Of a stretch of DNA of 64,000 nt, positions 1-64,000 are shown piece by piece (the first letter of the stretch is position 1; every line of letters begins with the position of its first letter). The notes beneath the pieces are model-generated. The model had not been told where the DNA came from and ran no database searches. It worked only from the letters and a program-made list of their open reading frames with translations. The DNA is from Cyanobium sp. ATX 6A2 (GTDB lineage Bacteria > Cyanobacteriota > Cyanobacteriia > PCC-6307 > Cyanobiaceae): positions 124,001-188,000 of the forward strand of contig NZ_JAGQCU010000004.1 in NCBI RefSeq assembly GCF_024346355.1, in the 5' to 3' direction. The translations under genes were made by a program, and so were the position numbers.

Positions 1-1009
1 GCAGCCGGCGGCCCGGTGCCTTGCGCCCCAGCCGGCGTTGCAGCCGGGCGAAGGAAGCCGGCCGCCCGGCGCCCTCCGGCCACACGATCACCTCCCCGTC
101 GAGCACGGTGCCATCGGGCAGGGCGGTTGCCGCCTCCATCAGCTCCGGGAAAGCGTGGTTGATCAGCTCCTCGCCACGGCTCCAGAGAAAGCCCTCGCCA
201 CCGCGGCGGATCAGCTGGCCGCGGATGCCGTCCCATTTCCACTCGCACAGCCAGGCTGTGGCTGCACCGGCGAGGGCTGCCGCCGCCGGATCGGCAGGCG
301 GCAGCGCTGAAGCCAGAAAGAACGGATAGGGGCGGCTGGGCACCGCCTCCTCGGCAGCGGCCGGGGCGATCAGCTTGCGGTAGGCCTCGGCCGAGGGCTG
401 GAATCCGCCCATCAGCCGGTGGGCCAGCAGCGGCTCCTCCAGGTCGCTGAGCTGGGCCAGGGCACGGATCACCAGCCCCTGGGCCACGCCCACACGGAAG
501 CCACCGGTGAACAGCTTGTTCATCACCAGCAGGGCGCCGGGCTTCAGGTCGCTCCAGAGCTGCCGCACCCGGTGGGCCTGGGGCTCGTGCTCGAGAGCGG
601 CGGCCGCGGGCAGCAAGGCCTCCATCCACACGTGCAGGGGGCAGGCGTGCAGGGGGGAATGCGGCGGCGACCTCTGCAGCGGGGAGGCCTGGCTGCCGGC
701 CGGATTCAGCTGCTGCCAGAGCAGGGCGATGGTCTCGGCTGAATCGCCCACGTGGGCATAGCACTCCTCAAACAGCCAGTCCGGCAGCGGCGATCCCTCC
801 AGGCAGATCTGGCGCAGCCGGCGGCCGGTGATCAGGCGCCGGCGCTGCTTTCCCAGCAGCACCTGCAGGGCCCAGGCGGCATCGGCGGGCGCAGCGCCGC
901 TGAAGTACTCCACCAGGGCCTCCACCTTGGCGGTGGTGCCGGTGCTCCGGTCCAGCTGCTCCACCAGGGCAACGAACGCTGCCAGCCCGGTCGTTGCGAC
1001 CTCAGCCAT
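1..1009 (-). CDS. ATP-dependent DNA ligase, C-terminus beyond window edge
   Basis: Reading the minus strand from ATG at 1009 gives an open frame to the window edge (336 residues, incomplete). It begins MAEVATTGLAAFVALVEQLD. An N-terminal helical region of about 220 residues precedes the adenylation motif EWKWDGIRGQ, where the lysine of KWDG is the expected AMP-accepting residue; DGEVIVW follows about 60 residues later. This layout fits bacterial ATP-dependent ligases that travel with a metallo-beta-lactamase-fold exonuclease; such an exonuclease lies at 7575-8765. The start overlaps the end of the mscS-like gene by 8 bases, so the two are probably co-transcribed. The OB-fold and C-terminal motifs lie outside the window. 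Confidence 0.85.
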   Translation of the reverse strand, partial: MAEVATTGLAAFVALVEQLDRSTGTTAKVEALVEYFSGAAPADAAWALQVLLGKQRRRLITGRRLRQICLEGSPLPDWLFEECYAHVGDSAETIALLWQQLNPAGSQASPLQRSPPHSPLHACPLHVWMEALLPAAAALEHEPQAHRVRQLWSDLKPGALLVMNKLFTGGFRVGVAQGLVIRALAQLSDLEEPLLAHRLMGGFQPSAEAYRKLIAPAAAEEAVPSRPYPFFLASALPPADPAAAALAGAATAWLCEWKWDGIRGQLIRRGGEGFLWSRGEELINHAFPELMEAATALPDGTVLDGEVIVWPEGAGRPASFARLQRRLGRKAPGRRL

Positions 1010-1853
1010 CCCTTTCGGACCCGCTCTCCCCCCTGATCCCGGGCCAGCCGGCGGGGAGGTTGGGGTAGGCGAGGCCATGGCGGCGGAAGGCCTGCTTGCT
1101 GCGGCGGATCAGATCGGTGCGATAGGTGAACTCGTCGCGGATGTCCAGCGGGTAGCAGCGCAGTTTGAACTGGGTGCCCCAGGGGTATTCCCGCATGATC
1201 ACGGTCACCGGCAGGCGCAGCTGGGTGTAGGGACTGCTGTAGGCGGCCTGACGCAGAATCGTGATCACGATGTCGCTCTCGATCTGGTGATCGAAGTAGA
1301 AATCCGTGGCCACCTGGGCTTCCAGCGCACCGGTGTTGGCATTGGCGATGGCTTCGGTCCAGGTTTTGTTGTGGGGGATGGTGACGATGTTGTCGTCGGG
1401 GGTGTGCAACTGAATTGCCCGCAGTCCATAGCCCACCATCTCGCCATAATGATCACCGATTTGGATTCGATCTCCCACTCGGTAGGGCGCCTCGAACAAT
1501 GCGACAATGCCGGCAATGATTGAACTCACGTAGTCCTTCAACGCGAAGGCCAGCGCGATCGCGATTGTTCCGGTGATCGCCAGCAGGTTGGTTTGGGAGA
1601 GCTTGAGGAACTGCTGCAGCAGATAGCTGATGGTGGTGATCAGAATGATCGCCTTCCACAACGGCAGCGACTGCTTGATCAGCATGCGAAACCGGCGCGC
1701 CACCTTTTCTGAGGCCCAGGTTGTGGAGACCTCCACCAGCCACATGCCGCCATAGGCGATGCCGATGGCGATCGCCGCCCGCAGCAGCTTCGCCAAGGTG
1801 AGGTCGGTGAACAGGTCGGTGAACACGCTGGAGTTGAGCTGGGCGATCGGCAT
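1002..1853 (-). CDS. MscS-family mechanosensitive ion channel
   Basis: A 283-residue membrane protein from ATG at 1853 (MPIAQLNSSVFTDLF). Two to three hydrophobic helices occupy the first 100 residues. A pore-helix-like stretch (AITGTIAIALAFALKDYVS) leads into the conserved beta domain (FEAPYRVGDRIQIGDHYGE), which is diagnostic of MscS channels; VTIPHNKTW follows. Channels of this family open under membrane tension and release solutes on hypo-osmotic shock. The start codon shares one base with the stop of the upstream gene (TGATG), which suggests translational coupling. A longer frame to 1973 exists but would run inside the upstream gene, so the internal ATG was chosen. Confidence 0.88.
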   Translation of the reverse strand: MPIAQLNSSVFTDLFTDLTLAKLLRAAIAIGIAYGGMWLVEVSTTWASEKVARRFRMLIKQSLPLWKAIILITTISYLLQQFLKLSQTNLLAITGTIAIALAFALKDYVSSIIAGIVALFEAPYRVGDRIQIGDHYGEMVGYGLRAIQLHTPDDNIVTIPHNKTWTEAIANANTGALEAQVATDFYFDHQIESDIVITILRQAAYSSPYTQLRLPVTVIMREYPWGTQFKLRCYPLDIRDEFTYRTDLIRRSKQAFRRHGLAYPNLPAGWPGIRGESGSERDG

Positions 1854-3016
1854 CAGGCGCTCTCCACGAAGAAATTGTTGTTGGCGAGATCGCTGGCGAT
1901 TTGCCCGTAATGGAGGGGCGACACCATCAGGATGTCGCCCCGGGTCTCCAGGATTCCCTGGCGCAGCAGCCACTGGGTCCGGGCTTCAACCCGGCCATCT
2001 GCGTCCCCCAGGCAGCGGATGAGGTGGCGTCGGCTGATGCGTCCATGGATCAGGACGGCATGCAGCAGGTAGCGATCGATCCCGACCAGCGACGGCAGGG
2101 AGCGCAGGGCCGGCCCCGTGGCGATGAGCCTGGGCTCGTCGCCGGCCCCGTTGGGCTGCTCCTCGACGCGCAGGCCATCGAGCCAGATCCGGGCGGCAAT
2201 GGTGCTGACGCCTTTGGCCAGATCGGCCAGTTCCTGCCAGTCGAAGCTGTCGGTGTTTGCCTCAACGGCCGGGGGGAGGGACTCGAGAGACAGGAGCCAG
2301 GGCTTCAGATCGTCGCCACCCAGCCTGGGCAGGCTGACGGGTGCGCCGAAGCAGGCTTCGGCCTGGGCGACGGCATCGAGAAAGCTCCAGGCCCAGCGGT
2401 TGCAGCCGATCACCCAGAACAGATCCGGGCGCTGCACCAGCTCGGAGCGCAGCACCTCGATGCTCTCCCAGCCGCCGATGCAGCGCAGGAACAGCATGTC
2501 CAGCGCCGGGATCAGCACCAGCCTTGCCTGCTCGCCTCCCTCCGCGCCACCGTCCTTGTCACTGTTGTTGTCACCGGACGGCATGGCCGGCAGGGCGCGA
2601 AAGGCCTCTCGCACCAGCTCGGGCATGGTCAGCGGATCATCGCGGCGCTGATCGGCCGCCAGGGGTGTGATCAGGTCACTGGCCCTGAAGCCTGCGTCGG
2701 CGCTGAGGGCATCGCTGAGGAGGTGGTCGAGCGGCTCGAGCGGGTTTGCCAGTATCACCAGGGCATTGCCGGCCTGCGGTTGCTGCCGCCACCGCTTCAG
2801 GCCCTCCTGGACCGCTGTGCAGATGGTGGTGCGGGAGGCCTCCGGGGCCAGCAGGCTCTCGATGTCTTGCTGCAGTCGGTTCCGCAGGGGGGCCGGCAGG
2901 TCGCTCAGCTCCCCATCGCTGAATCCGCTTTTCTGGGAGCTCTGGAGCCAACGTCGCAGCGATCGCCACCAGCTCCCCCCGAGGCCGGCAGTGACGGAGC
3001 CGATGATCGCCTTCAT
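1853..3016 (-). CDS. NTPase-like protein coupled to MscS channel
   Basis: A 387-residue protein from ATG at 3016 (MKAIIGSVTAGLGGSWW); the frame stays open to 3094, so an earlier start is possible. I recognise no named family with certainty. A nucleotide-binding-protein-like core alternates hydrophobic strands (GNALVILANP, RLVLIPALDMLFLRC, DLFWVIGCNRWAWSFLDAV), reminiscent of AAA/STAND-type proteins but without a clear Walker A lysine. The C-terminal 80 residues look like a winged helix (GRISRRHLIRCLGDADG, LLRQGILETRGDILMVSPLH). It overlaps mscS by one base, so it may regulate or assemble with the channel; that role is inference from gene order. No transmembrane segment is obvious. Confidence 0.6.
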   Translation of the reverse strand: MKAIIGSVTAGLGGSWWRSLRRWLQSSQKSGFSDGELSDLPAPLRNRLQQDIESLLAPEASRTTICTAVQEGLKRWRQQPQAGNALVILANPLEPLDHLLSDALSADAGFRASDLITPLAADQRRDDPLTMPELVREAFRALPAMPSGDNNSDKDGGAEGGEQARLVLIPALDMLFLRCIGGWESIEVLRSELVQRPDLFWVIGCNRWAWSFLDAVAQAEACFGAPVSLPRLGGDDLKPWLLSLESLPPAVEANTDSFDWQELADLAKGVSTIAARIWLDGLRVEEQPNGAGDEPRLIATGPALRSLPSLVGIDRYLLHAVLIHGRISRRHLIRCLGDADGRVEARTQWLLRQGILETRGDILMVSPLHYGQIASDLANNNFFVESA

Positions 3017-3239
3017 GGTGAGCGACGCCCGGCATTGACGCTTGATCCTGACAGGGTACGAACTCGCCCCGCAGTTCATAGTATGTTGCGACATGCAAAC
3101 AAATGATTAATGGCGATGAACCGTGCGCTTTCGACTACACCGGAATCACGCGGCTGAATCCTCTCGGTCACGGCCTCGTGCCCTCGCCCCTGCTGCGCAC
3201 CGCTCCGATCAAGCGCAGGCCCCGGCTGCGGCCCGGAGC
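3017..3239. other. Intergenic region between gltS-like gene and NTPase-like gene
   Basis: This 223-base gap is locally AT-richer around 3060-3115 (TAGTATGTTGCGACATGCAA), the likely promoter region for the minus-strand NTPase-mscS-ligase group, although no convincing -35/-10 pair at 17-base spacing was found. The rest shows no open frame with family resemblance. Confidence 0.3.
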
Positions 3240-4613
3240 TCATGCGGAGCCGTCGACGGCCTGAGATCGGGGCAGCAGCCGCAGGCCCACCACCAGGGCG
3301 CAGAGGGTGAATGCCAGGCACAGTGCTGTCCAGCGTCCCAGCCCCATGCTGGTGATCGCCAGGGGGGCGAACGCGGTGATCAGCCCCCCGCCCAGGAAGG
3401 GCTCAAACAGCAGCTGCTTGAACGAAAACGCCTCCAGCACCTGGCTGCGGCCCGTGGGATCGGCCATGCGAAGCAGCAGCAGACCGTTGGCCGTGCTGCC
3501 GGTGGCCTGGCCGAAGTCGGCGATGGCGCGCTCGAACCAGGCATCGGGGAAGAGCCGCGGCGCCAGCAGCAGCACCATCAGCACGTTCCAAACCAGGCCC
3601 ACCACGGCCAGCACCGTGAAGGGCAGCAGGTTGTCGGCCAGCAAGGGCAGATTGAGGCTGGCCATGGCGGCGGTGATCAGCACATCCATCGACAGCGAGG
3701 CGATGCTGGCCTGATCCGATGCCGAGGCCAGAAACGGCTGGTTGAGCTTCTGCAGCAGCAGCTGCACCAGCAGCCCGCCCACCATCGCCAGGGGGAACAC
3801 CGGCACGGCATCGAACAGCGGCGAGATCTGTATCAGGATCTGCTTGAGCAGCGCACCCACGCCCACCGCCACCCCCGCCAGGCAGAGGTTGAGGGTGAGC
3901 ACATCGAGGCTGATGGTCTGTTCGGCCGGAATCAGCCCGGCGGCCCGCTCCCCGGCCAGCCGCCCCTCGGCGCCGAAGCTGCCCTTGCGGCCGCCCACCA
4001 GCGCTGAAGGGCTGCGGTGCCGCTGGCGCAGCAGCCAGGTGCGGGCCTGGCCAACGAGCACCAGAGCGGTGCCGAGCAGCACCGAGGCCATCACGCCCAC
4101 TGTGGCCATGGCCAGGGCCAGGGTGCGCCCGGCTGGAAATCCCAGCTCCGTGTAGGTGCGCCCCAGGCCGGCCGCCGTGCCATGGCCACCTTCGAAGCCC
4201 ACCTCCACCAGGGTGGCCATCAGTGGGTGGCTGCCCAGCAGCGGTTGCAGCACAAGCAGCACCACCACGCCGGCCACCAGGTACTGGCCGAAGCCGATCA
4301 CCATCGAAAAGGCGGTCTGGTGGGCGGCCCGCTCCCACAGCCGTTGGGGACTGGGCAGCCGCTGGCCCAGAAACAGGGTGGCGAACACCAGGGCGATCAG
4401 GGCCGCCGGTGCCTGCGACCACACCTCCTGAACCCTGTCGGGCACCAGCTGCAGCGGGCCGTAGGGGCCCACCGCCAACCCCAGCAGGCCGGCGATCAGC
4501 GCCTCCGGCAGCCCCAGCTGACGCAGCACGCGCACCCGCTGGCGCAGCACCAGGGCGATCAGCAGCAGCAGGCTGAGCACCGAGAAGGCGATCAGCACGT
4601 CGTAGACCTGCAT
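3240..4613 (-). CDS. Sodium:glutamate symporter (GltS family)
   Basis: A 457-residue integral membrane protein from ATG at 4613 (MQVYDVLIAFSVLSLLLL); a GTG nine bases upstream is an alternative. About ten to eleven hydrophobic helices are visible. Features typical of GltS are the early LPEALIAGLLGLAVGPYG, the central VEVGFEGGHGTAAGLGRTY and the later FGQATGSTANGLLLLRMADP; the last two are the pseudo-symmetric glycine-rich substrate and sodium regions. The family imports glutamate with Na+. It starts two bases after the stop of the type III polyketide synthase gene and is the last gene of that operon. Substrate specificity cannot be read from sequence. Confidence 0.85.
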   Translation of the reverse strand: MQVYDVLIAFSVLSLLLLIALVLRQRVRVLRQLGLPEALIAGLLGLAVGPYGPLQLVPDRVQEVWSQAPAALIALVFATLFLGQRLPSPQRLWERAAHQTAFSMVIGFGQYLVAGVVVLLVLQPLLGSHPLMATLVEVGFEGGHGTAAGLGRTYTELGFPAGRTLALAMATVGVMASVLLGTALVLVGQARTWLLRQRHRSPSALVGGRKGSFGAEGRLAGERAAGLIPAEQTISLDVLTLNLCLAGVAVGVGALLKQILIQISPLFDAVPVFPLAMVGGLLVQLLLQKLNQPFLASASDQASIASLSMDVLITAAMASLNLPLLADNLLPFTVLAVVGLVWNVLMVLLLAPRLFPDAWFERAIADFGQATGSTANGLLLLRMADPTGRSQVLEAFSFKQLLFEPFLGGGLITAFAPLAITSMGLGRWTALCLAFTLCALVVGLRLLPRSQAVDGSA

Positions 4614-4615
4614 GG

Positions 4616-5728
4616 TCAGCACTCCGGGGTGTCGAGCAGGGCGGCCTCCACGGTGAGGCCGGGGCCGAAGGCCAGGGCCACCCAGGGTCCGGGGGCCTTC
4701 GCGCGGCGCAGCCGCTCGAGGATGAACAGGATCGTGGCCGAGGACATGTTGCCGTGTTCACGCAGCACGGTTTCGGACACGGCGATCTGCTCCGGCGCCA
4801 GCCCCAGGGCCGCGGCACTGGCCTGCAGGATGCGCGGGCCGCCGGGGTGCAGGGCCCAGGCGCCGATGGCCTCGATCGTCAGGCCCTGGCGGCGCAACCA
4901 GCGCTCCAGCCAGGGGCGCAGGTGGCTCGCCACCGCTGCTGGCACCCGGGGCGAGAGGCCCATGGCGAAGCCGTGGTCGCCGATCGTCCACGACATCAGC
5001 TCTGCCGTGTCCGGGATCACGGTGGAGCCGGAGGCCAGCGCCCGCAGGGGCGCCCCCCCGTCGCCAACCCCGCCGCCACCCCCGTCGCCGGCGGTGGCCA
5101 CCAGGGCTGCGGCCCCGTCGGCGAACAGGGCGTTGGCCACCACCTTCTCGGGATCCCAGCCGTAGTGCAGGTGCAGGCTGCACAGCTCCAGGGAGCAGAG
5201 CAGCACGCAGGCCAGGGGGTCGGCCTCCACAAAGGCCCGGGCCACCCGCAGGCCGTTGAGGGAGCCATGGCAGCCCATGAAGCCCACCTGGGTGCGCTCC
5301 ACATCGGGGTGCAGGGGCAGCTGGGCGATCAGCTCCAGGTCGAACCCCGGGGCCTGGAAGCCCGTGCAGCACACCGTCACCAGGTGGGTGATGCGCTCGG
5401 CCGGCAGATCGGCGTCCGCCAGGGCCTGCCGCGCCGCCGCCAGGGCCAGGGGCCCGGCATGGACGGCGAAGCGCTCCATGCGCTCGGCGGTGGAGGGATT
5501 GCGCTCGCCGTAGAAGGGCAGCCGCTCAGCGATCGGGCTCTCAGGCTCGCCGCTCTCCAGCAGCACGCTGTGGCGGGTGTGCACCCGCGTGCGCCGCTGG
5601 ATGCGCTCCAGCAGGGCCAACCGCTCCGGGCTGTCGGCGATCAGGTGCCGGCCCAGGGCGACGGCGTCAGTCTGATTGGCCCTGTGGGCGGGTACCGCCG
5701 TGCCGATGCCGCGGATGCTCAGCGGCAT
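4616..5728 (-). CDS. Type III polyketide synthase (chalcone-synthase-like)
   Basis: A 370-residue thiolase-fold enzyme from ATG at 5728 (MPLSIRGIGTAVPAHRA). The catalytic triad is in place: Cys153 in VGFMGCHGSLNGL, His294 in WALHPGGPRIL and Asn327 in REHGNMSSATI. The C-terminal FGPGLTVEAALL is also typical. The family condenses malonyl-CoA units onto an acyl-CoA starter to give pyrones or phenolic lipids. A glycine-rich insert near residues 214-226 (GDGGGGGVGDGG) is unusual and probably a surface loop grown by repeat expansion. The gene overlaps the upstream oxidoreductase by 10 bases. With that oxidoreductase and a methyltransferase it forms the widespread bacterial methyltransferase-oxidoreductase-PKS III group; the product is unknown. 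Confidence 0.9.
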   Translation of the reverse strand: MPLSIRGIGTAVPAHRANQTDAVALGRHLIADSPERLALLERIQRRTRVHTRHSVLLESGEPESPIAERLPFYGERNPSTAERMERFAVHAGPLALAAARQALADADLPAERITHLVTVCCTGFQAPGFDLELIAQLPLHPDVERTQVGFMGCHGSLNGLRVARAFVEADPLACVLLCSLELCSLHLHYGWDPEKVVANALFADGAAALVATAGDGGGGGVGDGGAPLRALASGSTVIPDTAELMSWTIGDHGFAMGLSPRVPAAVASHLRPWLERWLRRQGLTIEAIGAWALHPGGPRILQASAAALGLAPEQIAVSETVLREHGNMSSATILFILERLRRAKAPGPWVALAFGPGLTVEAALLDTPEC

Positions 5729-6909
5729 GGCAACGGCACAGGCAATGGCACGGGCAGGACGGTGGGGGGGTGGTTGAGCTGGTGGATCAGCCGGCGGGGC
5801 AGGGGCGGCACCCGCGTGGCCAGCTCGAACAGAGCCCTGGCGGCGAGCGGATGGCGGAGCAGGGCGGCAACGGTGCGGCAGTGCCGCTGGCGCCTGCCGA
5901 TCCGCCTGCCCAGGCTGCGCACCCACTGGCGCTCGAGCGCCAGCCGCCAGCCCTGCACACCTTCCAACACCAGGGGGGTGGCGGCGACGGCGGCGGTGAG
6001 GGCCCAGCCCATGCCCTCGCCGGTGAACGGCTCCACGTAGCCGGCCGCGTCCCCCAGCACCAGGAAGCGCTCTCCCGCCAGGGCCGTGGCCCGGCGCGTG
6101 AGGGCCGGGGTGCACTGCCAGGCGGCGGCGGCCAGACCCGCCGGAACGGGGAACCCCGCCTGCTCCAGCACCACCGCGGCGGCGCCGGCGGGCCCGCCGG
6201 CCCGGGCGAGCAGGGGCCGATCGAAGGCGGCGGCTAGATCGAGCCGGCCGTCCTCCAGCCGCACCAGACCCACATAGCCCTGGCGGCCCACGGCCATGTG
6301 GATGCAGCCCGGGGTGTAGGTCGCCTCACCGGCCGCCAGCAGGCAGCCGGCACCCACCCGGGAGCGGGGCTGGATGCGCACGCCCGAGCCCGGCACCCCA
6401 TCGAGGCAGCGGTGGGCGAGCCCCGCCGCCACCAGCACCACCGCGGCACGCACATCCTCCCCCGCGCGCCCGCTGCCATCGCGCAGGGTCACGGTGCGCC
6501 AGAGCGGACCCGCCGGACCCAGCCGGGCGCTGGTGTGGGGCCGAAACGTGGCGCCGGCGGCGATCGCCGCCTGCACCAGCGCCTGATCGAAGCGCTCCCG
6601 CGAGAGTGCCCGGCCATCGGGCAACGGGAAGCTGGCCTGGCGGCCCCCCAGCCCCACGCGCAGCCGCTCCAGGGGCACTCCGCCCTGGCTGTCGATCAGC
6701 TCGGCCAGCCCCAGGGAGGCGAGCACCGCCCGGGCCTGGCCGTTGAGGCAGCAGCCGCACACCTTCCAGCGGGGCCAGCGACGCTTCTCCACCAGCAGCA
6801 CGCGCAGGCCCCGCCGGGCCAGATCCAGGGCGGCCAGCGACCCGGCCGGGCCGGCGCCCACCACCACCACATCCCAGTGGCGGTTGGAGGTGCTTGTGCT
6901 GGAACCCAT
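5719..6909 (-). CDS. FAD-dependent oxidoreductase (geranylgeranyl-reductase-like)
   Basis: A 396-residue flavoprotein. ATG at 6909 was chosen; GTG at 6918, overlapping the methyltransferase stop, is an alternative. The N-terminal Rossmann motif VVVVGAGPAGSLAALDLARR binds FAD, followed by VLLVEKRRWPRWKVCG. The second FAD motif is RFLVLGDAAGYVEPFTGEGM near residue 285. These place it in the group of aromatic-ring monooxygenases and geranylgeranyl reductases. The middle of the type III PKS trio is usually such an oxidoreductase, which is thought to oxidise or reduce the polyketide product; the exact reaction is unknown. Both neighbours overlap or abut it, so tight co-expression is expected. Confidence 0.82.
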   Translation of the reverse strand: MGSSTSTSNRHWDVVVVGAGPAGSLAALDLARRGLRVLLVEKRRWPRWKVCGCCLNGQARAVLASLGLAELIDSQGGVPLERLRVGLGGRQASFPLPDGRALSRERFDQALVQAAIAAGATFRPHTSARLGPAGPLWRTVTLRDGSGRAGEDVRAAVVLVAAGLAHRCLDGVPGSGVRIQPRSRVGAGCLLAAGEATYTPGCIHMAVGRQGYVGLVRLEDGRLDLAAAFDRPLLARAGGPAGAAAVVLEQAGFPVPAGLAAAAWQCTPALTRRATALAGERFLVLGDAAGYVEPFTGEGMGWALTAAVAATPLVLEGVQGWRLALERQWVRSLGRRIGRRQRHCRTVAALLRHPLAARALFELATRVPPLPRRLIHQLNHPPTVLPVPLPVPLPCR

Positions 6910-6910
6910 C

Positions 6911-7645
6911 TCAATCACGGTTCCAGCGCAGAAGGTAACGCTCCGGCCAGCAGCGCCGCAGCGCCGCGCCCCTCAGCCCTGCCCGTTGGGCCATGGCGGC
7001 CACCTCAGCCAGCTGGAACGCCCCCCGCACCGACAGCGGCCCATCGATGTGCACCACCGGCGAGCGGCTCAGCAGCCGGGTGCCACTCCAGGCCAGGGCG
7101 TAGCCCAGGGGGCTGCGGATCAGGTCGTTGACGAGAACCAGCAGGTGGGCGCGCCTGGCCATCAGGGCCAGGAGGCGCACGGCGTCGTCGCCATCGAGGT
7201 GGTGCAGGAACAGGGAGCAGAGCACCACGTCGTAGCCCTCGGGGTTGGCGGCCCCGGGACCTTGTGGCCAGGGATCGGCCAGAGCATCGGCCTGGAAAAA
7301 GCGCACCGGAACGCCGCGACGGCCGGCATTGGCGCTGGCGATGGTCACCGCCTCCGGGTTGAGATCGCAGCCCTCGAGGATCAGGTCGATACCGCCCCGC
7401 CTGGCCATCAGGGCCAGATCGATGGCGGTGTCGCCGCCGCCGCAGGCCAGATCCAGCACCCGCAGCGGCCGCTCCGGCAGACGCTCGGCCAACTCCTGGA
7501 TCGGGGCGAACAGGCTGGCGGAGCAGCGGCTGATGGCGTTGATGCGGCGCAGGCCCGCCAGGGCCCGTTCGTGCTCAGCGGGATCCAGTCCGGGCTGGTC
7601 CATCAGCTCCGGCAGGCGCTGCCGCCGGGCCAGGGGAAGCGGCAT
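6911..7645 (-). CDS. Class I SAM-dependent methyltransferase of the PKS operon
   Basis: A 244-residue protein from ATG at 7645; Met15 (MDQPGLDPAEHERAL, 7603) is an equally plausible start. The SAM-binding motif I is LRVLDLACGGGDTAIDLAL, the acidic residue after strand 2 is in LEGCDLNPEAV, and motif IV is YDVVLCSLFLHHL. The N-terminal segment with ERALAGLRRIN is typical of methyltransferases paired with type III PKS genes. It probably methylates the polyketide or its oxidised form; this is inferred from the operon. Its 5' end overlaps the 3' end of the exonuclease gene by 71 bases, an unusually long overlap if the first ATG is right. Confidence 0.8.
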   Translation of the reverse strand: MPLPLARRQRLPELMDQPGLDPAEHERALAGLRRINAISRCSASLFAPIQELAERLPERPLRVLDLACGGGDTAIDLALMARRGGIDLILEGCDLNPEAVTIASANAGRRGVPVRFFQADALADPWPQGPGAANPEGYDVVLCSLFLHHLDGDDAVRLLALMARRAHLLVLVNDLIRSPLGYALAWSGTRLLSRSPVVHIDGPLSVRGAFQLAEVAAMAQRAGLRGAALRRCWPERYLLRWNRD

Positions 7646-8765
7646 CGCTGGCGAGAGGTGAAACGGGCGCGCCCATGGTGGCGGGCTCAGCCCAGCTATG
7701 GGTTCTGTGCTCCTCCAGCTCATCGCCCCGCTCGGCCGTGAACCCGCCCTCCAGGGGCTCGGCGCTGATGCCCTCCACCTCGCGCAGGTAGCGGGCCAGG
7801 CCATGGCTGTTGCCGTGGGTCACATACACCTGGCGGGCGCCGGTGTCGCGCACGGTGCGCAGCAGGCCGGCCCAGTCGGCGTGATCGCTCATCACGAAGC
7901 CCCGCTCCATGCCGCGCCGGTGGCGGACGCCACGCACGGCCATCCAGCCGCTCACAAACGCCGTCTGCGCCAACTGGAAACGCTTCATCCACACCGAGCG
8001 GTGGGCCGAGGGCGGTGCGATCACCAGCCGCCCCGCCAGGGATTCGCCTTTCGCCAAGGCACTCACAGGCCGGGTGGGCGGCAGGGCCACGCCGGCCTCG
8101 CGGTAGGCGGGCATCAGCGCCTCCACGGCGCCATGCAGCAGGATCTCGCTCCCTTCCCCGCCGGGCTGGCCGGGCTGGCCGGGCTGGCCCACGCCGATGG
8201 CAGCCAGCTCGGCCAGCAGCCGCTGGGCCTTGCCGAAGGCATAGGCAAACAGGATCGAGGGCCGCTCCGGTGCCACCTGCCACCACTGCAGGATCTGCCG
8301 GGCCACCACCGCGCCGCTCTGCCAGCGGTAGATGGGCAGGCCGAAGGTGGCCTCGGTGATGAACACATCGGCAGCCACCGGCTCGAAGGGCGCGCAGCTC
8401 GGATCGGCGCAGCGCTTGTAGTCGCCGCTCACCAGCCAGCTCTCGCCGCCGGCCTCGAGGCGGATCTGGGCGCTGCCGAGCACGTGGCCGGCGCTGTGAA
8501 ACGACACCCTGGCCTCGCCGATGCGATGCAGCGCTCCGTAGTCGACCGGGATCAGGTTGATCGTGGCCCCCAGGCGCTGGCGCAGGATTCCCTCGCTGGC
8601 CCCGATCGCCCAGTATTCGCCGCAGCCGGGGCGGGCATGGTCGGCGTGGGCGTGGCTGATCAGGGCCCGGGGTACGGGCTGCCAGGGATCAATCCAGGCC
8701 CCCGCCGCCCGGCAGTAGAGCCCCTGGGGGGTGAGCTCCAGCAGGGCGCCAGGGGGCAGGGGCAT
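7575..8765 (-). CDS. Ligase-associated metallo-beta-lactamase-fold exonuclease
   Basis: A 396-residue protein of the beta-CASP metallo-beta-lactamase superfamily. The metal motif HAHADHARPG is near residue 38, with further ligands in FHSAGHVLGSAQI and SGDYKRCADPS. FVMSDHADW and VYVTHGNSHGLARYL complete the C-terminal part. The family is annotated as a ligase-associated DNA damage response exonuclease and normally neighbours an ATP-dependent DNA ligase. Here that ligase lies about 6.5 kb downstream on the same strand with the PKS trio between them. A short GQPGQPGQPG insert around residue 200 comes from a nine-base tandem repeat. The last 45 residues are Ala/Pro-rich and poorly conserved-looking. 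Confidence 0.85.
   Translation of the reverse strand: MPLPPGALLELTPQGLYCRAAGAWIDPWQPVPRALISHAHADHARPGCGEYWAIGASEGILRQRLGATINLIPVDYGALHRIGEARVSFHSAGHVLGSAQIRLEAGGESWLVSGDYKRCADPSCAPFEPVAADVFITEATFGLPIYRWQSGAVVARQILQWWQVAPERPSILFAYAFGKAQRLLAELAAIGVGQPGQPGQPGGEGSEILLHGAVEALMPAYREAGVALPPTRPVSALAKGESLAGRLVIAPPSAHRSVWMKRFQLAQTAFVSGWMAVRGVRHRRGMERGFVMSDHADWAGLLRTVRDTGARQVYVTHGNSHGLARYLREVEGISAEPLEGGFTAERGDELEEHRTHSWAEPATMGAPVSPLASDAASPGPAAAPAGADGPARTGSR
8161..8187. repeat. Three tandem copies of a 9-bp unit inside the exonuclease gene
   Basis: The unit ccgggctgg is repeated three times exactly; translated on the minus strand it gives the Gly-Gln-Pro repeat. Copy-number change would keep the reading frame. 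Confidence 0.9.
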
Positions 8766-8800
8766 GGCTTTGGCGCAGCGCCGTCATCCTGGCGACATCC

Positions 8801-8817
8801 GGCAGATGCCATCTGCC
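8801..8817. promoter_or_regulatory. Perfect inverted repeat upstream of aldolase promoter
   Basis: GGCAGAT-GCC-ATCTGCC is a 7-bp perfect palindrome with a 3-base spacer, two bases upstream of the -35 hexamer for the aldolase gene. It could be an operator for an activator or repressor, or the 3' hairpin of a transcript. No U-run follows on either side, so a terminator role is less likely. Confidence 0.4.
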
Positions 8818-8818
8818 G

Positions 8819-8847
8819 TTGACACCATCGCCTCCCCTGCCTAGGCA
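8819..8847 (+). promoter_or_regulatory. Sigma-70-type promoter for class I aldolase
   Basis: TTGACA at 8819-8824 and TAGGCA at 8842-8847 are separated by 17 bases. The -35 is a perfect consensus and the -10 is weak. The predicted transcript would carry a leader of roughly 40 bases before the ATG at 8892. Confidence 0.5.
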
Positions 8848-8891
8848 GAGGGTGGGAGCGCTGGGCCCCGTTTCTCCCCGCGCCGGGAACC

Positions 8892-9974
8892 ATGACGCTC
8901 GAGAGCTTCCGCGACGAGCTGGCGGCCACCGCCTGCACCATTGCCGCCCAGGGCAAGGGGCTGCTGGCCGCCGATGAGTCGAACGGCACCATCGGCAAGC
9001 GCTTTGCCGCCATCGGCGTGGACAACAGCGAAGAGCACCGCCGCGCCTACCGCAGCCTGCTGGCCAGCACTCCGGATCTCGACGATGCCATCAGCGGCGT
9101 GATCCTGTTCGAGGAGACGCTGTTTCAGGACAGCGTTGATGCCGGCGGCCAGCCCGGCCCGCCGATCGTGGAGCTGTTCCAGAGCCAGGGCATCGTGCCC
9201 GGCATCAAGGTGGACCAAGGCGTGGAACCCCTGGCCGGCGGCCTGCCGGGCGAGAGCTGGTGCACCGGCCTCAAGGGCCTGCAGGAACGGGCCGCCCGCT
9301 ACTACGCCCGCGGCGCCCGTTTCGCCAAGTGGCGCGCCGTGCTGAAGATCTCCCCGGAGGGCTGCCCCTCGGAGCTGTGCGTGCGGGAGAACGCCTGGGG
9401 CCTGGCCCGCTACGCCCGCACGGTGCAGGAGGAGGGCCTGGTGCCGATCGTGGAGCCCGAGATTCTCATGGACGGCGACCACGACATCGAGACCACCGCC
9501 GCGGTGCAGGAGTGGGTGCTGCGCACCGTGTATGAGGCCCTGAGCCATAACGGGGTGTTTCTGGAGGGCAGCCTGCTCAAACCCTCCATGACCCTGCCCG
9601 GCAAGGACTGCGCCAGCGCGCCCAGCCCCGACCAGGTGGCGCAATTCAGCCTGCGCACCCTGGAGCGCACGGTGCCGGTGAGTGTGCCGGCGATCCTGTT
9701 TCTCTCCGGCGGGCTGAGTGAGGAGGAGGCCAGCGTGTATCTGAACGGCATCAACCGGGCGATCTCGCCCGCTCCCTGGCATCTGGGCTTCTCCTACGGC
9801 CGCGCCCTGCAGCAGTCGTGCCTCAAGCACTGGGCCGGCCACGACGTGCATGGGGGGCAGCAGGCGCTGCTGGCGCGGGCGCGGGCCAACGGCCAGGCCG
9901 CCCAGGGGTTCTATGTGTCCGGCTCGGAGCCCTCCGACGGAACGCCGCTGTATGAGGCCAACTACAGCTACTAA
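8892..9974 (+). CDS. Class I fructose-bisphosphate aldolase
   Basis: A 360-residue glycolytic/Calvin-cycle enzyme that interconverts fructose-1,6-bisphosphate with dihydroxyacetone phosphate and glyceraldehyde-3-phosphate; it may also act on sedoheptulose-1,7-bisphosphate. The family start GKGLLAADESNGTIGKRF is at residues 21-38. KWRAVLKI carries the active-site lysines near 147-152, PIVEPEILMDGDH the glutamate near 187-189, and Lys230 in FLEGSLLKPSM is the Schiff-base lysine. The length matches animal and plant class I aldolases. It is monocistronic, with its own promoter upstream and converging genes downstream. Cyanobacteria often hold both class I and class II aldolases. Confidence 0.95.
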   Translation: MTLESFRDELAATACTIAAQGKGLLAADESNGTIGKRFAAIGVDNSEEHRRAYRSLLASTPDLDDAISGVILFEETLFQDSVDAGGQPGPPIVELFQSQGIVPGIKVDQGVEPLAGGLPGESWCTGLKGLQERAARYYARGARFAKWRAVLKISPEGCPSELCVRENAWGLARYARTVQEEGLVPIVEPEILMDGDHDIETTAAVQEWVLRTVYEALSHNGVFLEGSLLKPSMTLPGKDCASAPSPDQVAQFSLRTLERTVPVSVPAILFLSGGLSEEEASVYLNGINRAISPAPWHLGFSYGRALQQSCLKHWAGHDVHGGQQALLARARANGQAAQGFYVSGSEPSDGTPLYEANYSY

Positions 9975-10094
9975 GTGCTGGTCAGTGCTGTCGCGCGACG
10001 GTTTCCCCACGAGCACCGCTTGGCGGTGTGACCTCGACCGTTCGAAGCAGGCCCTGACTCGCCCTGAAGCCTGCAACCGGGCGGCCGTCCGGAC

Positions 10095-11939
10095 TCAGCG
10101 GCAGTCCAGGCGCTGGCTGTGGTCGCAGCCCTCGGCATTGATGAAGCGCTGGGTGCTCCTGCGCTCCGGCGCCGGACGGGTGAGCAGCTGGCCCGACGCG
10201 CTGCGCCCACGCACGTAGTTGACGAAGCTCTGGGCGTATTCGGCGAAGGTGTCGCGCCCGCGCCCTTCAGCGCTGGCGCGGGCGAACACCGCGTAGCCGT
10301 CGCCACCGCCGGCGATGAAGGAGTTGGTGACCACCGCGTAGCGCTTCTGCGGATCGATCGGGGTCCAGTCGCCCGTCAGGCGCGGGTTCACCTCCACCGT
10401 GCTGATGCGTGAGCCCGGCGCGGCGGACAGATCCACCGCAAAGCGCAGCCCGGCTGCGTAGGGAAAGGCGCCCCCGCCGCTGGCGGCGTCGGCGACCGCC
10501 AGCTCAAGGGTTTCGATGATCTCCGCCCCGGACAGGTTCAGCACATGCAGGGTGTTCGTGAAGGGCAGGAGCGTGAACACATCGGCGATCGTCACCGGCC
10601 CGGCGGGCACGCTGCCGCGCACGCCGCCGGCGTTCTGGATGGCGATGTCGGCACTGCCCTCCCGCGCCAGAAAGGCCTTCGCCACCAGCGTGGTGATGTG
10701 GGCGCCCTGGGCGTAGGTGTCCGCCCGCGCGCACAGCGGCTCGGCGCGACCCTCGCCGGGCAGGCGCACCAGGCAGAGGTTCTCGGCCACCTCGCCGATC
10801 ACCGCCTGGCGCAGGTCGCTCAACGCCGCGGCGAAGTCCTCCAGCAAGGCTGCGCTTTGCGGGTCGGGAACAACCGGGTGCAGCACCGGATGGGCATCCA
10901 GCGCTGCCCGCAGACGGCTGCCGGCGGCGCTGGCGTCCACCGGGATGCGCGGTCCGCCCGCACAGTCGATCACCCGCCCCTCGGGATCAAAACGCACCTG
11001 CAGCTCGCCCATCACGCGGGCGTAGTCGAACGCCTGCACCACGCACACCGGGTCCCCGTCGGCGTTCACCTCCAGCGTGGGATAGGGCCCGTCGGGGCTG
11101 AACCCCAGCGGCAGCAGAGCCTCCGCGTCCCCGAGCAGGGTGTGCGAATCGCCGCCCACCACCACGTCCACCCCCGGGAGGGCGCGTGCCAGCGCCCGTT
11201 CGTTGGCGTACTGGAGGTGCGTCAGCAGGATGATCTTCGCCACCCCCTGGGCCCGCAGCCGCTGGATTTCCGCCCGGGCGGAGGCGATCTCATCGCCGAA
11301 CTGCGTGCCGGGATCGGGCGAGGATGACAGCCGGGTCTTGTGCGCGATCACCACCCCGATCACCCCGATGCGCCGTCCAGCGCGCTCGAACACGGCGGAT
11401 GGCTGCAGGCGCCCCCGCAAGGGGGAGGCGTCGTGGGGCGCCACATTGGCGCTGAGAACGGTGGTGTTGCACGACCCCTCAGCCAGGACGTCGAGAAAGC
11501 GCGCCAGCGCGGCGTCGCCGTGATCGAACTCGTGATTCCCGAGCGCGAAGGCGTCGAAGCAGATCCGGTTCATCAGCGCGGCATCGGCCGCACCTTCGAA
11601 CAGGGTGGAGAAGAGCGTGCCGGTGATCGCATCCCCCGCGTGCAGGCTCAGCACCGCCTGATTGCCGCGTCTGCGCTCCTCGAACAGCGCGGTGAGCAGG
11701 GGAAATCCGCCGTGGTCGAGGCGCAGCGCCCCAGCTGGCGCGCCCGCCTGTCCCAGCACTGCGGGATCAAGGTTGAGCGGCCGGGGTTCGAGGTGGCTGT
11801 GGTGATCGTTGATGTGCAGGATGGTGAGCGTGAACGGCTCGGCGCCGCGAGCGCTCGGCCGCCTGTCCGCCGGCGCGCCCCAGGCGGGAAGAACAAGGGC
11901 GGTGCAGGCCCAGACGACAAGGCCGGCGATGACCTTCAT
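10095..11939 (-). CDS. 5'-nucleotidase / UshA-like secreted phosphoesterase
   Basis: A 614-residue secreted enzyme from ATG at 11939, preceded by a G-rich Shine-Dalgarno-like stretch. Residues 1-22 form a signal peptide (MKVIAGLVVWACTALVLPAWG). The calcineurin-like metallophosphatase domain shows TILHINDHHSHLEPR, ALGNHEFDHGD, ILLTHLQYAN and VVVGGDSHTLLG in order. The C-terminal 5'-nucleotidase domain carries IAIQNAGGVRGSVPAGP and VVTNSFIAGGGDGY, the substrate-binding loop. Family members hydrolyse nucleotides or 2',3'-cyclic nucleotides in the periplasm to recover phosphate and nucleosides. It converges on the aldolase gene with a 120-base gap and appears to stand alone. Confidence 0.9.
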   Translation of the reverse strand: MKVIAGLVVWACTALVLPAWGAPADRRPSARGAEPFTLTILHINDHHSHLEPRPLNLDPAVLGQAGAPAGALRLDHGGFPLLTALFEERRRGNQAVLSLHAGDAITGTLFSTLFEGAADAALMNRICFDAFALGNHEFDHGDAALARFLDVLAEGSCNTTVLSANVAPHDASPLRGRLQPSAVFERAGRRIGVIGVVIAHKTRLSSSPDPGTQFGDEIASARAEIQRLRAQGVAKIILLTHLQYANERALARALPGVDVVVGGDSHTLLGDAEALLPLGFSPDGPYPTLEVNADGDPVCVVQAFDYARVMGELQVRFDPEGRVIDCAGGPRIPVDASAAGSRLRAALDAHPVLHPVVPDPQSAALLEDFAAALSDLRQAVIGEVAENLCLVRLPGEGRAEPLCARADTYAQGAHITTLVAKAFLAREGSADIAIQNAGGVRGSVPAGPVTIADVFTLLPFTNTLHVLNLSGAEIIETLELAVADAASGGGAFPYAAGLRFAVDLSAAPGSRISTVEVNPRLTGDWTPIDPQKRYAVVTNSFIAGGGDGYAVFARASAEGRGRDTFAEYAQSFVNYVRGRSASGQLLTRPAPERRSTQRFINAEGCDHSQRLDCR

Positions 11940-11990
11940 GGTTGTTTCCCCCCGGCGTTCAGGAAGGCTCAACATCCCTTCCCTGCTGGA

Positions 11991-12083
11991 TCAGAGAGCG
12001 CTGAGCCCCAGCACCACCTCGATGACCGTGAACCCCGCCAGACCCGCCAGGGCGAGCAGGGCCGGCAGACCGTAAAGACCCAT
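11991..12083 (-). CDS. Candidate 30-residue single-span membrane protein
   Basis: ATG at 12083 opens MGLYGLPALLALAGLAGFTV, ending in VLGLSAL after 30 codons. Almost the whole chain is one hydrophobic helix, in the size class of small subunits of cytochrome b6f and the photosystems, though I cannot match it to a known subunit. The upstream DNA (12095-12135) is locally AT-richer, as expected for a promoter. It is 51 bases upstream of the nucleotidase start on the same strand. It could also be a chance frame. Confidence 0.4.
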   Translation of the reverse strand: MGLYGLPALLALAGLAGFTVIEVVLGLSAL

Positions 12084-12224
12084 GGCCAACGAACCATCTG
12101 AACGATTCCTAAAGGAAATCTAAAGACCTTTCCGCGGTGGGGGCAACCGCCGCCGACATCGCATGACTTCGTCACAGAGTCCGCGGGCGCCGGTGGCTGG
12201 GCCGGCGACAGCCTTGTTGGAGGG

Positions 12225-12413
12225 TTAAGGCGTGCTGGTGCTGGGGTTCTCAGGGGCGGAGGGCCGTGCTGCTGTGTCCGTTCCGCCGCCGTCCCGGGGC
12301 TCCTGCCGGTCCTTGCAGGTGGAACACAGCACCTGCCCCTTCTGCTGCCGGTAGAGGCGCACGGAGCGCTCGATCTGGACACCGCAGCCGCAGCAGGGAA
12401 ACAGGGGACTCAT
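12225..12413 (-). CDS. Small zinc-ribbon-like protein
   Basis: A 62-residue protein with paired cysteines: FPCCGCGVQIERSVRLY near the N-terminus and GQVLCSTCKDR about 20 residues later. The CxxC-CxxC spacing suggests one bound zinc. The C-terminal 25 residues are low-complexity (Gly, Thr, Pro). No function is known. It lies 30 bases beyond the nadA stop on the same strand and could share its transcript. Confidence 0.6.
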   Translation of the reverse strand: MSPLFPCCGCGVQIERSVRLYRQQKGQVLCSTCKDRQEPRDGGGTDTAARPSAPENPSTSTP

Positions 12414-12442
12414 GGCCGGCGTGCTGCGTGGATGGCTGAGGC

Positions 12443-13438
12443 CTAGCGGCTCATCGCCAGCATGGTCTCGATCGGCGCCAGGGCCCGCAGCCGCAGCTCC
12501 TCGTCCATTTCGATGCGGGGTTCGTTGGTGACCAGGCAGCGCCAGAGCTTCTCCAGGGTGTTGAGGCGCATGTAGGGGCAGGCGTTGCAGCTGCAGCCGT
12601 CAGCGCCCGGCACCGCATAAAAGGGCTTGTGGGGCACCCGCTGGCGCATCTGGTGCAGGATGCCCGGCTCGGTGAGCACGATGAAGCCGTCGGCGTCGCT
12701 CGCCTCGGCGCGGTGCAGCAGCTTGCTGGTGGAGCCGATGAAGTCGGCGAGATCGAGCAGGTGCTGCTGGCATTCCGGGTGGGCCAGCACCTCGGCATCG
12801 GGATGGTCGAGCTGGAGCTGCAGCAGGGCCTGCTCGCTGAAGGTTTCGTGCACCTGGCAGCTGCCGGGCCAGAGGGTGAGCTCGCGGCCGCTCTGGTTCT
12901 GCACCCAGCGGCCCAGGTTCTGATCGGGGGCAAACAGGATCGGCCGATCGGCGGGCAGCTGACGCACCAGATCCACGGCGTTGCTGCTGGTGCAGATCAG
13001 GTCGCTCTGGGCCTTCACCGCCGCCGAGCAGTTGATGTAGCTCACCACCAGGTGATCGGGATGCTCGGCCCGGAAGGCCGCGAAGGCGTCGGCGGGGCAG
13101 GCATCGGCCAGGGAGCAGCCGGCCTCAAGATCCGGCAGCAGCACGGTTTTGTCGGGGCTGAGGATCTTGGCCGTTTCGGCCATGAAGTGCACGCCGCAGA
13201 ACACGATCACCTCGGCCTCGGTGGCGGCGGCCTTGCGCGAGAGCTCGAGCGAGTCGCCGATGAAGTCGGCGATGTCCTGGATGGCGTCGTCCTGGTAGTA
13301 GTGCGCCAGGATCACGGCCTTGCGCTGGCGGCGCAGTTCATTGATCGCGCCCGGCAACTCCGCGCCGGATGGAACGCCCTGGTCGGGCGCGCGGGTGCCA
13401 GCGGCTGGGGCAGCTGACTTCTGGGCGGCCGTGAACAC
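12443..13438 (-). CDS. nadA: Quinolinate synthase
   Basis: NadA condenses iminoaspartate with dihydroxyacetone phosphate to quinolinate in NAD biosynthesis, using a [4Fe-4S] cluster. GTG at 13438 ([10 protein letters not shown] follows) is the preferred start, giving 331 residues; a TTG at 13471 would extend it. Family signatures include [37 protein letters not shown] (first cluster cysteine), [20 protein letters not shown] and [20 protein letters not shown] (third cluster region). It is transcribed divergently from the metallophosphoesterase gene, with start codons about 50 bases apart. Confidence 0.95.
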
Positions 13439-13487
13439 CAACCGGACACCTCGGCGGGCAGGATGGGCCAAGCCTAGGCAGAGGGGT

Positions 13488-14369
13488 ATGTCGATCCTGC
13501 GCCTGGCGGTGGTGGGGGATCCGCATGGGGCCTGGGACGGCAGCGATGCGGCCCTGCTTCAGCACCTCGCCCCGGATGTCCTGCTGGTGGTGGGCGATCT
13601 CAGCGATGGCCAGCCCCGCATCCCCGCGGAGCTGCGGCGCCTGCCCCTGCCGGTGGCCTGCATCCTCGGCAACCACGACGCCGGCAAGGATCCCTCCGGC
13701 CGCACGCTGGAGCGGCAGCTCGACACCCTGGGCGAGTTGCACTGCGGCTGGGGACTGCGCCAGCTGGTGCCCCCTGGCCTGGCGGTGGTGGGGGCCCGGC
13801 CCGGCACCGCAGGTGGTGGCTTCCATCTCTCCCGGGCCGTGCGGGCGGTGTTCGGCCCCGTCACTCTGGAGGAGTCGGCCGAGCGGATCACGGCGGCGGC
13901 CCGCGCTGCCGATCCGGCCCTCCCCCTGGTGCTGCTGGCCCACTGCGGCCCGGCCGGCCTGGGCAGCGCCGCCGGCGATCCCTGCGGCCGCGACTGGAAG
14001 AATCCAGCCTGCGACTGGGGGGATCAGGATCTCGCCCTGGCCGTGCGTCGGATTCAGGCCCAGCGCCCGTTGCCCCTGGTGGTGTTCGGCCACATGCACC
14101 ACCAGCTCAGGCGCGGCTCAGGGCAGCGCCGCAGCCTCTGCGTGGATCGCGCCGGCACGGTGTATCTCAACGCCGCCAGCGTGCCCCGCCACGGCCGCGA
14201 CCCGGCCGGCCGGGAGCTGCGCCATTTCAGCTGGGTGGAGCTGGAGGTGGCCGATCCGCAGGCGGTCCGCGTGCTGCACGCCAGTCACCGCTGGTATGGC
14301 CTGAACGGTCGACTCCTCTATGAAGAGTCTCTGCACCGCTGCTCCCTCGCCACCTCCCTGCCGTGCTGA
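13488..14369 (+). CDS. Calcineurin-like metallophosphoesterase
   Basis: A 293-residue protein from ATG at 13488 ([18 protein letters not shown]). The metal-binding blocks appear in order: [38 protein letters not shown] and [10 protein letters not shown]. This set is typical of a cyanobacterial and plastid metallophosphoesterase group of unknown substrate. It overlaps the following glycosyltransferase-like gene by 7 bases, so the two are co-translated. A TAGGCA element lies 15 bases upstream of the start, which implies a very short leader if it is a -10 box. Confidence 0.82.
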
Positions 14370-15448
14370 TCGTTGCCTGCATCAGCAGCCATGGCTTCGG
14401 GCATGGCTCCCGCAGCGCCGCGGTGCTCACGGCCCTGCACCGGCTGCGGCCCCACTGGCGCCTGGTGCTGTCCACCGCCCTGCCACCGGCCTTTCTGGCC
14501 ACCGCCTTCGGACCGGTGCCCTTCGTCCATCGACCCTGCCAGTGGGATGTGGGCGTGCTGCAGGCCGACGCCCTGGGATCCGACCCCGCCGCCACCCTGG
14601 CGGCCCTGGAGCAGCTGGAGCGGCAGCTGCCCGCCCAGCTGGAGCGCGAGCTGGCCTGGCTTCGGGCCCAGCGGGAGCCGGTGCTGGTGCTGGGCGATGT
14701 GCCGCCGGCTGCGGCGCTGCTGGCCGCCGGGCTGAATGCGCCCCTGATCTGGCTGGCCAGTTTCGGATGGGACGCCATCTATGAACCCTTCGGCGCTGCC
14801 TTCGCCCCCTGGGTGGCGCGCAGCCGCGAGCTCTACCGTCGCGGCCAGCTGCTGCTCCACTGTCCGCTGTCGATGTCGATGCCCTGGGGGCTGCCGGAGA
14901 TCGCCATCGGGCTCACGGCGGGCGAGCCCCGTCTCGACGGCGCGGCCCTGGCCCGGGAGCTGGAGCTGCATCCCGAGCGCCACCGCAACGTGCTGATCAG
15001 TTTCGGCGGGCTGGGCCTGGAGCTGGACCCCGCCCTGCTGGCCCGCTGGCCCGAGCACCGCTTCTTCGGGCACGACCCGGCCCTGGCCGAGGCGGTCAAC
15101 GGCCGGGTGCTGCCGGCCTTGATGCGTCCCCTGGAGCTGATGGGCCACTGCGGTCGGCTGATCACCAAGCCCGGCTACAGCAGCTTCTGCGAGGCCATGC
15201 GCTACGGCGTGGGCATTCACCTGGTGCACCGCCGGGGCTTTGCCGAGGCGCCGGTGCTGGAGCGGGATCTGCAGCGCCATGGCTGGCACCGGCTGCTCAG
15301 CCAGGCCCAGCTGCGGGCGGGTGACTGGGAGCTGGATCAGCCCCTGCTGGCGCCCCGGCAAGGCCCGCTGCCGGTGGACGGCGCCCGGCAGGCGGCCGAA
15401 GCGATCGGCGCATGGGCGGCACGGACACGTGCTGAGGGCGATGGGTGA
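14363..15448 (+). CDS. Glycosyltransferase-like protein (GT28/GT-B type)
   Basis: A 361-residue protein starting at GTG 14363, overlapping the metallophosphoesterase stop. The N-terminal [20 protein letters not shown] resembles the donor-proximal loop of UDP-glycosyltransferases and the N-terminal part of arabinokinase-type proteins. The second Rossmann half has NVLISFGGLGLELD, and LITKPGYSSFCEAMRYGVG is the typical sugar-nucleotide-binding segment near residue 270. No transmembrane helix is evident. Acceptor and donor are unknown. Confidence 0.72.
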   Translation: MLIVACISSHGFGHGSRSAAVLTALHRLRPHWRLVLSTALPPAFLATAFGPVPFVHRPCQWDVGVLQADALGSDPAATLAALEQLERQLPAQLERELAWLRAQREPVLVLGDVPPAAALLAAGLNAPLIWLASFGWDAIYEPFGAAFAPWVARSRELYRRGQLLLHCPLSMSMPWGLPEIAIGLTAGEPRLDGAALARELELHPERHRNVLISFGGLGLELDPALLARWPEHRFFGHDPALAEAVNGRVLPALMRPLELMGHCGRLITKPGYSSFCEAMRYGVGIHLVHRRGFAEAPVLERDLQRHGWHRLLSQAQLRAGDWELDQPLLAPRQGPLPVDGARQAAEAIGAWAARTRAEGDG

Positions 15449-15643
15449 TCAGCAGATGCGATCAGTGATCAGCACGTGATTGGTGTTTCTGTTGAACTTT
15501 CCGACGGCTTTCCTGTGCTGTCAGTGAGTTCAACCGTTCAAGGTCATTGTTGATACGAGTGGACGCTTGTGCGATTGGCACATATGCAATCACTGTGGGC
15601 GCCGCAGTTAGCCAAATTGCGGCACACCTTTTTGTTGTGACTT

Positions 15644-16507
15644 TTGGTTCTGGTTCTTGCCAAAGCAACAGCGATCCTGGGAATGGCTGTCTCCGTGCCT
15701 GTCCTGCCCCTGGTGATGGCGCCTGCTGCCCTGGCGGCCCAGCCCATGGCCTCTGGATACCAGCTGCCCAACTCCCTGCAGGTGGATGGGCTCGCCGATG
15801 GCCGCCTTGCCAGCGCCGCCGGCGCCCCAGGCACCCAGGTGTCCCTGGCGGTGCCGCTGCCCCCAGCGGCGCCGCGCATCTATGCCATCACCCCCGAGCG
15901 CCGGGCCCTGCTGAACACCATCCGCTACGCGGAAGGCACCTGGGCCAACGGTGAGGACCGCGGCTACTGGATCATGTTCGGCGGCGGTCTGATGCCCTCC
16001 CTCGACCGCCACCCCGATCGGGTGGTGCGCAGTGCCCGCTACGCCAGCGCCGCTGCCGGGGCCTACCAGTTCATGCCACCCACCTGGGCCATGGTCACCC
16101 GCGCCCTGGGCCTGCGCACCCATGGTCCCCATGCCTTCGGTCCCCAGGTGCAGGACCAGGCCGCCATCTACCTGATCCAGCGCCGTGCTGCCCTGGCCCT
16201 CGCCGACCGTGGTGAGTTCAGCCCCGATCTGGCCAATCGACTGGCGCCGGAATGGGCGTCGTTCCCCACCCTCGCCGGCCGCAGTTTCTACGGCCAGCCG
16301 GTGAAGCGCTATGAGGAGCTGCGCCGCTTCTACGAAGCCAACCTGCACCAACTCCGCGCTCAGCTGCGGGCGCGCCAGGAGGCGGCCCTGCTGGCCGCTC
16401 TCCCCCCGGTTGAACCTGAGGAGCCCTGCGCTCCCGTGGAGTCGCTGCGCTGCCGCCTCGAGGCCCTCGAGAGCATCGGCCCCCGCTCGCAGCCCGGCCG
16501 CGGTTGA
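15644..16507 (+). CDS. Secreted lysozyme-like (muramidase) protein
   Basis: An exported protein with start at TTG 15644 or ATG 15683 (274 residues from the latter). A signal peptide ends near PAALAAQP. The catalytic region contains LLNTIRYAEGTWANGEDRGY, with a glutamate placed like the acid of GH24/GH104-type lysozymes, and SAAAGAYQFMPPTWAMVTRALG, a strong match to the family core. The C-terminal 60 residues are charged and helical. It probably trims or remodels peptidoglycan in the periplasm. The 195 bases upstream are AT-richer and carry no other gene. Confidence 0.78.
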   Translation: MVLVLAKATAILGMAVSVPVLPLVMAPAALAAQPMASGYQLPNSLQVDGLADGRLASAAGAPGTQVSLAVPLPPAAPRIYAITPERRALLNTIRYAEGTWANGEDRGYWIMFGGGLMPSLDRHPDRVVRSARYASAAAGAYQFMPPTWAMVTRALGLRTHGPHAFGPQVQDQAAIYLIQRRAALALADRGEFSPDLANRLAPEWASFPTLAGRSFYGQPVKRYEELRRFYEANLHQLRAQLRARQEAALLAALPPVEPEEPCAPVESLRCRLEALESIGPRSQPGRG

Positions 16508-16540
16508 GCCGGGATCAGGCCTGATCCGTCTGAATCCAGG

Positions 16541-17449
16541 TCAGGTCTCGTCGCCGCTCATCCTGCTGCGGCCCACAATTTTCTGGGCCAGCAGGTAAGC
16601 GCTGAGGATTCCTCCGGAGAAGCCGAGCGCATTCCGTGCCAGGGGCAGCAGGTCGCTGGTGCGGGTCACGATCGGGGCCACGCCGAACACCCCGAACAGG
16701 ATGATCCACAGGGGTGAGAGCAACAGCACCCAGGTCCATTCCACCGTGCGGCCCGGTTTGCGGGGGTAGGCGGCAAAGCCCACGATCAGACCCCCCAGGA
16801 TCGAGGTGATCAGGGTGAGCACCCATTGCTCCTGGGGCAGACCGGGCACCACCTGGCAGCCGCCGCGATCCAGGCAGAGCTCCACCGCCGCCAGCGCGTC
16901 GACGATGGCGCCGTCCTCACCGTGGTCGCGCACGTAGTACTGGTTGCCGAAGCGCGTCTGCAGCTCCACCCAGTAGGTGCGGGGCATCAGGGCGAACAGG
17001 GCATCACCCACGTTGAAGTTGAGCAGGTTGCCGCCGCGGGGATCCGCCACCAGCAGCAGGGAGCGCTCGTCCAGTTGCCAGAAGTCCTTCACCGCCAGGC
17101 CGGGGGTGCGCTCGTACTGGGTGAGCACCCGCAGCTTCCAGCCGCTGTTGGCTTCGACGTCGCTCAGCTCCTGCTCCAGCTCCGTGCGCTGGCTGTCGGT
17201 GAAGGCCCGGGCCAGATCGATCACCGGGGTGGGATGGTCGGGCAGCAGCTCGGGGTTGTCGGAGGCCAGGGCCGGCGCCACCCCGCTCCCCATCCCCAGC
17301 AGCAGCACGAGGCCCGCCGTCGCCAGGGGGAGCGCGGCCAACCGCGCCGATCGCCAAGCCGCATGCCAGGCCGACGGCACCGATGCCCGCCAGGCCGCCG
17401 TCCAAGCCGCCATCACCCCAGCCATGCCCCTGCTCCGTCGAAGATGCAT
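16541..17449 (-). CDS. TPM-domain thylakoid protein, Psb32-like
   Basis: A 302-residue protein from ATG at 17449; Met9 (17425) is an alternative. A hydrophobic export signal ends around GSGVAPALASD. The TPM domain follows: VIDLARAFTDSQRTELEQEL, SGWKLRVLTQYERTPG, RSLLLVADPRGGNLLNFNVG and RFGNQYYVRDHGEDGAIVDA. The C-terminal third has about three membrane helices. This order matches Psb32/TLP18.3, which helps photosystem II repair and D1 turnover at the thylakoid lumen. The frame stays open upstream to 18553, but that extension is antisense to the methyltransferase gene and was discarded. Confidence 0.8.
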   Translation of the reverse strand: MHLRRSRGMAGVMAAWTAAWRASVPSAWHAAWRSARLAALPLATAGLVLLLGMGSGVAPALASDNPELLPDHPTPVIDLARAFTDSQRTELEQELSDVEANSGWKLRVLTQYERTPGLAVKDFWQLDERSLLLVADPRGGNLLNFNVGDALFALMPRTYWVELQTRFGNQYYVRDHGEDGAIVDALAAVELCLDRGGCQVVPGLPQEQWVLTLITSILGGLIVGFAAYPRKPGRTVEWTWVLLLSPLWIILFGVFGVAPIVTRTSDLLPLARNALGFSGGILSAYLLAQKIVGRSRMSGDET

Positions 17450-17473
17450 TCTCCCTGAGCCGGAGGTTGCGGC

Positions 17474-18667
17474 GTGAGCGTTCCCGGCTGGCTGCAGCAG
17501 CGCCTGGAGGCCGCCGGCGGCGCTGTGCCCTTCACCACTTACATGGACTGGGTGCTGCACGATCCGCGCCACGGCGCCTACGGCAGTGGCCGGCTGCGCA
17601 TCGGCCCCGCCGGCGACTTCGCCACGGCCCCCTCCCTGGGGCCCGACTTCGCCGCCCTGCTGGCTCCCCAGCTGGCCGACTGGCTGGGCGAGCTGGCGGC
17701 CGCCGATCCCGGGCCCATCGCCCTGGTGGAGGCCGGACCCGGCGAGGGCAGCCTGGCGGCGGATCTGGCCGCGGCCCTGGCGGCCGGCTGGCCCGGACTG
17801 GCGCAGCGCTGTGAGCTGGTGCTGGTGGAGCCCAATCCCGGCATGGCCGAGCGTCAGCGCCGGTGCCTGGCCGATTCCCCCCTGCCCTGCCGCTGGTGTT
17901 CCTTCGCGCAGCTGGCGGCGGCGCCGCTGCGGGGGGTGCTGCTCGCCCATGAGGTGCTCGATGCCCTGCCGGTGGAGCGGATCAGTTGGGACGGGGCGCT
18001 CTGGCGCCGCCAGCAGGTGGCGCTCCGGGATGGGCCCGACGCCCAGCCCTCGCTGCGGCTGGAGCCCGGCGAGCCCCTGGAGGCGGCGATGCCCGCGCCC
18101 CTCGAAGCCTGGGGGCTCCTGGCCCCCGATCCCCGGCGCCCGCCGGGCTGGAGCACCGAGCTCCATCCCGCCATCGGTCCCTGGCTCCAGAGCGCCGCTG
18201 CCGCCCTGCGGGCCGGCACCCTGCTGGTGATCGACTACGCCCTGGAGGCCCGCCGCTACTACGCCCCGGTGCGCAGTGATGGCACCCTGGTGGCCTACCG
18301 GTCCCAGCGGGCCAGCGCCGATCCCCTGGCCGATCCCGGGGCCTGTGACCTCACCGCCCACCTCTGCATCGACACCCTCCAGGAGGCCGCCGCAGCCGCC
18401 GGCTGGCAGGCCCTCGGCCACTGCCGCCAGGGCCAGGCCCTGCTCGCCCTGGGGCTGGCCGAGCGCCTGCACGGCCTGCAGCGGCTGCAGGGTTCGGCCC
18501 TGGCCGAGGCCCTCGGCCGTCGTGAAGCCCTGCTGCGCCTGGTGGATCCCCACGCCCTCGGCGACTTCCGCTGGCTGGCCTTCGCCCGTGGCGGCTCCGG
18601 CCCAGGCGACAGCGGCGGCCCGTCCCTCCCGCTCCCTCGCTTCCTGCGTGATCCCAGCGCGAGCTGA
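17474..18667 (+). CDS. SAM-dependent methyltransferase, MidA/NDUFAF7 family
   Basis: A 397-residue protein starting at GTG 17474. Family hallmarks are PFTTYMDWVLHDPRHGAYG at the N-terminus, the SAM motif ALVEAGPGEGSLAADLA, LAHEVLDALPVERI and LLVIDYALEARRYY. In mitochondria NDUFAF7 methylates an arginine of a complex I subunit; a role in NDH-1 assembly is conceivable here but not shown. It diverges from the Psb32-like gene with only 24 bases between starts. The Mrp operon follows after 49 bases. Confidence 0.85.
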   Translation: MSVPGWLQQRLEAAGGAVPFTTYMDWVLHDPRHGAYGSGRLRIGPAGDFATAPSLGPDFAALLAPQLADWLGELAAADPGPIALVEAGPGEGSLAADLAAALAAGWPGLAQRCELVLVEPNPGMAERQRRCLADSPLPCRWCSFAQLAAAPLRGVLLAHEVLDALPVERISWDGALWRRQQVALRDGPDAQPSLRLEPGEPLEAAMPAPLEAWGLLAPDPRRPPGWSTELHPAIGPWLQSAAAALRAGTLLVIDYALEARRYYAPVRSDGTLVAYRSQRASADPLADPGACDLTAHLCIDTLQEAAAAAGWQALGHCRQGQALLALGLAERLHGLQRLQGSALAEALGRREALLRLVDPHALGDFRWLAFARGGSGPGDSGGPSLPLPRFLRDPSAS

Positions 18668-18716
18668 CCCTCCCGCGGCTGGTGGCGGCTAAGGTTTTGC
18701 GCTCACCGCCCCTGCC

Positions 18717-19124
18717 GTGCCCGACCCCTTCCGATTGCTGGAGGCCATGGTGCTGCTCACGGCCCTGGTGGGATTGCTGGGGCTGATCTGGCGCCGCAAC
18801 CTGTTTCTGCGTGCCCTGGCCCTCGACGTGATGGGCACGGGTGCGATTTCGCTGTTCGTGCTGGTGGCCGCCCGCAGCGGTCTGCGCACGCCGATCCTGG
18901 CCCGCGGGGAACTGGCCCTCAACGCCGTTCCCTCGATTGCCTGGGCCGACGCCATCCCCCAGGCCGTCATCCTCACAGCGATCGTCATCGGCCTGTCGAT
19001 CCAGGCCCTCCTGCTGGTGGTGATCGCACGCCTGTCGCGGCTCGATCCCCTGCTCGACACGGCCAGCTTCGAGGCCCTGGTGATCGCCGCTCCCCCCGAG
19101 GCGGCCGGAGGCCGGCGCGCCTGA
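18717..19124 (+). CDS. mrpC: Mrp Na+/H+ antiporter subunit C (NuoK-like)
   Basis: A 135-residue protein from GTG 18717 with three membrane helices (VLLTALVGLLGLIW, FVLVAARSG and the AVILTAIVIGLSIQALLLVV region). AIPQAVILTAIVIG is the typical MrpC/NuoK signature. It opens a seven-gene operon for a multisubunit Na+/H+ antiporter in the cytoplasmic membrane. A TAAGGT -10-like element lies at 18690-18695, 21 bases upstream. Other Mrp operons usually start with the large A subunit, which is missing here. Confidence 0.85.
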   Translation: MPDPFRLLEAMVLLTALVGLLGLIWRRNLFLRALALDVMGTGAISLFVLVAARSGLRTPILARGELALNAVPSIAWADAIPQAVILTAIVIGLSIQALLLVVIARLSRLDPLLDTASFEALVIAAPPEAAGGRRA

Positions 19125-19128
19125 ACCG

Positions 19129-20703
19129 ATGGCCGATCCCACGACGCTGGATGCCTGGTTGATCGCCTGGCTGCTGCTCCCCTTCCTGGCGGCCTTCAGC
19201 TCGGCTTTGCTGCCGCGGCTGGCCCGATCCCTCGCTCTGGTGTGTGTGCTCACCACCCTGGCCTGGGGCGTTTGGGCCAGCCTGCCCGGCCGGCAGGTGC
19301 TGTTCGAACTGATCGGCAGCCTCGGCGTTCAGCTGCAGCTCGATGGGGTTGCGGCACCGTTTCTGCTGCTCAACGCCCTGGTGGTGCTGGCGGTGCTCGT
19401 GGACAGCTGGCGGCAGCCGCCACCGGGTCCCTTCCTGCTGTTGCTGATGGTGCTGCTGGGGGGCCTCAACTCCTCCTTCCTGGCCACCGATCTGGTGAGC
19501 CTCTACGTGGCCCTGGAGGTGGTGGGAATCACCGCCTTCCTGCTCATCCTCCAGAGCCGTGAACCCCGCCAGCTCTGGATCGCCCTGCGCTACCTGCTTG
19601 TGGGCAATGGCGTGATGACGCTGTTCCTGATCGGCAGTGGCCTTCTCTATCTTTATACCGGCAGTTTCCGCCTGCAATCCCTGCAGGAGCTGCCCCCCGG
19701 CAGCACCACCCTGGCTGTGGGGCTGGCGCTGGTGATGCTGGGTCTGCTCACCAAGGCGGGCGTGTTCCTTAGCGGACTCTGGCTGCCCCAGACCCATGCC
19801 GAGGCCCCGGCCCAGGTTTCGGCGCTGCTCTCGGGGGTGGTTGTGGCCGGCGGAATCTGCCCCCTGCTGCGGCTGGCCCTGCTGCTCCCGGCCCAGCAAC
19901 CGGTGTTCACCTGGGTTGGCCTGGCGAGTGTGCTCCTCGGCCTGGTGTATGCCCTCGGCGATGGTGATCTGAAGCGCCTTCTGGCCTGGAGCACCCTCTC
20001 CCAGATGGGCTTCGCCCTGCTCAATCCCGCCGCCGGAGGCCTGTTCGTGCTCGGCCACGGCGTAGCCAAGGGTGCCCTCTTTCTGGCCGCTGGCAAGGTG
20101 CCCAGCCGCGACCTGTCCCTCTGGGGCCAACAGCCCCTCGCTCCGGCCCTGGGCCTGACCGTGCTGGTGGGAGCCCTCTCGATCGCCGGAGCGCCGCCGC
20201 TGCTCGGCTATTACTCCAAGGCCACCCTCGAGACCCTGCCGCTCACCGGCATTCCCGGGCTGCCGGTGCACCTGCTGGGTTGGCTCCTGCCGCTGCTGAT
20301 GGTGGGCACGGCGGCGGTCTATGCACGCATCTGCTGGCTGCCCCTGGGAGCCGGCTGGCAGGTGCCGGCGCCCGGGGGGCTGCTGCTCGCCCTGGTGCTC
20401 GTGCTGGTGGGCCTGCTGGCGCCCCTCCTCCCCGGTGGTTCGCCCTTCCCCAGTACGGCGGCGCTCGGGAAGGGCCTGGGGGTGCTCGCCGCCGGCGCCG
20501 CTGTGGAGGCCCTGCGCCGCGGGCTGCGCAGGCCGGTGACGGCCCTTGGCTTCCGCCATCGCCTGAGGCTGCCCAACCTGGAGAGCCTGATCGACCTGCT
20601 CGGAGCCCTGGCCGTGGTGGGGGCGGGGTTGCAGCTGCTGCTGCTTCGCCTGCAGCCCGTGAGCACCGATCTGCTGCTGGTGGAGGCGCTATGTCTCGCC
20701 TGA
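19129..20703 (+). CDS. mrpD: Mrp Na+/H+ antiporter subunit D (NuoM/N-like)
   Basis: A 524-residue antiporter-like subunit with about fourteen membrane helices. Proton-channel signatures include SLYVALEVVGITAFLLI (conserved glutamate), TKAGVFLSGLWLPQTHAEAP (conserved lysine) and LLAWSTLSQMGFALLN (lysine nearby in DLKRLL). It is homologous to complex I subunits NuoM/N and NdhD. It begins 4 bases after mrpC and its last 13 bases overlap mrpE. It is the only antiporter-type large subunit in the operon. Confidence 0.9.
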   Translation: MADPTTLDAWLIAWLLLPFLAAFSSALLPRLARSLALVCVLTTLAWGVWASLPGRQVLFELIGSLGVQLQLDGVAAPFLLLNALVVLAVLVDSWRQPPPGPFLLLLMVLLGGLNSSFLATDLVSLYVALEVVGITAFLLILQSREPRQLWIALRYLLVGNGVMTLFLIGSGLLYLYTGSFRLQSLQELPPGSTTLAVGLALVMLGLLTKAGVFLSGLWLPQTHAEAPAQVSALLSGVVVAGGICPLLRLALLLPAQQPVFTWVGLASVLLGLVYALGDGDLKRLLAWSTLSQMGFALLNPAAGGLFVLGHGVAKGALFLAAGKVPSRDLSLWGQQPLAPALGLTVLVGALSIAGAPPLLGYYSKATLETLPLTGIPGLPVHLLGWLLPLLMVGTAAVYARICWLPLGAGWQVPAPGGLLLALVLVLVGLLAPLLPGGSPFPSTAALGKGLGVLAAGAAVEALRRGLRRPVTALGFRHRLRLPNLESLIDLLGALAVVGAGLQLLLLRLQPVSTDLLLVEALCLA

Positions 20704-21098
20704 TCGTGATCGCCCTGCGGATGCTGATCTGGCTGCTGCTCAGCGCCGATCCGGAGCTGCTCAATGTGGCCATCGGTCTGGCGGTATCCCTGGCACTGCC
20801 GCTGCCGCGGCGTGTGCGGGCTCTCTCCCCCGGTCAGTTCTGGCGAGCCCTCGGCGACAGTGTCACCGCCCTGCCCCAGGCCTACAGCCAGGCCGCCCGG
20901 CTGCTCCTGCACCGCCGGCTGGAGGAGAGCGTCGTGCACGATGAGCCGGCCCGGGTCGGCGGCCGTGCCTCCAGCGTGCTGGTGTTCCTGGACGTGTTCC
21001 GCATCACCCTCACCCCCTTCACCATTGCCCTGGGGCTGGAGGGCGGCGGCCGCCGCTACCGGGTACACGAGCTGGTTTTCGAGGAGAAGGAGCGATGA
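20691..21098 (+). CDS. mrpE: Mrp Na+/H+ antiporter subunit E
   Basis: A 135-residue protein from ATG 20691 (MSRLIVIALRMLIWLLLSAD). MrpE features are the two N-terminal helices, the loop with QFWRALGDSVTALPQAYSQA and the VFLDVFRITLTPFTIALGL segment. The start lies inside the 3' end of mrpD and the stop overlaps mrpF (ATGA), showing tight translational coupling. Confidence 0.85.
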   Translation: MSRLIVIALRMLIWLLLSADPELLNVAIGLAVSLALPLPRRVRALSPGQFWRALGDSVTALPQAYSQAARLLLHRRLEESVVHDEPARVGGRASSVLVFLDVFRITLTPFTIALGLEGGGRRYRVHELVFEEKER

Positions 21099-21343
21099 CC
21101 CTGCTGGTGTTCGGCATGGTGCTGGCTTTGCTGCTGCCGATCCTGGTGGTGTGCCGCCGCACCGACGTGTGGCACCGCCTGGCCGCCTTCGCCAGCGTGT
21201 CCACCAAGGTGGCGATGGTGATGCTGGTGGTGTCGGTGGTGCGCGACGACTGGATGGTGGGCCTGGTGGGCGTGATCGTGCTCAGCGTCGGCAACGGCGC
21301 CGTGATGCTGCTCGCCAACCTGCTGCAGGGGGTGGAGGGATGA
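21095..21343 (+). CDS. mrpF: Mrp Na+/H+ antiporter subunit F
   Basis: An 82-residue protein with three helices. The central RRTDVWHRLAAFASVSTKVA and VIVLSVGNGAVMLLANLL match MrpF/MnhF. Starts and stops overlap both neighbours by four bases. Confidence 0.85.
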   Translation: MTLLVFGMVLALLLPILVVCRRTDVWHRLAAFASVSTKVAMVMLVVSVVRDDWMVGLVGVIVLSVGNGAVMLLANLLQGVEG

Positions 21344-21660
21344 GTGGCGAGCTGCTGGCCGATGCCCCTGGGGTGCTGGCGGCCCTGGCCCAGGGCGCCA
21401 GTGCGGTGCTGCTGGGGCTGGGGCTGCTGTTCTGGTTTGCCGGCAGCTGGCCCCTGCTGGGCCGGGCCAGCTACCTCACCAAGCTGCACTACCTGGGCAT
21501 CTCCGACACCCTCGGCTCGGCGCTGATGTTGCTGGGGCTGCTGCTGCGCTTCCAGCGCGAATGGCCGCTGCTGGTGCTGGCGCTGCTGTCGCTGGTGGTG
21601 TGGAACACAATCTTCGGCTACGTGCTGGCGGCCTGCTCCCAGCCCCGCCGCCGCCCCTGA
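21340..21660 (+). CDS. mrpG: Mrp Na+/H+ antiporter subunit G
   Basis: A 106-residue protein from ATG 21340 (MSGELLADAPGVLAALAQG). Three helices are present, and the conserved TKLHYLGISDTLGSALMLLG identifies MrpG/MnhG. The start overlaps the mrpF stop (ATGA). Confidence 0.85.
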   Translation: MSGELLADAPGVLAALAQGASAVLLGLGLLFWFAGSWPLLGRASYLTKLHYLGISDTLGSALMLLGLLLRFQREWPLLVLALLSLVVWNTIFGYVLAACSQPRRRP

Positions 21661-21668
21661 ACCCCTCC

Positions 21669-22223
21669 ATGACCCTCGGCACCGACCTGCCCCTGCTGCT
21701 GCCGCTCACGGCCCTGCTGCCGCTTACGGCGATCCTGGTGGTGGTGCAGAGCAACCCCTATCAGACCCTGGTGCTGCGCGGCATCCTCGGTGCCGTGGCG
21801 GCGCTGATCTACGCCCTGCTGGGGGCGGCCGACGTGGCCCTCACCGAGGCCCTGGTGGGCACGCTGCTCTCCACCACCCTCTACGCCGTGGCCCTGCGCT
21901 CCTCGATGGTGCTGCGGCTGGCGCGGCCGGTGGGCGCTCAGCCCCTGCCGGCGAATCTGCGCCAGCAGCTGGAGGCCTGGCTGGATCCGCTCAGCCTGCG
22001 GCTGGAGCTGGTGGAGCAAGCCCAGGCCGTCGACCTCCACGGCCTGCTCGAATGGCAGCCGGAAACCGCCGTGCTGCGGGTGCGGCTGCACAGCCCCAGC
22101 CTGCTGCAACGTCTCGCCGCCCTGCCTCGGGCTGGCGGCTGGGGGGATCTGAGTGCGGCGCTGCGGCTGCTGCCGGCCGGCGCCGATCCTGATCTCGCCG
22201 CGTCCCTCGAGCTCGACCGATGA
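21669..22223 (+). CDS. DUF4040 subunit (MrpA C-terminal / MbhD-like)
   Basis: A 184-residue protein from ATG 21669. Three N-terminal helices include LVLRGILGAVAALIYALLGA and DVALTEALVGTLLSTTLYAV, the DUF4040 core found at the C-terminus of MrpA or as a stand-alone subunit (MbhD) in hydrogenase-type complexes. The C-terminal 90 residues are soluble with no recognised fold. Here it acts as a separate polypeptide, so the usual MrpA is split or only partly present. It overlaps mrpB by four bases. Confidence 0.78.
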   Translation: MTLGTDLPLLLPLTALLPLTAILVVVQSNPYQTLVLRGILGAVAALIYALLGAADVALTEALVGTLLSTTLYAVALRSSMVLRLARPVGAQPLPANLRQQLEAWLDPLSLRLELVEQAQAVDLHGLLEWQPETAVLRVRLHSPSLLQRLAALPRAGGWGDLSAALRLLPAGADPDLAASLELDR

Positions 22224-22897
22224 TCGCCGGCGTGCTGAGGCTGGTCTACGGCCCGGCGGCCGTGCTGCTCTGCCTGATTCCCCTGGCGGTGGCCCTGCCG
22301 CCGCCGCCGGATGTCGCCGCCACGGTGACGGAGCTGCTGGAGGCGGGTCGGGTGCCCAACCTGGTGGCCACGGTGATCCTCTACACCCGCCTCTACGACA
22401 CGGTGGGCGAGGTGGTGGTGTTCACCCTGGCCTCGATCGGCGTGCGCTGGATCTTCAGCGGCGATTCCCTCCAGCGCCGCATCCGTGTCCTGACGGACGC
22501 GCCCTCGGTGGTGCTCTGCCAGCTGGGGGCCACCGTGTGTGCGCTGGTGGCGGTGGAGCTGGCCCTGCGCGGCCACCTCTCGCCAGGCGGCGGCTTCGCT
22601 GCGGGGGTGGCCGGCGGCACTGCCATCGGGCTGCTGCTGATCAGCGGCTCGCTGCGGCTGGTGGACCGCTTCTACACCCGCTACCGCGCTGATCTCTGGG
22701 AGAAGGGGGCCGTGGTGGTGTTCCTGCTGCTGGCCTTTCTCAGTCTGGAGGGGCTGGGGCCGGCCATGGGAGGCCGCTTCGGGGCGATCGCCAGCGGCGG
22801 CTGGATCCCGTTGCTGAATGTGCTGGTGGCCCTCAAGGTGACGCTGGGGTCGTGGGCGATGGTGCAGCTGCTGGTGCGTTACAGGGGTCTGCTCTGA
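22220..22897 (+). CDS. mrpB: Mrp Na+/H+ antiporter subunit B
   Basis: A 225-residue membrane protein. The N-terminal section with VATVILYTRLYDTVGEVVVF is the MbhE-like segment often fused to MrpA; the rest (TVCALVAVELALRGHLSPGGGFAAGVAGG) is the MrpB core. So the A/B boundary is shifted compared with Bacillus Mrp. It is the last gene of the operon and is followed by a strong hairpin. Confidence 0.85.
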   Translation: MIAGVLRLVYGPAAVLLCLIPLAVALPPPPDVAATVTELLEAGRVPNLVATVILYTRLYDTVGEVVVFTLASIGVRWIFSGDSLQRRIRVLTDAPSVVLCQLGATVCALVAVELALRGHLSPGGGFAAGVAGGTAIGLLLISGSLRLVDRFYTRYRADLWEKGAVVVFLLLAFLSLEGLGPAMGGRFGAIASGGWIPLLNVLVALKVTLGSWAMVQLLVRYRGLL

Positions 22898-22902
22898 TCG
22901 AA

Positions 22903-22924
22903 TCCCCCATCACCAGATGGGGGA
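22903..22924 (+). terminator. Hairpin at the end of the Mrp operon
   Basis: TCCCCCATC-ACCA-GATGGGGGA forms a perfect 9-bp stem with a 4-base loop, six bases after the mrpB stop. No T-run follows, so it may stabilise the mRNA end or act with another factor. Confidence 0.6.
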
Positions 22925-23253
22925 AGACACTCCTAGACACTCCTATCAGTGAGGATTTGCTGGCGTCCACATCATCGGATAGTCGCACGCCTGAAATGGC
23001 GCCAGAGCAGTCGCGAAGCTTGTAAACGCGACTACATTGTGTTGTTAATGGAGAAGCGAATTCGATGGTCTTGCCATCGGTTTGCATTGGCTTTGCGGCT
23101 GGAAGTTCTATTTTTGGCCTGAGTTCCTGATGCTTCGTCTCTAGGCCCTGTGGGCGCGTCAGTGGCCAGTGCCGTCGCCAGAGGATTTGGTGGCTCGGCA
23201 CGATCAGCGGCCCTGATCATGCCTCCGCCCCGCAGGCAGCGGCTGCCCCTGCC
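22925..23253. other. AT-richer non-coding stretch between Mrp operon and bicA
   Basis: No convincing gene is seen here. A 10-mer (agacactcct) occurs twice in tandem at 22925-22944. A second hairpin, AGTCGCG at 23010-23016 pairing with CGCGACT at 23028-23034 across an 11-base loop, lies mid-way. The composition is clearly lower in GC than the flanking genes. A small RNA is possible but not shown. Confidence 0.4.
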
Positions 23254-23439
23254 TCAGGGGTTGCAGCGAGGGCACTGCCGCAGTTCGTTCTCGAACGTGC
23301 GTGCCAGCTGTGCTTCGGGGGAGTGACGGGCCATCTGGCTCAGCACCAGCAGGCTGCGCAGGCCCAGCCAAACCAGGGCAAGCAGGATCCGGCCCACAGG
23401 GCACCGGGCCTGGCGAGCTCGACCCAGTTGTTTGATCAC
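23254..23439 (-). CDS. Candidate small membrane protein divergent from bicA
   Basis: A 61-codon frame starting at ATG 23439. It has a basic N-terminus (MIKQLGRARQARCPVG), one hydrophobic segment (RILLALVWLGLRSLLVL), then a charged tail ending in RQCPRCNP. The positive-inside layout and terminal CxxC look protein-like, but no family is known and it may be a chance frame. Its start is 36 bases from the bicA start, so both would share a promoter region. Confidence 0.4.
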   Translation of the reverse strand: MIKQLGRARQARCPVGRILLALVWLGLRSLLVLSQMARHSPEAQLARTFENELRQCPRCNP

Positions 23440-23475
23440 GCGGCTAAGGTTCGCCGCCCACCTTCGCCTGTAGCG

Positions 23476-25197
23476 ATGACCACATCATCGGCGCCCCCGC
23501 GGCGCCCGGGTCTGCGGGTGCTGAACCACATCAGCACCAGGAACATCAAGGGAGATCTGTTCGGCGGGGTCACCGCCGCGGTGATCGCCCTGCCCATGGC
23601 CCTGGCCTTCGGGGTGGCCGCCTTCGGTGGAGCTGAGGGTGGTGCCGCAGCCGGCCTCTGGGGTGCGGTGCTGGTGGGTCTGTTCGCCGCCCTGTTCGGG
23701 GGCACGCCCGCCCTGATCTCGGAGCCCACCGGTCCGATGACGGTGGTGATGACCGCGGTGGTGGCGGATCTCAGCTCCCGCGATCCGCAGAACGGCCTGG
23801 CCATGGCCTTCACGGTGGTGATGCTGGCCGGGGTGTTTCAGATCCTCTTCGGGCTGCTGAAGCTGGGCCGCTATGTGACCCAGATGCCCTACACGGTGAT
23901 CTCGGGCTTCATGAGCGGCATCGGCATCATCCTGATCGTGCTGCAGATCGGCCCGTTTCTGGGCCAGGCGATCCCCAGAGGCGGGGTGCTCGGCACCCTC
24001 TCCAGCCTCCCGGCCCTGGTGCAGAACGTCCAGCTCGACGAGGTGGTGCTGGCGGTGATCACCTTGGCGGTTCTCTGGTTCACCCCTCGCCGGGTGCGAA
24101 CCGTTGTTCCGGCTCAGCTGATCGCCCTGGTGCTCGGCACCCTGCTCTCTTTTTCCTTACTCCAGGGCGACGCAGACGGCCTGCGCCGCATCGGCGTGAT
24201 CGCCTCAGGGTTTCCAGAGCTGCAGATCCCCCACTTCCAGCTGCCCCAGCTGCAACTGATGCTGGTTGATGCGGCGGTGCTGGGGATGCTGGGCTGCATC
24301 GACGCCCTGCTCACCTCGGTGATCGCCGACAGCATCACCCGCACCGAGCACAACTCCAACAAGGAGCTCATCGGTCAGGGCCTGGGCAATCTGGTGTCGG
24401 GCCTGTTCGGTGGCCTGCCCGGCGCCGGAGCCACCATGGGCACAGTGGTGAACATCCAGAGCGGCGGCCGCAGCGCCCTCTCCGGTATCTCCCGCGCCCT
24501 GGTGCTGATGCTGGTGATTCTCGCCGGGGCACGGCTGGCGGGTGAGATCCCCCTGGCCGTGCTGGCCGGCATCGCCCTGAAGGTGGGTGTTGACATCATC
24601 GACTGGGGTTTTCTCAGACGCGCCCACCGGATCTCGATCAAGGGTGCCCTGATCATGTATCTGGTGATTGCTCTCACCGTGCTGGTTGACCTGATCGCGG
24701 CCGTGGGCATCGGTGTGTTCATCGCCAACATCCTCACCATCGACAAGATGGGCGAACTGCAGGCCAAGTCGGTGAAATCGGTGAGCACCGGTGATGGTGA
24801 CCTCGATATTCCCGCTGATGACAAAGCCCTGCTCGACCAGGGCAAGGGCCAGGTGCTGCTGTTTCAGCTCAATGGTGCCATGTTGTTCGGTGTGGCCAAG
24901 GCGATCGGCCGCGAACACAATGCCGTCGGCGACTGCAAGGCGGTGATCTTTGATCTCTCCGAAGTGTCCCACCTCGGCGTCACTGCCTCTCTGGCGGTGG
25001 AGAACGCCGTGGAGGAAGCGATTGAAAAGGGCCGGCTGGTGTATGTGGTGGGGGCCACCGGCACCACCAAGCGACGCCTGCAAAATCTCGGTCTTTATGA
25101 GAAGCTGCCGGATGACCACACCAGCATCAGCCGCCATGAGGCCCTGCAGCGGGCCGTCACGGAGATTGCGGCATCGGCCGATGGATCCGCTGTCTGA
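23476..25197 (+). CDS. bicA: SulP-family bicarbonate transporter BicA
   Basis: A 573-residue SulP transporter from ATG 23476. The membrane domain shows GDLFGGVTAAVIALPMALAF, TPALISEPTGPMTVVMTAVV, MPYTVISGFMSGIGIILI and LGCIDALLTSVIADSITRTE, all close to what I know of cyanobacterial BicA. The C-terminal STAS domain starts near residue 455 (VLLFQLNGAMLFGVAKAI, VIFDLSEVSHLGVTASLAVE). BicA is a low-affinity, high-flux, Na+-dependent bicarbonate importer in the cytoplasmic membrane. A TAAGGT element lies at 23445-23450, and a terminator follows. The neighbouring Mrp operon could maintain the Na+ gradient it needs. Confidence 0.9.
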   Translation: MTTSSAPPRRPGLRVLNHISTRNIKGDLFGGVTAAVIALPMALAFGVAAFGGAEGGAAAGLWGAVLVGLFAALFGGTPALISEPTGPMTVVMTAVVADLSSRDPQNGLAMAFTVVMLAGVFQILFGLLKLGRYVTQMPYTVISGFMSGIGIILIVLQIGPFLGQAIPRGGVLGTLSSLPALVQNVQLDEVVLAVITLAVLWFTPRRVRTVVPAQLIALVLGTLLSFSLLQGDADGLRRIGVIASGFPELQIPHFQLPQLQLMLVDAAVLGMLGCIDALLTSVIADSITRTEHNSNKELIGQGLGNLVSGLFGGLPGAGATMGTVVNIQSGGRSALSGISRALVLMLVILAGARLAGEIPLAVLAGIALKVGVDIIDWGFLRRAHRISIKGALIMYLVIALTVLVDLIAAVGIGVFIANILTIDKMGELQAKSVKSVSTGDGDLDIPADDKALLDQGKGQVLLFQLNGAMLFGVAKAIGREHNAVGDCKAVIFDLSEVSHLGVTASLAVENAVEEAIEKGRLVYVVGATGTTKRRLQNLGLYEKLPDDHTSISRHEALQRAVTEIAASADGSAV

Positions 25198-25498
25198 TTC
25201 TGTTTCCCACCTGGTTTGTCAATCGGATCATTGGCGGGATCATTGACGGGATCATCGGTAGCAAGGCCCCGGCAAGAGTCGGGGTTTTCCTATGGCAGAA
25301 GCGCCTGTCGATGGTGCTGGACAAGTCGTTCATCCACATCCGGTGATTGCGCATCAAGAGCCATCTACAGGGAGATGTCTTGAAAACGATCAGCGTCACT
25401 GATCGCTGCGATTCAGACTGCTTCTATGGGGCTGAGATTCCGCCAGTCCTGTAGAAAAGGTCTGTAACGTCTGCCGAACTCACCCAATCCCTCCGCCG
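25198..25498. other. Intergenic region between bicA and sigma factor gene
   Basis: This stretch contains three imperfect tandem copies of a 12-14 base unit around CGGATCATTGG (25214-25258), then the bicA terminator. No gene resemblance was seen in the remaining 200 bases, which should hold the sigma factor promoter. Confidence 0.45.
25267..25288 (+). terminator. Rho-independent terminator after bicA
   Basis: CCCCGGC-AAGA-GTCGGGG forms a 7-bp stem with one G-U pair and is followed directly by TTTT. It sits 70 bases after the bicA stop. Confidence 0.75.
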
Positions 25499-26470
25499 AT
25501 GCCTGCGCCACAGAAGCGCCCCCCGGGCGGCTGCGACGCACTCAGCCTGCACATGCGTGCCATCGGCCGCATCCCCCTGCTCACTGCCGAGGAGGAGATC
25601 AGTCTGGCCCGGCTGGTGCAGATGGGCCGTCAGCTCGAGGAGGTGGCCGATGAGATGAAACTCCGCGCCGGCGGGACTCCTCCCAGCAGCGAGGCCTGGG
25701 CCCTCGAAGCCGGCCTGGAGCCAGGGCACCTGCGCCGCTGTCTGCGGCAGGCTACGCAGGCCCGCAGCCGCATGGTCACGGCAAACCTGCGCCTGGTGGT
25801 GAGCATGGCGCGCCGTTCCATGCATCGCCCCGCAGACCTGGAAGACCTCATTCAGGAGGGCACCATCGGGCTGATCCGCGCTGTGGAACGCTTCGACCCC
25901 AGCCGCGGTTACCGCTTCTCCACCTATGCCGTGTGGTGGATCCGCGACGGCATCGGCAGGTCGCTGGTGGCCCGGGGCCGTTCCATCCGCCTGCCGGCCT
26001 CGATGGTGCAGCAGCTGCATCGGCTGCGGGAAGCCCAGCAGCGTCTGGGCCATGAGCTGGGCAGGGATCCCGGCATCGCTGAACTGGCTGCCGCCACGGA
26101 TCTCAAACCGCTCGATATCCGCGAGGTGCTGTTCCGGGCTCAGGAGCCCCTCAGTCTCGACGGGTATCCAGGCAGCGATGCCAACCTGCCTCTGCTCGAC
26201 ACCCTGGCCTGCCAGGCCAGCCGCCCCGAGGAGCGGGTCACCGCCGTTCTGCTCCGCCAGGACATCGACCAGCTGCTGGACGAACTGCCACCCCTGGAAG
26301 CCGAGCTGCTGCGACTGCGCTACGGCCTTCCGTCGTCTGAACCTCTGAGCCTGTGCGCCGTGGCGCGGCGGATGGGGATCAGCCGCGACAGCGCCCGGGG
26401 GCTGGAACGCAGAGCCAACGCCTCGATCCGACAGCTTTCGACCCGCGTTGCCGATTACCTGGAGGCCTGA
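25499..26470 (+). CDS. Group 2 RNA polymerase sigma-70 factor
   Basis: A 323-residue sigma factor. Region 1.2 is [20 protein letters not shown]. Region 2 is [14 protein letters not shown] through [20 protein letters not shown] and [18 protein letters not shown] (core binding and -10 recognition). Region 3 includes [15 protein letters not shown], and region 4 ends with [20 protein letters not shown] for the -35 element. It lacks the long region 1.1 of the primary sigma factor, so it is one of several alternative group 2 factors of cyanobacteria, usually tied to stress or light responses. It lies between bicA and the CO2-uptake operon; regulation of either is speculation. Confidence 0.88.
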
Positions 26471-26485
26471 ACCGCAGAGCTGGAC

Positions 26486-26888
26486 CTAACCGGGCAGGAT
26501 CACCCGGTTGATCACGTGCACCATGCCGTTGTCGCAGGCGATGTCGGCGGTGACCACGGTGGCGTTCTTCACCTCGAACGGGGCGGCACGGCGGATCGGG
26601 ATCGGTGCCCCCTCCAGGCTGGGCCACTCCGGCTGGGCCACCAGAGCCGCCTGGGGGTGGGCGCCGGCGATCACGTGGTATTTCCAGGATCCGCGCCAGC
26701 TGGGGCGGGTTGTCCACCAGCGTCTGCACGGTGCCCGGTGGGAGGGCGGCAAAGGCGTCATCCACCGGTGCCAGCACGGTGAACGGCCCCGGTCCCTCCA
26801 GGGCGCCGCGCAGCACGGCGGCGTCGACCGCCGCCAGCAGGGTGGTGAAGCAGCCGGCGCCGGCGGCGGTGTCGAGAATTGTGGCCAT
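26486..26888 (-). pseudogene. cupS: cupS (fasciclin-domain NDH-1MS subunit), frameshifted
   Basis: ATG at 26888 opens a fasciclin domain ([40 protein letters not shown]). The frame leaves the family near 26685, where CTGGAAATACCAC replaces the expected CTG AAA TAC CAC. Removing one G restores KYHVIAGAH and then [20 protein letters not shown] to the stop at 26486, the normal fasciclin end. CupS is a small fasciclin-fold subunit of the CO2-uptake NDH-1MS complex in characterised cyanobacteria, with the gene order ndhF3-ndhD3-cupA-cupS seen here. It starts 14 bases after the cupA stop. The one-base insertion could be real or a sequencing error; no long homopolymer is at the site. Confidence 0.75.
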
Positions 26889-26902
26889 GGCTGGGTGAGC
26901 GG

Positions 26903-28207
26903 TCAGCGGTAGTCCTGGTTCTGCACGGCGTCGATGCAGGCCTCGGGTCTCAGAAAGCGATCCATCTGGGCCTCGAAGAAGTGCCGATTGGCCAGCAGGT
27001 GGTGAGGGTCGGGATCGTCGAGCGGATAGAACAGCGCCGCCCGCAGGGCCTGGATCACCGCCGAGGTGACGTTGACCATCGAGCGCTGGAAGGTGATGCC
27101 CAGCTGCACCAGCTGGTCGGCCTCGCCGCGCTTGTGCTGGCGGTAGAGATCCTGCAGGTAGGGGGGCAGGAAATGCAACATGTCCTGCATCAGCAGGGTG
27201 GGCGGAATCCCCGCTGAGCCCACTGGAAACACATCGGCGTAGAGGATGCCGTAGTGAAAGTCGGCCTGCTTGGCCGGCACCTGGCCGGCCTGGGCGTTGT
27301 AGCTCTTGGTGCCGCGGAAGGGGGAGGTGCGGTAGAACACGGCCTCCACATAGGGCAGGGCGGCCTCATAGAGCCAGGTGAAACCTTCGCCCTTGGGGAT
27401 GATCTCGAACAGCTCACCGCGAATGACCACGTGGTGGTAGATCGGCCGGCCCGCCACTGCGAAGATGCCGTTCACCAGAAACTCCATCGCCTCGGGCACG
27501 GAACTGAGCCTGCCCTCGTCGTAGAGGTCGCTCATCTCGAAGAACACCGGCGCCATCACCTCCCAGAAGAGGCCCAGGTTGCTGCAGAAGCTGAGCTGCT
27601 TCACCTTCTCAAGAAACAGATCCGGGAACAGGCGATGCAGGCCCAGCATCAGCGGATTCCCGCGGAAGTAGGCCCGGATTGCCCGGTCGGCGTTGGTTCG
27701 GTAGGCGTCGCTGTCGAGGTAGTCGTTGAAGCGGCCGCCCATGCCCTGGTGCCAGAACATGGCCTGCATGCAGGCCTCGGCGAACTCCATGTTGATGCGG
27801 TCGTGCCAGAGGTGATGGAGCAGCTTCGGCAGGCGGCTGGTTTCGCCCCGCTCCATGAACGCCAGCAATTCCGGATGGGCCTTCTCACCACCGCGCCAGA
27901 TGCGCAGCTGCGATTGATCACCGGCATAGCTGTTGGGCCGATCGAGATACTCCTGGGGGAGGAAGTATTTGAAGGCCGGCAGCGGCTCGAGGAACACCCG
28001 CTCGGCGATGTAGAGCAGATCGCGCCAGTAGAAATCCATCGGCACGGCATAGGCCTTGTAGATGCCGATGATCTGCTGGAGGTTCTCCGGTGTGTCGGGC
28101 AGCATCGAACCCCCCGCCTCCAGCCGGTGGATCACCTCGGCGTAGCGGTGGGTGGAGGGGGGAATCAGGGGCGCCTGGGTGCGCTCCGAGGCGGCGGTGG
28201 TGGACAT
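26903..28207 (-). CDS. cupA: CO2 hydration protein of NDH-1MS (ChpY/CupA type)
   Basis: A 434-residue soluble protein of the cyanobacterial CO2-hydration family. Features include [60 protein letters not shown] and [20 protein letters not shown]. CupA/CupB carry the site proposed to convert CO2 to bicarbonate, driven by the NDH-1 complex at the thylakoid membrane. I call it the CupA (low-CO2-inducible, NDH-1MS) type because a fasciclin gene follows; CupB operons normally lack it. Its start shares one base with the ndhD3 stop (TGATG). Confidence 0.88.
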
Positions 28208-29730
28208 CAGGCGAGCGGCGGGAGAGAGGGGGCAGGCGCCACCACGGCCACCAGCGCTGCGGGAGCGGCCGGCCGGAGGGCGAGGGCGGCGGTGTCGCGC
28301 TCACTCCAGCCGGTGAGGCTGGTGGGCCAGATGCCGCTGAGCAGCACCAGCAGGCTGAGCACCAGGGCCGGCAGGCGCTCCCCCCAGCCGGTGGCCTGCC
28401 AGTCGGCACGGCCGTTGTCGAGGCGGCCGAAGCCCACCCGGTTGAACAGGCGCACGGCATACACCGCCGTGAAGCCCGAGGCCACCAGGCACACCAGGGT
28501 GGTGCGGGGGAACACGGTCCAGCTGCCCTCGAACACCAGCAGCTCGGCCGGGAAGCCGGCCAGGCCGGGGATGCCGGCGGCGGCCATCAGGGCCAGGAGC
28601 AGCAGGGCGGCGGTGAAGGGCAGGCCGCGGATCGGGTTGAGCAGGCCGGAGAGCTCGGCGATGGCGGTGGTGCCGGTCTTGCGTTCGATCAGGCCCACGC
28701 AGGCGAACAGCAGGGCCACGATCAGGCCGTGGGCGATCACCTGGGCCACCGCCCCCTGCAGGCTCATCGGCGTGGCGGCTGCCAGGGCCAGCACCAGCAG
28801 GCCCATGTGCCCGAGGGAGCTGTAGGCCATCAGCCGGCGGATGTCGGTGGCGGCGATGGCGTTGAGCGCGCCGTACACCGCACTCACGGCCCCGGCGGCG
28901 GCGATCCAGGGCGACCAGGCCGCCCAGACATCCGGCAGCAGGCCCACGCCGAAGCGCAGCAGGCCGTAGGCCCCCAGCTTCGACACCGCACCGCCCAGCA
29001 GCATCACCACCGGGGTGGGTGCCTGGCCGTAGGTGAAGGGCTGCCAGCCGTGCAGGGGCACAACCGGCAGCTTGAGCCCGAAGGCGAGCAGCAGCAGGGC
29101 CAGCACCCAGGCCTGGGCGGCGGCGGGCAGGGGATGGGCCGCCAGGGCGGCATAGCTGAACTCCACCCCGGCCCCAGGCCCTGCGCCTGCAGGCCCCTGG
29201 CCCAGCCAGCCGAAGGCCAGCACCGCCCCCAGCAGGCTCAGCCCCGACACCGCCCCGTAAAGCAGGAAACGGATCGCGGCCCCGGCCCGGCGCTCGCGGC
29301 CCCAGATCGCCACCAGCAGGGTGGTGGGGATCAGCACCAGCTCGAAGGCCAGCACGAACAGCAAGGCGTTGCGGGCCAGAAACGCCCCCACCACCCCCAG
29401 GTTGGTGGCCAGCAGCAGGGGGTAGTAGAGCCGCGGCCGCAGCTGATCGAGCGGCGAGGCCAGCACCGCCATGGCGGTGAGCAGGGCGGTGAGCAGCACC
29501 AGGGGCAGGGACAGTCCATCGAGGCCCAGCTCCAGGTCAAGCCCCAGCCGCGGCAGCCAGCTGAGGCTGAGATCGGCGGGTGGGCGCCTCCAGGCCACCA
29601 GCCCCACCACCAGCTGGGCGAGGGCGGTGAGGGCGGCCAGTCCCCGACCCAGCTGCGGGCGGTCGGCCGGCAGCACGGTGAGCATCAGGCCCGCCGAGAG
29701 GGGAATCAGCAGCAACAGCAGCAACGTCAT
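28207..29730 (-). CDS. ndhD3: NDH-1 subunit D3 (CO2-uptake type)
   Basis: A 507-residue NuoM-like proton-pumping subunit with about fourteen helices. Key stretches are LLFVLAFELVLIPTTLLVAI (conserved glutamate), LKLPVVPLHGWQPFTYGQAP (lysine), DIRRLMAYSSLGHMGLLVLA and GFPAELLVFEG. In cyanobacteria NdhD3/NdhF3 replace NdhD1/F1 in the complex that supports CO2 uptake. It lies 11 bases downstream of ndhF3 and is coupled to cupA. Assignment to the D3 rather than D4 type rests on the fasciclin gene in the operon. Confidence 0.85.
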   Translation of the reverse strand: MTLLLLLLIPLSAGLMLTVLPADRPQLGRGLAALTALAQLVVGLVAWRRPPADLSLSWLPRLGLDLELGLDGLSLPLVLLTALLTAMAVLASPLDQLRPRLYYPLLLATNLGVVGAFLARNALLFVLAFELVLIPTTLLVAIWGRERRAGAAIRFLLYGAVSGLSLLGAVLAFGWLGQGPAGAGPGAGVEFSYAALAAHPLPAAAQAWVLALLLLAFGLKLPVVPLHGWQPFTYGQAPTPVVMLLGGAVSKLGAYGLLRFGVGLLPDVWAAWSPWIAAAGAVSAVYGALNAIAATDIRRLMAYSSLGHMGLLVLALAAATPMSLQGAVAQVIAHGLIVALLFACVGLIERKTGTTAIAELSGLLNPIRGLPFTAALLLLALMAAAGIPGLAGFPAELLVFEGSWTVFPRTTLVCLVASGFTAVYAVRLFNRVGFGRLDNGRADWQATGWGERLPALVLSLLVLLSGIWPTSLTGWSERDTAALALRPAAPAALVAVVAPAPSLPPLA

Positions 29731-29741
29731 GGCGGGACTCC

Positions 29742-31649
29742 TCAGGGCAGACCAGGCAGGGCAAGCGGGAATTCACCGGCGATCAGCCAGGCCGCCATCA
29801 GCAGAATCCCCAGCACCAGGGTGAGGGCATAGGCCTGGGAGCGGCCCGAGGTGGTGAAGCTCAGCCGGCGCGCTCCGGCCAGGGCGGTTGCCCCGGTGCC
29901 GCCGCTGAAGGCATCCACCAGGCGCCTGTCGATCCAGGAGCCGGCGCGGGCCAGGGCCAGCACCAGGGCCACCACGGTGCGTTGGTAGAAGCGCTCGGTC
30001 TGCATGTCCTCAGCCAGCCAGTGCTGCAGGCCCCCCAGGGAGGCTGGCAGCTCGGCCAGACCGTGCGGCCGCAGGTAGAAGAGTGCCGAGAGGCCTCCAC
30101 CCACCAGGGTGGAGGCCAGCAGCGGCCAGGCCAGGGGGCCCCAGCCCGGCAGGGGCGCGAGGGCGAACACGCCATTGCCCACCAGCAGCTGGGGCAGGTG
30201 CAGCACCAGCCCCATCAGCACCGTGGTGGGCAGCACCATCAGCCAGAGCACCTCGGCCGAGCGGGTGGTGAAGGGGGTGGGCCGGCCACCCCAGATCTGG
30301 CCGAACACCCGGATCAGGCCAGCGCTGATCAGGGCGTTGGCCAGCAGCACCACCCCGCCGAGCAGCAGCGGATGGCCGCTGCGGGCGGTGAGGGCCAGCA
30401 GCTCCCGCAGGGCGGCAAAGCCGGTGAACGGCGGCAGGCCCATCAGGCTCACGGCGCCGGCCAGGAACGCCAGGCCCATCAGCGGGCGGCGGCTCCAGAG
30501 GCCGCCCAGCTGGGTGAGGTCCTGGGTGATGTTGCTGATCACCACCGTGCCCACGCTCATCAGCATCAGGGCCATCGGCAGCGGATACACCAGCAGCAGG
30601 TGATCGGCGGCGGCCCTGCCGCCCAGCCCCACCGCCACGAACAGCAGTCCCAGCCAGCTGCTCACCAGAAAGCTGAGGGCCCGTTTCACGTCGATCTGGG
30701 CCAGGGCGATCAGGGAGGCCACCACCGCCGTGGAGCCGCCCACCAACACCAGCACGCTCTGCACGAAGGGGCTCAGCTCCAGCAGCGGCTCCAGCCGCAG
30801 CAGCACCCAGGCCCCGCCGATCACCACCACCGAGTTGCGCAGGATCGTGGAGGGCAGGGGGCTTTCCATCGCCTCATCGAGCCAGAGGTGCAGCGGGATC
30901 TGGGCGCACTTGCCCATCGGTCCGGCGATCAGGGCCAGCAGGATCAGGGTGAAGCCCGGCGGCAGCGGCTGGCCGTTGTTGCTGAGATCAGCCGCCCAGG
31001 CCTGCAGGCCGTTGAAGTTCCAGGTGCCGGTCACGGGCAGCAGGGCGATCAGGCCGGCCAGCAGGATCAGGTCGCCCACCCGCTTGGTGAGGAAGGCGTC
31101 GCGGGCCCCCTTCACCACCAGGGGCTGATTGGTCCAGGTGCCCACGATCAGGTAGGTGCCCACGGTGAGCAGCTCCAGGAGCACATAGCTGAAGAACAGC
31201 GAGTCGGTGAGCACCAGGGCGCAGAGGCCGGCCTCGAACACGCTCAGCGAGCCGAAGAAGCGCGGCCAGCCCCAGTCCATCTCCAGGTAGCCGAAGGCAT
31301 AGATCTGCACCAGCAGGTGCAGCCCTGTGATCACGGCCATGGCGATCAGGGCCGGTTCGGTCACCAGGCCGTCGAAGCCGATGCGCAGGCCGGCGGAGTC
31401 CAGCCAGGTCCAGCTGAAGCTCACCGGCCGGTAGAGGGCCTCCGCCCCGGCGCGGGCGTTGGTGTGCAGGGCGGTGAGGGCCACCAGGCTGTGGCCGAAG
31501 GCCACGGCCACCATCAGCATGTTGAGGTAGCCGCAGGGCCGGGGACCGGTGCGGGAGATCAGGCCGGGCGACCAGGCCAGCGAGGCGACGGCCGCCAGCA
31601 GCGGATAGAGGGGAATCAGCCAGGCCGCCTGGAGCGCAGCGACGGTCAT
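29742..31649 (-). CDS. ndhF3: NDH-1 subunit F3 (CO2-uptake type)
   Basis: A 635-residue NuoL-like subunit. ATG 31649 (MTVAALQAAWLIPLYPLLAA) was chosen; the open frame upstream is not conserved-looking. Signatures are LLELLTVGTYLIVGTWTNQP, GPMGKCAQIPLHLWLDEAME (lysine helix), VKRALSFLVSSWLGLLFVAV and PPFTGFAALRE. The C-terminal part includes the long amphipathic region and a last helix (ALTLVLGILLMAAWLIAGEF). It is the first gene of the ndhF3-ndhD3-cupA-cupS operon, 58 bases after an SDR gene on the same strand. Confidence 0.87.
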   Translation of the reverse strand: MTVAALQAAWLIPLYPLLAAVASLAWSPGLISRTGPRPCGYLNMLMVAVAFGHSLVALTALHTNARAGAEALYRPVSFSWTWLDSAGLRIGFDGLVTEPALIAMAVITGLHLLVQIYAFGYLEMDWGWPRFFGSLSVFEAGLCALVLTDSLFFSYVLLELLTVGTYLIVGTWTNQPLVVKGARDAFLTKRVGDLILLAGLIALLPVTGTWNFNGLQAWAADLSNNGQPLPPGFTLILLALIAGPMGKCAQIPLHLWLDEAMESPLPSTILRNSVVVIGGAWVLLRLEPLLELSPFVQSVLVLVGGSTAVVASLIALAQIDVKRALSFLVSSWLGLLFVAVGLGGRAAADHLLLVYPLPMALMLMSVGTVVISNITQDLTQLGGLWSRRPLMGLAFLAGAVSLMGLPPFTGFAALRELLALTARSGHPLLLGGVVLLANALISAGLIRVFGQIWGGRPTPFTTRSAEVLWLMVLPTTVLMGLVLHLPQLLVGNGVFALAPLPGWGPLAWPLLASTLVGGGLSALFYLRPHGLAELPASLGGLQHWLAEDMQTERFYQRTVVALVLALARAGSWIDRRLVDAFSGGTGATALAGARRLSFTTSGRSQAYALTLVLGILLMAAWLIAGEFPLALPGLP

Positions 31650-31707
31650 CGGCAGAGAGCGGGAGCGGGCACGGGAGAAAGGGGGCCGGACGGCGGGCTG
31701 ACCGTAG

Positions 31708-32400
31708 TCAGGCGGGGGTGCCGCTGGGTTCGGCCAGCCAGGCGGCAAGGCTGCGCGAGGGCTGCTCGGCGCTGCTGGTGATCTCGATGATCCGGCCCAC
31801 CGCAGCCGGATCGGCCAGGGCCTCCACGCACACCCGGGCCACCAGCCGGCGGGGGATGCTGGAGCTGTCCTGCTGGTCGGGGCCGCTGAACACCACCCCC
31901 TCGCGCTCCTGGCCGGGCTCCAGCCCCTCCTCCCGTTCGCTCAGACCGCCGGGGCGGACCACGGTCCAGTCGAGGCCGCTCTGCTCCAGCCAGCGCTCGC
32001 CCACCCGCTTCCACACCAGGATCAGGCCGAACAGGTTGAGGGGATGGATCCAGCGGCCGGCGCACAGGGAGCTCACCAGCACCACGCGCTTCAGGCCCAC
32101 CGCCCGGCAAGCCTCGATCTGGCTGCGCACGCCGAAGGCATCCACCTGCAGGGGTCCGGTGAGATCCACCGACGGGCGGGCACCGGTGGCGATCACCAGG
32201 ACGTCGCAGCCGTTCAGTGCCTCCTGCAGGGCCTCGCTGCGGCCCAGCTCCAGGCGGATCACCTCGGCCCCCGCCAGCCCTTCCGGCAACTCGGATCCGG
32301 GCCGCACCAGGGCGCGCACCGTGTGGCCCTGGCGCAGGGCCTCCTGCACCACCCGCCAGCCGGTCTTGCCGCTGGCGCCGCTCACCGCAATCGTGGTCAT
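31708..32400 (-). CDS. Atypical short-chain dehydrogenase / NAD(P)-binding protein
   Basis: A 230-residue single Rossmann-domain protein. The N-terminal MTTIAVSGASGKTGWRVVQE is a GxxGxxG cofactor motif of the atypical SDR (NmrA/TIC62-like) group. VLVIATGARPSVDLTGP, RVVLVSSLCAGRW and DWTVVRPGGL follow in the expected order. Such proteins in cyanobacteria and plastids are redox sensors or complex-assembly factors; a link to the adjacent CO2-uptake operon is possible from gene order alone. Divergent from the Rieske gene. Confidence 0.8.
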   Translation of the reverse strand: MTTIAVSGASGKTGWRVVQEALRQGHTVRALVRPGSELPEGLAGAEVIRLELGRSEALQEALNGCDVLVIATGARPSVDLTGPLQVDAFGVRSQIEACRAVGLKRVVLVSSLCAGRWIHPLNLFGLILVWKRVGERWLEQSGLDWTVVRPGGLSEREEGLEPGQEREGVVFSGPDQQDSSSIPRRLVARVCVEALADPAAVGRIIEITSSAEQPSRSLAAWLAEPSGTPA

Positions 32401-32484
32401 CCGCCGTCAGCGTCGCAAGCGCTGAACCTACCCACGATGCCGGGCCTGCTGGCGCGCCATCATCCGGCCAGGCACCCCCAGCAC

Positions 32485-33906
32485 ATGGCCCTCCCCAGCG
32501 CGGCTCCCTCCAGCCCAGCACCGGCCACCCCGGCCCCCGCCGGCGCGCCCCAGCTCGAAGACGAGCGCTGGCGGCAGCACTGGCAGCAGCAGTGGTATGC
32601 GGTGGGCTGTGTGAAGGATCTCGATCCCCGCCGCCCCTTTGCCTTCACCCTGCTGGATCACGACCTGGTGATCTGGTGGGACGCCGCCGCCGGACAGTGG
32701 CGGGCCTTTGCCGACGTGTGCCCCCACCGCCTGGTGCCCCTCAGCGAGGGCCGCCTCAACGCCAGCGGCGAGCTGGAGTGCCCGTATCACGGCTGGAGTT
32801 TTGATGGCGAGGGCCGCTGCACCGCCATCCCCCAGGCCCCGGAGGCGGTGGCCGCCACGGCCTGTGCCAGCGGCCGCTCCCGCTGCCGCGCCTACGCCAC
32901 CGCCACGGCCCAGGGCCTGCTGTTCGTGTTCGCCGGTGACGCCGCCGGCGCCGGCCAGGTGCCGCTGCCGCTGGTGCCGCTGCTGGAGGAACCCGGCTGG
33001 CTGGTGCAGGACACCTTCCGCGACCTGCCCATGGATGCCCTCACCCTGCTGGAGAACGTGCTCGATGTGAGCCACGTGCCCTTCACCCACCACCGCACCG
33101 TGGGCCGCCGCGACAATGCCGCCCCGGTGGAGGCCGAGATCACCGGCTCCGGGCCCGGGGGCTTCACCGCCGCCTGGGCGGAGGGACCGCGCCGCGGGAA
33201 GCTCGGCAGCCAGTTCACCACCTTCATGGCGCCGGGCCTGATGTGGCACGACCTCGACGCCAAGGGTTTCGCCCGCTTTCTCACGGTGGTCTACGCCACC
33301 CCCACCCACCGCGGCAGCTGCCGGCTGATCGCCCGCTTTCCCTTCCAGTTCCGCTCGCGCCTGCCGCGGCTTCTGCTTGGGCTGACGCCGCGCTGGCTGC
33401 AGCACATCGGCAACCACACGGTGCTGGAGGACGACCAGGTGTTCCTGCATTGGCAGGAGCGGGTGCTGGCCGAGCGCGGCGGCAGCGACAGCCTCAGCCG
33501 CGCCTGTTTTCTGCCCACCCGCGCCGATGTGTATGTGAAGGCGCTGCACGACTGGATCGTGGGTCACGGCGGCGAACCCTTCCCAGGCCAGCCCCTGCCA
33601 CCCCGCCAGGGCCGGGTGGCGCTGATGGATCGCTGGGAGGCCCACACGCGCCACTGCCGCAGTTGTGCCGCCGCCCATGCCCGCATCCGTCGCTGGCGGC
33701 CGCTGCTGCAGGCGCTGCTGGTGCTGGTGCCCCTGCTGCTGCTGGTGGCGGTATGGATCGGAGGGCTGGCGCCCTCCACCGCCCTCGTGGGATCGGGCCT
33801 GGCGGCGGCGGTGCTGCTGGCGGCGCTGGAGCGCCAGCTGGGCCTCTGGCAGCGGGGCCTGGAGCGGGGCAGCGGCGCACCGCCTCGCAATGCGCTCAGG
33901 GCTTGA
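32485..33906 (+). CDS. Rieske oxygenase, pheophorbide-a-oxygenase-like
   Basis: A 473-residue protein from ATG 32485 (an in-frame ATG at 32437 is an alternative). The Rieske [2Fe-2S] cluster is bound by C79PH81 and C99PYH102 (DVCPHRLVPLSEG, ECPYHGWSF). The mononuclear iron site includes ENVLDVSHVPFTHH. A CxxC (HCRSCAAAH) near residue 395 matches the redox motif of plant PAO/TIC55/PTC52 proteins. Two hydrophobic helices end the chain (ALLVLVPLLLLVAVWIGG, LVGSGLAAAVLLAAL), suggesting membrane attachment. The family acts in chlorophyll breakdown or related ring oxygenation; the substrate here is unknown. Confidence 0.85.
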   Translation: MALPSAAPSSPAPATPAPAGAPQLEDERWRQHWQQQWYAVGCVKDLDPRRPFAFTLLDHDLVIWWDAAAGQWRAFADVCPHRLVPLSEGRLNASGELECPYHGWSFDGEGRCTAIPQAPEAVAATACASGRSRCRAYATATAQGLLFVFAGDAAGAGQVPLPLVPLLEEPGWLVQDTFRDLPMDALTLLENVLDVSHVPFTHHRTVGRRDNAAPVEAEITGSGPGGFTAAWAEGPRRGKLGSQFTTFMAPGLMWHDLDAKGFARFLTVVYATPTHRGSCRLIARFPFQFRSRLPRLLLGLTPRWLQHIGNHTVLEDDQVFLHWQERVLAERGGSDSLSRACFLPTRADVYVKALHDWIVGHGGEPFPGQPLPPRQGRVALMDRWEAHTRHCRSCAAAHARIRRWRPLLQALLVLVPLLLLVAVWIGGLAPSTALVGSGLAAAVLLAALERQLGLWQRGLERGSGAPPRNALRA

Positions 33907-33985
33907 TTGGGTGCTTTGCACCCTTGGCAATGCCTGCCGGCGTGTCTAGCTGTGGACCAGGAGGACGATCGCTGGGGGCACGGCC

Positions 33986-34309
33986 ATGGCCGACGAGTGC
34001 AGAGGCGGCGGTGATGAGCTGGTGACACCCCATGCCGCGCCGATCGTGGATGGGGCGGGACGGCTCAGCTACGTGGGCGATGACGGCCGCCGCTACGTGG
34101 TGGGTCTGCCGCCGGAGGTGGATGAGCTCGGCCTGGAGCGGGTGATGGCCAGCCTCAGCCGTGGCGGGCCCCTGTTCGATCAGATCCTGGCCCTCTGCCA
34201 CCGCTGGATCGGCTCGGTGAACAGCCCCGATCTGGAGGCGCGCGCGGCGCTGGCCCTGCTGCTCACCACCCTGGAGACGGCTCTGGAGGACCGCTACGGA
34301 GAGGTCTGA
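33986..34309 (+). CDS. Conserved-looking hypothetical protein, 107 residues
   Basis: A soluble acidic protein. The N-terminal part reads like a short beta hairpin ([20 protein letters not shown]), followed by two helices ([40 protein letters not shown]). No family is recognised. The stop overlaps the 3' end of aroB on the other strand by 16 bases. Confidence 0.6.
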
Positions 34310-35448
34310 TCGGGGTTTGATTCAGGTGAGATCTGAGCGCTGAGGGCGGCGAGGATGCGCTCGCTGTCCACGTCGTCGCGGATCTCCACCGCACCGATGC
34401 GGGTGGGCAGCACGAAGCGCACCCGGCCGTCCTTCACCTTCTTGTCGGCCTGCAGGCAGCGCAGCACCGCCGCCGGATCGAGGCTGGGCCAGCGCTGCGG
34501 CAGGCCGGCGGCGGCGATCAGGGCCTTCTGGCGCCGCTGCTCCTCGGCGCTCCACAACCGCTTGGCCAGGGCGATCTCACCGGCGGCCACCATGCCGATG
34601 GCCACGGCCTCCCCGTGCAGCCAGGTGCCGTAGCCGCAGAGGGTCTCCACCACGTGGCCGAGGGTGTGGCCGTAGTTGAGGATCGCCCGCAGGCCGCCCT
34701 CGCGCTCGTCGGCCGCCACCACCCGGGCCTTGGCGGCGGCGGAGCGCTCCAGCAGCGTCTGCAGCAGTGCCGGCCCCACGGCCGCCATCGAGCCGATGTC
34801 GCCGGCGGCCTCCAACTCGGCGAACAGGGCGGCGTCGCCGATCACGCCGTACTTGATCACCTCGGCCATGCCGGCGCGGAACTCCCGCTCCGGCAGGGTG
34901 GCCAGGGTGGTGGGATCGATCAGCACCAGCCGTGGCTGGTGGAAGGCGCCGATCAGGTTCTTGCCGCCGGGATGGTTCACGCCGGTCTTGCCGCCGATGG
35001 CGGCATCCACCATCGCCAGCAGGGTGGTGGGCACCTGCACCACGGCGATGCCGCGCAGCCAGGTGGCGGCGGCAAAGCCGGCCATGTCTCCCACCACGCC
35101 GCCGCCCAGGGCCACGATCAGTGAGCCGCGCTCGAGCCGGTGCTCGAAGGCGGCATCGTGGATGCGCGCCACGGTGGCGAGGGTTTTGCGGTCTTCACCG
35201 GCCTCCACCACCAGTTCGCTGGCCTCGAAGCCCGCCTGCCGCAGGCTCTCCAGGGCGATGGTGCCGTAGTGCTGATGCACCAGCGGGTTGGTCACCACCA
35301 ACACCTTGGTTCCCTCCCTGAAGCCCCGATCGCCGATCTGCTCGCCGAGCCGGGCCAGGCAGCCGGCGCCGATCACCACCGGATAGGGATCGGCGCTGAG
35401 CTGCACGCGGATGGTGCGCGGGCTGCACTCGGCTGGTGCGGCGGTCAT
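34294..35448 (-). CDS. aroB: 3-dehydroquinate synthase
   Basis: A 384-residue shikimate-pathway enzyme that cyclises DAHP to 3-dehydroquinate using NAD and a divalent metal. Diagnostic motifs: [68 protein letters not shown] (metal histidine) and [14 protein letters not shown] 35448 was chosen; a longer frame to 35484 has no support. It is divergent from the SPFH gene with about 90 bases between. Confidence 0.95.
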
Positions 35449-35537
35449 GGGGCCAGGCGGTGGTGGGCTGAGGCTAGGGCTCACCGCGCTGCCTTCTCAT
35501 CAGCAGCCCTAAGGTCTGGCATTGCACCGGGCTTCGT

Positions 35538-36344
35538 ATGCAGTCGCCACTTCGCTCCGCCAGCCCTGATGGACCGGGTACGGGTCTCAGCCTGATCCTG
35601 GGGGTGGTGCTGGGGCTGGTGATCCTGCTGAGCCAGACGATCTTCATCGTGCCCGCCGGCAATGTGGCGGTGGTCACCACCCTCGGCAAGGTCACCGGCG
35701 TGCCGCGCAGCCCGGGCGCGAATTTCAAGCTGCCGCTGGTGCAGAACATCTCCTCCTTCGATGTGCGCACCCAGGTGCGGCCCGAACAGTTCTCCACCCT
35801 CACCAAGGATCTGCAGGTGATCCAGGCCACGGCCACGGTGAAGTATGCGATGAAGCCCAACGAGGCTGGCCGCATCTACGAAACCATCGCCACTGACAAC
35901 CAGCAGATCTACCCACGGGTGATCCAGCCGTCGCTGCTCAAGGCACTGAAATCCGTGTTTTCCCAGTATGAGCTGGTGACCATCGCCACCGAGTGGAACA
36001 GCATCTCTGAGATTGTGCAGGAGAAGGTGGCTGAAGAGTTGCGCAAGTTTGATTATGTGAATGTGCAGGGCCTTGACCTCACCGGCCTGCAGATCGCCGA
36101 GGAATACCGGGCGGCGATCGAGCAGAAGCAGATCGCCGAGCAGCAGCTGCTGCGGGCCCAGACGGAAGTGCGGATCGCCGAGCAGGAGGCCAAGCGCTAC
36201 CAGACGCTCAATTCCAGCCTCGACGACCTGGTGCTGTACAAGCTCTTCCTCGACAAGTGGGACGGGCAGACCTCCGTGGTGCCGGCTCTTCCCGGCACCG
36301 CCACCGGTGCTGCCAGCCCTGTGATCGTGAACGCCCGGCGCTGA
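35538..36344 (+). CDS. SPFH-domain (prohibitin-like) membrane protein
   Basis: A 268-residue protein. One N-terminal helix (LSLILGVVLGLVILLSQTIF) anchors it; the SPFH domain follows (VPAGNVAVVTTLGKVTGVPR, VQVI-type strand LQVIQATATVKYAM). The C-terminal half is a coiled coil (AAIEQKQIAEQQLLRAQTEV). Prohibitin-like proteins form large ring assemblies that organise membranes and modulate FtsH protease; in cyanobacteria they lie in thylakoid and plasma membranes. A TAAGGT element at 35510-35515 is a candidate -10. Confidence 0.88.
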   Translation: MQSPLRSASPDGPGTGLSLILGVVLGLVILLSQTIFIVPAGNVAVVTTLGKVTGVPRSPGANFKLPLVQNISSFDVRTQVRPEQFSTLTKDLQVIQATATVKYAMKPNEAGRIYETIATDNQQIYPRVIQPSLLKALKSVFSQYELVTIATEWNSISEIVQEKVAEELRKFDYVNVQGLDLTGLQIAEEYRAAIEQKQIAEQQLLRAQTEVRIAEQEAKRYQTLNSSLDDLVLYKLFLDKWDGQTSVVPALPGTATGAASPVIVNARR

Positions 36345-36373
36345 GCCCCTGCGCAGCTCCAGGCAGGGTGGAG

Positions 36374-36517
36374 TCAGGGCAGGGTGAAGCCCGACTGCAG
36401 GTGCTCGACGTCGAGCATCACCCAGGTGATCCACACCACCAGGGCGACGCCACCGGAGATGGCGGCGAAGCGGGCGACAAACCGGCCCGCCATCTCGAGA
36501 ACGCTGATCTCCTTCAC
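36374..36517 (-). CDS. Candidate small single-span membrane protein
   Basis: GTG 36517 gives 47 codons, or ATG 36493 gives 39 (MAGRFVARFAAISGGVALVV and on). A single hydrophobic helix (SGGVALVVWITWVMLDV) is flanked by a basic N-terminus and an acidic-polar tail ending SGFTLP. The layout looks like a genuine small membrane protein. It lies tail-to-tail with the SPFH gene and divergent from the antiporter gene. No family recognised. Confidence 0.5.
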   Translation of the reverse strand: MKEISVLEMAGRFVARFAAISGGVALVVWITWVMLDVEHLQSGFTLP

Positions 36518-36661
36518 CGGCAGGTCCCTGGTTGCGGTCCCACGCTATCGGCTCGCAACGTGCCCGCTCTCCTGCTGGTGATCCCGATCCCGATTCACTG
36601 ATCCCGGTCCCGATCGCTGGGGAGCAATGAAAGGATTCCCCACCGCCCCGGCCGTCTTGTC

Positions 36662-38008
36662 ATGGATCTGCCAACCCTGTTGCTCGCCACCGGCGGGCAC
36701 GAGATCGAAGCGGCCGAAACCCTGATCCAGGCGGGCAGGTTCGTGGTGATCCTGTTCGCCGCCCGGGCCCTGGCCGAGCTGATGGTGCGCCTGGGCCTGC
36801 CGGCCATCCTCGGGGAGCTGGTGGCGGGGGTGCTGATCGGCGTGTCCGGTCTGCATCTGATTCTGGCGCCGGAGCTGGCGGGGGAGCTCAACGCCGTGGC
36901 CCAGGGCACGATCGCTTCCCTGGCCCACGTGGGCCCCGACAAGGTGCAGGAGATCTATGACCACAGCTTTGCCAACCTCCAGGCGGTGGGCAAGATCGGC
37001 CTCTTCGCCCTGCTGTTTCTCACCGGCCTGGAGAGCGAACTGGAGGAACTGATGGCGGTGGGGGTGCAGGCAATCACGGTGGCCCTCACCGGGGTGTTGC
37101 TCCCCTTCGCCCTGGGCACCTTCGGCCTGCATGTCCTGTTTGCCGTGCCGCTGCTGCCGGCGATCTTTGCCGGTGCGGCGATGACCGCCACCAGCATCGG
37201 CATCACGGCCAGCGTGCTGGGCGAGCTGAAATTCCTGCGCACCCGGGACGGGCAGACGGTGATCGGTGCGGCGGTGCTCGATGACATCCTCGGCATCGTG
37301 ATCCTGGCTGTGGTGGTGGCGCTGGCGGGGGGCGGAGGCTTTGCGCTTGCTCCGGTGCTGAAGCTGGTTGCGGCGGCGGCGGTGTTCGTGGTGGTGGCCC
37401 TGTTCCTGAGCCGCACAGCAGCCCCCGCCTTCGACTGGCTGCTCGATCGCCTGCGGGCTCCCGGCGAGGTGGTGGTGGCGGCCTTCCTGGTGCTGTCGCT
37501 GGCCTGTTTCACGGCCCAGGCGTTCGGCCTCGAGGCCGCCCTCGGAGCGTTTGCCGGTGGCCTGATCCTGAGTTCCTCCCGGCACCGGCACGAGATCGAG
37601 GAGGCGGTGAAGCCCCTGGTGGTGTTGTTCGCCACGGTGTTCTTCGTGCTGATCGGCAGCGGCCTCAACCTGGCTGTTCTCAATCCCTTCGATGCCGCCA
37701 ACCACGAGGGTCTGGTGATGGCCGGTTTCCTGCTCGTGGCGGCCGTGGTCAGCAAGGTGGCGGCTGGCTGGAGCTACCTGAGCAAGGAGCCCACCAACCG
37801 GCTGGCGGTGGGACTGGGGATGCTGCCCCGCGGCGAGGTGGGGCTGATCTTCCTCGGCCTGGGCACCCAGACCGGGGTGCTGGGACCCTCGCTGGAGGCG
37901 GCGATTCTGCTGATGGTGATGGGCACCACCTTCCTGGCGCCGGTGCTGTTGCGCCTGGTGCTGGCCAAACCGGGAGCCAGCGGTGATCTTGTGGAGGTGG
38001 CCCCCTGA
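36662..38008 (+). CDS. CPA2-family cation:proton antiporter (NhaS3-like)
   Basis: A 448-residue membrane protein with about twelve helices. CPA2 hallmarks are LGLPAILGELVAGVLIGVSG near residue 48, TATSIGITASVLGELKFL in the middle and the paired acids in VIGAAVLDDILGIVILAVVV that carry ions. GAFAGGLILSSSRHRHEIEE and LPRGEVGLIFLGLG are also typical. It resembles the thylakoid Na+(K+)/H+ antiporter NhaS3 of Synechocystis in layout and length. No C-terminal TrkA domain is present. Confidence 0.83.
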   Translation: MDLPTLLLATGGHEIEAAETLIQAGRFVVILFAARALAELMVRLGLPAILGELVAGVLIGVSGLHLILAPELAGELNAVAQGTIASLAHVGPDKVQEIYDHSFANLQAVGKIGLFALLFLTGLESELEELMAVGVQAITVALTGVLLPFALGTFGLHVLFAVPLLPAIFAGAAMTATSIGITASVLGELKFLRTRDGQTVIGAAVLDDILGIVILAVVVALAGGGGFALAPVLKLVAAAAVFVVVALFLSRTAAPAFDWLLDRLRAPGEVVVAAFLVLSLACFTAQAFGLEAALGAFAGGLILSSSRHRHEIEEAVKPLVVLFATVFFVLIGSGLNLAVLNPFDAANHEGLVMAGFLLVAAVVSKVAAGWSYLSKEPTNRLAVGLGMLPRGEVGLIFLGLGTQTGVLGPSLEAAILLMVMGTTFLAPVLLRLVLAKPGASGDLVEVAP

Positions 38009-38156
38009 GGCCCCCCGTTGACATGGAACGCCCTCAGGATGGTGCGGATTGCGCGAGAGCAGCGTGAGCGCTGCCACCTGACGGCATGAGGAGATGTGAA
38101 CCGCGATCCGGCTCCCGAAGGGCCGTTCCTACGTTTGAAGAGGTGATCAGGCCTCT

Positions 38157-38882
38157 ATGCGCGCGAATGTGGCTCCCCGGGAAGGTGCCCGCCTGGAGGC
38201 TCTGAGGAATTACCGCATCCTTGATACGGGCTGCGAGCAGTCGTACGACGACATCACCATTCTGGCGGCTCACCTGTGTGACGTGCCGATTGCCCTGATC
38301 AGCCTGGTGGATGTTGATCGTCAGTGGTTCAAATCAAAAGTCGGCCTCGAGGTCAGCGAAACGAGCCGTGATGTGTCCTTCTGCGCCCACGCGATTCTTG
38401 ATGAGCAGATCCTTGTGGTGAATGATGCCCGCACGGATGACCGCTTCTGTGACAACCCCCTCGTTCGCGGTGACCCTCAGATCGTGTTCTACGCAGGTGT
38501 GCCGCTCTGCACCCCGGAAAGCGCAAGGATCGGCACACTCTGTGTGATTGATCATCAGCCCCGTCGCCTCAGCGAGGTGCAGATCCGGTCTCTCGAAGCA
38601 CTGGCCCGTCAGGTTGTGCTGCAGCTGGAGCTGAAACGGGTTTCCGATCAGCTTGCTGGAGCGCTTGAGCGCATCAACGTGATGGAGGAGCTGATCCCGA
38701 TCTGCTCCTACTGCAAGGGCATCCGCAACGATCAGGGATATTGGCAGAGCGTTGAGGCCTTCATCAAGAGCCATGACAACGTGGAATTCTCCCATGGTGT
38801 CTGCAATACCTGCATGGAGAAATACTTCCCGGAAGTGGTTCCCTCCACAGAGGAACCATCAGGAGAAGGAGATCAGCACTGA
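38157..38882 (+). CDS. GAF-domain protein with C-terminal Cys cluster
   Basis: A 241-residue signalling protein. The GAF domain runs from about 10 to 160 (YRILDTGCEQSYDDITILAA, ISLVDVDRQWFKSKVG, FYAGVPLCTPESARIGTLCV). After a short coiled coil (LKRVSDQLAGALERINVMEE), residues 182-225 hold PICSYCKGIRNDQGYWQSVE and GVCNTCMEKYFPE, a pattern of paired cysteines seen at the end of many cyanobacterial response regulators. No chromophore-binding cysteine is evident, so light sensing is not indicated. Ligand unknown. Confidence 0.8.
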   Translation: MRANVAPREGARLEALRNYRILDTGCEQSYDDITILAAHLCDVPIALISLVDVDRQWFKSKVGLEVSETSRDVSFCAHAILDEQILVVNDARTDDRFCDNPLVRGDPQIVFYAGVPLCTPESARIGTLCVIDHQPRRLSEVQIRSLEALARQVVLQLELKRVSDQLAGALERINVMEELIPICSYCKGIRNDQGYWQSVEAFIKSHDNVEFSHGVCNTCMEKYFPEVVPSTEEPSGEGDQH

Positions 38883-39006
38883 TGGTGGAGAACACCACCT
38901 TTCCCTTCATGCCGGCGTAAGTCGTTCAGCAGACGCAGCAGGCCCTGGTGGCCACGCCTCAACCCCGAGACGATCAGACCGCACCGATCGCTGATCAGCT
39001 CGCCGC

Positions 39007-39399
39007 TCAGGGTTCGACGCCCCAGGGTGTCCAGCCTGCTTCCCGGAACAGGCGATAGGCCACGGTGGAGTTGACCACGGGATCGAGCAGTTCCTCGGGA
39101 TTCTCGATGCCCATGGAGGCGATCAGCCGCCGGTTGGCGGTGTAGTGAATCTGAAACAGGCCGATGCAGTCGCCGCCGCAGCCGCGGGCGGTGGGCGTGA
39201 GGCCGCTCTCCAGATAGGCCACGCGGATGGCGTTGACCATGTGCTCGCCGGGCCACACCTCGCGGATGGCGGCGAGGGCATCGGCCTGCGGGGTTTCGTT
39301 GGCCATCGCCTGCGGCGAGGGCCAGAATCCCACCAGGCTCAGGGTTGCCAGCAGGGCGATGGCGGCCGGGCGGGCAGAGCGCGGAACGAAGCAGCGCAT
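39007..39399 (-). CDS. Secreted lysozyme/transglycosylase-like protein
   Basis: A 130-residue exported protein from ATG 39399 with a signal peptide (PAAIALLATLSLVGFWPSPQ, cleavage near AMANE). The mature part has VNAIRVAYLESGLTPTARGC with a glutamate in the position of the lytic transglycosylase acid, then GDCIGLFQIHYTANRRLI and LDPVVNSTVAYRLFREAGWT, the usual SLT-fold landmarks. Probably acts on peptidoglycan. The two cysteines may form a disulfide. Confidence 0.75.
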   Translation of the reverse strand: MRCFVPRSARPAAIALLATLSLVGFWPSPQAMANETPQADALAAIREVWPGEHMVNAIRVAYLESGLTPTARGCGGDCIGLFQIHYTANRRLIASMGIENPEELLDPVVNSTVAYRLFREAGWTPWGVEP

Positions 39400-39588
39400 C
39401 GCCGCAACATCAGAACAGGCCGGAAACGTAACGGCCCCAGACCGCTGCAGCAACCGGCACGGTTCAGCGGATTCACCCGGTGTGCCTCAGGTGTCATTGC
39501 CCACACGGTGTTCGTCTTGAACACCTGTTGGCCTCGGGAGGTGCCAGACCCGTGCTGTCCAGAGCGTCACCCGTGGTTTCCATCCTCC

Positions 39589-40263
39589 ATGGCCCAACCC
39601 GGCGCTCCCCCTGAACCAGACCATCCCCTCGATCCAGGGTCATCGCCGCTGGCCCGGCCGGCCGCCGTGCTGCGCTGGCTTCAGCAGGGCCACGAACGCT
39701 TCCTGGAGGGCCACTCCCTGCACCCCCACAGCACCCGTGAACGCATGCGGGCCGTGGTGGAGGGGCAGCACCCGCTGGCGGCGGTGCTCGGCTGTGCCGA
39801 TTCGCGGGTGCCGGTGGAGCTGCTGTTCGACTCCGGGTTCGGCGACCTGTTTGTGGTGCGCAACGCCGGCACGATGAGCACCACCGCGGCGATCGCCTCG
39901 CTCGAGTATGCGGTGGGCCATCTGGATGTGCCGCTGATCTGCGTGCTCGGCCATGAGGCCTGCGGCGCCGTGTCGGCGGCCCTGCATCCCGAACTGCTGC
40001 TCACTCCGAGCCTGTCCCAGGTGGTGGGCCAGCTGCGCATGGAGCTGCTGCAGTACGGCAACCACCTGTCGCTGGAGGACTCCTGCCGGCGCCACACCCT
40101 CAGCGCCGCCGGCAATCTGGTGCATTCCAGCGTGCTGCTCACCGATCGGGTGCGCGCCGGGCAGCTGGCGGTGGTGGCCGGCTACTACGACCTGCACAGT
40201 TCCGCGATCGACTGGATGGGCCATGTGGAGGCGATCCGCTATCCCGGCCCGGCCGAACGCTGA
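39589..40263 (+). CDS. Beta-class carbonic anhydrase
   Basis: A 224-residue enzyme that interconverts CO2 and bicarbonate. The zinc ligands are Cys69 (VLGCADSRVPVE), His122 and Cys125 (CVLGHEACGAVSAAL), with the Asp71-Arg73 dyad. RNAGTMSTTAAIASLEYAVG and VAGYYDLHSSAIDWMG complete the family pattern. No signal peptide is obvious, although the N-terminal 20 residues are Pro-rich. Whether it is carboxysomal or cytosolic cannot be told; it is not in a carboxysome operon here. Confidence 0.9.
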   Translation: MAQPGAPPEPDHPLDPGSSPLARPAAVLRWLQQGHERFLEGHSLHPHSTRERMRAVVEGQHPLAAVLGCADSRVPVELLFDSGFGDLFVVRNAGTMSTTAAIASLEYAVGHLDVPLICVLGHEACGAVSAALHPELLLTPSLSQVVGQLRMELLQYGNHLSLEDSCRRHTLSAAGNLVHSSVLLTDRVRAGQLAVVAGYYDLHSSAIDWMGHVEAIRYPGPAER

Positions 40264-40293
40264 GCGGCTCCTCGACTCAGTTCAGGACTGTCT

Positions 40294-40494
40294 TCAGTGC
40301 AGGAAGCCGAGGTCCTCGAACTGGGGCACCAGCCAGGCAGGAATGCCGTCGTAGTCCCATTGCCAGACGTCGCCAGGGCCGAGGTAAACGGCCTGCCCGG
40401 CCAGGTAGGCCTGGGCCAGGGTGCCCAGATCGAGTTTCTGCAGGGCATCCTCCCGGTGCATCCTGCGGGCGCGCTTGGCGGCGTTGCCTGTCAT
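40294..40494 (-). CDS. Hypothetical protein, 66 residues
   Basis: Starting at ATG 40494 (MTGNAAKRARRMHREDALQK), the chain is basic at the N-terminus and ends with GDVWQWDYDGIPAWLVPQFE, rich in Trp and acidic residues. The frame continues upstream to 40575 with hydrophobic residues. No family known; the sequence looks coding because of its balanced composition. Confidence 0.55.
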   Translation of the reverse strand: MTGNAAKRARRMHREDALQKLDLGTLAQAYLAGQAVYLGPGDVWQWDYDGIPAWLVPQFEDLGFLH

Positions 40495-40621
40495 GGCGTG
40501 TCCCGCAGGGCAGCGGCCGTGTTGAAGCACCAGCCTAAGGAGCACGATCGCCGCGGCTGCCAGCTCCAGCCGCACCTAGAACGCGGAGGGAGGAACGCGG
40601 GCAGGAGGAGCGTTGGCGTTG

Positions 40622-41278
40622 ATGGTTGGACCCATTCCCGCAATGTTGAGACGGCTGGCCTGCGCCTGTGGGGCAGCCACCCTGGCCCTGGCGCCGGCTG
40701 TGGCCGCCCCGGCTCCGAATGGCACCTGGCTGTCGCAGCCCCAGATCTGGTTCTATGCCACCAACGGCGCGATGTCCGGGGTGATGGCCCAGATCCGCGC
40801 CGAGGGCTACCGGGTGGTGTTTCTCGACGTCCGCAACGTGGCCGACGCCGTGCAGCGGGAGGTGGCGGCGGAGGCCCGCAGCCAGGGGTTGAGTCCGGTG
40901 GTCTGGGTGCAGTCGCCCCAGTACCGGAGGATGGGGATCGCCGACCTGGTGCATGAAGCCCGCCATGGCGATGGCATCCAGGTGGATGACCACTTCTTCG
41001 CCAACTACAGCATGGCGGCGTTCTACCGGCTGCGGCATGTGTACAACAAGCCGATCTACTGCAGCATTCAGCCGTTCCAGGCGGCCCTGGTGCCCCAGGT
41101 GGGCTGCAATCAGCTGGATGTGCAGTGCTACACAGCCCAGACGTTCCAGAGCTGCCTGAAGCTGGCCGACCGGCTCGGGGCGGTGGTGAGCCTGTCCACC
41201 CAGAACACCCTGGGCCATCGGCCGGGCCTGGGCCCCCGCCTGTTCAACACCTTCCTCTGGCCGGACAGAACTCCCTGA
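40622..41278 (+). CDS. Exported hypothetical protein, GH-like barrel possible
   Basis: A 218-residue protein with a signal peptide (MLRRLACACGAATLALAPAV, cleavage near AVAAPAP). The mature part includes IWFYATNGAMSGVMAQIRAE, YRVVFLDVRNVADAVQREVA, LSPVVWVQSPQYRRMG and DGIQVDDHFFANYS, strand-helix alternation with a DD pair reminiscent of TIM-barrel glycosidase-like proteins. C-terminal cysteines (PIYCSI, VGCNQLDVQCY) may form disulfides. The function is unknown. Confidence 0.6.
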   Translation: MVGPIPAMLRRLACACGAATLALAPAVAAPAPNGTWLSQPQIWFYATNGAMSGVMAQIRAEGYRVVFLDVRNVADAVQREVAAEARSQGLSPVVWVQSPQYRRMGIADLVHEARHGDGIQVDDHFFANYSMAAFYRLRHVYNKPIYCSIQPFQAALVPQVGCNQLDVQCYTAQTFQSCLKLADRLGAVVSLSTQNTLGHRPGLGPRLFNTFLWPDRTP

Positions 41279-41381
41279 AGCCCTGAACTCTCAAAGCCCG
41301 GCAGCGAGCATCGGCAGTCTGCTGGTTTGGGCGTGGCATGGCCGGCGGCGGCGTGCTTCGCCATGCAGCAGGAGGGCCGCG

Positions 41382-41603
41382 TCAGAACTTGCGCAGCTCC
41401 CGGCGCACCTTGCCGGGATCGCCCGAATGGTGATAGTTGAAGATCAGGATCGGCACGGCGATCAGCAGCAGAACGATCGCAGCCACCACGCCGGGGGAGT
41501 GAACCGCGCCCGAGGCACTTCGGCGATGGGAGCCTCCGGCAACCCTTCGCCGGCGCCGCCACGGTGGGGATGGACAGGTGGGTCCCATGAATGGATTCGG
41601 CAT
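41382..41603 (-). CDS. Candidate small membrane protein, 73 residues
   Basis: A basic N-terminus (PWRRRRRVAGGSHRRSASG) precedes one hydrophobic helix (GVVAAIVLLLIAVPILIFNY) and a charged tail ending DPGKVRRELRKF. It starts 7 bases after the stop of the large iron-sulfur/cyclic-nucleotide protein on the same strand and may be its operon partner. No family recognised. Confidence 0.5.
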   Translation of the reverse strand: MPNPFMGPTCPSPPWRRRRRVAGGSHRRSASGAVHSPGVVAAIVLLLIAVPILIFNYHHSGDPGKVRRELRKF

Positions 41604-41610
41604 GGGGAGA

Positions 41611-44385
41611 TCAGCGCGGTGAGCGCATCAGCCGTTGCAGCTGCATGCTCTCCAGTTCCAGCACCCGGCGGGCGAACTCGGGATCACGCTCAAGCACCGC
41701 ATCGAAGGAATCCACCGGTACCGCCAGCACCCGGGTGGCGTCGGCTTCCGCCACGATCGTGCTCTCGGAGGCGCTGTGGGTGAGCACCTGCAGTTCGTCG
41801 AGCACCCGCCCGGGCTCCATCTCCTCCAGCCACGCCCGCTGGCCGTCACGGTGCCGCACCGTGGCCCTGCCCTCGATCAGCAGCAGCAGCTCCCGGCAGG
41901 TGTCACCGGCTTCGGTGATCAGGTCTCCGCAGGCGAACACGCGCAGCTGGGCCCGCTCGCACAGGGCCGCCAGGGTGTCGGCATCACTGCGGCGGAAGAA
42001 ATCGCTGGTGGCCAGAAACACCCGCTTCTCCAGATCCGGGCAGTCCCGCAGGGCCGGGGTGCCCTGCAGCGTCTGCACGGCCCGGGCGGTCTGCGCCAGC
42101 AGGGGCGGAACGTCGCCGCCACCCATCTGGGCCGAACGGGCCCGGGCCCGTTCCGGATCCACACAGGCCGTGAGGAACAGGGCCGCTGCCGCCACGATGG
42201 GGCTGGGGTCAACCATCAGGCTGTCGAGGAAGGCCAGGGTTTCGGCAACGGGCACCTCCAGAGGGCAGGAGGGTGCCTGGCCGCCGGGGCGTCCAAGGGC
42301 CTCACGCACGGCCGGAGACAGGCGGCCTGCCCAGTCGTTCTCCTGAACCAGCTCCGGCAACCCCAGCGGTGCGATGGCCTGCAGACGCTGCACCAGCTTG
42401 GGCACGCACGGATCGTCCTGAAGGGTGGCCAGGGCGTTCAGGATCGCCCGCAGGCTCAGTTCCTTGCGGAGCTTGAGGCGGTCGTCGAGCAGGGCCAGAA
42501 CGGCGGTCTGATCCCGCAGGGCGCCCCGATGCAGGGCCCGGTAGCCGTCTGTGAGCGCCGGCAACCGCTCCAGCAGCAGCTCCAGTTTGTGGATCGCCGC
42601 GGCCCGGGGGGAGAGATCGTGGCGCACGATCTCGTCCTCCTGTGAGGAGATGCCGTACTCGCGGCGCAGGGCCTGCAGCGCCTGGCCATTGGCCCCTGCA
42701 CCGGCCTGGCCGTCGGCGTCATGGAGGCGCTGAACCAGCATCAGCCGCTCCAGCGACTTGCGGTAACCGCTGAGACGGATCTGGTCTTCGAGGCTGCGGC
42801 GGCTGTCGGGATCGAGCAGGTCGGGATCCTCCACCCCCAGTTCTTCGAGCAGGTGGCGGTGCTCGTCGTTGCTGATGCCGAGGGAGAGGCGCATCTGCTT
42901 GAGCACCTCCAGACTGCTGGCGGCGTTGACGAACCCCTCCTCGAGGGCCTCCCGAACGACACCCTTGTAGGCCTCCAAGCGCTTCTGGCCGGTGAAGCCC
43001 GGCAGCACCTTGGCGAGCACATACACCTCTTCGGTTCCCAGGTCGGCCAGGGAGCGGCTGTCGAGATAGCGGCCCACGTCGAGATCCATGCGGGCCAGCT
43101 GCTTGCGGAAGCGCTCGGCCAGATTCTCGCGGCTGTAGAGCGCGGGCGAACGCCCCCAGCCCCGGTAGAGCCAAAGGGTGCTCAGCGCCACCAGGGTCAC
43201 GTCGAAGAGGTACTGAACCCAGAGCGGCAGCAGCAGGAGCAGGGGGCGGCCGGAGAACAGGAAAAAGAAGTTGAACACCAGATAGGTGGCCACCAGGAAC
43301 ACCCGGTGACGGAGACGGTCGCGATCGGGCTCAGCGCCGTGGCGGCGCACCCGACGCCGCAGACCAGCCTCGATCGCCCGGCCCGCCACCACCCCCAGCC
43401 AGGTGCACAGCCCCAGGATCAGGGGCACCGCCACCAGGCGCGGCACGTCGATCACCTGGCCGAACAGGTAGAGGCCCGGACGGAGCAGCAGCTCGAGCTG
43501 GTTGCTCTGGCGCAGCCAGGCCCCGGAGAAGTAGTAGTCCCAGTTGCCCGCGTAGAGGTAGTAGTAGAGGAAGTAACCCACCACCAGCCCCACGTAGCCG
43601 TAGCGCTCGAAGGCGAAGGCAGGGGTGGGGAGGCGGGCCCAGTAGGTGCGTTCGGCGTCGATGTCGATGCAGGGCTGCTGGCAGGCCACACAGGCGCTCT
43701 GCTCGCTGCCATCCGGCTGAACGGTGCGGCACATCGACTGGGTGATGGGCGTGGCGGCCATGTGGGCCCTGCTGCCGAGCAGACCGGAGGGGGTGGAGTA
43801 GATGCTCTGCACCGGCGCCATCGGGCAGAAGTACTGGCACCAGCTCTTACCGCCATAGAGCCAGCCCACGGCCATCGCGCAGGCGATCGTGAACGTGAGC
43901 CAGGCGAACAGCACCAGCCGGTCGGCATTGAAGAAGAGGATGCGGCCGCAGAGGCCCACGAAGAGCCAGCCGAACTGGAGGCGGGAGTAGTGCTTGCCGA
44001 GCCAGGAGTCGGCCGGCACCCGGGCCAGCTGCCAGCGCGTTTCACCGGTCTTCGGATTCACCCGGGCGATCTGGCGCTGCAGCCCCAGGGCCCGGGGGAT
44101 CTGGGAGAGAAACGAGAGCGGGCAGATGCGCCGCCACAGCTCATGGCCGAACACCAGCAGCACGAACACGCCGGCAGGTACCACCAGGCCCCAGAACAGG
44201 GTGGTGGCGAGGGGATAGGGCGTCTCCACCAGGCAGGTGCCCTGCACCGGAACGCACGTGTCCGGCAGCCGCAGCGGGCTCCAGGGGTGGTCGGGCTCGG
44301 TGAACCGCGGCGTGAACGGGTCGTAGAGCAGCGAGGCGATGATCAGCAACCAGCCGGTGGTGAGCCCCCACCGCAGCAGATGCAT
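41611..44385 (-). CDS. NapH/NosR-like iron-sulfur membrane protein fused to cyclic-nucleotide-binding domain
   Basis: A 924-residue protein from ATG 44385 (GTG 44424 possible). Residues 1-430 hold about nine membrane helices and cysteine motifs of the NapH/NosR/RdxA type: RRICPLSFLSQIP, WCQYFCPMAPVQSIYS and CVACQQPCIDID, the last resembling a [4Fe-4S] ferredoxin motif. Residues 450-740 are helical and charged without a known fold. The C-terminal 130 residues form a cyclic-nucleotide-binding domain (VFACGDLITEAGDTCRELLL, DELQVLTHSASESTIVAEAD, VLAVPVDSFDAVL). This suggests a membrane electron-transfer module gated by a nucleotide, which is inference. I know no characterised member. Confidence 0.75.
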   Translation of the reverse strand: MHLLRWGLTTGWLLIIASLLYDPFTPRFTEPDHPWSPLRLPDTCVPVQGTCLVETPYPLATTLFWGLVVPAGVFVLLVFGHELWRRICPLSFLSQIPRALGLQRQIARVNPKTGETRWQLARVPADSWLGKHYSRLQFGWLFVGLCGRILFFNADRLVLFAWLTFTIACAMAVGWLYGGKSWCQYFCPMAPVQSIYSTPSGLLGSRAHMAATPITQSMCRTVQPDGSEQSACVACQQPCIDIDAERTYWARLPTPAFAFERYGYVGLVVGYFLYYYLYAGNWDYYFSGAWLRQSNQLELLLRPGLYLFGQVIDVPRLVAVPLILGLCTWLGVVAGRAIEAGLRRRVRRHGAEPDRDRLRHRVFLVATYLVFNFFFLFSGRPLLLLLPLWVQYLFDVTLVALSTLWLYRGWGRSPALYSRENLAERFRKQLARMDLDVGRYLDSRSLADLGTEEVYVLAKVLPGFTGQKRLEAYKGVVREALEEGFVNAASSLEVLKQMRLSLGISNDEHRHLLEELGVEDPDLLDPDSRRSLEDQIRLSGYRKSLERLMLVQRLHDADGQAGAGANGQALQALRREYGISSQEDEIVRHDLSPRAAAIHKLELLLERLPALTDGYRALHRGALRDQTAVLALLDDRLKLRKELSLRAILNALATLQDDPCVPKLVQRLQAIAPLGLPELVQENDWAGRLSPAVREALGRPGGQAPSCPLEVPVAETLAFLDSLMVDPSPIVAAAALFLTACVDPERARARSAQMGGGDVPPLLAQTARAVQTLQGTPALRDCPDLEKRVFLATSDFFRRSDADTLAALCERAQLRVFACGDLITEAGDTCRELLLLIEGRATVRHRDGQRAWLEEMEPGRVLDELQVLTHSASESTIVAEADATRVLAVPVDSFDAVLERDPEFARRVLELESMQLQRLMRSPR

Positions 44386-44491
44386 GCGCCGTTCCGACAC
44401 CTGAGAGCCCTCGCTGTTGCTCACCTGCGGTGCCGAACCTAGCGGTGGTTGCGGAGGCCGGATGACAGCTGCTGTACCGATCAGTTCGGCA

Positions 44492-44640
44492 TCACCGCTG
44501 TGGGAGCTTCGATTGGTCTGGGATGGGATCTGTGAACTTCCTGTTCTGCGTTCCCCAGGCATGCAGTTCCTCCAGCACGGAGATCAGCTCCAGGCCCTTG
44601 CCCGTGAGGGCGTATTCCACTCTGGGCGGCACCTCCGGAT
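44492..44640 (-). pseudogene. HxlR-family regulator, C-terminal fragment
   Basis: The last 47 codons read EVPPRVEYALTGKGLELISV then LEELHAWGTQNRK, the hallmark end of HxlR winged-helix regulators. The N-terminal two thirds, including the DNA-recognition helix, are absent; the frame instead continues into antisense of a pirin fragment. Regulators of this family often lie divergently beside pirin genes, so a deletion spanning both 5' ends explains the arrangement. Confidence 0.65.
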
Positions 44641-44669
44641 GAACCGCTTTGCCGGCCACCACCATCCGC

Positions 44670-45050
44670 AGTGGACTGGGTTCGGCTGGCATCCCCACCG
44701 TCACATGGAGCTCATCACGGTGATGGTCGAAGGGGATCTCACCCATCGCGATTCCCTGGGCCACACCCACACCCTCAGCGCCGGTGAGGTGCAGGTTCTC
44801 AGCGCGGGCAGCGGCATCATTCACAGCGAGATGAATGCAGGCCACCGGCCCTGCCGTTTCCTGCAGATCTGGATCGAGCCGGATTCTCGAGATGGGCTCC
44901 CTGCCTACGATCAGAGGCGTTACGCCATCGGCAGCACCTGGATTCCGTTGATCGATCCTGCTCAGGCCGATGCCGCCATGAGCCTCCACGTGCCCGGTGT
45001 CAACTACGTAGGCGGCTCGGGGTGGGCGAGAAGCGCCTCATGCAGGATGC
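44670..45050 (+). pseudogene. Pirin-family protein, truncated at both ends
   Basis: The open plus-strand frame 44417-45058 contains a clear pirin cupin core: GFGWHPHRHMELITVMVEG (metal histidines), GEVQVLSAGSGIIHSEMNAG and FLQIWIEPDSR. The usual N-terminal section before this core is lacking, and the sequence 5' of about 44670 is antisense to the HxlR fragment. The C-terminus also stops early after DPAQADAAMSLH, lacking the second cupin. The coding start in the track frame is therefore not the ancestral one. Confidence 0.65.
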
Positions 45051-45089
45051 GGTGCTGAGAACGGCCCCAACAGTCCGAGGGTCCCTTTT

Positions 45090-46541
45090 TCAGCCGATCG
45101 CGGCGAGGCCCCGCCGGTGGATCTCGCGGGCGTGATCGGTCCACACCCCCTGGCCCCAGTAGCGGAAGCAGCTGGTTTCCAGCAGCAGCAGATGGAGCAG
45201 GGCCTCCTGGTAGCTCCGGCTTCCGGTGACGGTGGGATCCTTCGCCACCAGGGGATCGAACCGCTGGTGGAAGCGGGCACTGAGCTCGTTCATCGGCTCG
45301 AGCACGTTGGTGTAGCCCTCCACCCAGCTGAGGTCGTTGGTCCAGGAGGCGCCCTCCATGGAGAAGGAGGAATCGCCGGCCTCCAGATCGGCGATGGCCG
45401 CCGCCACCGCTGCCGGTGTGGGTGCGCTGCCGGTGCGCTGCCACAGCCTGTGCTGCAGCACTGCCTGAATCCGGGGGCAGTCCTGGGATGACACCCCGGC
45501 GGCCTCCAGCAGTTCCAGGTATTCCGTGCCGTTGATGGCCACCGTTGATGGGCTGCCGCCCTGCTCAGCGGCGATGCGCTCATGGGCCTGCATGAACGCC
45601 GGCGGGAACTCGTTCATCATCACGCCGCCGTTCTCGCCATCGGCGATCTGCGACACCAACGGCGGGATGGCGCGTCCAGCCAGCGTCAGCCGGTTGAGCC
45701 CCAGCGCCTCGTAGCAGGGCTGCATCTGGCCCACCAGCTTGGTATCGGAGCCCTGGGTCTTGATCAGCGCCGTGATGCACGCCTCCTCGCCGCTGGAGCT
45801 GCGGGCCACCAGCCGGTTGGGGATGAACAACTGCTCCTGGCTCAGCGCCGAGCCATCGGGGTTCTCCACGCTGTGCTCCTGCACGAGCAGCCAGCGGTAG
45901 CCGCACTCCCTGAGCGCCTGCACCAGGGCAAACAGCGTGTCGGGGTGGTTGGGCAGGTGCATCTCCGGCAGGGAGAAGCCCTTCACCCGCCGCAGGGCCG
46001 CATCACCGAACAGGGCGGAGAACTGGTGCTGCCAGGCCAGGATCTGCAGCTTCAGATCGGGGATCGGCGTGGAGGGCGCCACGGCATGGCCCCAGAACGT
46101 GCCCAGCCACTCCACATGGGGCTCCATGGTGGGATCCGTGGCCAGGAACCGCAGCGCTTCGAGGATGTCGTGGCGGCCCATCTGCTGGAAGCCCCACAAC
46201 AACGTGCCGGAGTAATCGAGCATGATCCGCGGATTGCAGCCCTCGGCGATCAGCTGGGGGATGATGTCCGCCAGGCGCCTGTAGCACTGGGCAAACGGTT
46301 CGGCGTTGTGGTTGTCGCCCTCGCCGGGGTGCTCGAACATGGACTGCAGATGGGAGATCAGCTCCCCATTCGCCCCGGCTGGAATTGTGGGCTGGTGCAT
46401 GTGCAGGGCGCAGGCAAAGCCCGAGCGGATCCGCTCCAGCTGGAGGTTGCTGTGCGGCAGAAAAACGGGCCCTGGCTGCTGCACCAGGGCAAGGATTTCG
46501 GCTTCGCGCCCGGCGATCGGCGGCAGGGGATGTTGACTCAT
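45090..46541 (-). CDS. Glycoside hydrolase family 57-like protein
   Basis: A 483-residue protein from ATG 46541 (MSQHPLPPIAGREAEILALV). GH57-like landmarks are ACALHMHQPTIPAGANGELI near residue 45, PRIMLDYSGTLLWGFQQMGR, FWGHAVAPS and VKGFSLPEMHLPNHPDTLFA, whose acidic residue sits where the nucleophile region falls. GENGGVMMNEFPPAFMQAHE resembles the later catalytic region. Members hydrolyse or rearrange alpha-glucans; the substrate is unknown. It is monocistronic with a convergent neighbour relic. Confidence 0.7.
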   Translation of the reverse strand: MSQHPLPPIAGREAEILALVQQPGPVFLPHSNLQLERIRSGFACALHMHQPTIPAGANGELISHLQSMFEHPGEGDNHNAEPFAQCYRRLADIIPQLIAEGCNPRIMLDYSGTLLWGFQQMGRHDILEALRFLATDPTMEPHVEWLGTFWGHAVAPSTPIPDLKLQILAWQHQFSALFGDAALRRVKGFSLPEMHLPNHPDTLFALVQALRECGYRWLLVQEHSVENPDGSALSQEQLFIPNRLVARSSSGEEACITALIKTQGSDTKLVGQMQPCYEALGLNRLTLAGRAIPPLVSQIADGENGGVMMNEFPPAFMQAHERIAAEQGGSPSTVAINGTEYLELLEAAGVSSQDCPRIQAVLQHRLWQRTGSAPTPAAVAAAIADLEAGDSSFSMEGASWTNDLSWVEGYTNVLEPMNELSARFHQRFDPLVAKDPTVTGSRSYQEALLHLLLLETSCFRYWGQGVWTDHAREIHRRGLAAIG

Positions 46542-46639
46542 GGTTGGGGTATGGCGGCGGTAGCTGCTCAAACGCAAGGGAGAGCGGGCAGAGGAGCGCC
46601 AACCTCTGGCTAAAGTCTGATCAGTGGATCACCTGCTCG

Positions 46640-46900
46640 TTGCCGACACTACCCCTCGTTCTCGCCACTGGCCTGCTGGCCCTTCCAGTGGTGATCCCTG
46701 GTACAGCGCTGGCTCAGAAGCGGATACCAAAACTCCCGGGTTATGACGAGTGTCCGCTTGGGTATGTGAATGACCTGAAGCAGCACTGCAATTCACCCAT
46801 CTACTACGAGGTGAAGCCCACCAACGGAGAGCCCTGTGAGTCGGGATGGATGAACATCGGGGCAGGCTACTGCAAGAAGAAAACCCTGGGAATCTTCTGA
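46640..46900 (+). CDS. Small secreted four-cysteine protein
   Basis: Starting at TTG 46640, 86 residues: a signal peptide (PTLPLVLATGLLALPVVIPG, cleavage near ALAQ), then a mature domain of about 60 residues with four cysteines (YDECPLGYVN, KQHCNSPI, GEPCESGW, AGYCKKK), probably two disulfides. A TAAAGT element at 46611-46616 fits a -10 box. The frame is open upstream but that part is antisense to the GH57-like gene. Function unknown. Confidence 0.6.
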   Translation: MPTLPLVLATGLLALPVVIPGTALAQKRIPKLPGYDECPLGYVNDLKQHCNSPIYYEVKPTNGEPCESGWMNIGAGYCKKKTLGIF

Positions 46901-46953
46901 TCGCCGAGGACGGCCAGCCAGGGGGTGGGATGGGGTCCGGTTAACGTCTGGAA

Positions 46954-47202
46954 TTAGCGGCGCGCGGTTCTTCCCCTTCTCCTCAGAACAAAGGGAATTG
47001 CCACCAAGCCGAGCAGCACCACTAAGCATCCGCTCATGTAGAGCGTGCCCGCCACCGCACTGTGAAAGTCGTATCGGGCTTGAAGTTCGGGCGTGGGATC
47101 CTGATACGGAATGCCGGCGAATAAGACATCGTAAACAAAGCCAATGATGATGATGCCAATGCCAGTGAGCGGTGCGGCCACTGTCTGGATTGATGTCTTC
47201 AT
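46954..47202 (-). CDS. Small two-helix membrane protein
   Basis: An 82-residue protein from ATG 47202 (MKTSIQTVAAPLTGIGIIII). One helix is at residues 8-30, a second at 57-75 (YMSGCLVVLLGLVAIPFVLR), with an acidic loop (YQDPTPELQARYDFHS) between and a basic C-terminus. No family recognised. Confidence 0.6.
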   Translation of the reverse strand: MKTSIQTVAAPLTGIGIIIIGFVYDVLFAGIPYQDPTPELQARYDFHSAVAGTLYMSGCLVVLLGLVAIPFVLRRRGRTARR

Positions 47203-47286
47203 GTCAGTGTGGCAGCTTCTTTGCCTCGCCGGCCTGGGCGAACGGGCGGAGGAGCCCGCATGCACCCATTGAGTGTCGACTCGGAA

Positions 47287-48243
47287 TCAGCCGTTCTGCG
47301 CACTCTGAGGTGCCTCGAACTCTACGGGTATGAGCGCAGTTCTATTGACTCGCAATTGAAAGATGTCGGGCCTTGAGTAATGGCCTACGACATCGAGGCT
47401 CCGCTGTGCAATGCCAACGCGTTCAAGGTCGACTTCTGCGTAGAGTATTCCCACTTCACGCCGCATGGGCCCGGCCACGATCTTCCCGCCGGGCTCGATC
47501 ACCACGGAATCTCCGGGGTTAATCCACTCCTCGGCATCCGGATACAGCTCCGACTGCCCCGGAACGGAGTCGGGAATATCGCCGGCCCGAAAGGCCATGC
47601 CACTTCCCACCACCCAACATCCGCCCTCGCGTGCAATGTGCTGAAGCGTGCCGATCCACTTGTCACCAGAATCATAGGTTGGGGCGATATAGATCTGAAC
47701 CCCCTGCGCGTAAAGCGCGCACCGCGCAAGCGGCATGTAGTTCTCCCAGCAGATGAGCGTACCGATACGACCGCAAGGCGTATCGAGCACCTTCAGGCCT
47801 GAAGCATCGCCGAATCCCCACACCATGCGCTCCGGGTTCGTTGGCATGAGTTTTCGATGGCGATTCAACAGATCGCCGTCTGGCCCGATCACAACAACTG
47901 TGTTGTAGAGCGTGCCGCGGCTGAACTCAGCGTCCCGCTCGTCAATCCCGCAGACCACCGTCACTTTGTGCTTTTTCGCAGCCTCGCGAAGCGGTGTGAG
48001 ATCGTTGCCATCGAGGCTGACGGCGTTTGCGAGAAGCAGCGCATGAAGCTTTTCAGCAAGTGCCATATCTGCACCAGGCCGCAGCCTCCAGATCCAAGCC
48101 GGATATCCCGGGATGTAGGCCTCAGGAAATACCACCAGGCGGGCCTCATTGGAGGCCGCCTCCGCGATCGCGGTGACGGCGTCTGCGATCGTTCTGGAAC
48201 GGTTTAACAGTACTGGTGGTCTTTGAACAACAGCGAGCCGCAA
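47287..48243 (-). CDS. Nitrilase (carbon-nitrogen hydrolase)
   Basis: A 318-residue enzyme starting at TTG 48243, with GGAG eight bases upstream. The Glu-Lys-Cys triad is in VVFPEAYIPGYP, NRHRKLMPTNPERMVWG and GTLICWENYMPLARCALY. These blocks, including the tryptophan after the catalytic cysteine, fit true nitrilases that hydrolyse nitriles to acids and ammonia rather than amidases. The DNA is visibly lower in GC than the flanking core genes, suggesting recent acquisition. It stands alone. Confidence 0.9.
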   Translation of the reverse strand: MRLAVVQRPPVLLNRSRTIADAVTAIAEAASNEARLVVFPEAYIPGYPAWIWRLRPGADMALAEKLHALLLANAVSLDGNDLTPLREAAKKHKVTVVCGIDERDAEFSRGTLYNTVVVIGPDGDLLNRHRKLMPTNPERMVWGFGDASGLKVLDTPCGRIGTLICWENYMPLARCALYAQGVQIYIAPTYDSGDKWIGTLQHIAREGGCWVVGSGMAFRAGDIPDSVPGQSELYPDAEEWINPGDSVVIEPGGKIVAGPMRREVGILYAEVDLERVGIAQRSLDVVGHYSRPDIFQLRVNRTALIPVEFEAPQSAQNG

Positions 48244-48475
48244 AGTCTTTCTCCAGCCGTTCTGATCACGTTGACGTTTGATGCCCGATAAAGATGGAGC
48301 CCTTCAGTGCCATCGCGCGATTGCGAGAGGGCTGTGGTGACCTGTGCGGTCAAGAATCTTCAAAGGCTAGAGGCAGTGAGGGGATGCCGATGAGTGCCGA
48401 CACGACTTGTAAGGGCACCACCACCCTGGCGGCTCAGACCTGACGCTGGCGTCTTCATCACGTGAGGCGACCAGC

Positions 48476-49297
48476 TCAGTTGTCGATGAACACCGAATCT
48501 GCCGTGCGCACCACCCGTGGATCGGGCTCACCGACGATGTCGTGGTCCTTGTGTTCGTAGTCCAGTGCGTGGAGGACGCTGCGGATGGCGCCGAGACGGG
48601 CCCTCCTCTTCTCATTCGAGTTGATGATCGTCCACGGCGCCACGAGGGTGTCGGTGGCGAGCAGCATCTTGTTGCGAGCCTCGGTGTACTCGTCGTACTT
48701 CGCCACGCTGACCTCATCGATGGGCGACATCTTCCACTGCTTGAGCGGATCCTCGCGCCGGTCTTCGAAGCGCAGCTTCTGTCGGCCCTGCGACACGGTG
48801 AACCACATCTTGAAGACCATCATCCCACTGCTCACGAGTGACTGTTCGAAGGCGGGAACCTGGCGGAGGAACAGGGCGTGCTCCTGGGGTGTGCAGAAGC
48901 CCATCACCTTTTCCACGCCGGCCCGATTATACCACGACCTGTCGAACATCGTGATTTCTCCGGCCGATGGCAGGTGCGGGACGTAGCGCTGGAAGTACCA
49001 CTGCGTCACTTCGGCATCGTTGGGCTTCGCCAGCGCGACATGGTCACTACCGCGAGGGTTCAGGTGTTCGCGGAAGCGCTTGATCGCTCCACCCTTGCCC
49101 GCCGCATCGCGACCTTCGAAGAGGATCACCACGCGCTGTCCGACAGCCTTGATGTGACGCTGCGCCTTGAGCAGTTCAATCTGGAGTGATTCGAGGTCTC
49201 GTTTGTAGTCCTTCTTGTCGATCGCTTCGTCGTAGGGACGATCGTTCTGCATCTCCTCGATCGTCTGGGCAGGCGATGGGGGTTGCTTCTTGCTCAT
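48476..49297 (-). CDS. Polyphosphate kinase 2
   Basis: A 273-residue PPK2-family enzyme from ATG 49297 (MSKKQPPSPAQTIEEMQNDR). The Walker A is VVILFEGRDAAGKGGAIKRF, the Walker B and lid regions are EITMFDRSWYNRAGVEKVMG and EARNKMLLATDTLVAPWTII. Such enzymes transfer phosphate between polyphosphate and nucleoside di- or monophosphates. The frame stays open upstream through a degenerated antitoxin gene, but the start near 49297 matches family length. GC is a little lower than the core, as for the adjacent nitrilase. Confidence 0.9.
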   Translation of the reverse strand: MSKKQPPSPAQTIEEMQNDRPYDEAIDKKDYKRDLESLQIELLKAQRHIKAVGQRVVILFEGRDAAGKGGAIKRFREHLNPRGSDHVALAKPNDAEVTQWYFQRYVPHLPSAGEITMFDRSWYNRAGVEKVMGFCTPQEHALFLRQVPAFEQSLVSSGMMVFKMWFTVSQGRQKLRFEDRREDPLKQWKMSPIDEVSVAKYDEYTEARNKMLLATDTLVAPWTIINSNEKRRARLGAIRSVLHALDYEHKDHDIVGEPDPRVVRTADSVFIDN

Positions 49298-49517
49298 GAG
49301 CGTTGCGATCGTCCGGCTGGCCCCACACCGGTGAGATGGGTAAGCCAGCCGCTTGAACTGGGCGGAGCGGTCCACGCCCTTCAGCCAAGGTCGCTGCGAA
49401 AAGCACACACCACCTCCAGCCCCTCCGCACCTGGCCGAAGGCCAGCGTGGCGGAGCCACGACGCGACCAGCTGCTGCAGCTCTGCCGCCAGCGCCTCGAC
49501 GCCATCCGCTTAGCTCA
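49298..49517. other. Non-coding remnant stretch between ppk2 and higA relic
   Basis: No intact gene. The plus strand at 49449-49512 contains a short fragment resembling the middle of the HNH-type nuclease relics found at 61-63 kb (listed separately). Confidence 0.4.
49449..49512 (+). pseudogene. Short HNH-type nuclease relic (middle segment)
   Basis: The plus strand reads AEPRRDQLLQLCRQRLDAIR, close to EAERDALQQLCRQRLDAFRE at 62940-63005. No start or neighbouring exon-like continuity remains, so this is a scrap only. Similarity is by eye over about 20 residues. Confidence 0.35.
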
Positions 49518-49852
49518 TCAAGGCGGTGAAGCTCCCTCTGGGGATCGAGGCACAAGGAGGATCTCCACATCGCAGCCGAGCACATCGGCGTAGCGGCGGA
49601 GAGTGGACAGTGCGGGCAGGTGCTTGCGGGATCCCTCGAGAGCCGACTGATGGCGCTGCGTGTGGTGCCCATTAGCAGGGCCACCTCCTCCTGGGTGAGA
49701 CTGGCCCGCTTGCGGGCCTCAAGGAGCTGCCTGAGCAGACGGAATTCTACGGCAGCCTCCTGCCGCGCTTCGTTGTAGCCCAGCACCCGATCGAGCCGGG
49801 CGCGTTCGGAAACGCGATCGCGGATGAACGGTTGATAAGGAATGTCAGCCAT
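49518..49852 (-). pseudogene. HigA-type antitoxin, frameshifted
   Basis: ATG 49852 opens an XRE-type protein: AVEFRLLRQLLEARKRASLT, QEEVALLMGTTRSAISRL. After that serine-arginine-leucine the frame changes to low-complexity sequence. An extra TC in CTCTCGAG (about 49637-49642) explains it: removing two bases gives EGSRKHLPALSTLRRYADVL and DVEILLVP to a stop at 49518, the normal antitoxin tail. The unshifted frame then runs by chance into ppk2. It overlaps the toxin gene by 8 bases, the usual higB-higA order. Confidence 0.7.
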
Positions 49853-50180
49853 GGCGTTTGACGTTCTTGAGGCGTTCCCGAGCGATAAGGAGCTCTCGCT
49901 TGGGTGTTTTCTGGGTCTTCCTCACGAAGGCATGAACCACGGTGATCACCCGCCGATTGCAGAAGCAATAGAAGGCCCGGCCGAAGCCGGAGCGGCCTCT
50001 AGGCCTGAGCTCGAACAGCCCGCCACCCATGGCCTGGTAGTGAGGCGCGCCGAGCAGGGGGCCGTGGTCTTCCAGCAGGTCGAGCAGCTCATCGCAGCGT
50101 GCCAGCAGATCCACGGGCCAGCACTCGATGTCCTCGCGAACACGAGGGTTGTAGTACTCGACCCGAAACGACCGATTTAT
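49845..50180 (-). CDS. HigB/RelE-type toxin, start codon doubtful
   Basis: The C-terminal 89 codons from GTG 50114 read VDLLARCDELLDLLEDHGPL, MGGGLFELRPRGRSGFGRAF, YCFCNRRVITVVHAFVRKTQ and LLIARERLKNVKRHG, a typical phage-derived Gp49/HigB RNase toxin. The expected N-terminus (FRVEYYNPRVREDIECWP) is encoded upstream in frame, but no ATG, GTG or TTG precedes it; ATA at 50180 is the best match to a lost start. An internal start at 50114 would remove the first strand. The partner antitoxin is broken, so the toxin is probably inactive. Confidence 0.6.
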   Translation of the reverse strand: MNRSFRVEYYNPRVREDIECWPVDLLARCDELLDLLEDHGPLLGAPHYQAMGGGLFELRPRGRSGFGRAFYCFCNRRVITVVHAFVRKTQKTPKRELLIARERLKNVKRHG

Positions 50181-50245
50181 GTTAGCGCGCGTGCTACTGG
50201 CTCAGGGGGTGCTTTCCCTGGGCTCGCAGCACCGGGCCGTTGTGC

Positions 50246-50311
50246 TCTGAACGCATTCGCATGAGCCACGTGGTTCAGCCGCTCATGCTCATGGAGCTGC
50301 ACGGCCGCCGC
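50246..50311 (+). pseudogene. HNH-type nuclease relic, N-terminal scrap
   Basis: The plus strand encodes SERIRMSHVVQPLMLMELHG, closely matching AERMRMSPIDQPLMLLELLG at 61130-61186. It is followed at once by the PhoX-like pseudogene, so the rest of the gene is lost. Confidence 0.5.
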
Positions 50312-50322
50312 TGCCCGGGCCG

Positions 50323-51836
50323 ATGCCCCTACCCGGTAACGGCCGCATCGTCATCGACGCCCCTCTGGTGGGTCCGGAGGGCTACCTCAGCGATCTGTTG
50401 CTCAGCTGGGGTGAGCCGCTGGCCGATGGCCGTTTCGGCTTCAACAACGACTACCTGGCGTTCACGCCGCTGGAGGAGCGGCTGCGCTGCCGCCAGCGGC
50501 GGCGGCTGGGCTACGACGACGGCCTGGGCGGGCCGGTGATCGGCAGCTTCGCCAACTGCGCCTGCGGCCAGACCCCCTGGGGCACGGTGCTCTCGGCCGA
50601 GGAGAACGTCCAGAGCCAGGTGGTGGAGCGGGTGTATGCGGGCGGCTCCTCGCCGCGGCCGGCGCAGCGCCCCTTCCGCTTCGATGGCTCCCGACTCGAC
50701 GTTCTGGGCAACCCCTTTGGGCTGGCGGGCAACAAGTACGGCTGGATGGTGGAGCTGGATCCGCGCCGCCCCGACCAGCCGGCGGTGCAGGCCACGGCCC
50801 GCCGGCCCCTGGTGGTGTTTTCCGGCTGCGACCGCCATGGCGGCCACCTCTACCGGTTCGTGAGCGAGGAGCTGGTGCGCGATCCGACCGATCCCGCCAA
50901 CTCGCGGCTGCTGGAGCGGGGCCGGCTGGAGGCGGTGGTGTTCGACGCCTACGGCACGGGGCGGTGGGTGGCCCTGGCGCCCGAGACGCCGCTGCGCCCC
51001 AGCCACTACAAGCGCCACGGGCTCAGCCAGCCACCCTGCTTCCCCACCGCGACCGCAGCCAGCCCGGCGCCGAGGCCCTGGCCAGCGACGCCGAGGTGGC
51101 GGCCTACCTCAAGCAGCACCGCCGCCTGGCCGACCTCTACCCGGGCAGCGGCGAGGAGCGGCAGGGGGCGATCCTGATCGACGCCCACCTGGCCGCCAAC
51201 GCCGTGGGCGCCACGCCGGCGGCGCGTCCTGAGGACACCGACATCGACCTGCGCAGCGGCGATCTGTTGATCGCCTTCACCTCCGGCGGCAGCGACGGCG
51301 ACGGGCGGGCCGATCCGGTGATCTTCCGGGGTCCGCGGGGGAGGCGAGCTGGCCCTACGGCTGGGTGATGCGCGTGCAGGACGGCCTGTAGCGGGGGGGC
51401 AAGAGCTTCGCCATGCCCGACAACCTGGCGATCGACCGCCGCGGCAATGTGTGGATGGTCACGGACCGCTCCGCGGCAGCAGCCTGGATGTGTTCGGCAA
51501 CAACGCCTGCTGGCTGTTCCCGGCCAGCGGCCCGCGCGCCGGTGAGGCGCTGCTGTTCGCCACCGGGCCTGTGGAGTGCGAGCTGTGCGGGCCGTGCTTC
51601 GACCGGGAGGAGTCCACCCTGTTCCTGGCGGTGCAGCACCCGGGCGAGATCCATGGCACCCGCCAGCGTGGCGGCGAGGAGATGCAGGCCCACTCCCTGG
51701 AAGACAGCGCTGGCGGCCGCTTCGAGCAGCTGCGCCAGGTGCCCCTCGGCTCTAACTGGCCCTCAGCGGTGCCGGAGGGCCACCCCGGCCGGGGGTGGTG
51801 GCGATCCGCCGCGGCGACGGCCGGCCGCTGCTGTGA
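50323..51836 (+). pseudogene. PhoX-like (DUF839) phosphatase, broken by frameshifts
   Basis: Family pieces lie in consecutive frames: GFNNDYLAFTPLEERLRCRQ and ANCACGQTPWGTVLSAEENV in the first; ALASDAEVAAYLKQHRRLAD and GAILIDAHLAANAVGATPAA in the next; then ASWPYGWVMRVQDGL ending in an in-frame TAG; KSFAMPDNLAIDRRGNVWMV; SLDVFGNNACWLFPAS and VECELCGPCFDREESTLFLA in a further frame; and a terminal PGVVAIRRGDGRPLL stop in yet another. PhoX enzymes are secreted Ca/Fe-dependent alkaline phosphatases. No signal peptide is left. At least four frameshifts and one stop make it a pseudogene unless the assembly is faulty. Confidence 0.72.
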
Positions 51837-51850
51837 CCGCTGCTCTGACG

Positions 51851-53032
51851 TCACGGCAGGATCTGCCACTGCCCATCCTTGCCCTTCACCAGCAAAAACT
51901 GGTTGGGGAAGAGCGAATTGAACGTCACCATGAAGCAGAATCCGATGTCATTGGGCAGGGCTTCGAACCGCTCAGCCCAGCCTTCCTGGTCAGGAAAGCT
52001 GAACAGGAATTCACCGGTCCCACGGGCCACCACCACGGGGCTGGCGGTGGTGATCAGGCGGATTTCTGCCTCGGCAGGTGCGGCCACCCGGATGCCGGTG
52101 CCGTAGCCCGCCTCCAGACAACGGAGCCGGCGCACCTCCGGCACGTTGATCGTGCCCCCACGGTCCGTGGGCTGGCTGGCGATGAATCGATAGGCCGCCT
52201 CAAAGTCGGGCGCGAAGAGTGACGCACGCTGGCTGATCAGGGCCAGGATCGCGGCACGGTCGGCAGGCTCGAGGGTATTGACCGCCGGGGCGTCGTGCCA
52301 GGGTTCCACGCTGGCGAAAGGTGCCTGGAACGCGTGCTGGACGCTCACCGGACCCCGCACTTCACGGTCCTCGCCTCCCCTGGCTGAGTGATTGGTGGTG
52401 ACCTCGGAGCCCTCCGCTGTGGTGCTGGTGGTGATCTCGTCATCGATGAGCTTCCAGCGGAACTGACTGCGGTAAGTCACACGTCCATCTTTGGGCGTGA
52501 ACCGGATCCGCAACAGGTTGTCGCCACGCCGCAGCAGCGGTTGCAGCTGACTCGCGGGCAACCAGAGGGCGGGAAACACCTCGATTCCGATGTCATCACG
52601 GTCCATCACCAGAGCCGATTTCTGCTCCAGTGGCCCCTCCGTCATCGGCACCCCATTGAGCTCCAGTTCAACCACTCCCGGCACAGTCGTGACCGATTCG
52701 GCGTCCCTGGCGGCGGGAAGATAGGGCGTGAAGCGGAATTGGATGCTCACCGGCTTTGCCCCTGCCGGTGCCGCAGCGAGTGCCACCAGCGGCGCCAGCA
52801 GCGTGGCGGTGACCACGCTGGTGATCAGACGCCTCAGCTTGCCATGAGGCCGCAATCGATTGTTCTGAGAGCTGCAGCCGTTGGTGCTGCCGGTCCGAGT
52901 GTGGGTGGCCACGGTCGTCTGGATCGGCTGCCGATGGATAGGCTGCTGACGGCTCGAATGCCGGTGGATCGATTGCTGACTCTCACTGGTGAGAGCGAGG
53001 AAGTGAGGACGGCTGAAATCCCGGCATCCCAT
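51851..53032 (-). CDS. Exported hypothetical protein, about 390 residues
   Basis: The frame from 53032 has a long charged N-terminus, then a signal-like helix (LRRLITSVVTATLLAPLVAL, cleavage near AGAKPVS); the true start may be nearer to this helix. The mature part is beta-rich: SIQFRFTPYLPAARDAES, VVELELNGVPMTEGPLEQKS, NLLRIRFTPKDGRVTYRS and a C-terminal region DIGFCFMVTFNSLFPNQFLL. No family recognised. It is antisense to nothing else and lies just after the PhoX relic, tail to tail. Confidence 0.55.
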   Translation of the reverse strand: MGCRDFSRPHFLALTSESQQSIHRHSSRQQPIHRQPIQTTVATHTRTGSTNGCSSQNNRLRPHGKLRRLITSVVTATLLAPLVALAAAPAGAKPVSIQFRFTPYLPAARDAESVTTVPGVVELELNGVPMTEGPLEQKSALVMDRDDIGIEVFPALWLPASQLQPLLRRGDNLLRIRFTPKDGRVTYRSQFRWKLIDDEITTSTTAEGSEVTTNHSARGGEDREVRGPVSVQHAFQAPFASVEPWHDAPAVNTLEPADRAAILALISQRASLFAPDFEAAYRFIASQPTDRGGTINVPEVRRLRCLEAGYGTGIRVAAPAEAEIRLITTASPVVVARGTGEFLFSFPDQEGWAERFEALPNDIGFCFMVTFNSLFPNQFLLVKGKDGQWQILP

Positions 53033-53164
53033 GGCATCAAGGCTGACGCCTCCATGATCGGCACCTCGGTTCTCCTGCGCAACATCATGGTGGCTGCACT
53101 GTCATCGTTGGGAAGATCTGAACCAGCTGACCAGCTATCTCCACCTTCCGTGCCGGCCTCACGA

Positions 53165-53674
53165 TCACCCTGGGGATCTCAGCAACTCAGCCAGGAAGCG
53201 GGAGAGCCTGAAGCGAGGTTCACCGGGATAGCTGATGTCGGCGATCCTCCACTCGCCGCGACCTACGGGAAGCAGCTGGTAACGCAGTTGCACCGGCGCA
53301 TCGAGCCTGCCCTCAGCCGCGGGTGCACAGCCCAGCACCCGTGCGCCGAACGTGCGCACCTGGGTGCCACTGAACACATCGAAATCGACGAAGCGACCAT
53401 CGGCGGGGCTGAGCCGGAAGGCGTCCTCGAGCTGCTGAACCAACGCAGGGGTGAAGCATTCGCGTTGGCTCGTCAGCTCGATCGGCCCCCTGTCGTTCTG
53501 GCGGCCGATCTGCCAGCGGTAGAGACCATCGATCTGGGCAATCACCCCCGCAGGACAGGCCACCGGCGAAGCGCCAGCGGTGCCGACGGGTGCCAAGGCG
53601 AGCAACAGCAGCAGGCCAGTAGCCCCAGCAGCGGGCCCGAGCGCCATGGCACTGAGGCCCTGAAGGATGCACAC
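53165..53674 (-). CDS. Exported protein, DUF3828-like
   Basis: A 169-residue protein; Met10 (53647) starts a cleaner signal peptide (MALGPAAGATGLLLLLALAP). The mature domain has DGLYRWQIGRQNDRGPIELT, CFTPALVQQLEDAFRLSP, VDFDVFSGTQVRTFGARVLG and GEWRIADISYPG, the pattern of DUF3828-type secreted proteins of unknown role. Three cysteines are present. It is followed on the same strand by the larger exported protein. Confidence 0.6.
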   Translation of the reverse strand: MCILQGLSAMALGPAAGATGLLLLLALAPVGTAGASPVACPAGVIAQIDGLYRWQIGRQNDRGPIELTSQRECFTPALVQQLEDAFRLSPADGRFVDFDVFSGTQVRTFGARVLGCAPAAEGRLDAPVQLRYQLLPVGRGEWRIADISYPGEPRFRLSRFLAELLRSPG

Positions 53675-53910
53675 ATTTCACGCTATATCCTCTCGGGCAT
53701 CCCTGGCGACGGCACGCGCTCCTCTGGATCCATGACGCGGGCGATGAAGAACGGCGTTCCGCCGGCACGGCTCCTGATCACCAGCTGGAACGGTTGTTCG
53801 ACCCACCAGCACCGTTACGCCCGCCACCTCGCTGCCGGCTTCATCCCCGCTCAGCAGGCTCTCCTGCAGCACAGCGGTACGACGCCTGACATTCATGATT
53901 TCGTGCGCTC

Positions 53911-54366
53911 ATGACCCCAGTGAATGCACGGGTGTGCCTGCTCGTCACCCTCCTGATTCCGCTCCTGGCAGGTTGCGGTCTCATCTGGCGCTGGACGACA
54001 CGTCCCTTCAGCCTCAGCTGCGCTTTGGAGGATGGATCGGAGAAGACCATCCGCGTCGATCCACGTCTTCAGCAGGTGCAGGAACTGGATCCCGGCACGG
54101 GAGAGGTTCGTGACACCATCACCACCAATGAACCACCGGAGGATCTGGGAGGGGGGATCGTCGATGACAGCAAGGTCATAGTTTCCCAGGGGGAGATTCA
54201 CTGGAACCAGAGGATGTACAGGCCCCAGTTCGTCTCGGAAAGCCACACGATTGACCTGCAGACGCTGGGCTATCGGGGTGAGCTGGCCATTGGGAGTGAC
54301 TATGGGGCGGAGGTCGATGCCCAGAGCATGACCGGGACGTGTCGACAGCTCGAGCCTCTGCCGTGA
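53911..54366 (+). CDS. Putative lipoprotein, 151 residues
   Basis: The N-terminus MTPVNARVCLLVTLLIPLLA ends in a lipobox (LLAGC), predicting a lipid-anchored protein. The mature part is acidic and beta-rich (SLSCALEDGSEKTIRVDPRL, IVSQGEIHWNQRMYRPQFVS). No family recognised. It runs head-on into a WD40-like pseudogene. Confidence 0.6.
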   Translation: MTPVNARVCLLVTLLIPLLAGCGLIWRWTTRPFSLSCALEDGSEKTIRVDPRLQQVQELDPGTGEVRDTITTNEPPEDLGGGIVDDSKVIVSQGEIHWNQRMYRPQFVSESHTIDLQTLGYRGELAIGSDYGAEVDAQSMTGTCRQLEPLP

Positions 54367-54399
54367 ACCAGGATGGGCGCCTACCTGGAGCGCATGGGC

Positions 54400-55356
54400 T
54401 CAAGGAGAGTTCTCCGGAAGGTCCCACTTGTAGACCCATGCTATGGCCGTCAGATACAGCAGCTTGCCATCAGCTGACACAAGTGTTGGATCGCCATGAC
54501 TCGTTGATGGCACGCTGTTGCCCTCCTCCACCCAGTCGTCAGGGATCCGCAGATTCATCAGTAGCTGGCCCTGAAGGTCGCGAATCTCGAAATAGTTATC
54601 CCCATACTGCGAGCCACCCAGCACTACGCCCGTGCCATGGGGAAGTACCTGGAAGTAATCAACCATGGCGTTCTCACGCAACGTCGCTTGCCGTCTCCCC
54701 AGCGGGTCCCATCGTCCCGCCCCGTACCATCCGGCCCACACATCGCCACTGGCGGTGATGGCCCAGCGTTGAGATTGGCAAGCCCAGTGTCGATTTCACT
54801 GAGTAGTCGGCCGGTCGTCGTGCTCCAGCGGCGCACGGTTCCATTTTCTTCGCCGATGGCGATGCTGCTGCCAGATGGATCGAATGCCACTTGATCCACC
54901 TGGGACCTCGCGCTGGGATTCTCGAATCGTCGCAGTTGCACCCCCTCAGCATTCCAGAGGACTGCTGAGCCGTCCGTGTGACCGGTGAGCAGGCTTTTCC
55001 CATCCGGTGAGATCACCATCACCCGGGTATCACAACCTTCACAACCACCATCCTCAGCAGTCGCGGTCTTGAAGCTTCCCCGCGGTTCATCCGTTGCGCT
55101 CCAACGATGGATGGTGTCGCCAGCGAGGCTGAACAGCAGCCGTCCATCCGGCGTGACAGCGACACTCTGCACATGAGTCAGCTCCGGCTGCTGGCGAAAG
55201 CGCAACTGTCCTTCCGCGCTTCGCAGTTCGAATTCCCCTGACCTGCAACCCACCAGCAGCTGCCCTCTCAGCGCGTATGGGTTCGGGCATCGCCAGCAGC
55301 GCTGCCAGGATCGCAGTCACGAGGCCATACAGCCCCAATCCCTGCTGGGTCGTCAT
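54400..55356 (-). pseudogene. WD40-like beta-propeller gene, frameshifted
   Basis: A signal-like start at ATG 55356 (MTTQQGLGLYGLVTAILAAL) is out of frame with the body. From about 55290 another frame gives VGCRSGEFELRSAEGQLRF, HVQSVAVTPDGRLLFSLAGD, RVMVISPDGKSLLTGHTDGS and VDQVAFDPSGSSIAIGEENG, repeated WD-type blades. Near 54760 a second shift moves to DVWAGWYGAGRWDPLGRRQA and LVSADGKLLYLTAIAWVYKW before the stop. Such proteins are secreted propellers with binding roles. It follows another WD40-like pseudogene on the same strand. Confidence 0.62.
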
Positions 55357-55384
55357 CGTCGGTCTGGCATCACGCCCGTCCTCC

Positions 55385-56722
55385 TCAGTGTGCCTGGCCC
55401 ACCCGCCAGACACCGATGCCGTGGTCGGGGACATGGACTGCCAGCGTGTTGCCATCGCCGCTCAGGGCGGATGGTGCCATCGGCAGCATTGGCCTGTTCG
55501 GAGATGACGGCCCCGGGGAACCCAGTTGAAGCGTGTGCTGCACGGTTCCGTCCCTGGGACTCAGGGCCTCCTGGCCGGCTACGACGGGGCCATCCGGGTC
55601 CTGAGTCGTCCAGTACAGCTGGTGCACCCGTTCCGGTGTGTCGAGCATCCGGATCCGCCGTGCCGAGGCCAGATCCCAGATCGAGACTGGTGGTCTCTGG
55701 CCGAGGGAGATCACCAGTTGTCTGCCGTCCAGTGAGAATGCCAGGGCGAGAATGCCCGCCGGCTTCTCCAGCTCCAGGGTGCTGATCAGCCTGCCCTCGC
55801 TGATGTTCCACACCTCGATCCGGTCGTCGTAGACCCGGCGCGGGAAGGCCAGAAGGCGGCGATCCGGGCTCACGGCAACCGGAAGGGTTCCCCGTTCCAC
55901 GGTGCTGAGATCAACAGCAATGGACTGCTGCCATCCCCCACGGGAGAGATCCCACAGCTTGAGGCTCTGGGGTGTGGGTCTCACTGCAGCGGCATCCACG
56001 GGGGTCAGCGTCACGAGCCTGTGATCGGCCATGGGATAGGCCACCTGGCGCCATCCAGGCGTAGGCGGGGTCTGCCGTCGGGCAGCGTGCGCACCTGCAC
56101 CTGCTGGAGGGCAGCCGTGATCAGTTCCTGTCCATCCGCAGACAGGGCCAGGGAGGCGACGATGTCCTCAAAGGTCTGCTCCCCCTGGGGTTTGCCGTGC
56201 AGGTTGCGGATCCTGTGCCGTTTGCGGGTCCGGAGATCGATGATGACCACCTGTTGCCTGCCGTAGCGCACACTGAGCACAGCCAGCCGATGGCCATCGC
56301 CGCTGAGGGCCAGGTGCGAGGGAAGGCTCTCGAAGCCGCTGACCTCGGCCAGCAGGGGGAATGGCCCTTGGGGGCTGGGCGTCCTGACGGCGATGGCCGG
56401 TGGTGACAGGGTCACCGTGAGAACCAGGGAGCTGATCAGGTAGCCCGCCAGGATGACGCCAGCGCGGAGCGGGGGGGCGCCCCAGGGGCGAGCGGGGTCG
56501 GGCGGCGGTGACCACCCCCAGCACTGCGCCGCCGATGGCGCTGGCCGGAACGAACATCAGCACGATGAAGCCCAGCCAGATGGTTGGCCCTGGAGGTCGT
56601 CGCGCCGCAGCGGCCACCCCTGCACCCACGACAGTGCCCAGCACGGAGCTCGCGACGGTCATGCGCAGCAGCTTCGGCAGCACCAGCTGCAGCAGCGTGT
56701 CGGCGTCGGGAATCAACGTCAT
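55385..56722 (-). pseudogene. Membrane-anchored WD40-like gene, frameshifted
   Basis: ATG 56722 opens two membrane helices ([37 protein letters not shown]). At a run of seven G (56471-56477) the frame is lost; dropping one base restores LRAGVILAGYLISSLVLTVT and the blades LPSHLALSGDGHRLAVLSVR and DIVASLALSADGQELITAAL. A further shift near 56050 leads to LPVAVSPDRRLLAFPRRVYD, ILALAFSLDGRQLVISLGQR and ALSGDGNTLAVHVPDHGIGV before the stop. The homopolymer site could be slippage or a sequencing error. Confidence 0.65.
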
Positions 56723-56740
56723 CACAGGCCGGTGCCTGGC

Positions 56741-57502
56741 TCAGTCGACCCGCTCACCGGTGCGCACGGCGGTGGGTGGCGATGGCGGAATGCTGCCGGG
56801 CTGCCAGATGCGTGCCCGCAGCGGCCCCTGATCCCGTGGCTCGAACTCGGCTCGCCAGCCGGATGCCCACTCGATCAGCACCGTGTTCCCCCTGAGCCGC
56901 CAGACGCCACCGGCGGAGCGATCCACGCTGTTGAAGGCCAGACCGTTGGAGAGCAGACTCAGGGTGGTGGGCGGTAGGTCGTCCTGCACTGCCCGGAAGC
57001 GGTAGACCCCCACCGCCACGGCGATGGGATCACGCACCTGCACCGCCTTGCCGTGGTTGGTGGGTGGCTGGAGACGGTCTGTCCCCGGAGCCCACGACCA
57101 TTGCACCGGCCCCTCAGGACCGGTGACGATCGCATCGGTCCAGCCATCGCTGTAATCGATGCGCACGCCGTTCCCCCAGGGTTGCCAGCGGCCTCGTTCG
57201 AATAGCTGGGCCGGTCGCAGGTTCTCGCTGCCCCCGAGCGGCGTGCCCTCCTTGCCACTGGTGCTGAGTGCCCGCCCATCGGCGCTGAGGCGCACGTTGA
57301 ACAGGTTGTTGGCGTTGTCCACCAGCGCCCAGACCCCGGTAAAGCGCTGCCGCTGCTGGCGCTGTTCGGCCGCCAGGAGAGACGGTGACTCCGCCGCCCC
57401 CGCAGCAATCGGCACACCCGCCCCAGTGCCCGCGGCCAGGCCGGCTACCAGCAGCAGCGCCTGGGCGAACCGGCGCGGCTTCCTGTGGTGCATCATCTCC
57501 AT
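56741..57502 (-). CDS. Exported hypothetical protein, about 253 residues
   Basis: Starting near ATG 57502 (MEMMHHRKPRRFAQALLLVA), a signal peptide ends near AAGAAES. The mature part has two similar blocks built around FTGVWALVDNANNLFNVRLS and VGVYRFRAVQDDLPPTTLSL, each followed by a Trp-rich strand (WGNGVRIDYSDGWTDAIV, RGNTVLIEWASGWRAEFEPR), so it looks like an internal duplication of a beta domain. No family name. It is 18 bases upstream of the WD40-like pseudogene. Confidence 0.6.
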   Translation of the reverse strand: MEMMHHRKPRRFAQALLLVAGLAAGTGAGVPIAAGAAESPSLLAAEQRQQRQRFTGVWALVDNANNLFNVRLSADGRALSTSGKEGTPLGGSENLRPAQLFERGRWQPWGNGVRIDYSDGWTDAIVTGPEGPVQWSWAPGTDRLQPPTNHGKAVQVRDPIAVAVGVYRFRAVQDDLPPTTLSLLSNGLAFNSVDRSAGGVWRLRGNTVLIEWASGWRAEFEPRDQGPLRARIWQPGSIPPSPPTAVRTGERVD

Positions 57503-57646
57503 CAGCCGGCCGGCAGATTCGCTCAGCAATCCTGCTCAGGCCTCAGGTTCCTGGGCAGCCGCAGGCGACAGTTGCAACAGAGGCGGCTGCAACAGGGGCG
57601 GCGTCAGTCCCTGACGGGCCTCACAGCCCCTTTTTCAGGAGTCCCT

Positions 57647-57785
57647 AAGCAAACCCCGCACCTGCGGGCCCTGGAGGTGGACCCCATCGTGCCCAGGAAC
57701 CAGGGCGGTTCAGATGACCTCAGCAACCTGCGGGCCCTCTGCTTCCGCTGCAATGCCGCCAGGCAGCAGCAGAACGCCCGGGCTC
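57647..57785 (+). pseudogene. HNH nuclease domain relic
   Basis: The plus strand encodes HLRALEVDPIVPRNQGGSDD then LSNLRALCFRCNAARQQQ, a clear HNH core (normally EVDHIVPR...NLQ.LC..CN). The first histidine is proline here, which would abolish catalysis. No upstream zinc pair or start is preserved. It probably belongs to the same gene family as the fragments at 49.4, 50.2, 61.1 and 62.8 kb. Confidence 0.65.
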
Positions 57786-58389
57786 ATGTGCTCAGAACCT
57801 TTTCAATCCGGCGATCGGGAACGAGCCACATCACGGCAACCAGGATGTAGAGAGCACACGCCAGCCAGGGGTTGGCAAAAGCCAGTGGAACCGCCGCTGC
57901 ATAGATCATCAGGGACAGCTTTCCTTTGCGATCACGGCCAAGGGCTGTGGCCAGTGTGGAGTCTTGTCCGTGATGCCACACAAGTGTGCGCGTGAGCATG
58001 AAGTAGGCCACCGCAGCCAGCAGCAGAACCATGCCGTAGAAGGCCACAGGCAGCGCCGCAAAATGATTCTCACCGATCCATGCGGTGGCGAAGGGAAAGA
58101 GTGACAACCAGAACAACAGATGCAGGTTTGCCCACAGGGTTGAACCGTTCACGTGCTTGACCACCTGAAACAGATGATGGTGGTTGTTCCAGTAGATGCC
58201 AACATAAACGAAGCTCAGCACATAGCTGAGAAAGGCTGGAATCAGAGCACGCATCGCAGCGAGATCGGGCTGATTCGGTGCTTTCAGCTCCAGCACCATG
58301 ATGGTGATGATGATGGCCATGACCCCATCACTGAATGCTTCCAGCCTGCCTTTGGGCATCTGTGGGGAGCGTCTCTGTGCGTTCGCCAT
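57784..58389 (-). CDS. TMEM175/DUF1211-family membrane protein
   Basis: A 201-residue protein with six hydrophobic helices. The family signature FSDGVMAIIITIMVLELKAP occurs in helix 1 (residues 19-38), which lines the pore in TMEM175 potassium channels. Further helices are FLSYVLSFVYVGIYWNNHHH, WANLHLLFWLSLFPFATAWI and LALLA-type segments. The single six-helix unit is normal for bacterial members. It likely conducts K+ across the cytoplasmic membrane. Confidence 0.8.
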   Translation of the reverse strand: MANAQRRSPQMPKGRLEAFSDGVMAIIITIMVLELKAPNQPDLAAMRALIPAFLSYVLSFVYVGIYWNNHHHLFQVVKHVNGSTLWANLHLLFWLSLFPFATAWIGENHFAALPVAFYGMVLLLAAVAYFMLTRTLVWHHGQDSTLATALGRDRKGKLSLMIYAAAVPLAFANPWLACALYILVAVMWLVPDRRIEKVLST

Positions 58390-58476
58390 GGTTTCAGGCA
58401 GCGTTGGGGGAGATCCTTGACCGGTCAGCGACTGGCCATGACGGTGGCCGCTCGATCGTCTTCGAGACTCCGGGCC

Positions 58477-59415
58477 CTACGCCGTTGGGGTTCGCTCCAG
58501 GGCCATCCGATCCCAATGGGCCAGAGTGGCAGCGGCTTCATAGGTGCTCTGGAGAAACGCAAGCAGAACGGCATCTGGATCACCAGCCTGCCTCACCACC
58601 TCATAGGGAAGAATGAACTCCTGCAGCTCCGAGCTATAGAATGCCTCCTTTGGTTCCACGGGGCAAGCGCTGTATCCTTCAGGCGCAGGGTAGCCGTAGG
58701 CGTAGAAGATGGGTTCTTCAACTGATCCGCCACCGGGCCAGAAGCCGCAACTGCTCACCTCATGAGAGTAGGCCTCTCTTGTGACCCAATCGGCCATGCC
58801 AGGAATTCCACCGGGATGCGGTGGTGCAGATCGACCGGAGAATCGTGTGACCGCCAGATCGAAACTGCCCCAGAAGAAATGCACTGGACTCGACTTGCCA
58901 ATGAATCTGGATCTGAAGATGGTCAGGATGCGATGAGCCTGCACCAGAATCTGCCAAAAACGCTGCACGTAGGCTGAATCGTAGGCAGCATGCAGCTCGT
59001 CGTGCTCGAAGCGCATGGGATCGACCATTTCCTGGGGCATGGTCCAGATCGAGACGTCGATATCGATGTCTTTCAGTGCCGCCATCAGCGCCCGGTAGAC
59101 ATCGGCGACGGATCGCGGTGCCAGCTTGATGCTGCGGCTTGCTCCATCGTTTGCCTCAAGGCACAGCTGATGCTCAAGAAAGTCGAACCGGATTTCAAAC
59201 GTACGCGTCTGATAGGCAATGGTGCCCGTGGTCAGCCCGCGCGGGGTCACATAGAGCGTTGACTGCCACCAGTGATTGATCGCGGGCATGAGCGCCAGCC
59301 GGATCTTGCCAACGATCTGAGTCCACAGGTGCAATGTGGTGTAAGTGTCCTGCCATGCCGCCACGGGCAGGCTCGGCAGCAAGGCTGCCGGGGGAGGATG
59401 GGGCGTCATCTCCAT
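58477..59415 (-). CDS. DUF5996-family protein
   Basis: A 312-residue soluble protein. Recognisable family strings are LPVAAWQDTYTTLHLWTQIV, LMPAINHWWQSTLYVTPRGL, FEIRFDFLEHQLCLEANDGA and VHFFWGSFDLAVTRFSGRSA, plus GFWPGGGSVEEPIFYAYGYP. The function of this family is unknown. The DNA is lower in GC than the core genes. It is upstream of the TMEM175 gene on the same strand, 88 bases apart. Confidence 0.78.
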   Translation of the reverse strand: MEMTPHPPPAALLPSLPVAAWQDTYTTLHLWTQIVGKIRLALMPAINHWWQSTLYVTPRGLTTGTIAYQTRTFEIRFDFLEHQLCLEANDGASRSIKLAPRSVADVYRALMAALKDIDIDVSIWTMPQEMVDPMRFEHDELHAAYDSAYVQRFWQILVQAHRILTIFRSRFIGKSSPVHFFWGSFDLAVTRFSGRSAPPHPGGIPGMADWVTREAYSHEVSSCGFWPGGGSVEEPIFYAYGYPAPEGYSACPVEPKEAFYSSELQEFILPYEVVRQAGDPDAVLLAFLQSTYEAAATLAHWDRMALERTPTA

Positions 59416-59586
59416 GGGGGTGTGCAGAACGGCATGGCTGTGAAGAAAGGCCGAACGGCTTCAATCCTGCGCCGGCGTTGTGGCTTCGTTCTAGCTGTGC
59501 TGGTTGATTGATCTGCACGCGATCTGCCCGCTCGTCGTGAATCGCAATTCAGCGACGTGATCTCACTTCAATGGCGGCGTCTGCGT

Positions 59587-59741
59587 GCTCAATCAGCTAT
59601 GGGGGCTGCTGGCGCGAGCGGATGAGTCGCTGGATCTGCTGCTGTACTCCGAGCGGGAGTGCGAGGAGCGCCGCCAGTGGCGCACGCATGTGATCGGCAG
59701 GGCGTTCCGGGAGGGGCGATTGCTGGATGGTGTTCTCTGAG
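59587..59741 (+). pseudogene. Nucleotidyltransferase C-terminal relic
   Basis: The plus strand reads LLARADESLDLLLYSERECE then RRQWRTHVIGRAFREGRLLD, ending in a stop at 59739-59741. This resembles the end of MntA/MNT-type nucleotidyltransferases that accompany HEPN proteins. The catalytic GSxxxG...D.D part is gone. Confidence 0.45.
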
Positions 59742-59900
59742 CCGGATGGTCTGCTGAAGATCGCCATCGCCGATCTGGAGGGCGCCTGGGGCTTCTGGTT
59801 GCAGCAGGCGGTGGAGATCCGCCGCTCACCCATGACCTGTGCCGACTGCTGTTGCTGCTGGAGGCGGGCGTCGCCGCGAGCCACCGAGCCATAGCCGCAG
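59730..59900 (+). pseudogene. HEPN-domain protein relic
   Basis: The overlapping next frame starts MVFSEPDGLLKIAIADLEGA, then QQAVEIRRSP, and after an internal loss another frame gives LTHDLCRLLLLLEAGVAA. This order (LLKIA.ADLEAA, QQAVEK, THDL..LL..L) is that of HEPN proteins encoded beside nucleotidyltransferases. It is broken by a deletion and a shift near 59815. Confidence 0.45.
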
Positions 59901-60113
59901 GCTTCTCCGATGGAGTAGATGCCGATATCGACGACGTGGAAACGCTGTTACCAGTCGCCACGATGGAGTCGCAGGGTGCTGAGCACCTGTTCGGTTCGTG
60001 GGCTGGTGCTGGTCATCGGGGTTCCGATCTGGATGCCATTTCTGCCGGGAGTGTGTCCGTGCTGCACCGCGGCCCTGGGTTGCTGCGAACGTGGTTCGGG
60101 GACTGGAACGGCC

Positions 60114-60185
60114 CAGCCACACCCGGCGCCGGGTTGGCTGCAGCCGCCACGCGATCACGCCAGAAGGGATCCCAGCAGGGGCGCC
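60114..60185. repeat. Direct repeat copy A (72 bp)
   Basis: Matches copy B at 60942-61013 over 72 bases with four mismatches by eye, about 830 bp apart in the same orientation. Both copies sit shortly upstream of a CCGCCAGCATC-CTCCATGGCC stretch that begins a short frame. Confidence 0.8.
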
Positions 60186-60360
60186 CGGCAGCCGCCAGCA
60201 TCACTCCATGGCCAACAGCAACCTCCAGCAACGGGCCAGAGCCTTCCGTCATGGCCGCAGGTCTTCCTCAAGGATGCCGGGACGACCAACGCTTCTCAGG
60301 CTGGCCGAGCTCAACAGAGGCTCTCGCTAGGATTTAGGCCCTGTGCAGGGGGTGGACGAC

Positions 60361-60594
60361 ATGGCTGAGCACATCGTCAATCTGCATGTGGAACGCTTGC
60401 CGGAGGGGTGCTATCTCGCCACCTCAGACGAAGTACCCGGGCTCGTGGCCCAAGGTCGAACCCTGGCTGAGACCCTGGAAATCGCCAGGGATGTCGCCAA
60501 GCGCTTGATGGAGGCCCAGGTGGAGCGCGGTGATGTCCGCGGCGTTTCGCCGCTGGAGGAGCGCTTTGACCATCCCCTGGTGGTGAGTGCCTGA
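60361..60594 (+). CDS. hicB: HicB-type antitoxin
   Basis: A 77-residue protein from ATG 60361 (MAEHIVNLHVERLPEGCYLA). The partial RNase-H-like HicB fold shows YLATSDEVPGLVAQGRTLAE and TLEIARDVAKRLMEAQ. There is no obvious C-terminal DNA-binding domain, so it may be a short HicB. It precedes and overlaps or abuts hicA, the order hicB-hicA. HicB neutralises the mRNA interferase HicA. Confidence 0.75.
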   Translation: MAEHIVNLHVERLPEGCYLATSDEVPGLVAQGRTLAETLEIARDVAKRLMEAQVERGDVRGVSPLEERFDHPLVVSA

Positions 60595-60817
60595 GTGGGT
60601 CGGCTGGCCGGATACCGGTACCGGGAGCGTGAAACGGCTGAAGCGGCTTGGATTCACCTTCGATCGCCAGGCCGCAGGATCCCATGAGATCTGGTTTCGC
60701 GAATCAGACAACCGCTACACCACCATCCCCAATCATCCGGATGACATGCCAGATGGCACCTTGCGGGCGATTCTGCGTCAGGCCGGTATCAGCGTGGAGG
60801 CGTTTCTAAGCCAGTAA
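60595..60817 (+). pseudogene. hicA: HicA-type toxin, frameshifted near N-terminus
   Basis: The body VKRLKRLGFTFDRQAAGSHE then NRYTTIPNHPDDMPDGTLRA and ILRQAGISVEAFLSQ is a clear HicA fold with the catalytic histidine in GSHEIWF. The usual first residues (VGRLAGYRYRE) are encoded from GTG 60595, directly after the hicB stop, but in a different frame; one base (C at 60628) stands between GAG and GTG where two bases less or one base more would join them. Alternative starts at 60587 or 60629 give a toxin with a foreign or missing first helix. Confidence 0.6.
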
Positions 60818-60941
60818 TCCCCGTCTCGGTGTGGATCGCCGCAGCGGCTGTGCTGGCCCGGTAGGAGCCGTCCAATGGCACCAGTTTTGCAGCGGTGGGC
60901 GGGATGCTGCCCCTGACTGGGCAAAGGGACCAGGACGGCAT

Positions 60942-61013
60942 AGCCACGCCCGGAGCCGGGTTGGCTGCAGCCGCCACGCGCCCACGCCAGAAGGGATCCC
61001 AGCAGGGGCGCCC
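60942..61013. repeat. Direct repeat copy B (72 bp)
   Basis: Partner of copy A at 60114-60185 in the same orientation, with four mismatches by eye. About 45 bases after it comes the CCGCCAGCATC-CTCCATGGCC start region of the nuclease relic. Confidence 0.8.
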
Positions 61014-61075
61014 TCCTGACGGGCCGCCCAAAACCAAACCTGGCCCGGTCGCCCGGGAGCCGCCAGCATCCCTCC

Positions 61076-61189
61076 ATGGCCTCCAGCCCCTCTGTTGCCT
61101 TCCTTCGCCTCCGGCAGTACATCGCCGAGCGCATGCGCATGAGCCCCATCGACCAACCGCTGATGCTCCTGGAACTGCTGGGCCACTGA
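61076..61189 (+). pseudogene. HNH-type nuclease relic, N-terminal part
   Basis: ATG 61076 opens a 37-codon frame (MASSPSVAFLRLRQYIAERM, then RMSPIDQPLMLLELLGH) that stops at 61187. It is the conserved N-terminus of a family that I associate with C-terminal HNH domains. Downstream segments continue out of frame at 61200-61324. Confidence 0.55.
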
Positions 61190-61212
61190 TATGCCAGGCA
61201 ACAGCCAGCCCG

Positions 61213-61324
61213 GCCCCAGCGCAGGACGTGGCCCGGCGGATCCTGGGCAGCCGATGGTGGGCAAGGTGCTCACCGGCAACGGCATCACCGCCTACGGCAA
61301 CGGCGCCTACAGCCTGATCGGCGG
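61213..61324. repeat. Relic repeat copy D (112 bp)
   Basis: Nearly identical to D' at 62821-62930. It encodes PAPAQDVARRILG in one frame and VGKVLTGNGITAYGNGAYSL in another, so the middle section of the nuclease family is missing between them. Both copies carry the same junction (ATCCTGGGCAGCCGATGG). Confidence 0.85.
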
Positions 61325-61335
61325 CCCGCCTGGGC

Positions 61336-61644
61336 TCATGGATTGGGCCGATCGTTCTGTAGCCGTGAGCGAATCCAGAGCGGATCGCGTCGACACTCGA
61401 GGATGGCGTAGATGTCGATGCTTGCCTCCTCCACCAAGTAGTAGAGAGCGAATGGGAATCTTCTGATCAACAGCCGATGGAAGCCGTCAACCTTCGAATG
61501 GATGCCAGCGTACAGACTCAATGACTGGACATCGGCCTCAATAACGTCAAGACAACGGTCGCCGAGGCCGACGAGCTGGCACTCATAAAATATCCAGCCA
61601 TTGCGGAGATCATCCCTGGCGACGTCAAGAAGTCTGATGTCCAC
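61336..61644 (-). CDS. RelE/ParE-family toxin
   Basis: A 102-residue protein (MDIRLLDVARDDLRNGWIFY). The order of ARDDLRNGWIFYECQLVGLG, CLDVIEADVQSLSLYAG, FHRLLIRRFPFALYYLVEEA and IDIYAILECRRDPLWIRSRL fits ParE/RelE plasmid-stabilisation toxins that poison gyrase or cut mRNA. It overlaps its antitoxin gene by 20 bases. The DNA is lower in GC than the core. Confidence 0.78.
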   Translation of the reverse strand: MDIRLLDVARDDLRNGWIFYECQLVGLGDRCLDVIEADVQSLSLYAGIHSKVDGFHRLLIRRFPFALYYLVEEASIDIYAILECRRDPLWIRSRLQNDRPNP

Positions 61645-61858
61645 GAAGCTCAGATCTCAGCTCAGCGATGGCAGCATTCCAGGGCTGAAAACGGTCAGGA
61701 TCCTGCCGTACCTGCTCACGACGTCGCTCTAATTCATCGCGATGCCAGGAGGGGGAATCGACCTGATCGGGCGTAGCGGAGAGATCTGCCCAGACGAGTT
61801 CCATCGCCTCGAGCTTCTCTTCCAGACTCATCTCAGCCAGAGAGAAATGTGCCGCCAT
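61625..61858 (-). CDS. Addiction-module antitoxin
   Basis: A 77-residue protein from ATG 61858 (MAAHFSLAEMSLEEKLEAME). The pattern LVWADLSATPDQVDSPSWHR and DELERRREQVRQDPDRFQPW is that of the short antitoxins with a conserved Asp-Leu..PSWH core which pair with ParE/RelE toxins. It precedes the toxin with overlapping reading frames, so the pair is co-translated. Confidence 0.75.
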   Translation of the reverse strand: MAAHFSLAEMSLEEKLEAMELVWADLSATPDQVDSPSWHRDELERRREQVRQDPDRFQPWNAAIAELRSELRGHQTS

Positions 61859-61958
61859 CAGCCGAGGCCTCCGAGGGAGCAATCTCGCCACTGTAGAGCT
61901 GATGCAACCACGACAACGATCCAGACCACACGTTCAGAGGTTTGCTGTTCAACTCACC

Positions 61959-62001
61959 AGTGCCACCCCCTGTCACACCCGCCAGGATTCCCCCATGCCC
62001 C
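61959..62001. repeat. Direct repeat copy C (43 bp)
   Basis: Matches copy C' at 62778-62820 over 43 bases with three mismatches by eye. Each ends in an ATGCCCC start; here a 37-codon frame follows (MPPPPSATYERLVGKLLGGV and on), of unknown origin. Confidence 0.8.
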
Positions 62002-62071
62002 CACCCCCCTCCGCCACCTACGAGCGGCTGGTGGGCAAACTGCTTGGGGGGGTGCGAAGGAAGAGCGACCC

Positions 62072-62479
62072 TCACGCCGTTCCCCACAACCGGAACTCCA
62101 CCTGCTGAGAGGCTGCCTGAAAGTCCTTGTCGGTTGTCAGCAGCGTCAGCTCGTAGCGCTGGCAAAGTTGGATGAGCAGGGCATCGATGGTGCCGATCTG
62201 GATCCCTCTGCGGCGGCAGACATTGCGGATGTCCGCGGCTGCCATGTGGTCCTGCTTGTCGGGCTGGAGGAAGGCGAGGGCGGAAAGGCGCTCCACGAGC
62301 TGCTCTCGGTTTTTGGGGCCGGCAAAACCCTGGAGGACCTCCTGGAGCACCAATCCCGTGGTGAAGACCTGCTCAGCACCCTGAAGAGCAGCACGAAGGG
62401 CGACCACCTCAGGCGCGCCGGGGTGACCATCACGGCGAAAGGCCAGCGACCAGACCGAGGTATCGACCAGCAGGCTCAC
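62072..62479 (-). CDS. VapC-type PIN-domain toxin
   Basis: A 135-residue PIN domain. Acidic residues appear at MSLLVDTSVWSLAFRRDG (Asp6), VLQEVLQGF (Glu), IGTIDALLIQLC (Asp) and LLTTDKDF (Asp), the usual Mg2+-binding set. PIN toxins cleave tRNA or rRNA. It overlaps its antitoxin gene by four bases. Confidence 0.82.
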   Translation of the reverse strand: MSLLVDTSVWSLAFRRDGHPGAPEVVALRAALQGAEQVFTTGLVLQEVLQGFAGPKNREQLVERLSALAFLQPDKQDHMAAADIRNVCRRRGIQIGTIDALLIQLCQRYELTLLTTDKDFQAASQQVEFRLWGTA

Positions 62480-62679
62480 CGCTGGCGTTCCCGTTCAGCC
62501 TTGACGTCGTAGCCGGGGTCCCACTCGAGCTTGCCGAAGAGCTCGGCAACCTGGCGTTGCTCCCGGCGCGCGATGAACTCCTGAAGGGCACGGGTCACAG
62601 CGGCCTTTTTGGTAGGCTCACCGCTCACGCGGAAGGCGTGATCGAGCAGATCCTGATCGAGAGCGAGATTCGTGGCCAT
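62476..62679 (-). CDS. VapB-type antitoxin
   Basis: A 67-residue protein from ATG 62679 (MATNLALDQDLLDHAFRVSG). The ribbon-helix-helix-like N-terminus continues GEPTKKAAVTRALQEFIARR, then EQRQVAELFGKLEWDPGYDV, a common VapB layout (LD..LL..A...SG..TKK.AV..AL..FI). It is upstream of and coupled to vapC. Confidence 0.78.
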   Translation of the reverse strand: MATNLALDQDLLDHAFRVSGEPTKKAAVTRALQEFIARREQRQVAELFGKLEWDPGYDVKAERERQR

Positions 62680-63040
62680 GTGTGACCTCGCCGTGAGGTG
62701 CCCACACATTAGGGCCATCGGCCTGGCTGAGGGGGCAGGCAAGCGCATGGCATCGCGGCAGGGCTTCTCCCCCTACAAGTGCCACCCCTTGTCACCCCCG
62801 CCAGGATTCCCCTATGCCCCGCCCCAGCGCAGGACGTGGCCCGGCGGATCCTGGGCAGCCGATGGTGGGCAAGGTTCACCTTCAACGGCATCACCGCCTA
62901 CGGCAACGGCGCCACCAGCCTGATCGGCGGCGACGAGCTGAGCGAAGCCGAGCGCGACGCGCTGCAGCAGCTGTGTCGCCAGCGCCTCGATGCCTTCCGC
63001 GAGCAGGGGGCGAGGAGCTGTTTGCCCACCTCAGCCGCCA
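62680..63040. other. Relic stretch between vapBC and mntA-hepT
   Basis: Contains repeat C' and the nuclease relic with repeat D'. Apart from these, nothing gene-like is seen. Confidence 0.45.
62778..62820. repeat. Direct repeat copy C' (43 bp)
   Basis: Partner of copy C at 61959-62001, 819 bp away in the same orientation with three mismatches by eye. It joins repeat D' without a gap at 62821. Confidence 0.8.
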
Positions 63041-63045
63041 TCAGA
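62821..63045 (+). pseudogene. HNH-type nuclease relic, middle segment (repeat D')
   Basis: The first 110 bases repeat D (61213-61324). The plus strand then continues with NGITAYGNGATSLIGGDELS and EAERDALQQLCRQRLDAFRE; after a G-run near 63006 another frame gives GEELFAHLSRHQS. The segment ends where hepT ends on the opposite strand. HNH and zinc motifs are absent. Confidence 0.6.
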
Positions 63046-63397
63046 GTTCAGCCTCAACCACTTGGTCCAACTGGTCAGCCAGGGCTGGAATGCTCTCGGA
63101 AACGATCTGCCAGATGGTGTCTTCTTCCAGGCCGAAGTAGGCGTGCGCCAGAATATCGCGGAGGCCAGCAATGCGTCGCCAGGGCAGCTGGGGGTGCCGC
63201 TCACGGACCGCTGGCGGGATCTGTTTCGCCGCTTCACCCAGCACCTCCAGGTTGCGGAGTACGGCGTCAACCAACATCTCGTCAGCAAGAAATTGCTGCC
63301 GGGTGAGCCCCTGGCTGTATCGGAGCACCTTGGAGCAGCACAGCTGCATGTCCTGGAGGAACAGCGACCAAGTCCGGGCACTTCCCCGTTCAGGCAA
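63041..63397 (-). CDS. hepT: HepT-type HEPN toxin (RNase)
   Basis: A 118-residue DUF86 protein. The catalytic RX4HXY motif is present as RDILAHAY in RRIAGLRDILAHAYFGLEED. Other family features are LADEMLVDAVLRNLEVLGEA and WQIVSESIPALADQLDQVV. In characterised systems HepT is an RNase toxin that MntA inactivates by adding AMP to the tyrosine of this motif. It overlaps mntA by 8 bases. Confidence 0.85.
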   Translation of the reverse strand: MPERGSARTWSLFLQDMQLCCSKVLRYSQGLTRQQFLADEMLVDAVLRNLEVLGEAAKQIPPAVRERHPQLPWRRIAGLRDILAHAYFGLEEDTIWQIVSESIPALADQLDQVVEAEL

Positions 63398-63707
63398 GCG
63401 GAATGGCCTCCTGCTCGATCCGCTGCCGCAGTTCAGGGCGAAGACCGCGGCGCGTCACCAGGTCCACCCGGGCGCTGAGCAGGTCTTCCAGGGCCAGCTT
63501 GAGGTCCATGTACTGCTCAAAACTGGGGCTGGAGGGGAAATCCACCAGCAGGTCCACGTCGCTCTGCAGCCCTGCCGCTCCGTGGATCACAGAGCCGAAG
63601 ACGCGAAGATCCTGGCCACCATGGGCGGCTGTGAGCGCGAGCAGCTCGGGGGCCATCTGCCTGAGCCGCTGAAGCGTGGGTGGCTGTCTGGGATCCATGG
63701 CTCCCAT
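63390..63707 (-). CDS. mntA: MntA-type nucleotidyltransferase antitoxin
   Basis: A 105-residue (Met1, 63707) or 102-residue (Met4, 63698) minimal nucleotidyltransferase. The core LRVFGSVIHGAAGLQSDVDL (GSX10DXD motif) is complete, followed by VDFPSSPSFEQYMDLKLALE and RVDLVTRRGLRPELRQRIEQ. It pairs with hepT downstream. Its start lies directly beyond the break point of a truncated ParE-like gene. Confidence 0.85.
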   Translation of the reverse strand: MGAMDPRQPPTLQRLRQMAPELLALTAAHGGQDLRVFGSVIHGAAGLQSDVDLLVDFPSSPSFEQYMDLKLALEDLLSARVDLVTRRGLRPELRQRIEQEAIPLA

Positions 63708-63711
63708 TCTG

Positions 63712-63805
63712 CTGCCAATGCCGGCTCAAGCCTTCCGTACCAGCGCTGGGTTTCCAGCAGATCCTCCACCGCCTCCGGCAGGAAGCGAACCGCGGGCATG
63801 GTCAT
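63712..63805 (-). pseudogene. ParE/RelE-type toxin, N-terminal fragment
   Basis: The frame begins at ATG 63805: MPAVRFLPEAVEDLLETQRW then YGRLEPALAAE, the start of a ParE-type toxin. From about 63712 it reads antisense-frame sequence of mntA instead of the remaining 60 or so residues. The upstream antitoxin overlaps its start (ATGA). Confidence 0.6.
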
Positions 63806-64000
63806 CCGATGCCGAGCTGGCTCCGCACCTCATCCCAGGACACAGCCGCTTCGGGGTTTTCGCGATGGGTCGCCCAGCGCCGGTCGAGCTCGGCGCAGAG
63901 GGCAGGGTCCACCGGCAGCGCCCCATCTCGGGACTGGTCATCAAGGCAGTCCCATAGGGCGATCGCCAGGGCCAGCCGCTCGTTCAGGGGCAGTTGCAGC
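63802..64000 (-). CDS. Addiction-module antitoxin, N-terminus beyond window edge
   Basis: The minus strand from the edge reads LQLPLNERLALAIALWDCLD, then LDRRWATHRENPEAAVSWDE and VRSQLGIG to a stop at 63802. This matches the short antitoxin family that includes 61625-61858 (LxxEERLxLAxxLWDSL...LDRR). It would pair with the truncated ParE fragment downstream. Confidence 0.65.
   Translation of the reverse strand, partial: LQLPLNERLALAIALWDCLDDQSRDGALPVDPALCAELDRRWATHRENPEAAVSWDEVRSQLGIG

Follow-up and report, generated by a model that had tools for sequence, protein, structure and literature searches.

What is a membrane protein with iron-sulphur motifs doing on the same polypeptide as a cyclic-nucleotide-binding (CNB) fold, and does a cyclic nucleotide gate it? 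The question is raised by one gene of Cyanobium sp. ATX 6A2 in the window (the whole stretch of DNA that was analysed, 64,000 nucleotides of contig NZ_JAGQCU010000004.1). The gene is intact and has a GTG start, and its 937-residue product has relatives of 44-85% identity, most of them full-length. A longer ATG reading frame to 44562 was rejected because the added part does not show the codon pattern of a coding sequence (GC at the three codon positions 0.65/0.65/0.50, compared to 0.72/0.46/0.89 in the gene). The gene, its parts and two further features of the window are as follows.

41611-44424, minus strand: core gene for the 937-residue membrane protein with iron-sulphur motifs and a C-terminal CNB-fold domain (translation, Pfam, relatives, codon pattern)
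43090-44424, minus strand: membrane core, residues 1-445, eight predicted helices with both ends inside (hydropathy, charge, AlphaFold model)
44233-44256, minus strand: C57-x6-C64 hairpin, predicted on the outer (periplasm or lumen) side (conservation; model strands 58-60 and 63-65)
44119-44145, minus strand: H94 ... C101-P102, the first (reduced) cysteine site (H94 and C101 in 67/67 rows)
43822-43839, minus strand: C196-xxx-C200-P201, the single CxxxCP motif (C196 and C200 in 67/67 rows)
43669-43731, minus strand: C232 ... C245-xx-C248-xxx-C252, probable [4Fe-4S] ligands, cytoplasmic (67/67 rows; cluster type inferred)
42040-43089, minus strand: cytoplasmic helical region, residues 446-795 (helices in the model)
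41614-42039, minus strand: CNB-fold domain, residues 796-937 (PF00027, 1e-12; structure matches)
41752-41799, minus strand: degenerate phosphate-binding cassette, D876-V891 (S886 at the canonical Arg position)
41382-41603, minus strand: 73-residue open reading frame, probably outside the system (not conserved; weak codon pattern)
26903-28207, minus strand: ChpXY (CO2 hydration, Cup-type) gene, 13.4 kb from the core gene (PF10216, 517 bits)

The 73-residue frame had been put forward in the original prediction as the gene of a small membrane protein that follows the core gene at 7 bases. It does encode a hydrophobic stretch and has a weak codon pattern (0.66/0.57/0.74), but a tblastn search of 132 loci returned only the frame itself below E 0.1 (next best 0.36), and it is absent from 12/12 other genomes of the genus. 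We rejected it as a partner because it is not conserved.

Residues 1-440 contain seven hydropathy peaks, which together with a model helix at 268-292 predict eight membrane helices where “nine or so” had been proposed, and loop charges, read by the positive-inside rule, place the cysteine motifs and both ends of the core inside. The AlphaFold model of the core has a pLDDT of 80.5 and a pTM of 0.82. Structure prediction, suggested at the outset as a check, returned the long helical region expected at residues 446-795 and a clear CNB fold, and modelled the cysteine loop poorly, with pLDDT below 50 over most of the length of the loop that holds C232-C252. Seven cysteines and one histidine predicted to lie toward the cytoplasm (H94, C101, C196, C200, C232, C245, C248 and C252) are invariant in 67/67 diverse rows, and all nine cysteines are kept in 116/116 window-type rows; the conservation of metal-binding cysteines among homologues, on which the original prediction had staked itself beforehand, was thus found in both sets. 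Because the family is widespread and these cysteines are invariant, the pattern is not chance. From the sequence, we infer that the eight invariant residues hold one or two iron-sulphur clusters; they could instead bind another metal. C57 and C64 are present in 116/116 window-type rows and in 63/67 rows across variants, and are absent from all three rhizobial cores of the 67-row set. The anticipated CxxCxxxC motif is C245/C248/C252. The plural in “CxxxCP-type motifs” did not hold: there is one such motif in the window protein (C196-P201), as in each of 194 core frames (a set that includes duplicates), and the first site has just a CP (C101-P102). No CxxCH occurs in the window protein, and the outer-side FMN motif [ST]G[AS]Tx[ST] was found neither there nor in the first 500 residues of any of the 194 cores.

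The description of a NapH/NosR-like membrane protein joined to a CNB-fold domain was borne out by these motifs, by a cNMP_binding match (PF00027, 48.3 bits, cut-off 27.5) and by VIA-align (Z 13.9, rmsd 3.0 over 125 residues). Membership in NapH/NosR was rejected on the absence of any NCBIfam NapH/NosR match at E <= 0.1, the single CxxxCP and the missing FMN motif. The window protein scores 17.1 against Fer4_5 (PF12801), below the cut-off of 22; four relatives exceed it (L121 23.4, L143 24.7, L203 22.4, L122 22.1), and the remaining relatives scanned fall below 22 or have no listed match. No NCBIfam model passed its own cut-off for the cores scanned. Foldseek gave no match of the core to solved structures at E <= 0.001, a profile search of PDB sequences none at E <= 1 and VIA-align a best Z of 4.2; full-length fold searches were dominated by CNB-containing matches, and the missing solved relative of the core makes no statement on fold novelty. 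Sequence and structure searches found no characterised family for the core, and none of the titles listed in a literature search describes one, in agreement with the claim that the protein is uncharacterised; a membrane protein with iron-sulphur motifs has apparently gone unstudied. The survey of its spread, also proposed at the outset, revealed an unnamed, widespread and mostly cyanobacterial family whose rhizobial relatives are carried on plasmids. The window’s own genus and family also contain another group, at about 30-45% identity (L211-L218, L223).

The neighbourhoods of these genes suggest where the protein may act. Carbon-uptake genes (cmpABCD, cupA-cupS, sbtA and BicA-like) lie in the flanks of 11/80 window-branch loci from a genome scan and 11/40 from a class set, two sets that share genomes, compared to 1/65 loci of the sister branch, where the flanks add up to a similar length (by locus, Fisher p 0.012 and 8e-5). 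Counted by name group or genus, the fractions are 11/50 (p 0.024) and 4/27 (p 0.17) versus 1/32, and seven of the 11 matches in the class set come from one genus with a cup operon. For three loci (L033, L259, L261) the sole match is a cmpD-like fragment of 72 residues; leaving these loci out changes p to 0.023 and 6e-4 by locus and to 0.044 and 0.32 by group. The link is suggestive, and at genus level in the class set it is not significant. No carbon-uptake gene was seen in the available flanks of 69/80 and 29/40 window-branch loci. In the window, 10-13 kb separate the core gene from the nearest genes of the CO2-uptake cluster; the same genome has no Sbt_1 match, and its best cmpC-like matches are on other contigs.

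Where the genes do adjoin, they are closely packed, as seen with cmpD or cupS in the eight loci measured. In L016 and L046, the core gene has its first in-frame ATG within cmpD; both loci also carry a ChpXY homologue, 1.7 kb and 4.2 kb from the core gene, respectively. In the three loci measured, cupS ends about 90 bases upstream of the core gene. We dropped a reading of the adjacent ABC genes as nrtABCD because their binding proteins score far higher to CmpA than to NrtA in 5/5 tested (629/431, 532/390, 630/442, 725/411 and 699/429 bits), a comparison that covered these five proteins and left loci with only later subunits or fragments outside it. The genes of L075 exceed the NCBIfam nitrate models ntrB and ntrCD. 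Because the core is packed against cmpD or cupS, the family can be tested directly as a candidate link between electron flow and the activity of carbon transporters, and might be useful for engineering carbon uptake.

In the sister branch, the same core occurs without a tie to carbon uptake, which counts against the explanation that we prefer below. There, a gene for an FHA-flavin-[2Fe-2S] reductase lies on the same strand within 1.5 kb downstream of 43/45 short cores (43-49% identity) among the matches listed. Five of six partner reductases scanned have FHA, FAD_binding_6, NAD_binding_1 and Fer2 domains and the sixth lacks Fer2; the FHA signature GR..SRxH is present in 49/53 adjacent reductases, and two that were scanned fall below every NCBIfam cut-off among the matches listed. 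Immediately upstream, a Ser/Thr kinase-cluster gene is found in 28/45 loci with a short core and a reductase, the reductase having been one of the grounds for their selection. The tail motif [TS]xAxT[IV], picked after inspection of these related sequences, occurs in 19/28 cores with the upstream kinase gene (shuffled mean 0.3, max 3) versus 3/17 without it. A second motif, T[IVL][AVILPG][KRP], is present in the last 70 residues of 38/45 short cores with a reductase (shuffled mean 3.3, max 10), and was dropped as a tail signal because a control stretch 90-160 residues from the end has it in 31/45 and it is therefore non-discriminating. Among 66 retrieved loci, 19 have an RTX-type calcium-binding gene cluster, two members of which were checked by Pfam. 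Around the 117 window-branch cores in the tree, no reductase gene turned up, with the flank as short as 1.5 kb in some cases, and the electron donor in that branch is therefore a guess.

Our tentative preference is for an iron-sulphur protein of the membrane that acts as a redox relay or sensor, has exchangeable control domains and, in some window-branch lineages, is linked to carbon uptake. Reductant would enter the core from the cytosol, passing in the sister branch from NAD(P)H through the FHA-flavin reductase and in the window branch perhaps from ferredoxin. The C-terminal domain would gate cluster reduction or serve as its readout, and the reduced cluster would activate or drive inorganic-carbon uptake as long as photosynthesis provides electrons. 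Where a kinase and the reductase accompany the core, docking of the reductase through its FHA domain may be made possible by phosphorylated threonines in the core tail, an idea that rests mainly on the FHA signature and gene order. A more specific version, which we consider unlikely, is a redox switch in which ferredoxin would charge membrane [4Fe-4S] clusters in the light and the cytoplasmic part would release or energise BCT1, SbtA, BicA and NDH-1MS, the sister-branch core having been converted into an NAD(P)H path under the control of a kinase, cAMP or calcium. If true, the switch would be a candidate light-activation factor of the transporters, beside or upstream of phosphorylation; in a recent review, light reactivation of bicarbonate transporters is ascribed to phosphorylation and not to a redox protein (PMC13249358), which also counts against the preferred reading. 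Carbon uptake aside, the family appears from its sequences to be an electron-transfer system built of modules and subject to regulation (kinase/FHA reductase, cyclase/CNB, EF-hand).

It is quite possible that the core instead performs general membrane electron transfer, from ferredoxin or NAD(P)H to a quinone or an outer acceptor, and that the carbon neighbours reflect coincidence or hitch-hiking in a few lineages. The reductase neighbours of the 43/45 sister-branch short cores among the matches listed are consistent with this, as are the rhizobial cores, which adjoin a reductase and a cytochrome c peroxidase gene in 2/3 loci (CCP_MauG by Pfam in L142), the majority of window-branch loci without carbon genes and the weak genus contrast in the class set. 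Such a role would not account for the recurrence of four kinds of carbon-uptake genes in different cyanobacteria versus the single sister-branch locus, or for the close packing with cmpD or cupS in the eight loci measured.

The neighbouring carbon-uptake systems are driven by ATP, sodium or NDH-1, and for this reason a shared regulator fits them better than a shared electron donor. This inference from established knowledge favours a redox sensor only, in which the state of the cluster would reshape the cytoplasmic helical and CNB part contacting transporters or NDH-1MS, with no net electron transfer; the retention, as a module, of a CNB fold without the canonical cassette points the same way. 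We nevertheless hold a pure sensor to be doubtful, as the reductase gene paired with the sister-branch core suggests an electron path.

The CNB fold also bears on the gating by nucleotides that the original prediction had proposed, together with electron transfer, for the window protein. The phosphate-binding Arg is needed for cyclic-nucleotide binding. Where the canonical cassette reads GE..R[ST]A, that of the window protein reads DE..SEST (D876-E877 ... S886), with Asp for Gly and Ser for Arg. Scoring of 132 CNB rows, a set that includes some duplicate genomes, showed the Arg missing from 119 and the canonical cassette present in 12, all of which fall outside the window branch of the tree. 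The C-terminal modules across the family are CNB, FHA plus CNB, an EF-hand pair or none, and a cyclase gene adjoins 6/8 FHA-plus-CNB cores, all six of them sister-branch cores with the canonical cassette. These six cores, and four PF00211 cyclase matches in the window protein’s own genome, speak for control by a nucleotide; because its CNB domain lacks the phosphate-binding Arg, gating of the window protein itself is unlikely, and cyclic-nucleotide-gated electron transfer there is in our estimate very improbable. We give equally little credence to an analogue of NADPH oxidase, in which NAD(P)H, flavin and iron-sulphur groups would pass electrons outward to oxygen or iron under calcium or phosphorylation control: the reductase partner, the EF-hand and FHA/kinase control and the RTX-type clusters would suit it, but no outer cofactor motif was found (CxxCH does not occur in the window protein, nor the FMN motif in any of the 194 cores) and C57/C64 are missing from the rhizobial cores.

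Several known systems resemble parts of the one preferred here, a redox relay or sensor with swappable control domains. The sister-branch reductase has the same FAD_binding_6-NAD_binding_1-Fer2 order as GbcB, the NADH oxidoreductase PRK10684 and BenC, and differs in the extra N-terminal FHA domain of the cyanobacterial forms and in the pairing of its gene with a membrane core. The fold of the C-terminal domain is common to CRP, HCN and PKG, whereas the window protein and almost its entire branch lack the phosphate-binding Arg. SbtB exerts common control over SbtA, BicA and BCT1 with nucleotide and redox input (PMC13249358). Its likeness to the window family would be one of possible role only, since SbtB is a soluble PII-like protein and the window family consists of membrane proteins. 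With NapH, NosR and RdhC (PceC), as described in PMC5928378, the family has in common the membrane helices, CxxxCP and further cluster cysteines; those proteins have two CX3CP motifs, whereas the window family has one CxxxCP, eight helices, no FMN motif and a large cytoplasmic control part.

Translation of the window gene (41611-44424, minus strand) gives a 937-aa protein whose C-terminal cNMP_binding match lies above the Pfam cut-off and whose Fer4_5 match lies below its own. Hydropathy places seven hydrophobic segments within residues 1-440 and the structure models add one further helix, making eight membrane helices rather than the nine or so of the original prediction. Loop charges predict that both ends of the core, the membrane part with the iron-sulphur motifs, lie inside together with the cysteine motifs, and that the C57/C64 loop lies outside. 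Mean pLDDT and pTM were 76.7 and 0.52 for the full-length model and 80.5 and 0.82 for the core alone; cluster geometry is unreadable from the model because residues 224-235 and 239-255 fall below pLDDT 50. Structure prediction bore out the cyclic-nucleotide-binding (CNB) fold at the C terminus, which resembles many CNB structures. For the membrane core, Foldseek gave no match at E <= 0.001 and the top VIA-align Z was 4.2.

The cysteines on which the original prediction rested are conserved. Nine cysteines (C57, C64, C101, C196, C200, C232, C245, C248 and C252) occur in 116/116 full-length rows, drawn from 130 loci with a match (the remainder were left out), and the seven cytoplasmic cysteines and H94 are invariant in 67 rows covering all variants, with C57/C64 in 63/67. 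A survey of spread finds the family mostly in cyanobacteria, plus rhizobial plasmids: the best 80 of 192 genome-scan relatives all have cyanobacterial titles, and 172 of 291 genomes of the class have a match, part of these rows being the CNB domain alone. Within the window's own taxonomic family, many small genomes have no match; a further group of ~30-45% identity (L211-L218, L223) occurs in its genus and family. Matches were found in 36 of 72,556 plasmid records (25 Rhizobium, 7 Leptolyngbya, 2 Agrobacterium, 1 Synechocystis, 1 Kovacikia), and the plasmid location of L144-L146 and L141-L143, in cyanobacteria and rhizobia, suggests that the family is mobile. The family is real and unnamed; in keeping with its description as uncharacterised, none of the titles listed in the literature searched, which takes in few subscription papers, describes it. 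The small membrane protein gene noted downstream did not hold up as a partner: across 132 loci this 73-aa ORF, 7 bases away, matched only itself below E 0.1, and 12 further genomes of the genus yielded no homologue.

Midpoint-rooted FastTree analysis of 182 core sequences separated a window branch (n=117, support 0.93), a weakly supported sister branch (n=62, 0.32) and three rhizobial sequences. An adjoining reductase gene was detected in 0/117, 51/62 and 2/3, respectively, counts biased by many sister-branch loci having been chosen for a nearby reductase match and by some window-branch loci having only 1.5 kb of flank. A less biased count, among the rows listed, finds a same-strand reductase no more than 1.5 kb downstream of 43/45 short sister-type cores (43-49% identity), the exceptions being G202:C108 and, at the end of its contig, G240:C160. 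FHA, FAD_binding_6 and NAD_binding_1 were present in 6/6 neighbour genes scanned and Fer2 in 5/6; the sole rhizobial reductase scanned (L142) lacks FHA, which its core carries. The motif GR..SRxH occurs in 49/53 adjoining reductases (missing in L141, L142, L145 and L131).

Other genes recur at these loci. A member of the Ser/Thr kinase gene cluster (Pfam-confirmed in L119 and L128) lies directly upstream on the same strand in 28/45 fetched short-core/reductase loci, and a cytochrome c peroxidase gene is added in 2/3 rhizobial loci (CCP_MauG by Pfam in L142). Six of eight FHA+CNB loci (L113, L115, L116, L191-L193) have a divergent adjoining cyclase gene, Pfam-confirmed in L113 and 72-92% identical to it in the other five; none was detected at L114 or L117. 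Near the sister-branch operon, an RTX-type calcium-binding gene cluster (19/66 fetched loci, two members Pfam-checked) is met repeatedly, as are CHRD-like genes that score under the Pfam cut-off (L164, L131, L124, L128, L179, L180 and others, and Rhizobium L143). A conserved ~460-aa protein (cluster of L151:825-2309, 16/66 loci, no Pfam match in the single member scanned) is encoded beside a PAS-domain gene, divergent to the kinase-core-reductase operon.

Control modules differ among the cores. Pfam assigns CNB to the window protein, FHA plus CNB to L113-L117 and L191-L193, an EF-hand pair to L120, L121 and L203, and no recognised module to L118, L119, L124 and L205; among rhizobial cores, L141 and L142 carry FHA and L143 no module. 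The Arg of the CNB cassette contacts the cyclic phosphate. In an alignment of 134 domain rows, with duplicates of genomes included and two gapped rows left out, this Arg was present in 13 and absent in 119. Twelve of the 13, each from the sister branch, show the canonical GE..R[ST]A; the thirteenth, L129, belongs to the window branch and has DE..RPGK. The window protein's cassette, DE..SEST, lacks the Arg, making the nucleotide gating originally proposed unlikely on sequence grounds.

CmpA-D, ChpXY, CupS, SbtA and a SulP/BicA-like protein served as queries against the flanks, with thresholds of 50% identity and E 1e-20. Carbon-uptake genes were found in 11/80 genome-scan loci (742 kb of flank) and 11/40 class loci (566 kb; the 40 top-scoring class rows after the window's own), versus 1/65 sister-branch and rhizobial loci (746 kb; L186, BicA-like). 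By locus, Fisher p was 0.012 (scan) and 8e-5 (class), or 0.023 and 6e-4 minus three short cmpD-like-fragment hits; the sets share genomes and their counts are not additive. Recounting by genus (for the scan, by name in title) gave 11/50 versus 1/32 for the scan (p 0.024; strict 10/50, p 0.044) and 4/27 versus 1/32 for the class (p 0.17; strict 3/27, p 0.32). Because these group counts are weaker, the link to inorganic-carbon uptake, suggested by gene neighbourhood in several lineages, is suggestive and not firm at genus level.

The neighbours include cmp genes or pieces (L016, L046, L061, L066, L067, L075, L081, L262), SbtA (L032/L256, 65%; L043, 54%; L061), a BicA-like gene (L036) and the order ChpXY-CupS-core, the last at seven class loci that all belong to one genus; the names CupS and BicA are those we presume for these genes. 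Pfam identity was checked on one gene each for Sbt_1, ChpXY and Fasciclin. The core's first in-frame ATG lies inside cmpD by 23 bases in L016 and 20 in L046, an overlap that would vanish with a later ATG (6025 and 6016, respectively); from cmpD to the nearest listed core start the gap is 97 (L066), 292 (L075) or 179 bases (L081), and in L229, L232 and L230 the core starts ~90 bases past cupS. L130, outside both sets, has divergent cmpABC; there a DUF362 gene (L130:4058-5023) lies directly 3' of the window-branch core. PMC13249358 credits phosphorylation for light reactivation of SbtA, BicA and BCT1. Other genes of the window are as follows.

23323-25197, SulP/STAS permease gene
26903-31748, consecutive genes for ChpXY (13.4 kb from the core gene) and two NADH-dehydrogenase-type antiporters, by gene content a predicted CO2-uptake NDH-1 cluster
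29742-31748, one of these two antiporter genes, 9.9 kb from the core gene
32044-33906, oxygenase gene with Rieske and PaO domains, close to the CO2-uptake cluster
45090-46577, GH57-type gene
47287-48243, nitrilase-superfamily gene, Nit6803-like but under the Nit6803 cut-off
48476-49852, PPK2 polyphosphate kinase gene

The mechanism we propose builds on the conserved ligand-type residues, the sister-branch reductase partner, the control modules and the neighbourhood in some lineages, all of which were observed. The ligand-type residues would hold clusters, electrons would enter the core from the cytosol, with ferredoxin the putative donor in the window branch, and the core would act on carbon uptake. 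Among known systems, NapH has a membrane module similar to the window-family core; according to PMC5928378, that module was proposed to draw electrons from the quinol pool, which makes a quinone site a candidate feature of the core.
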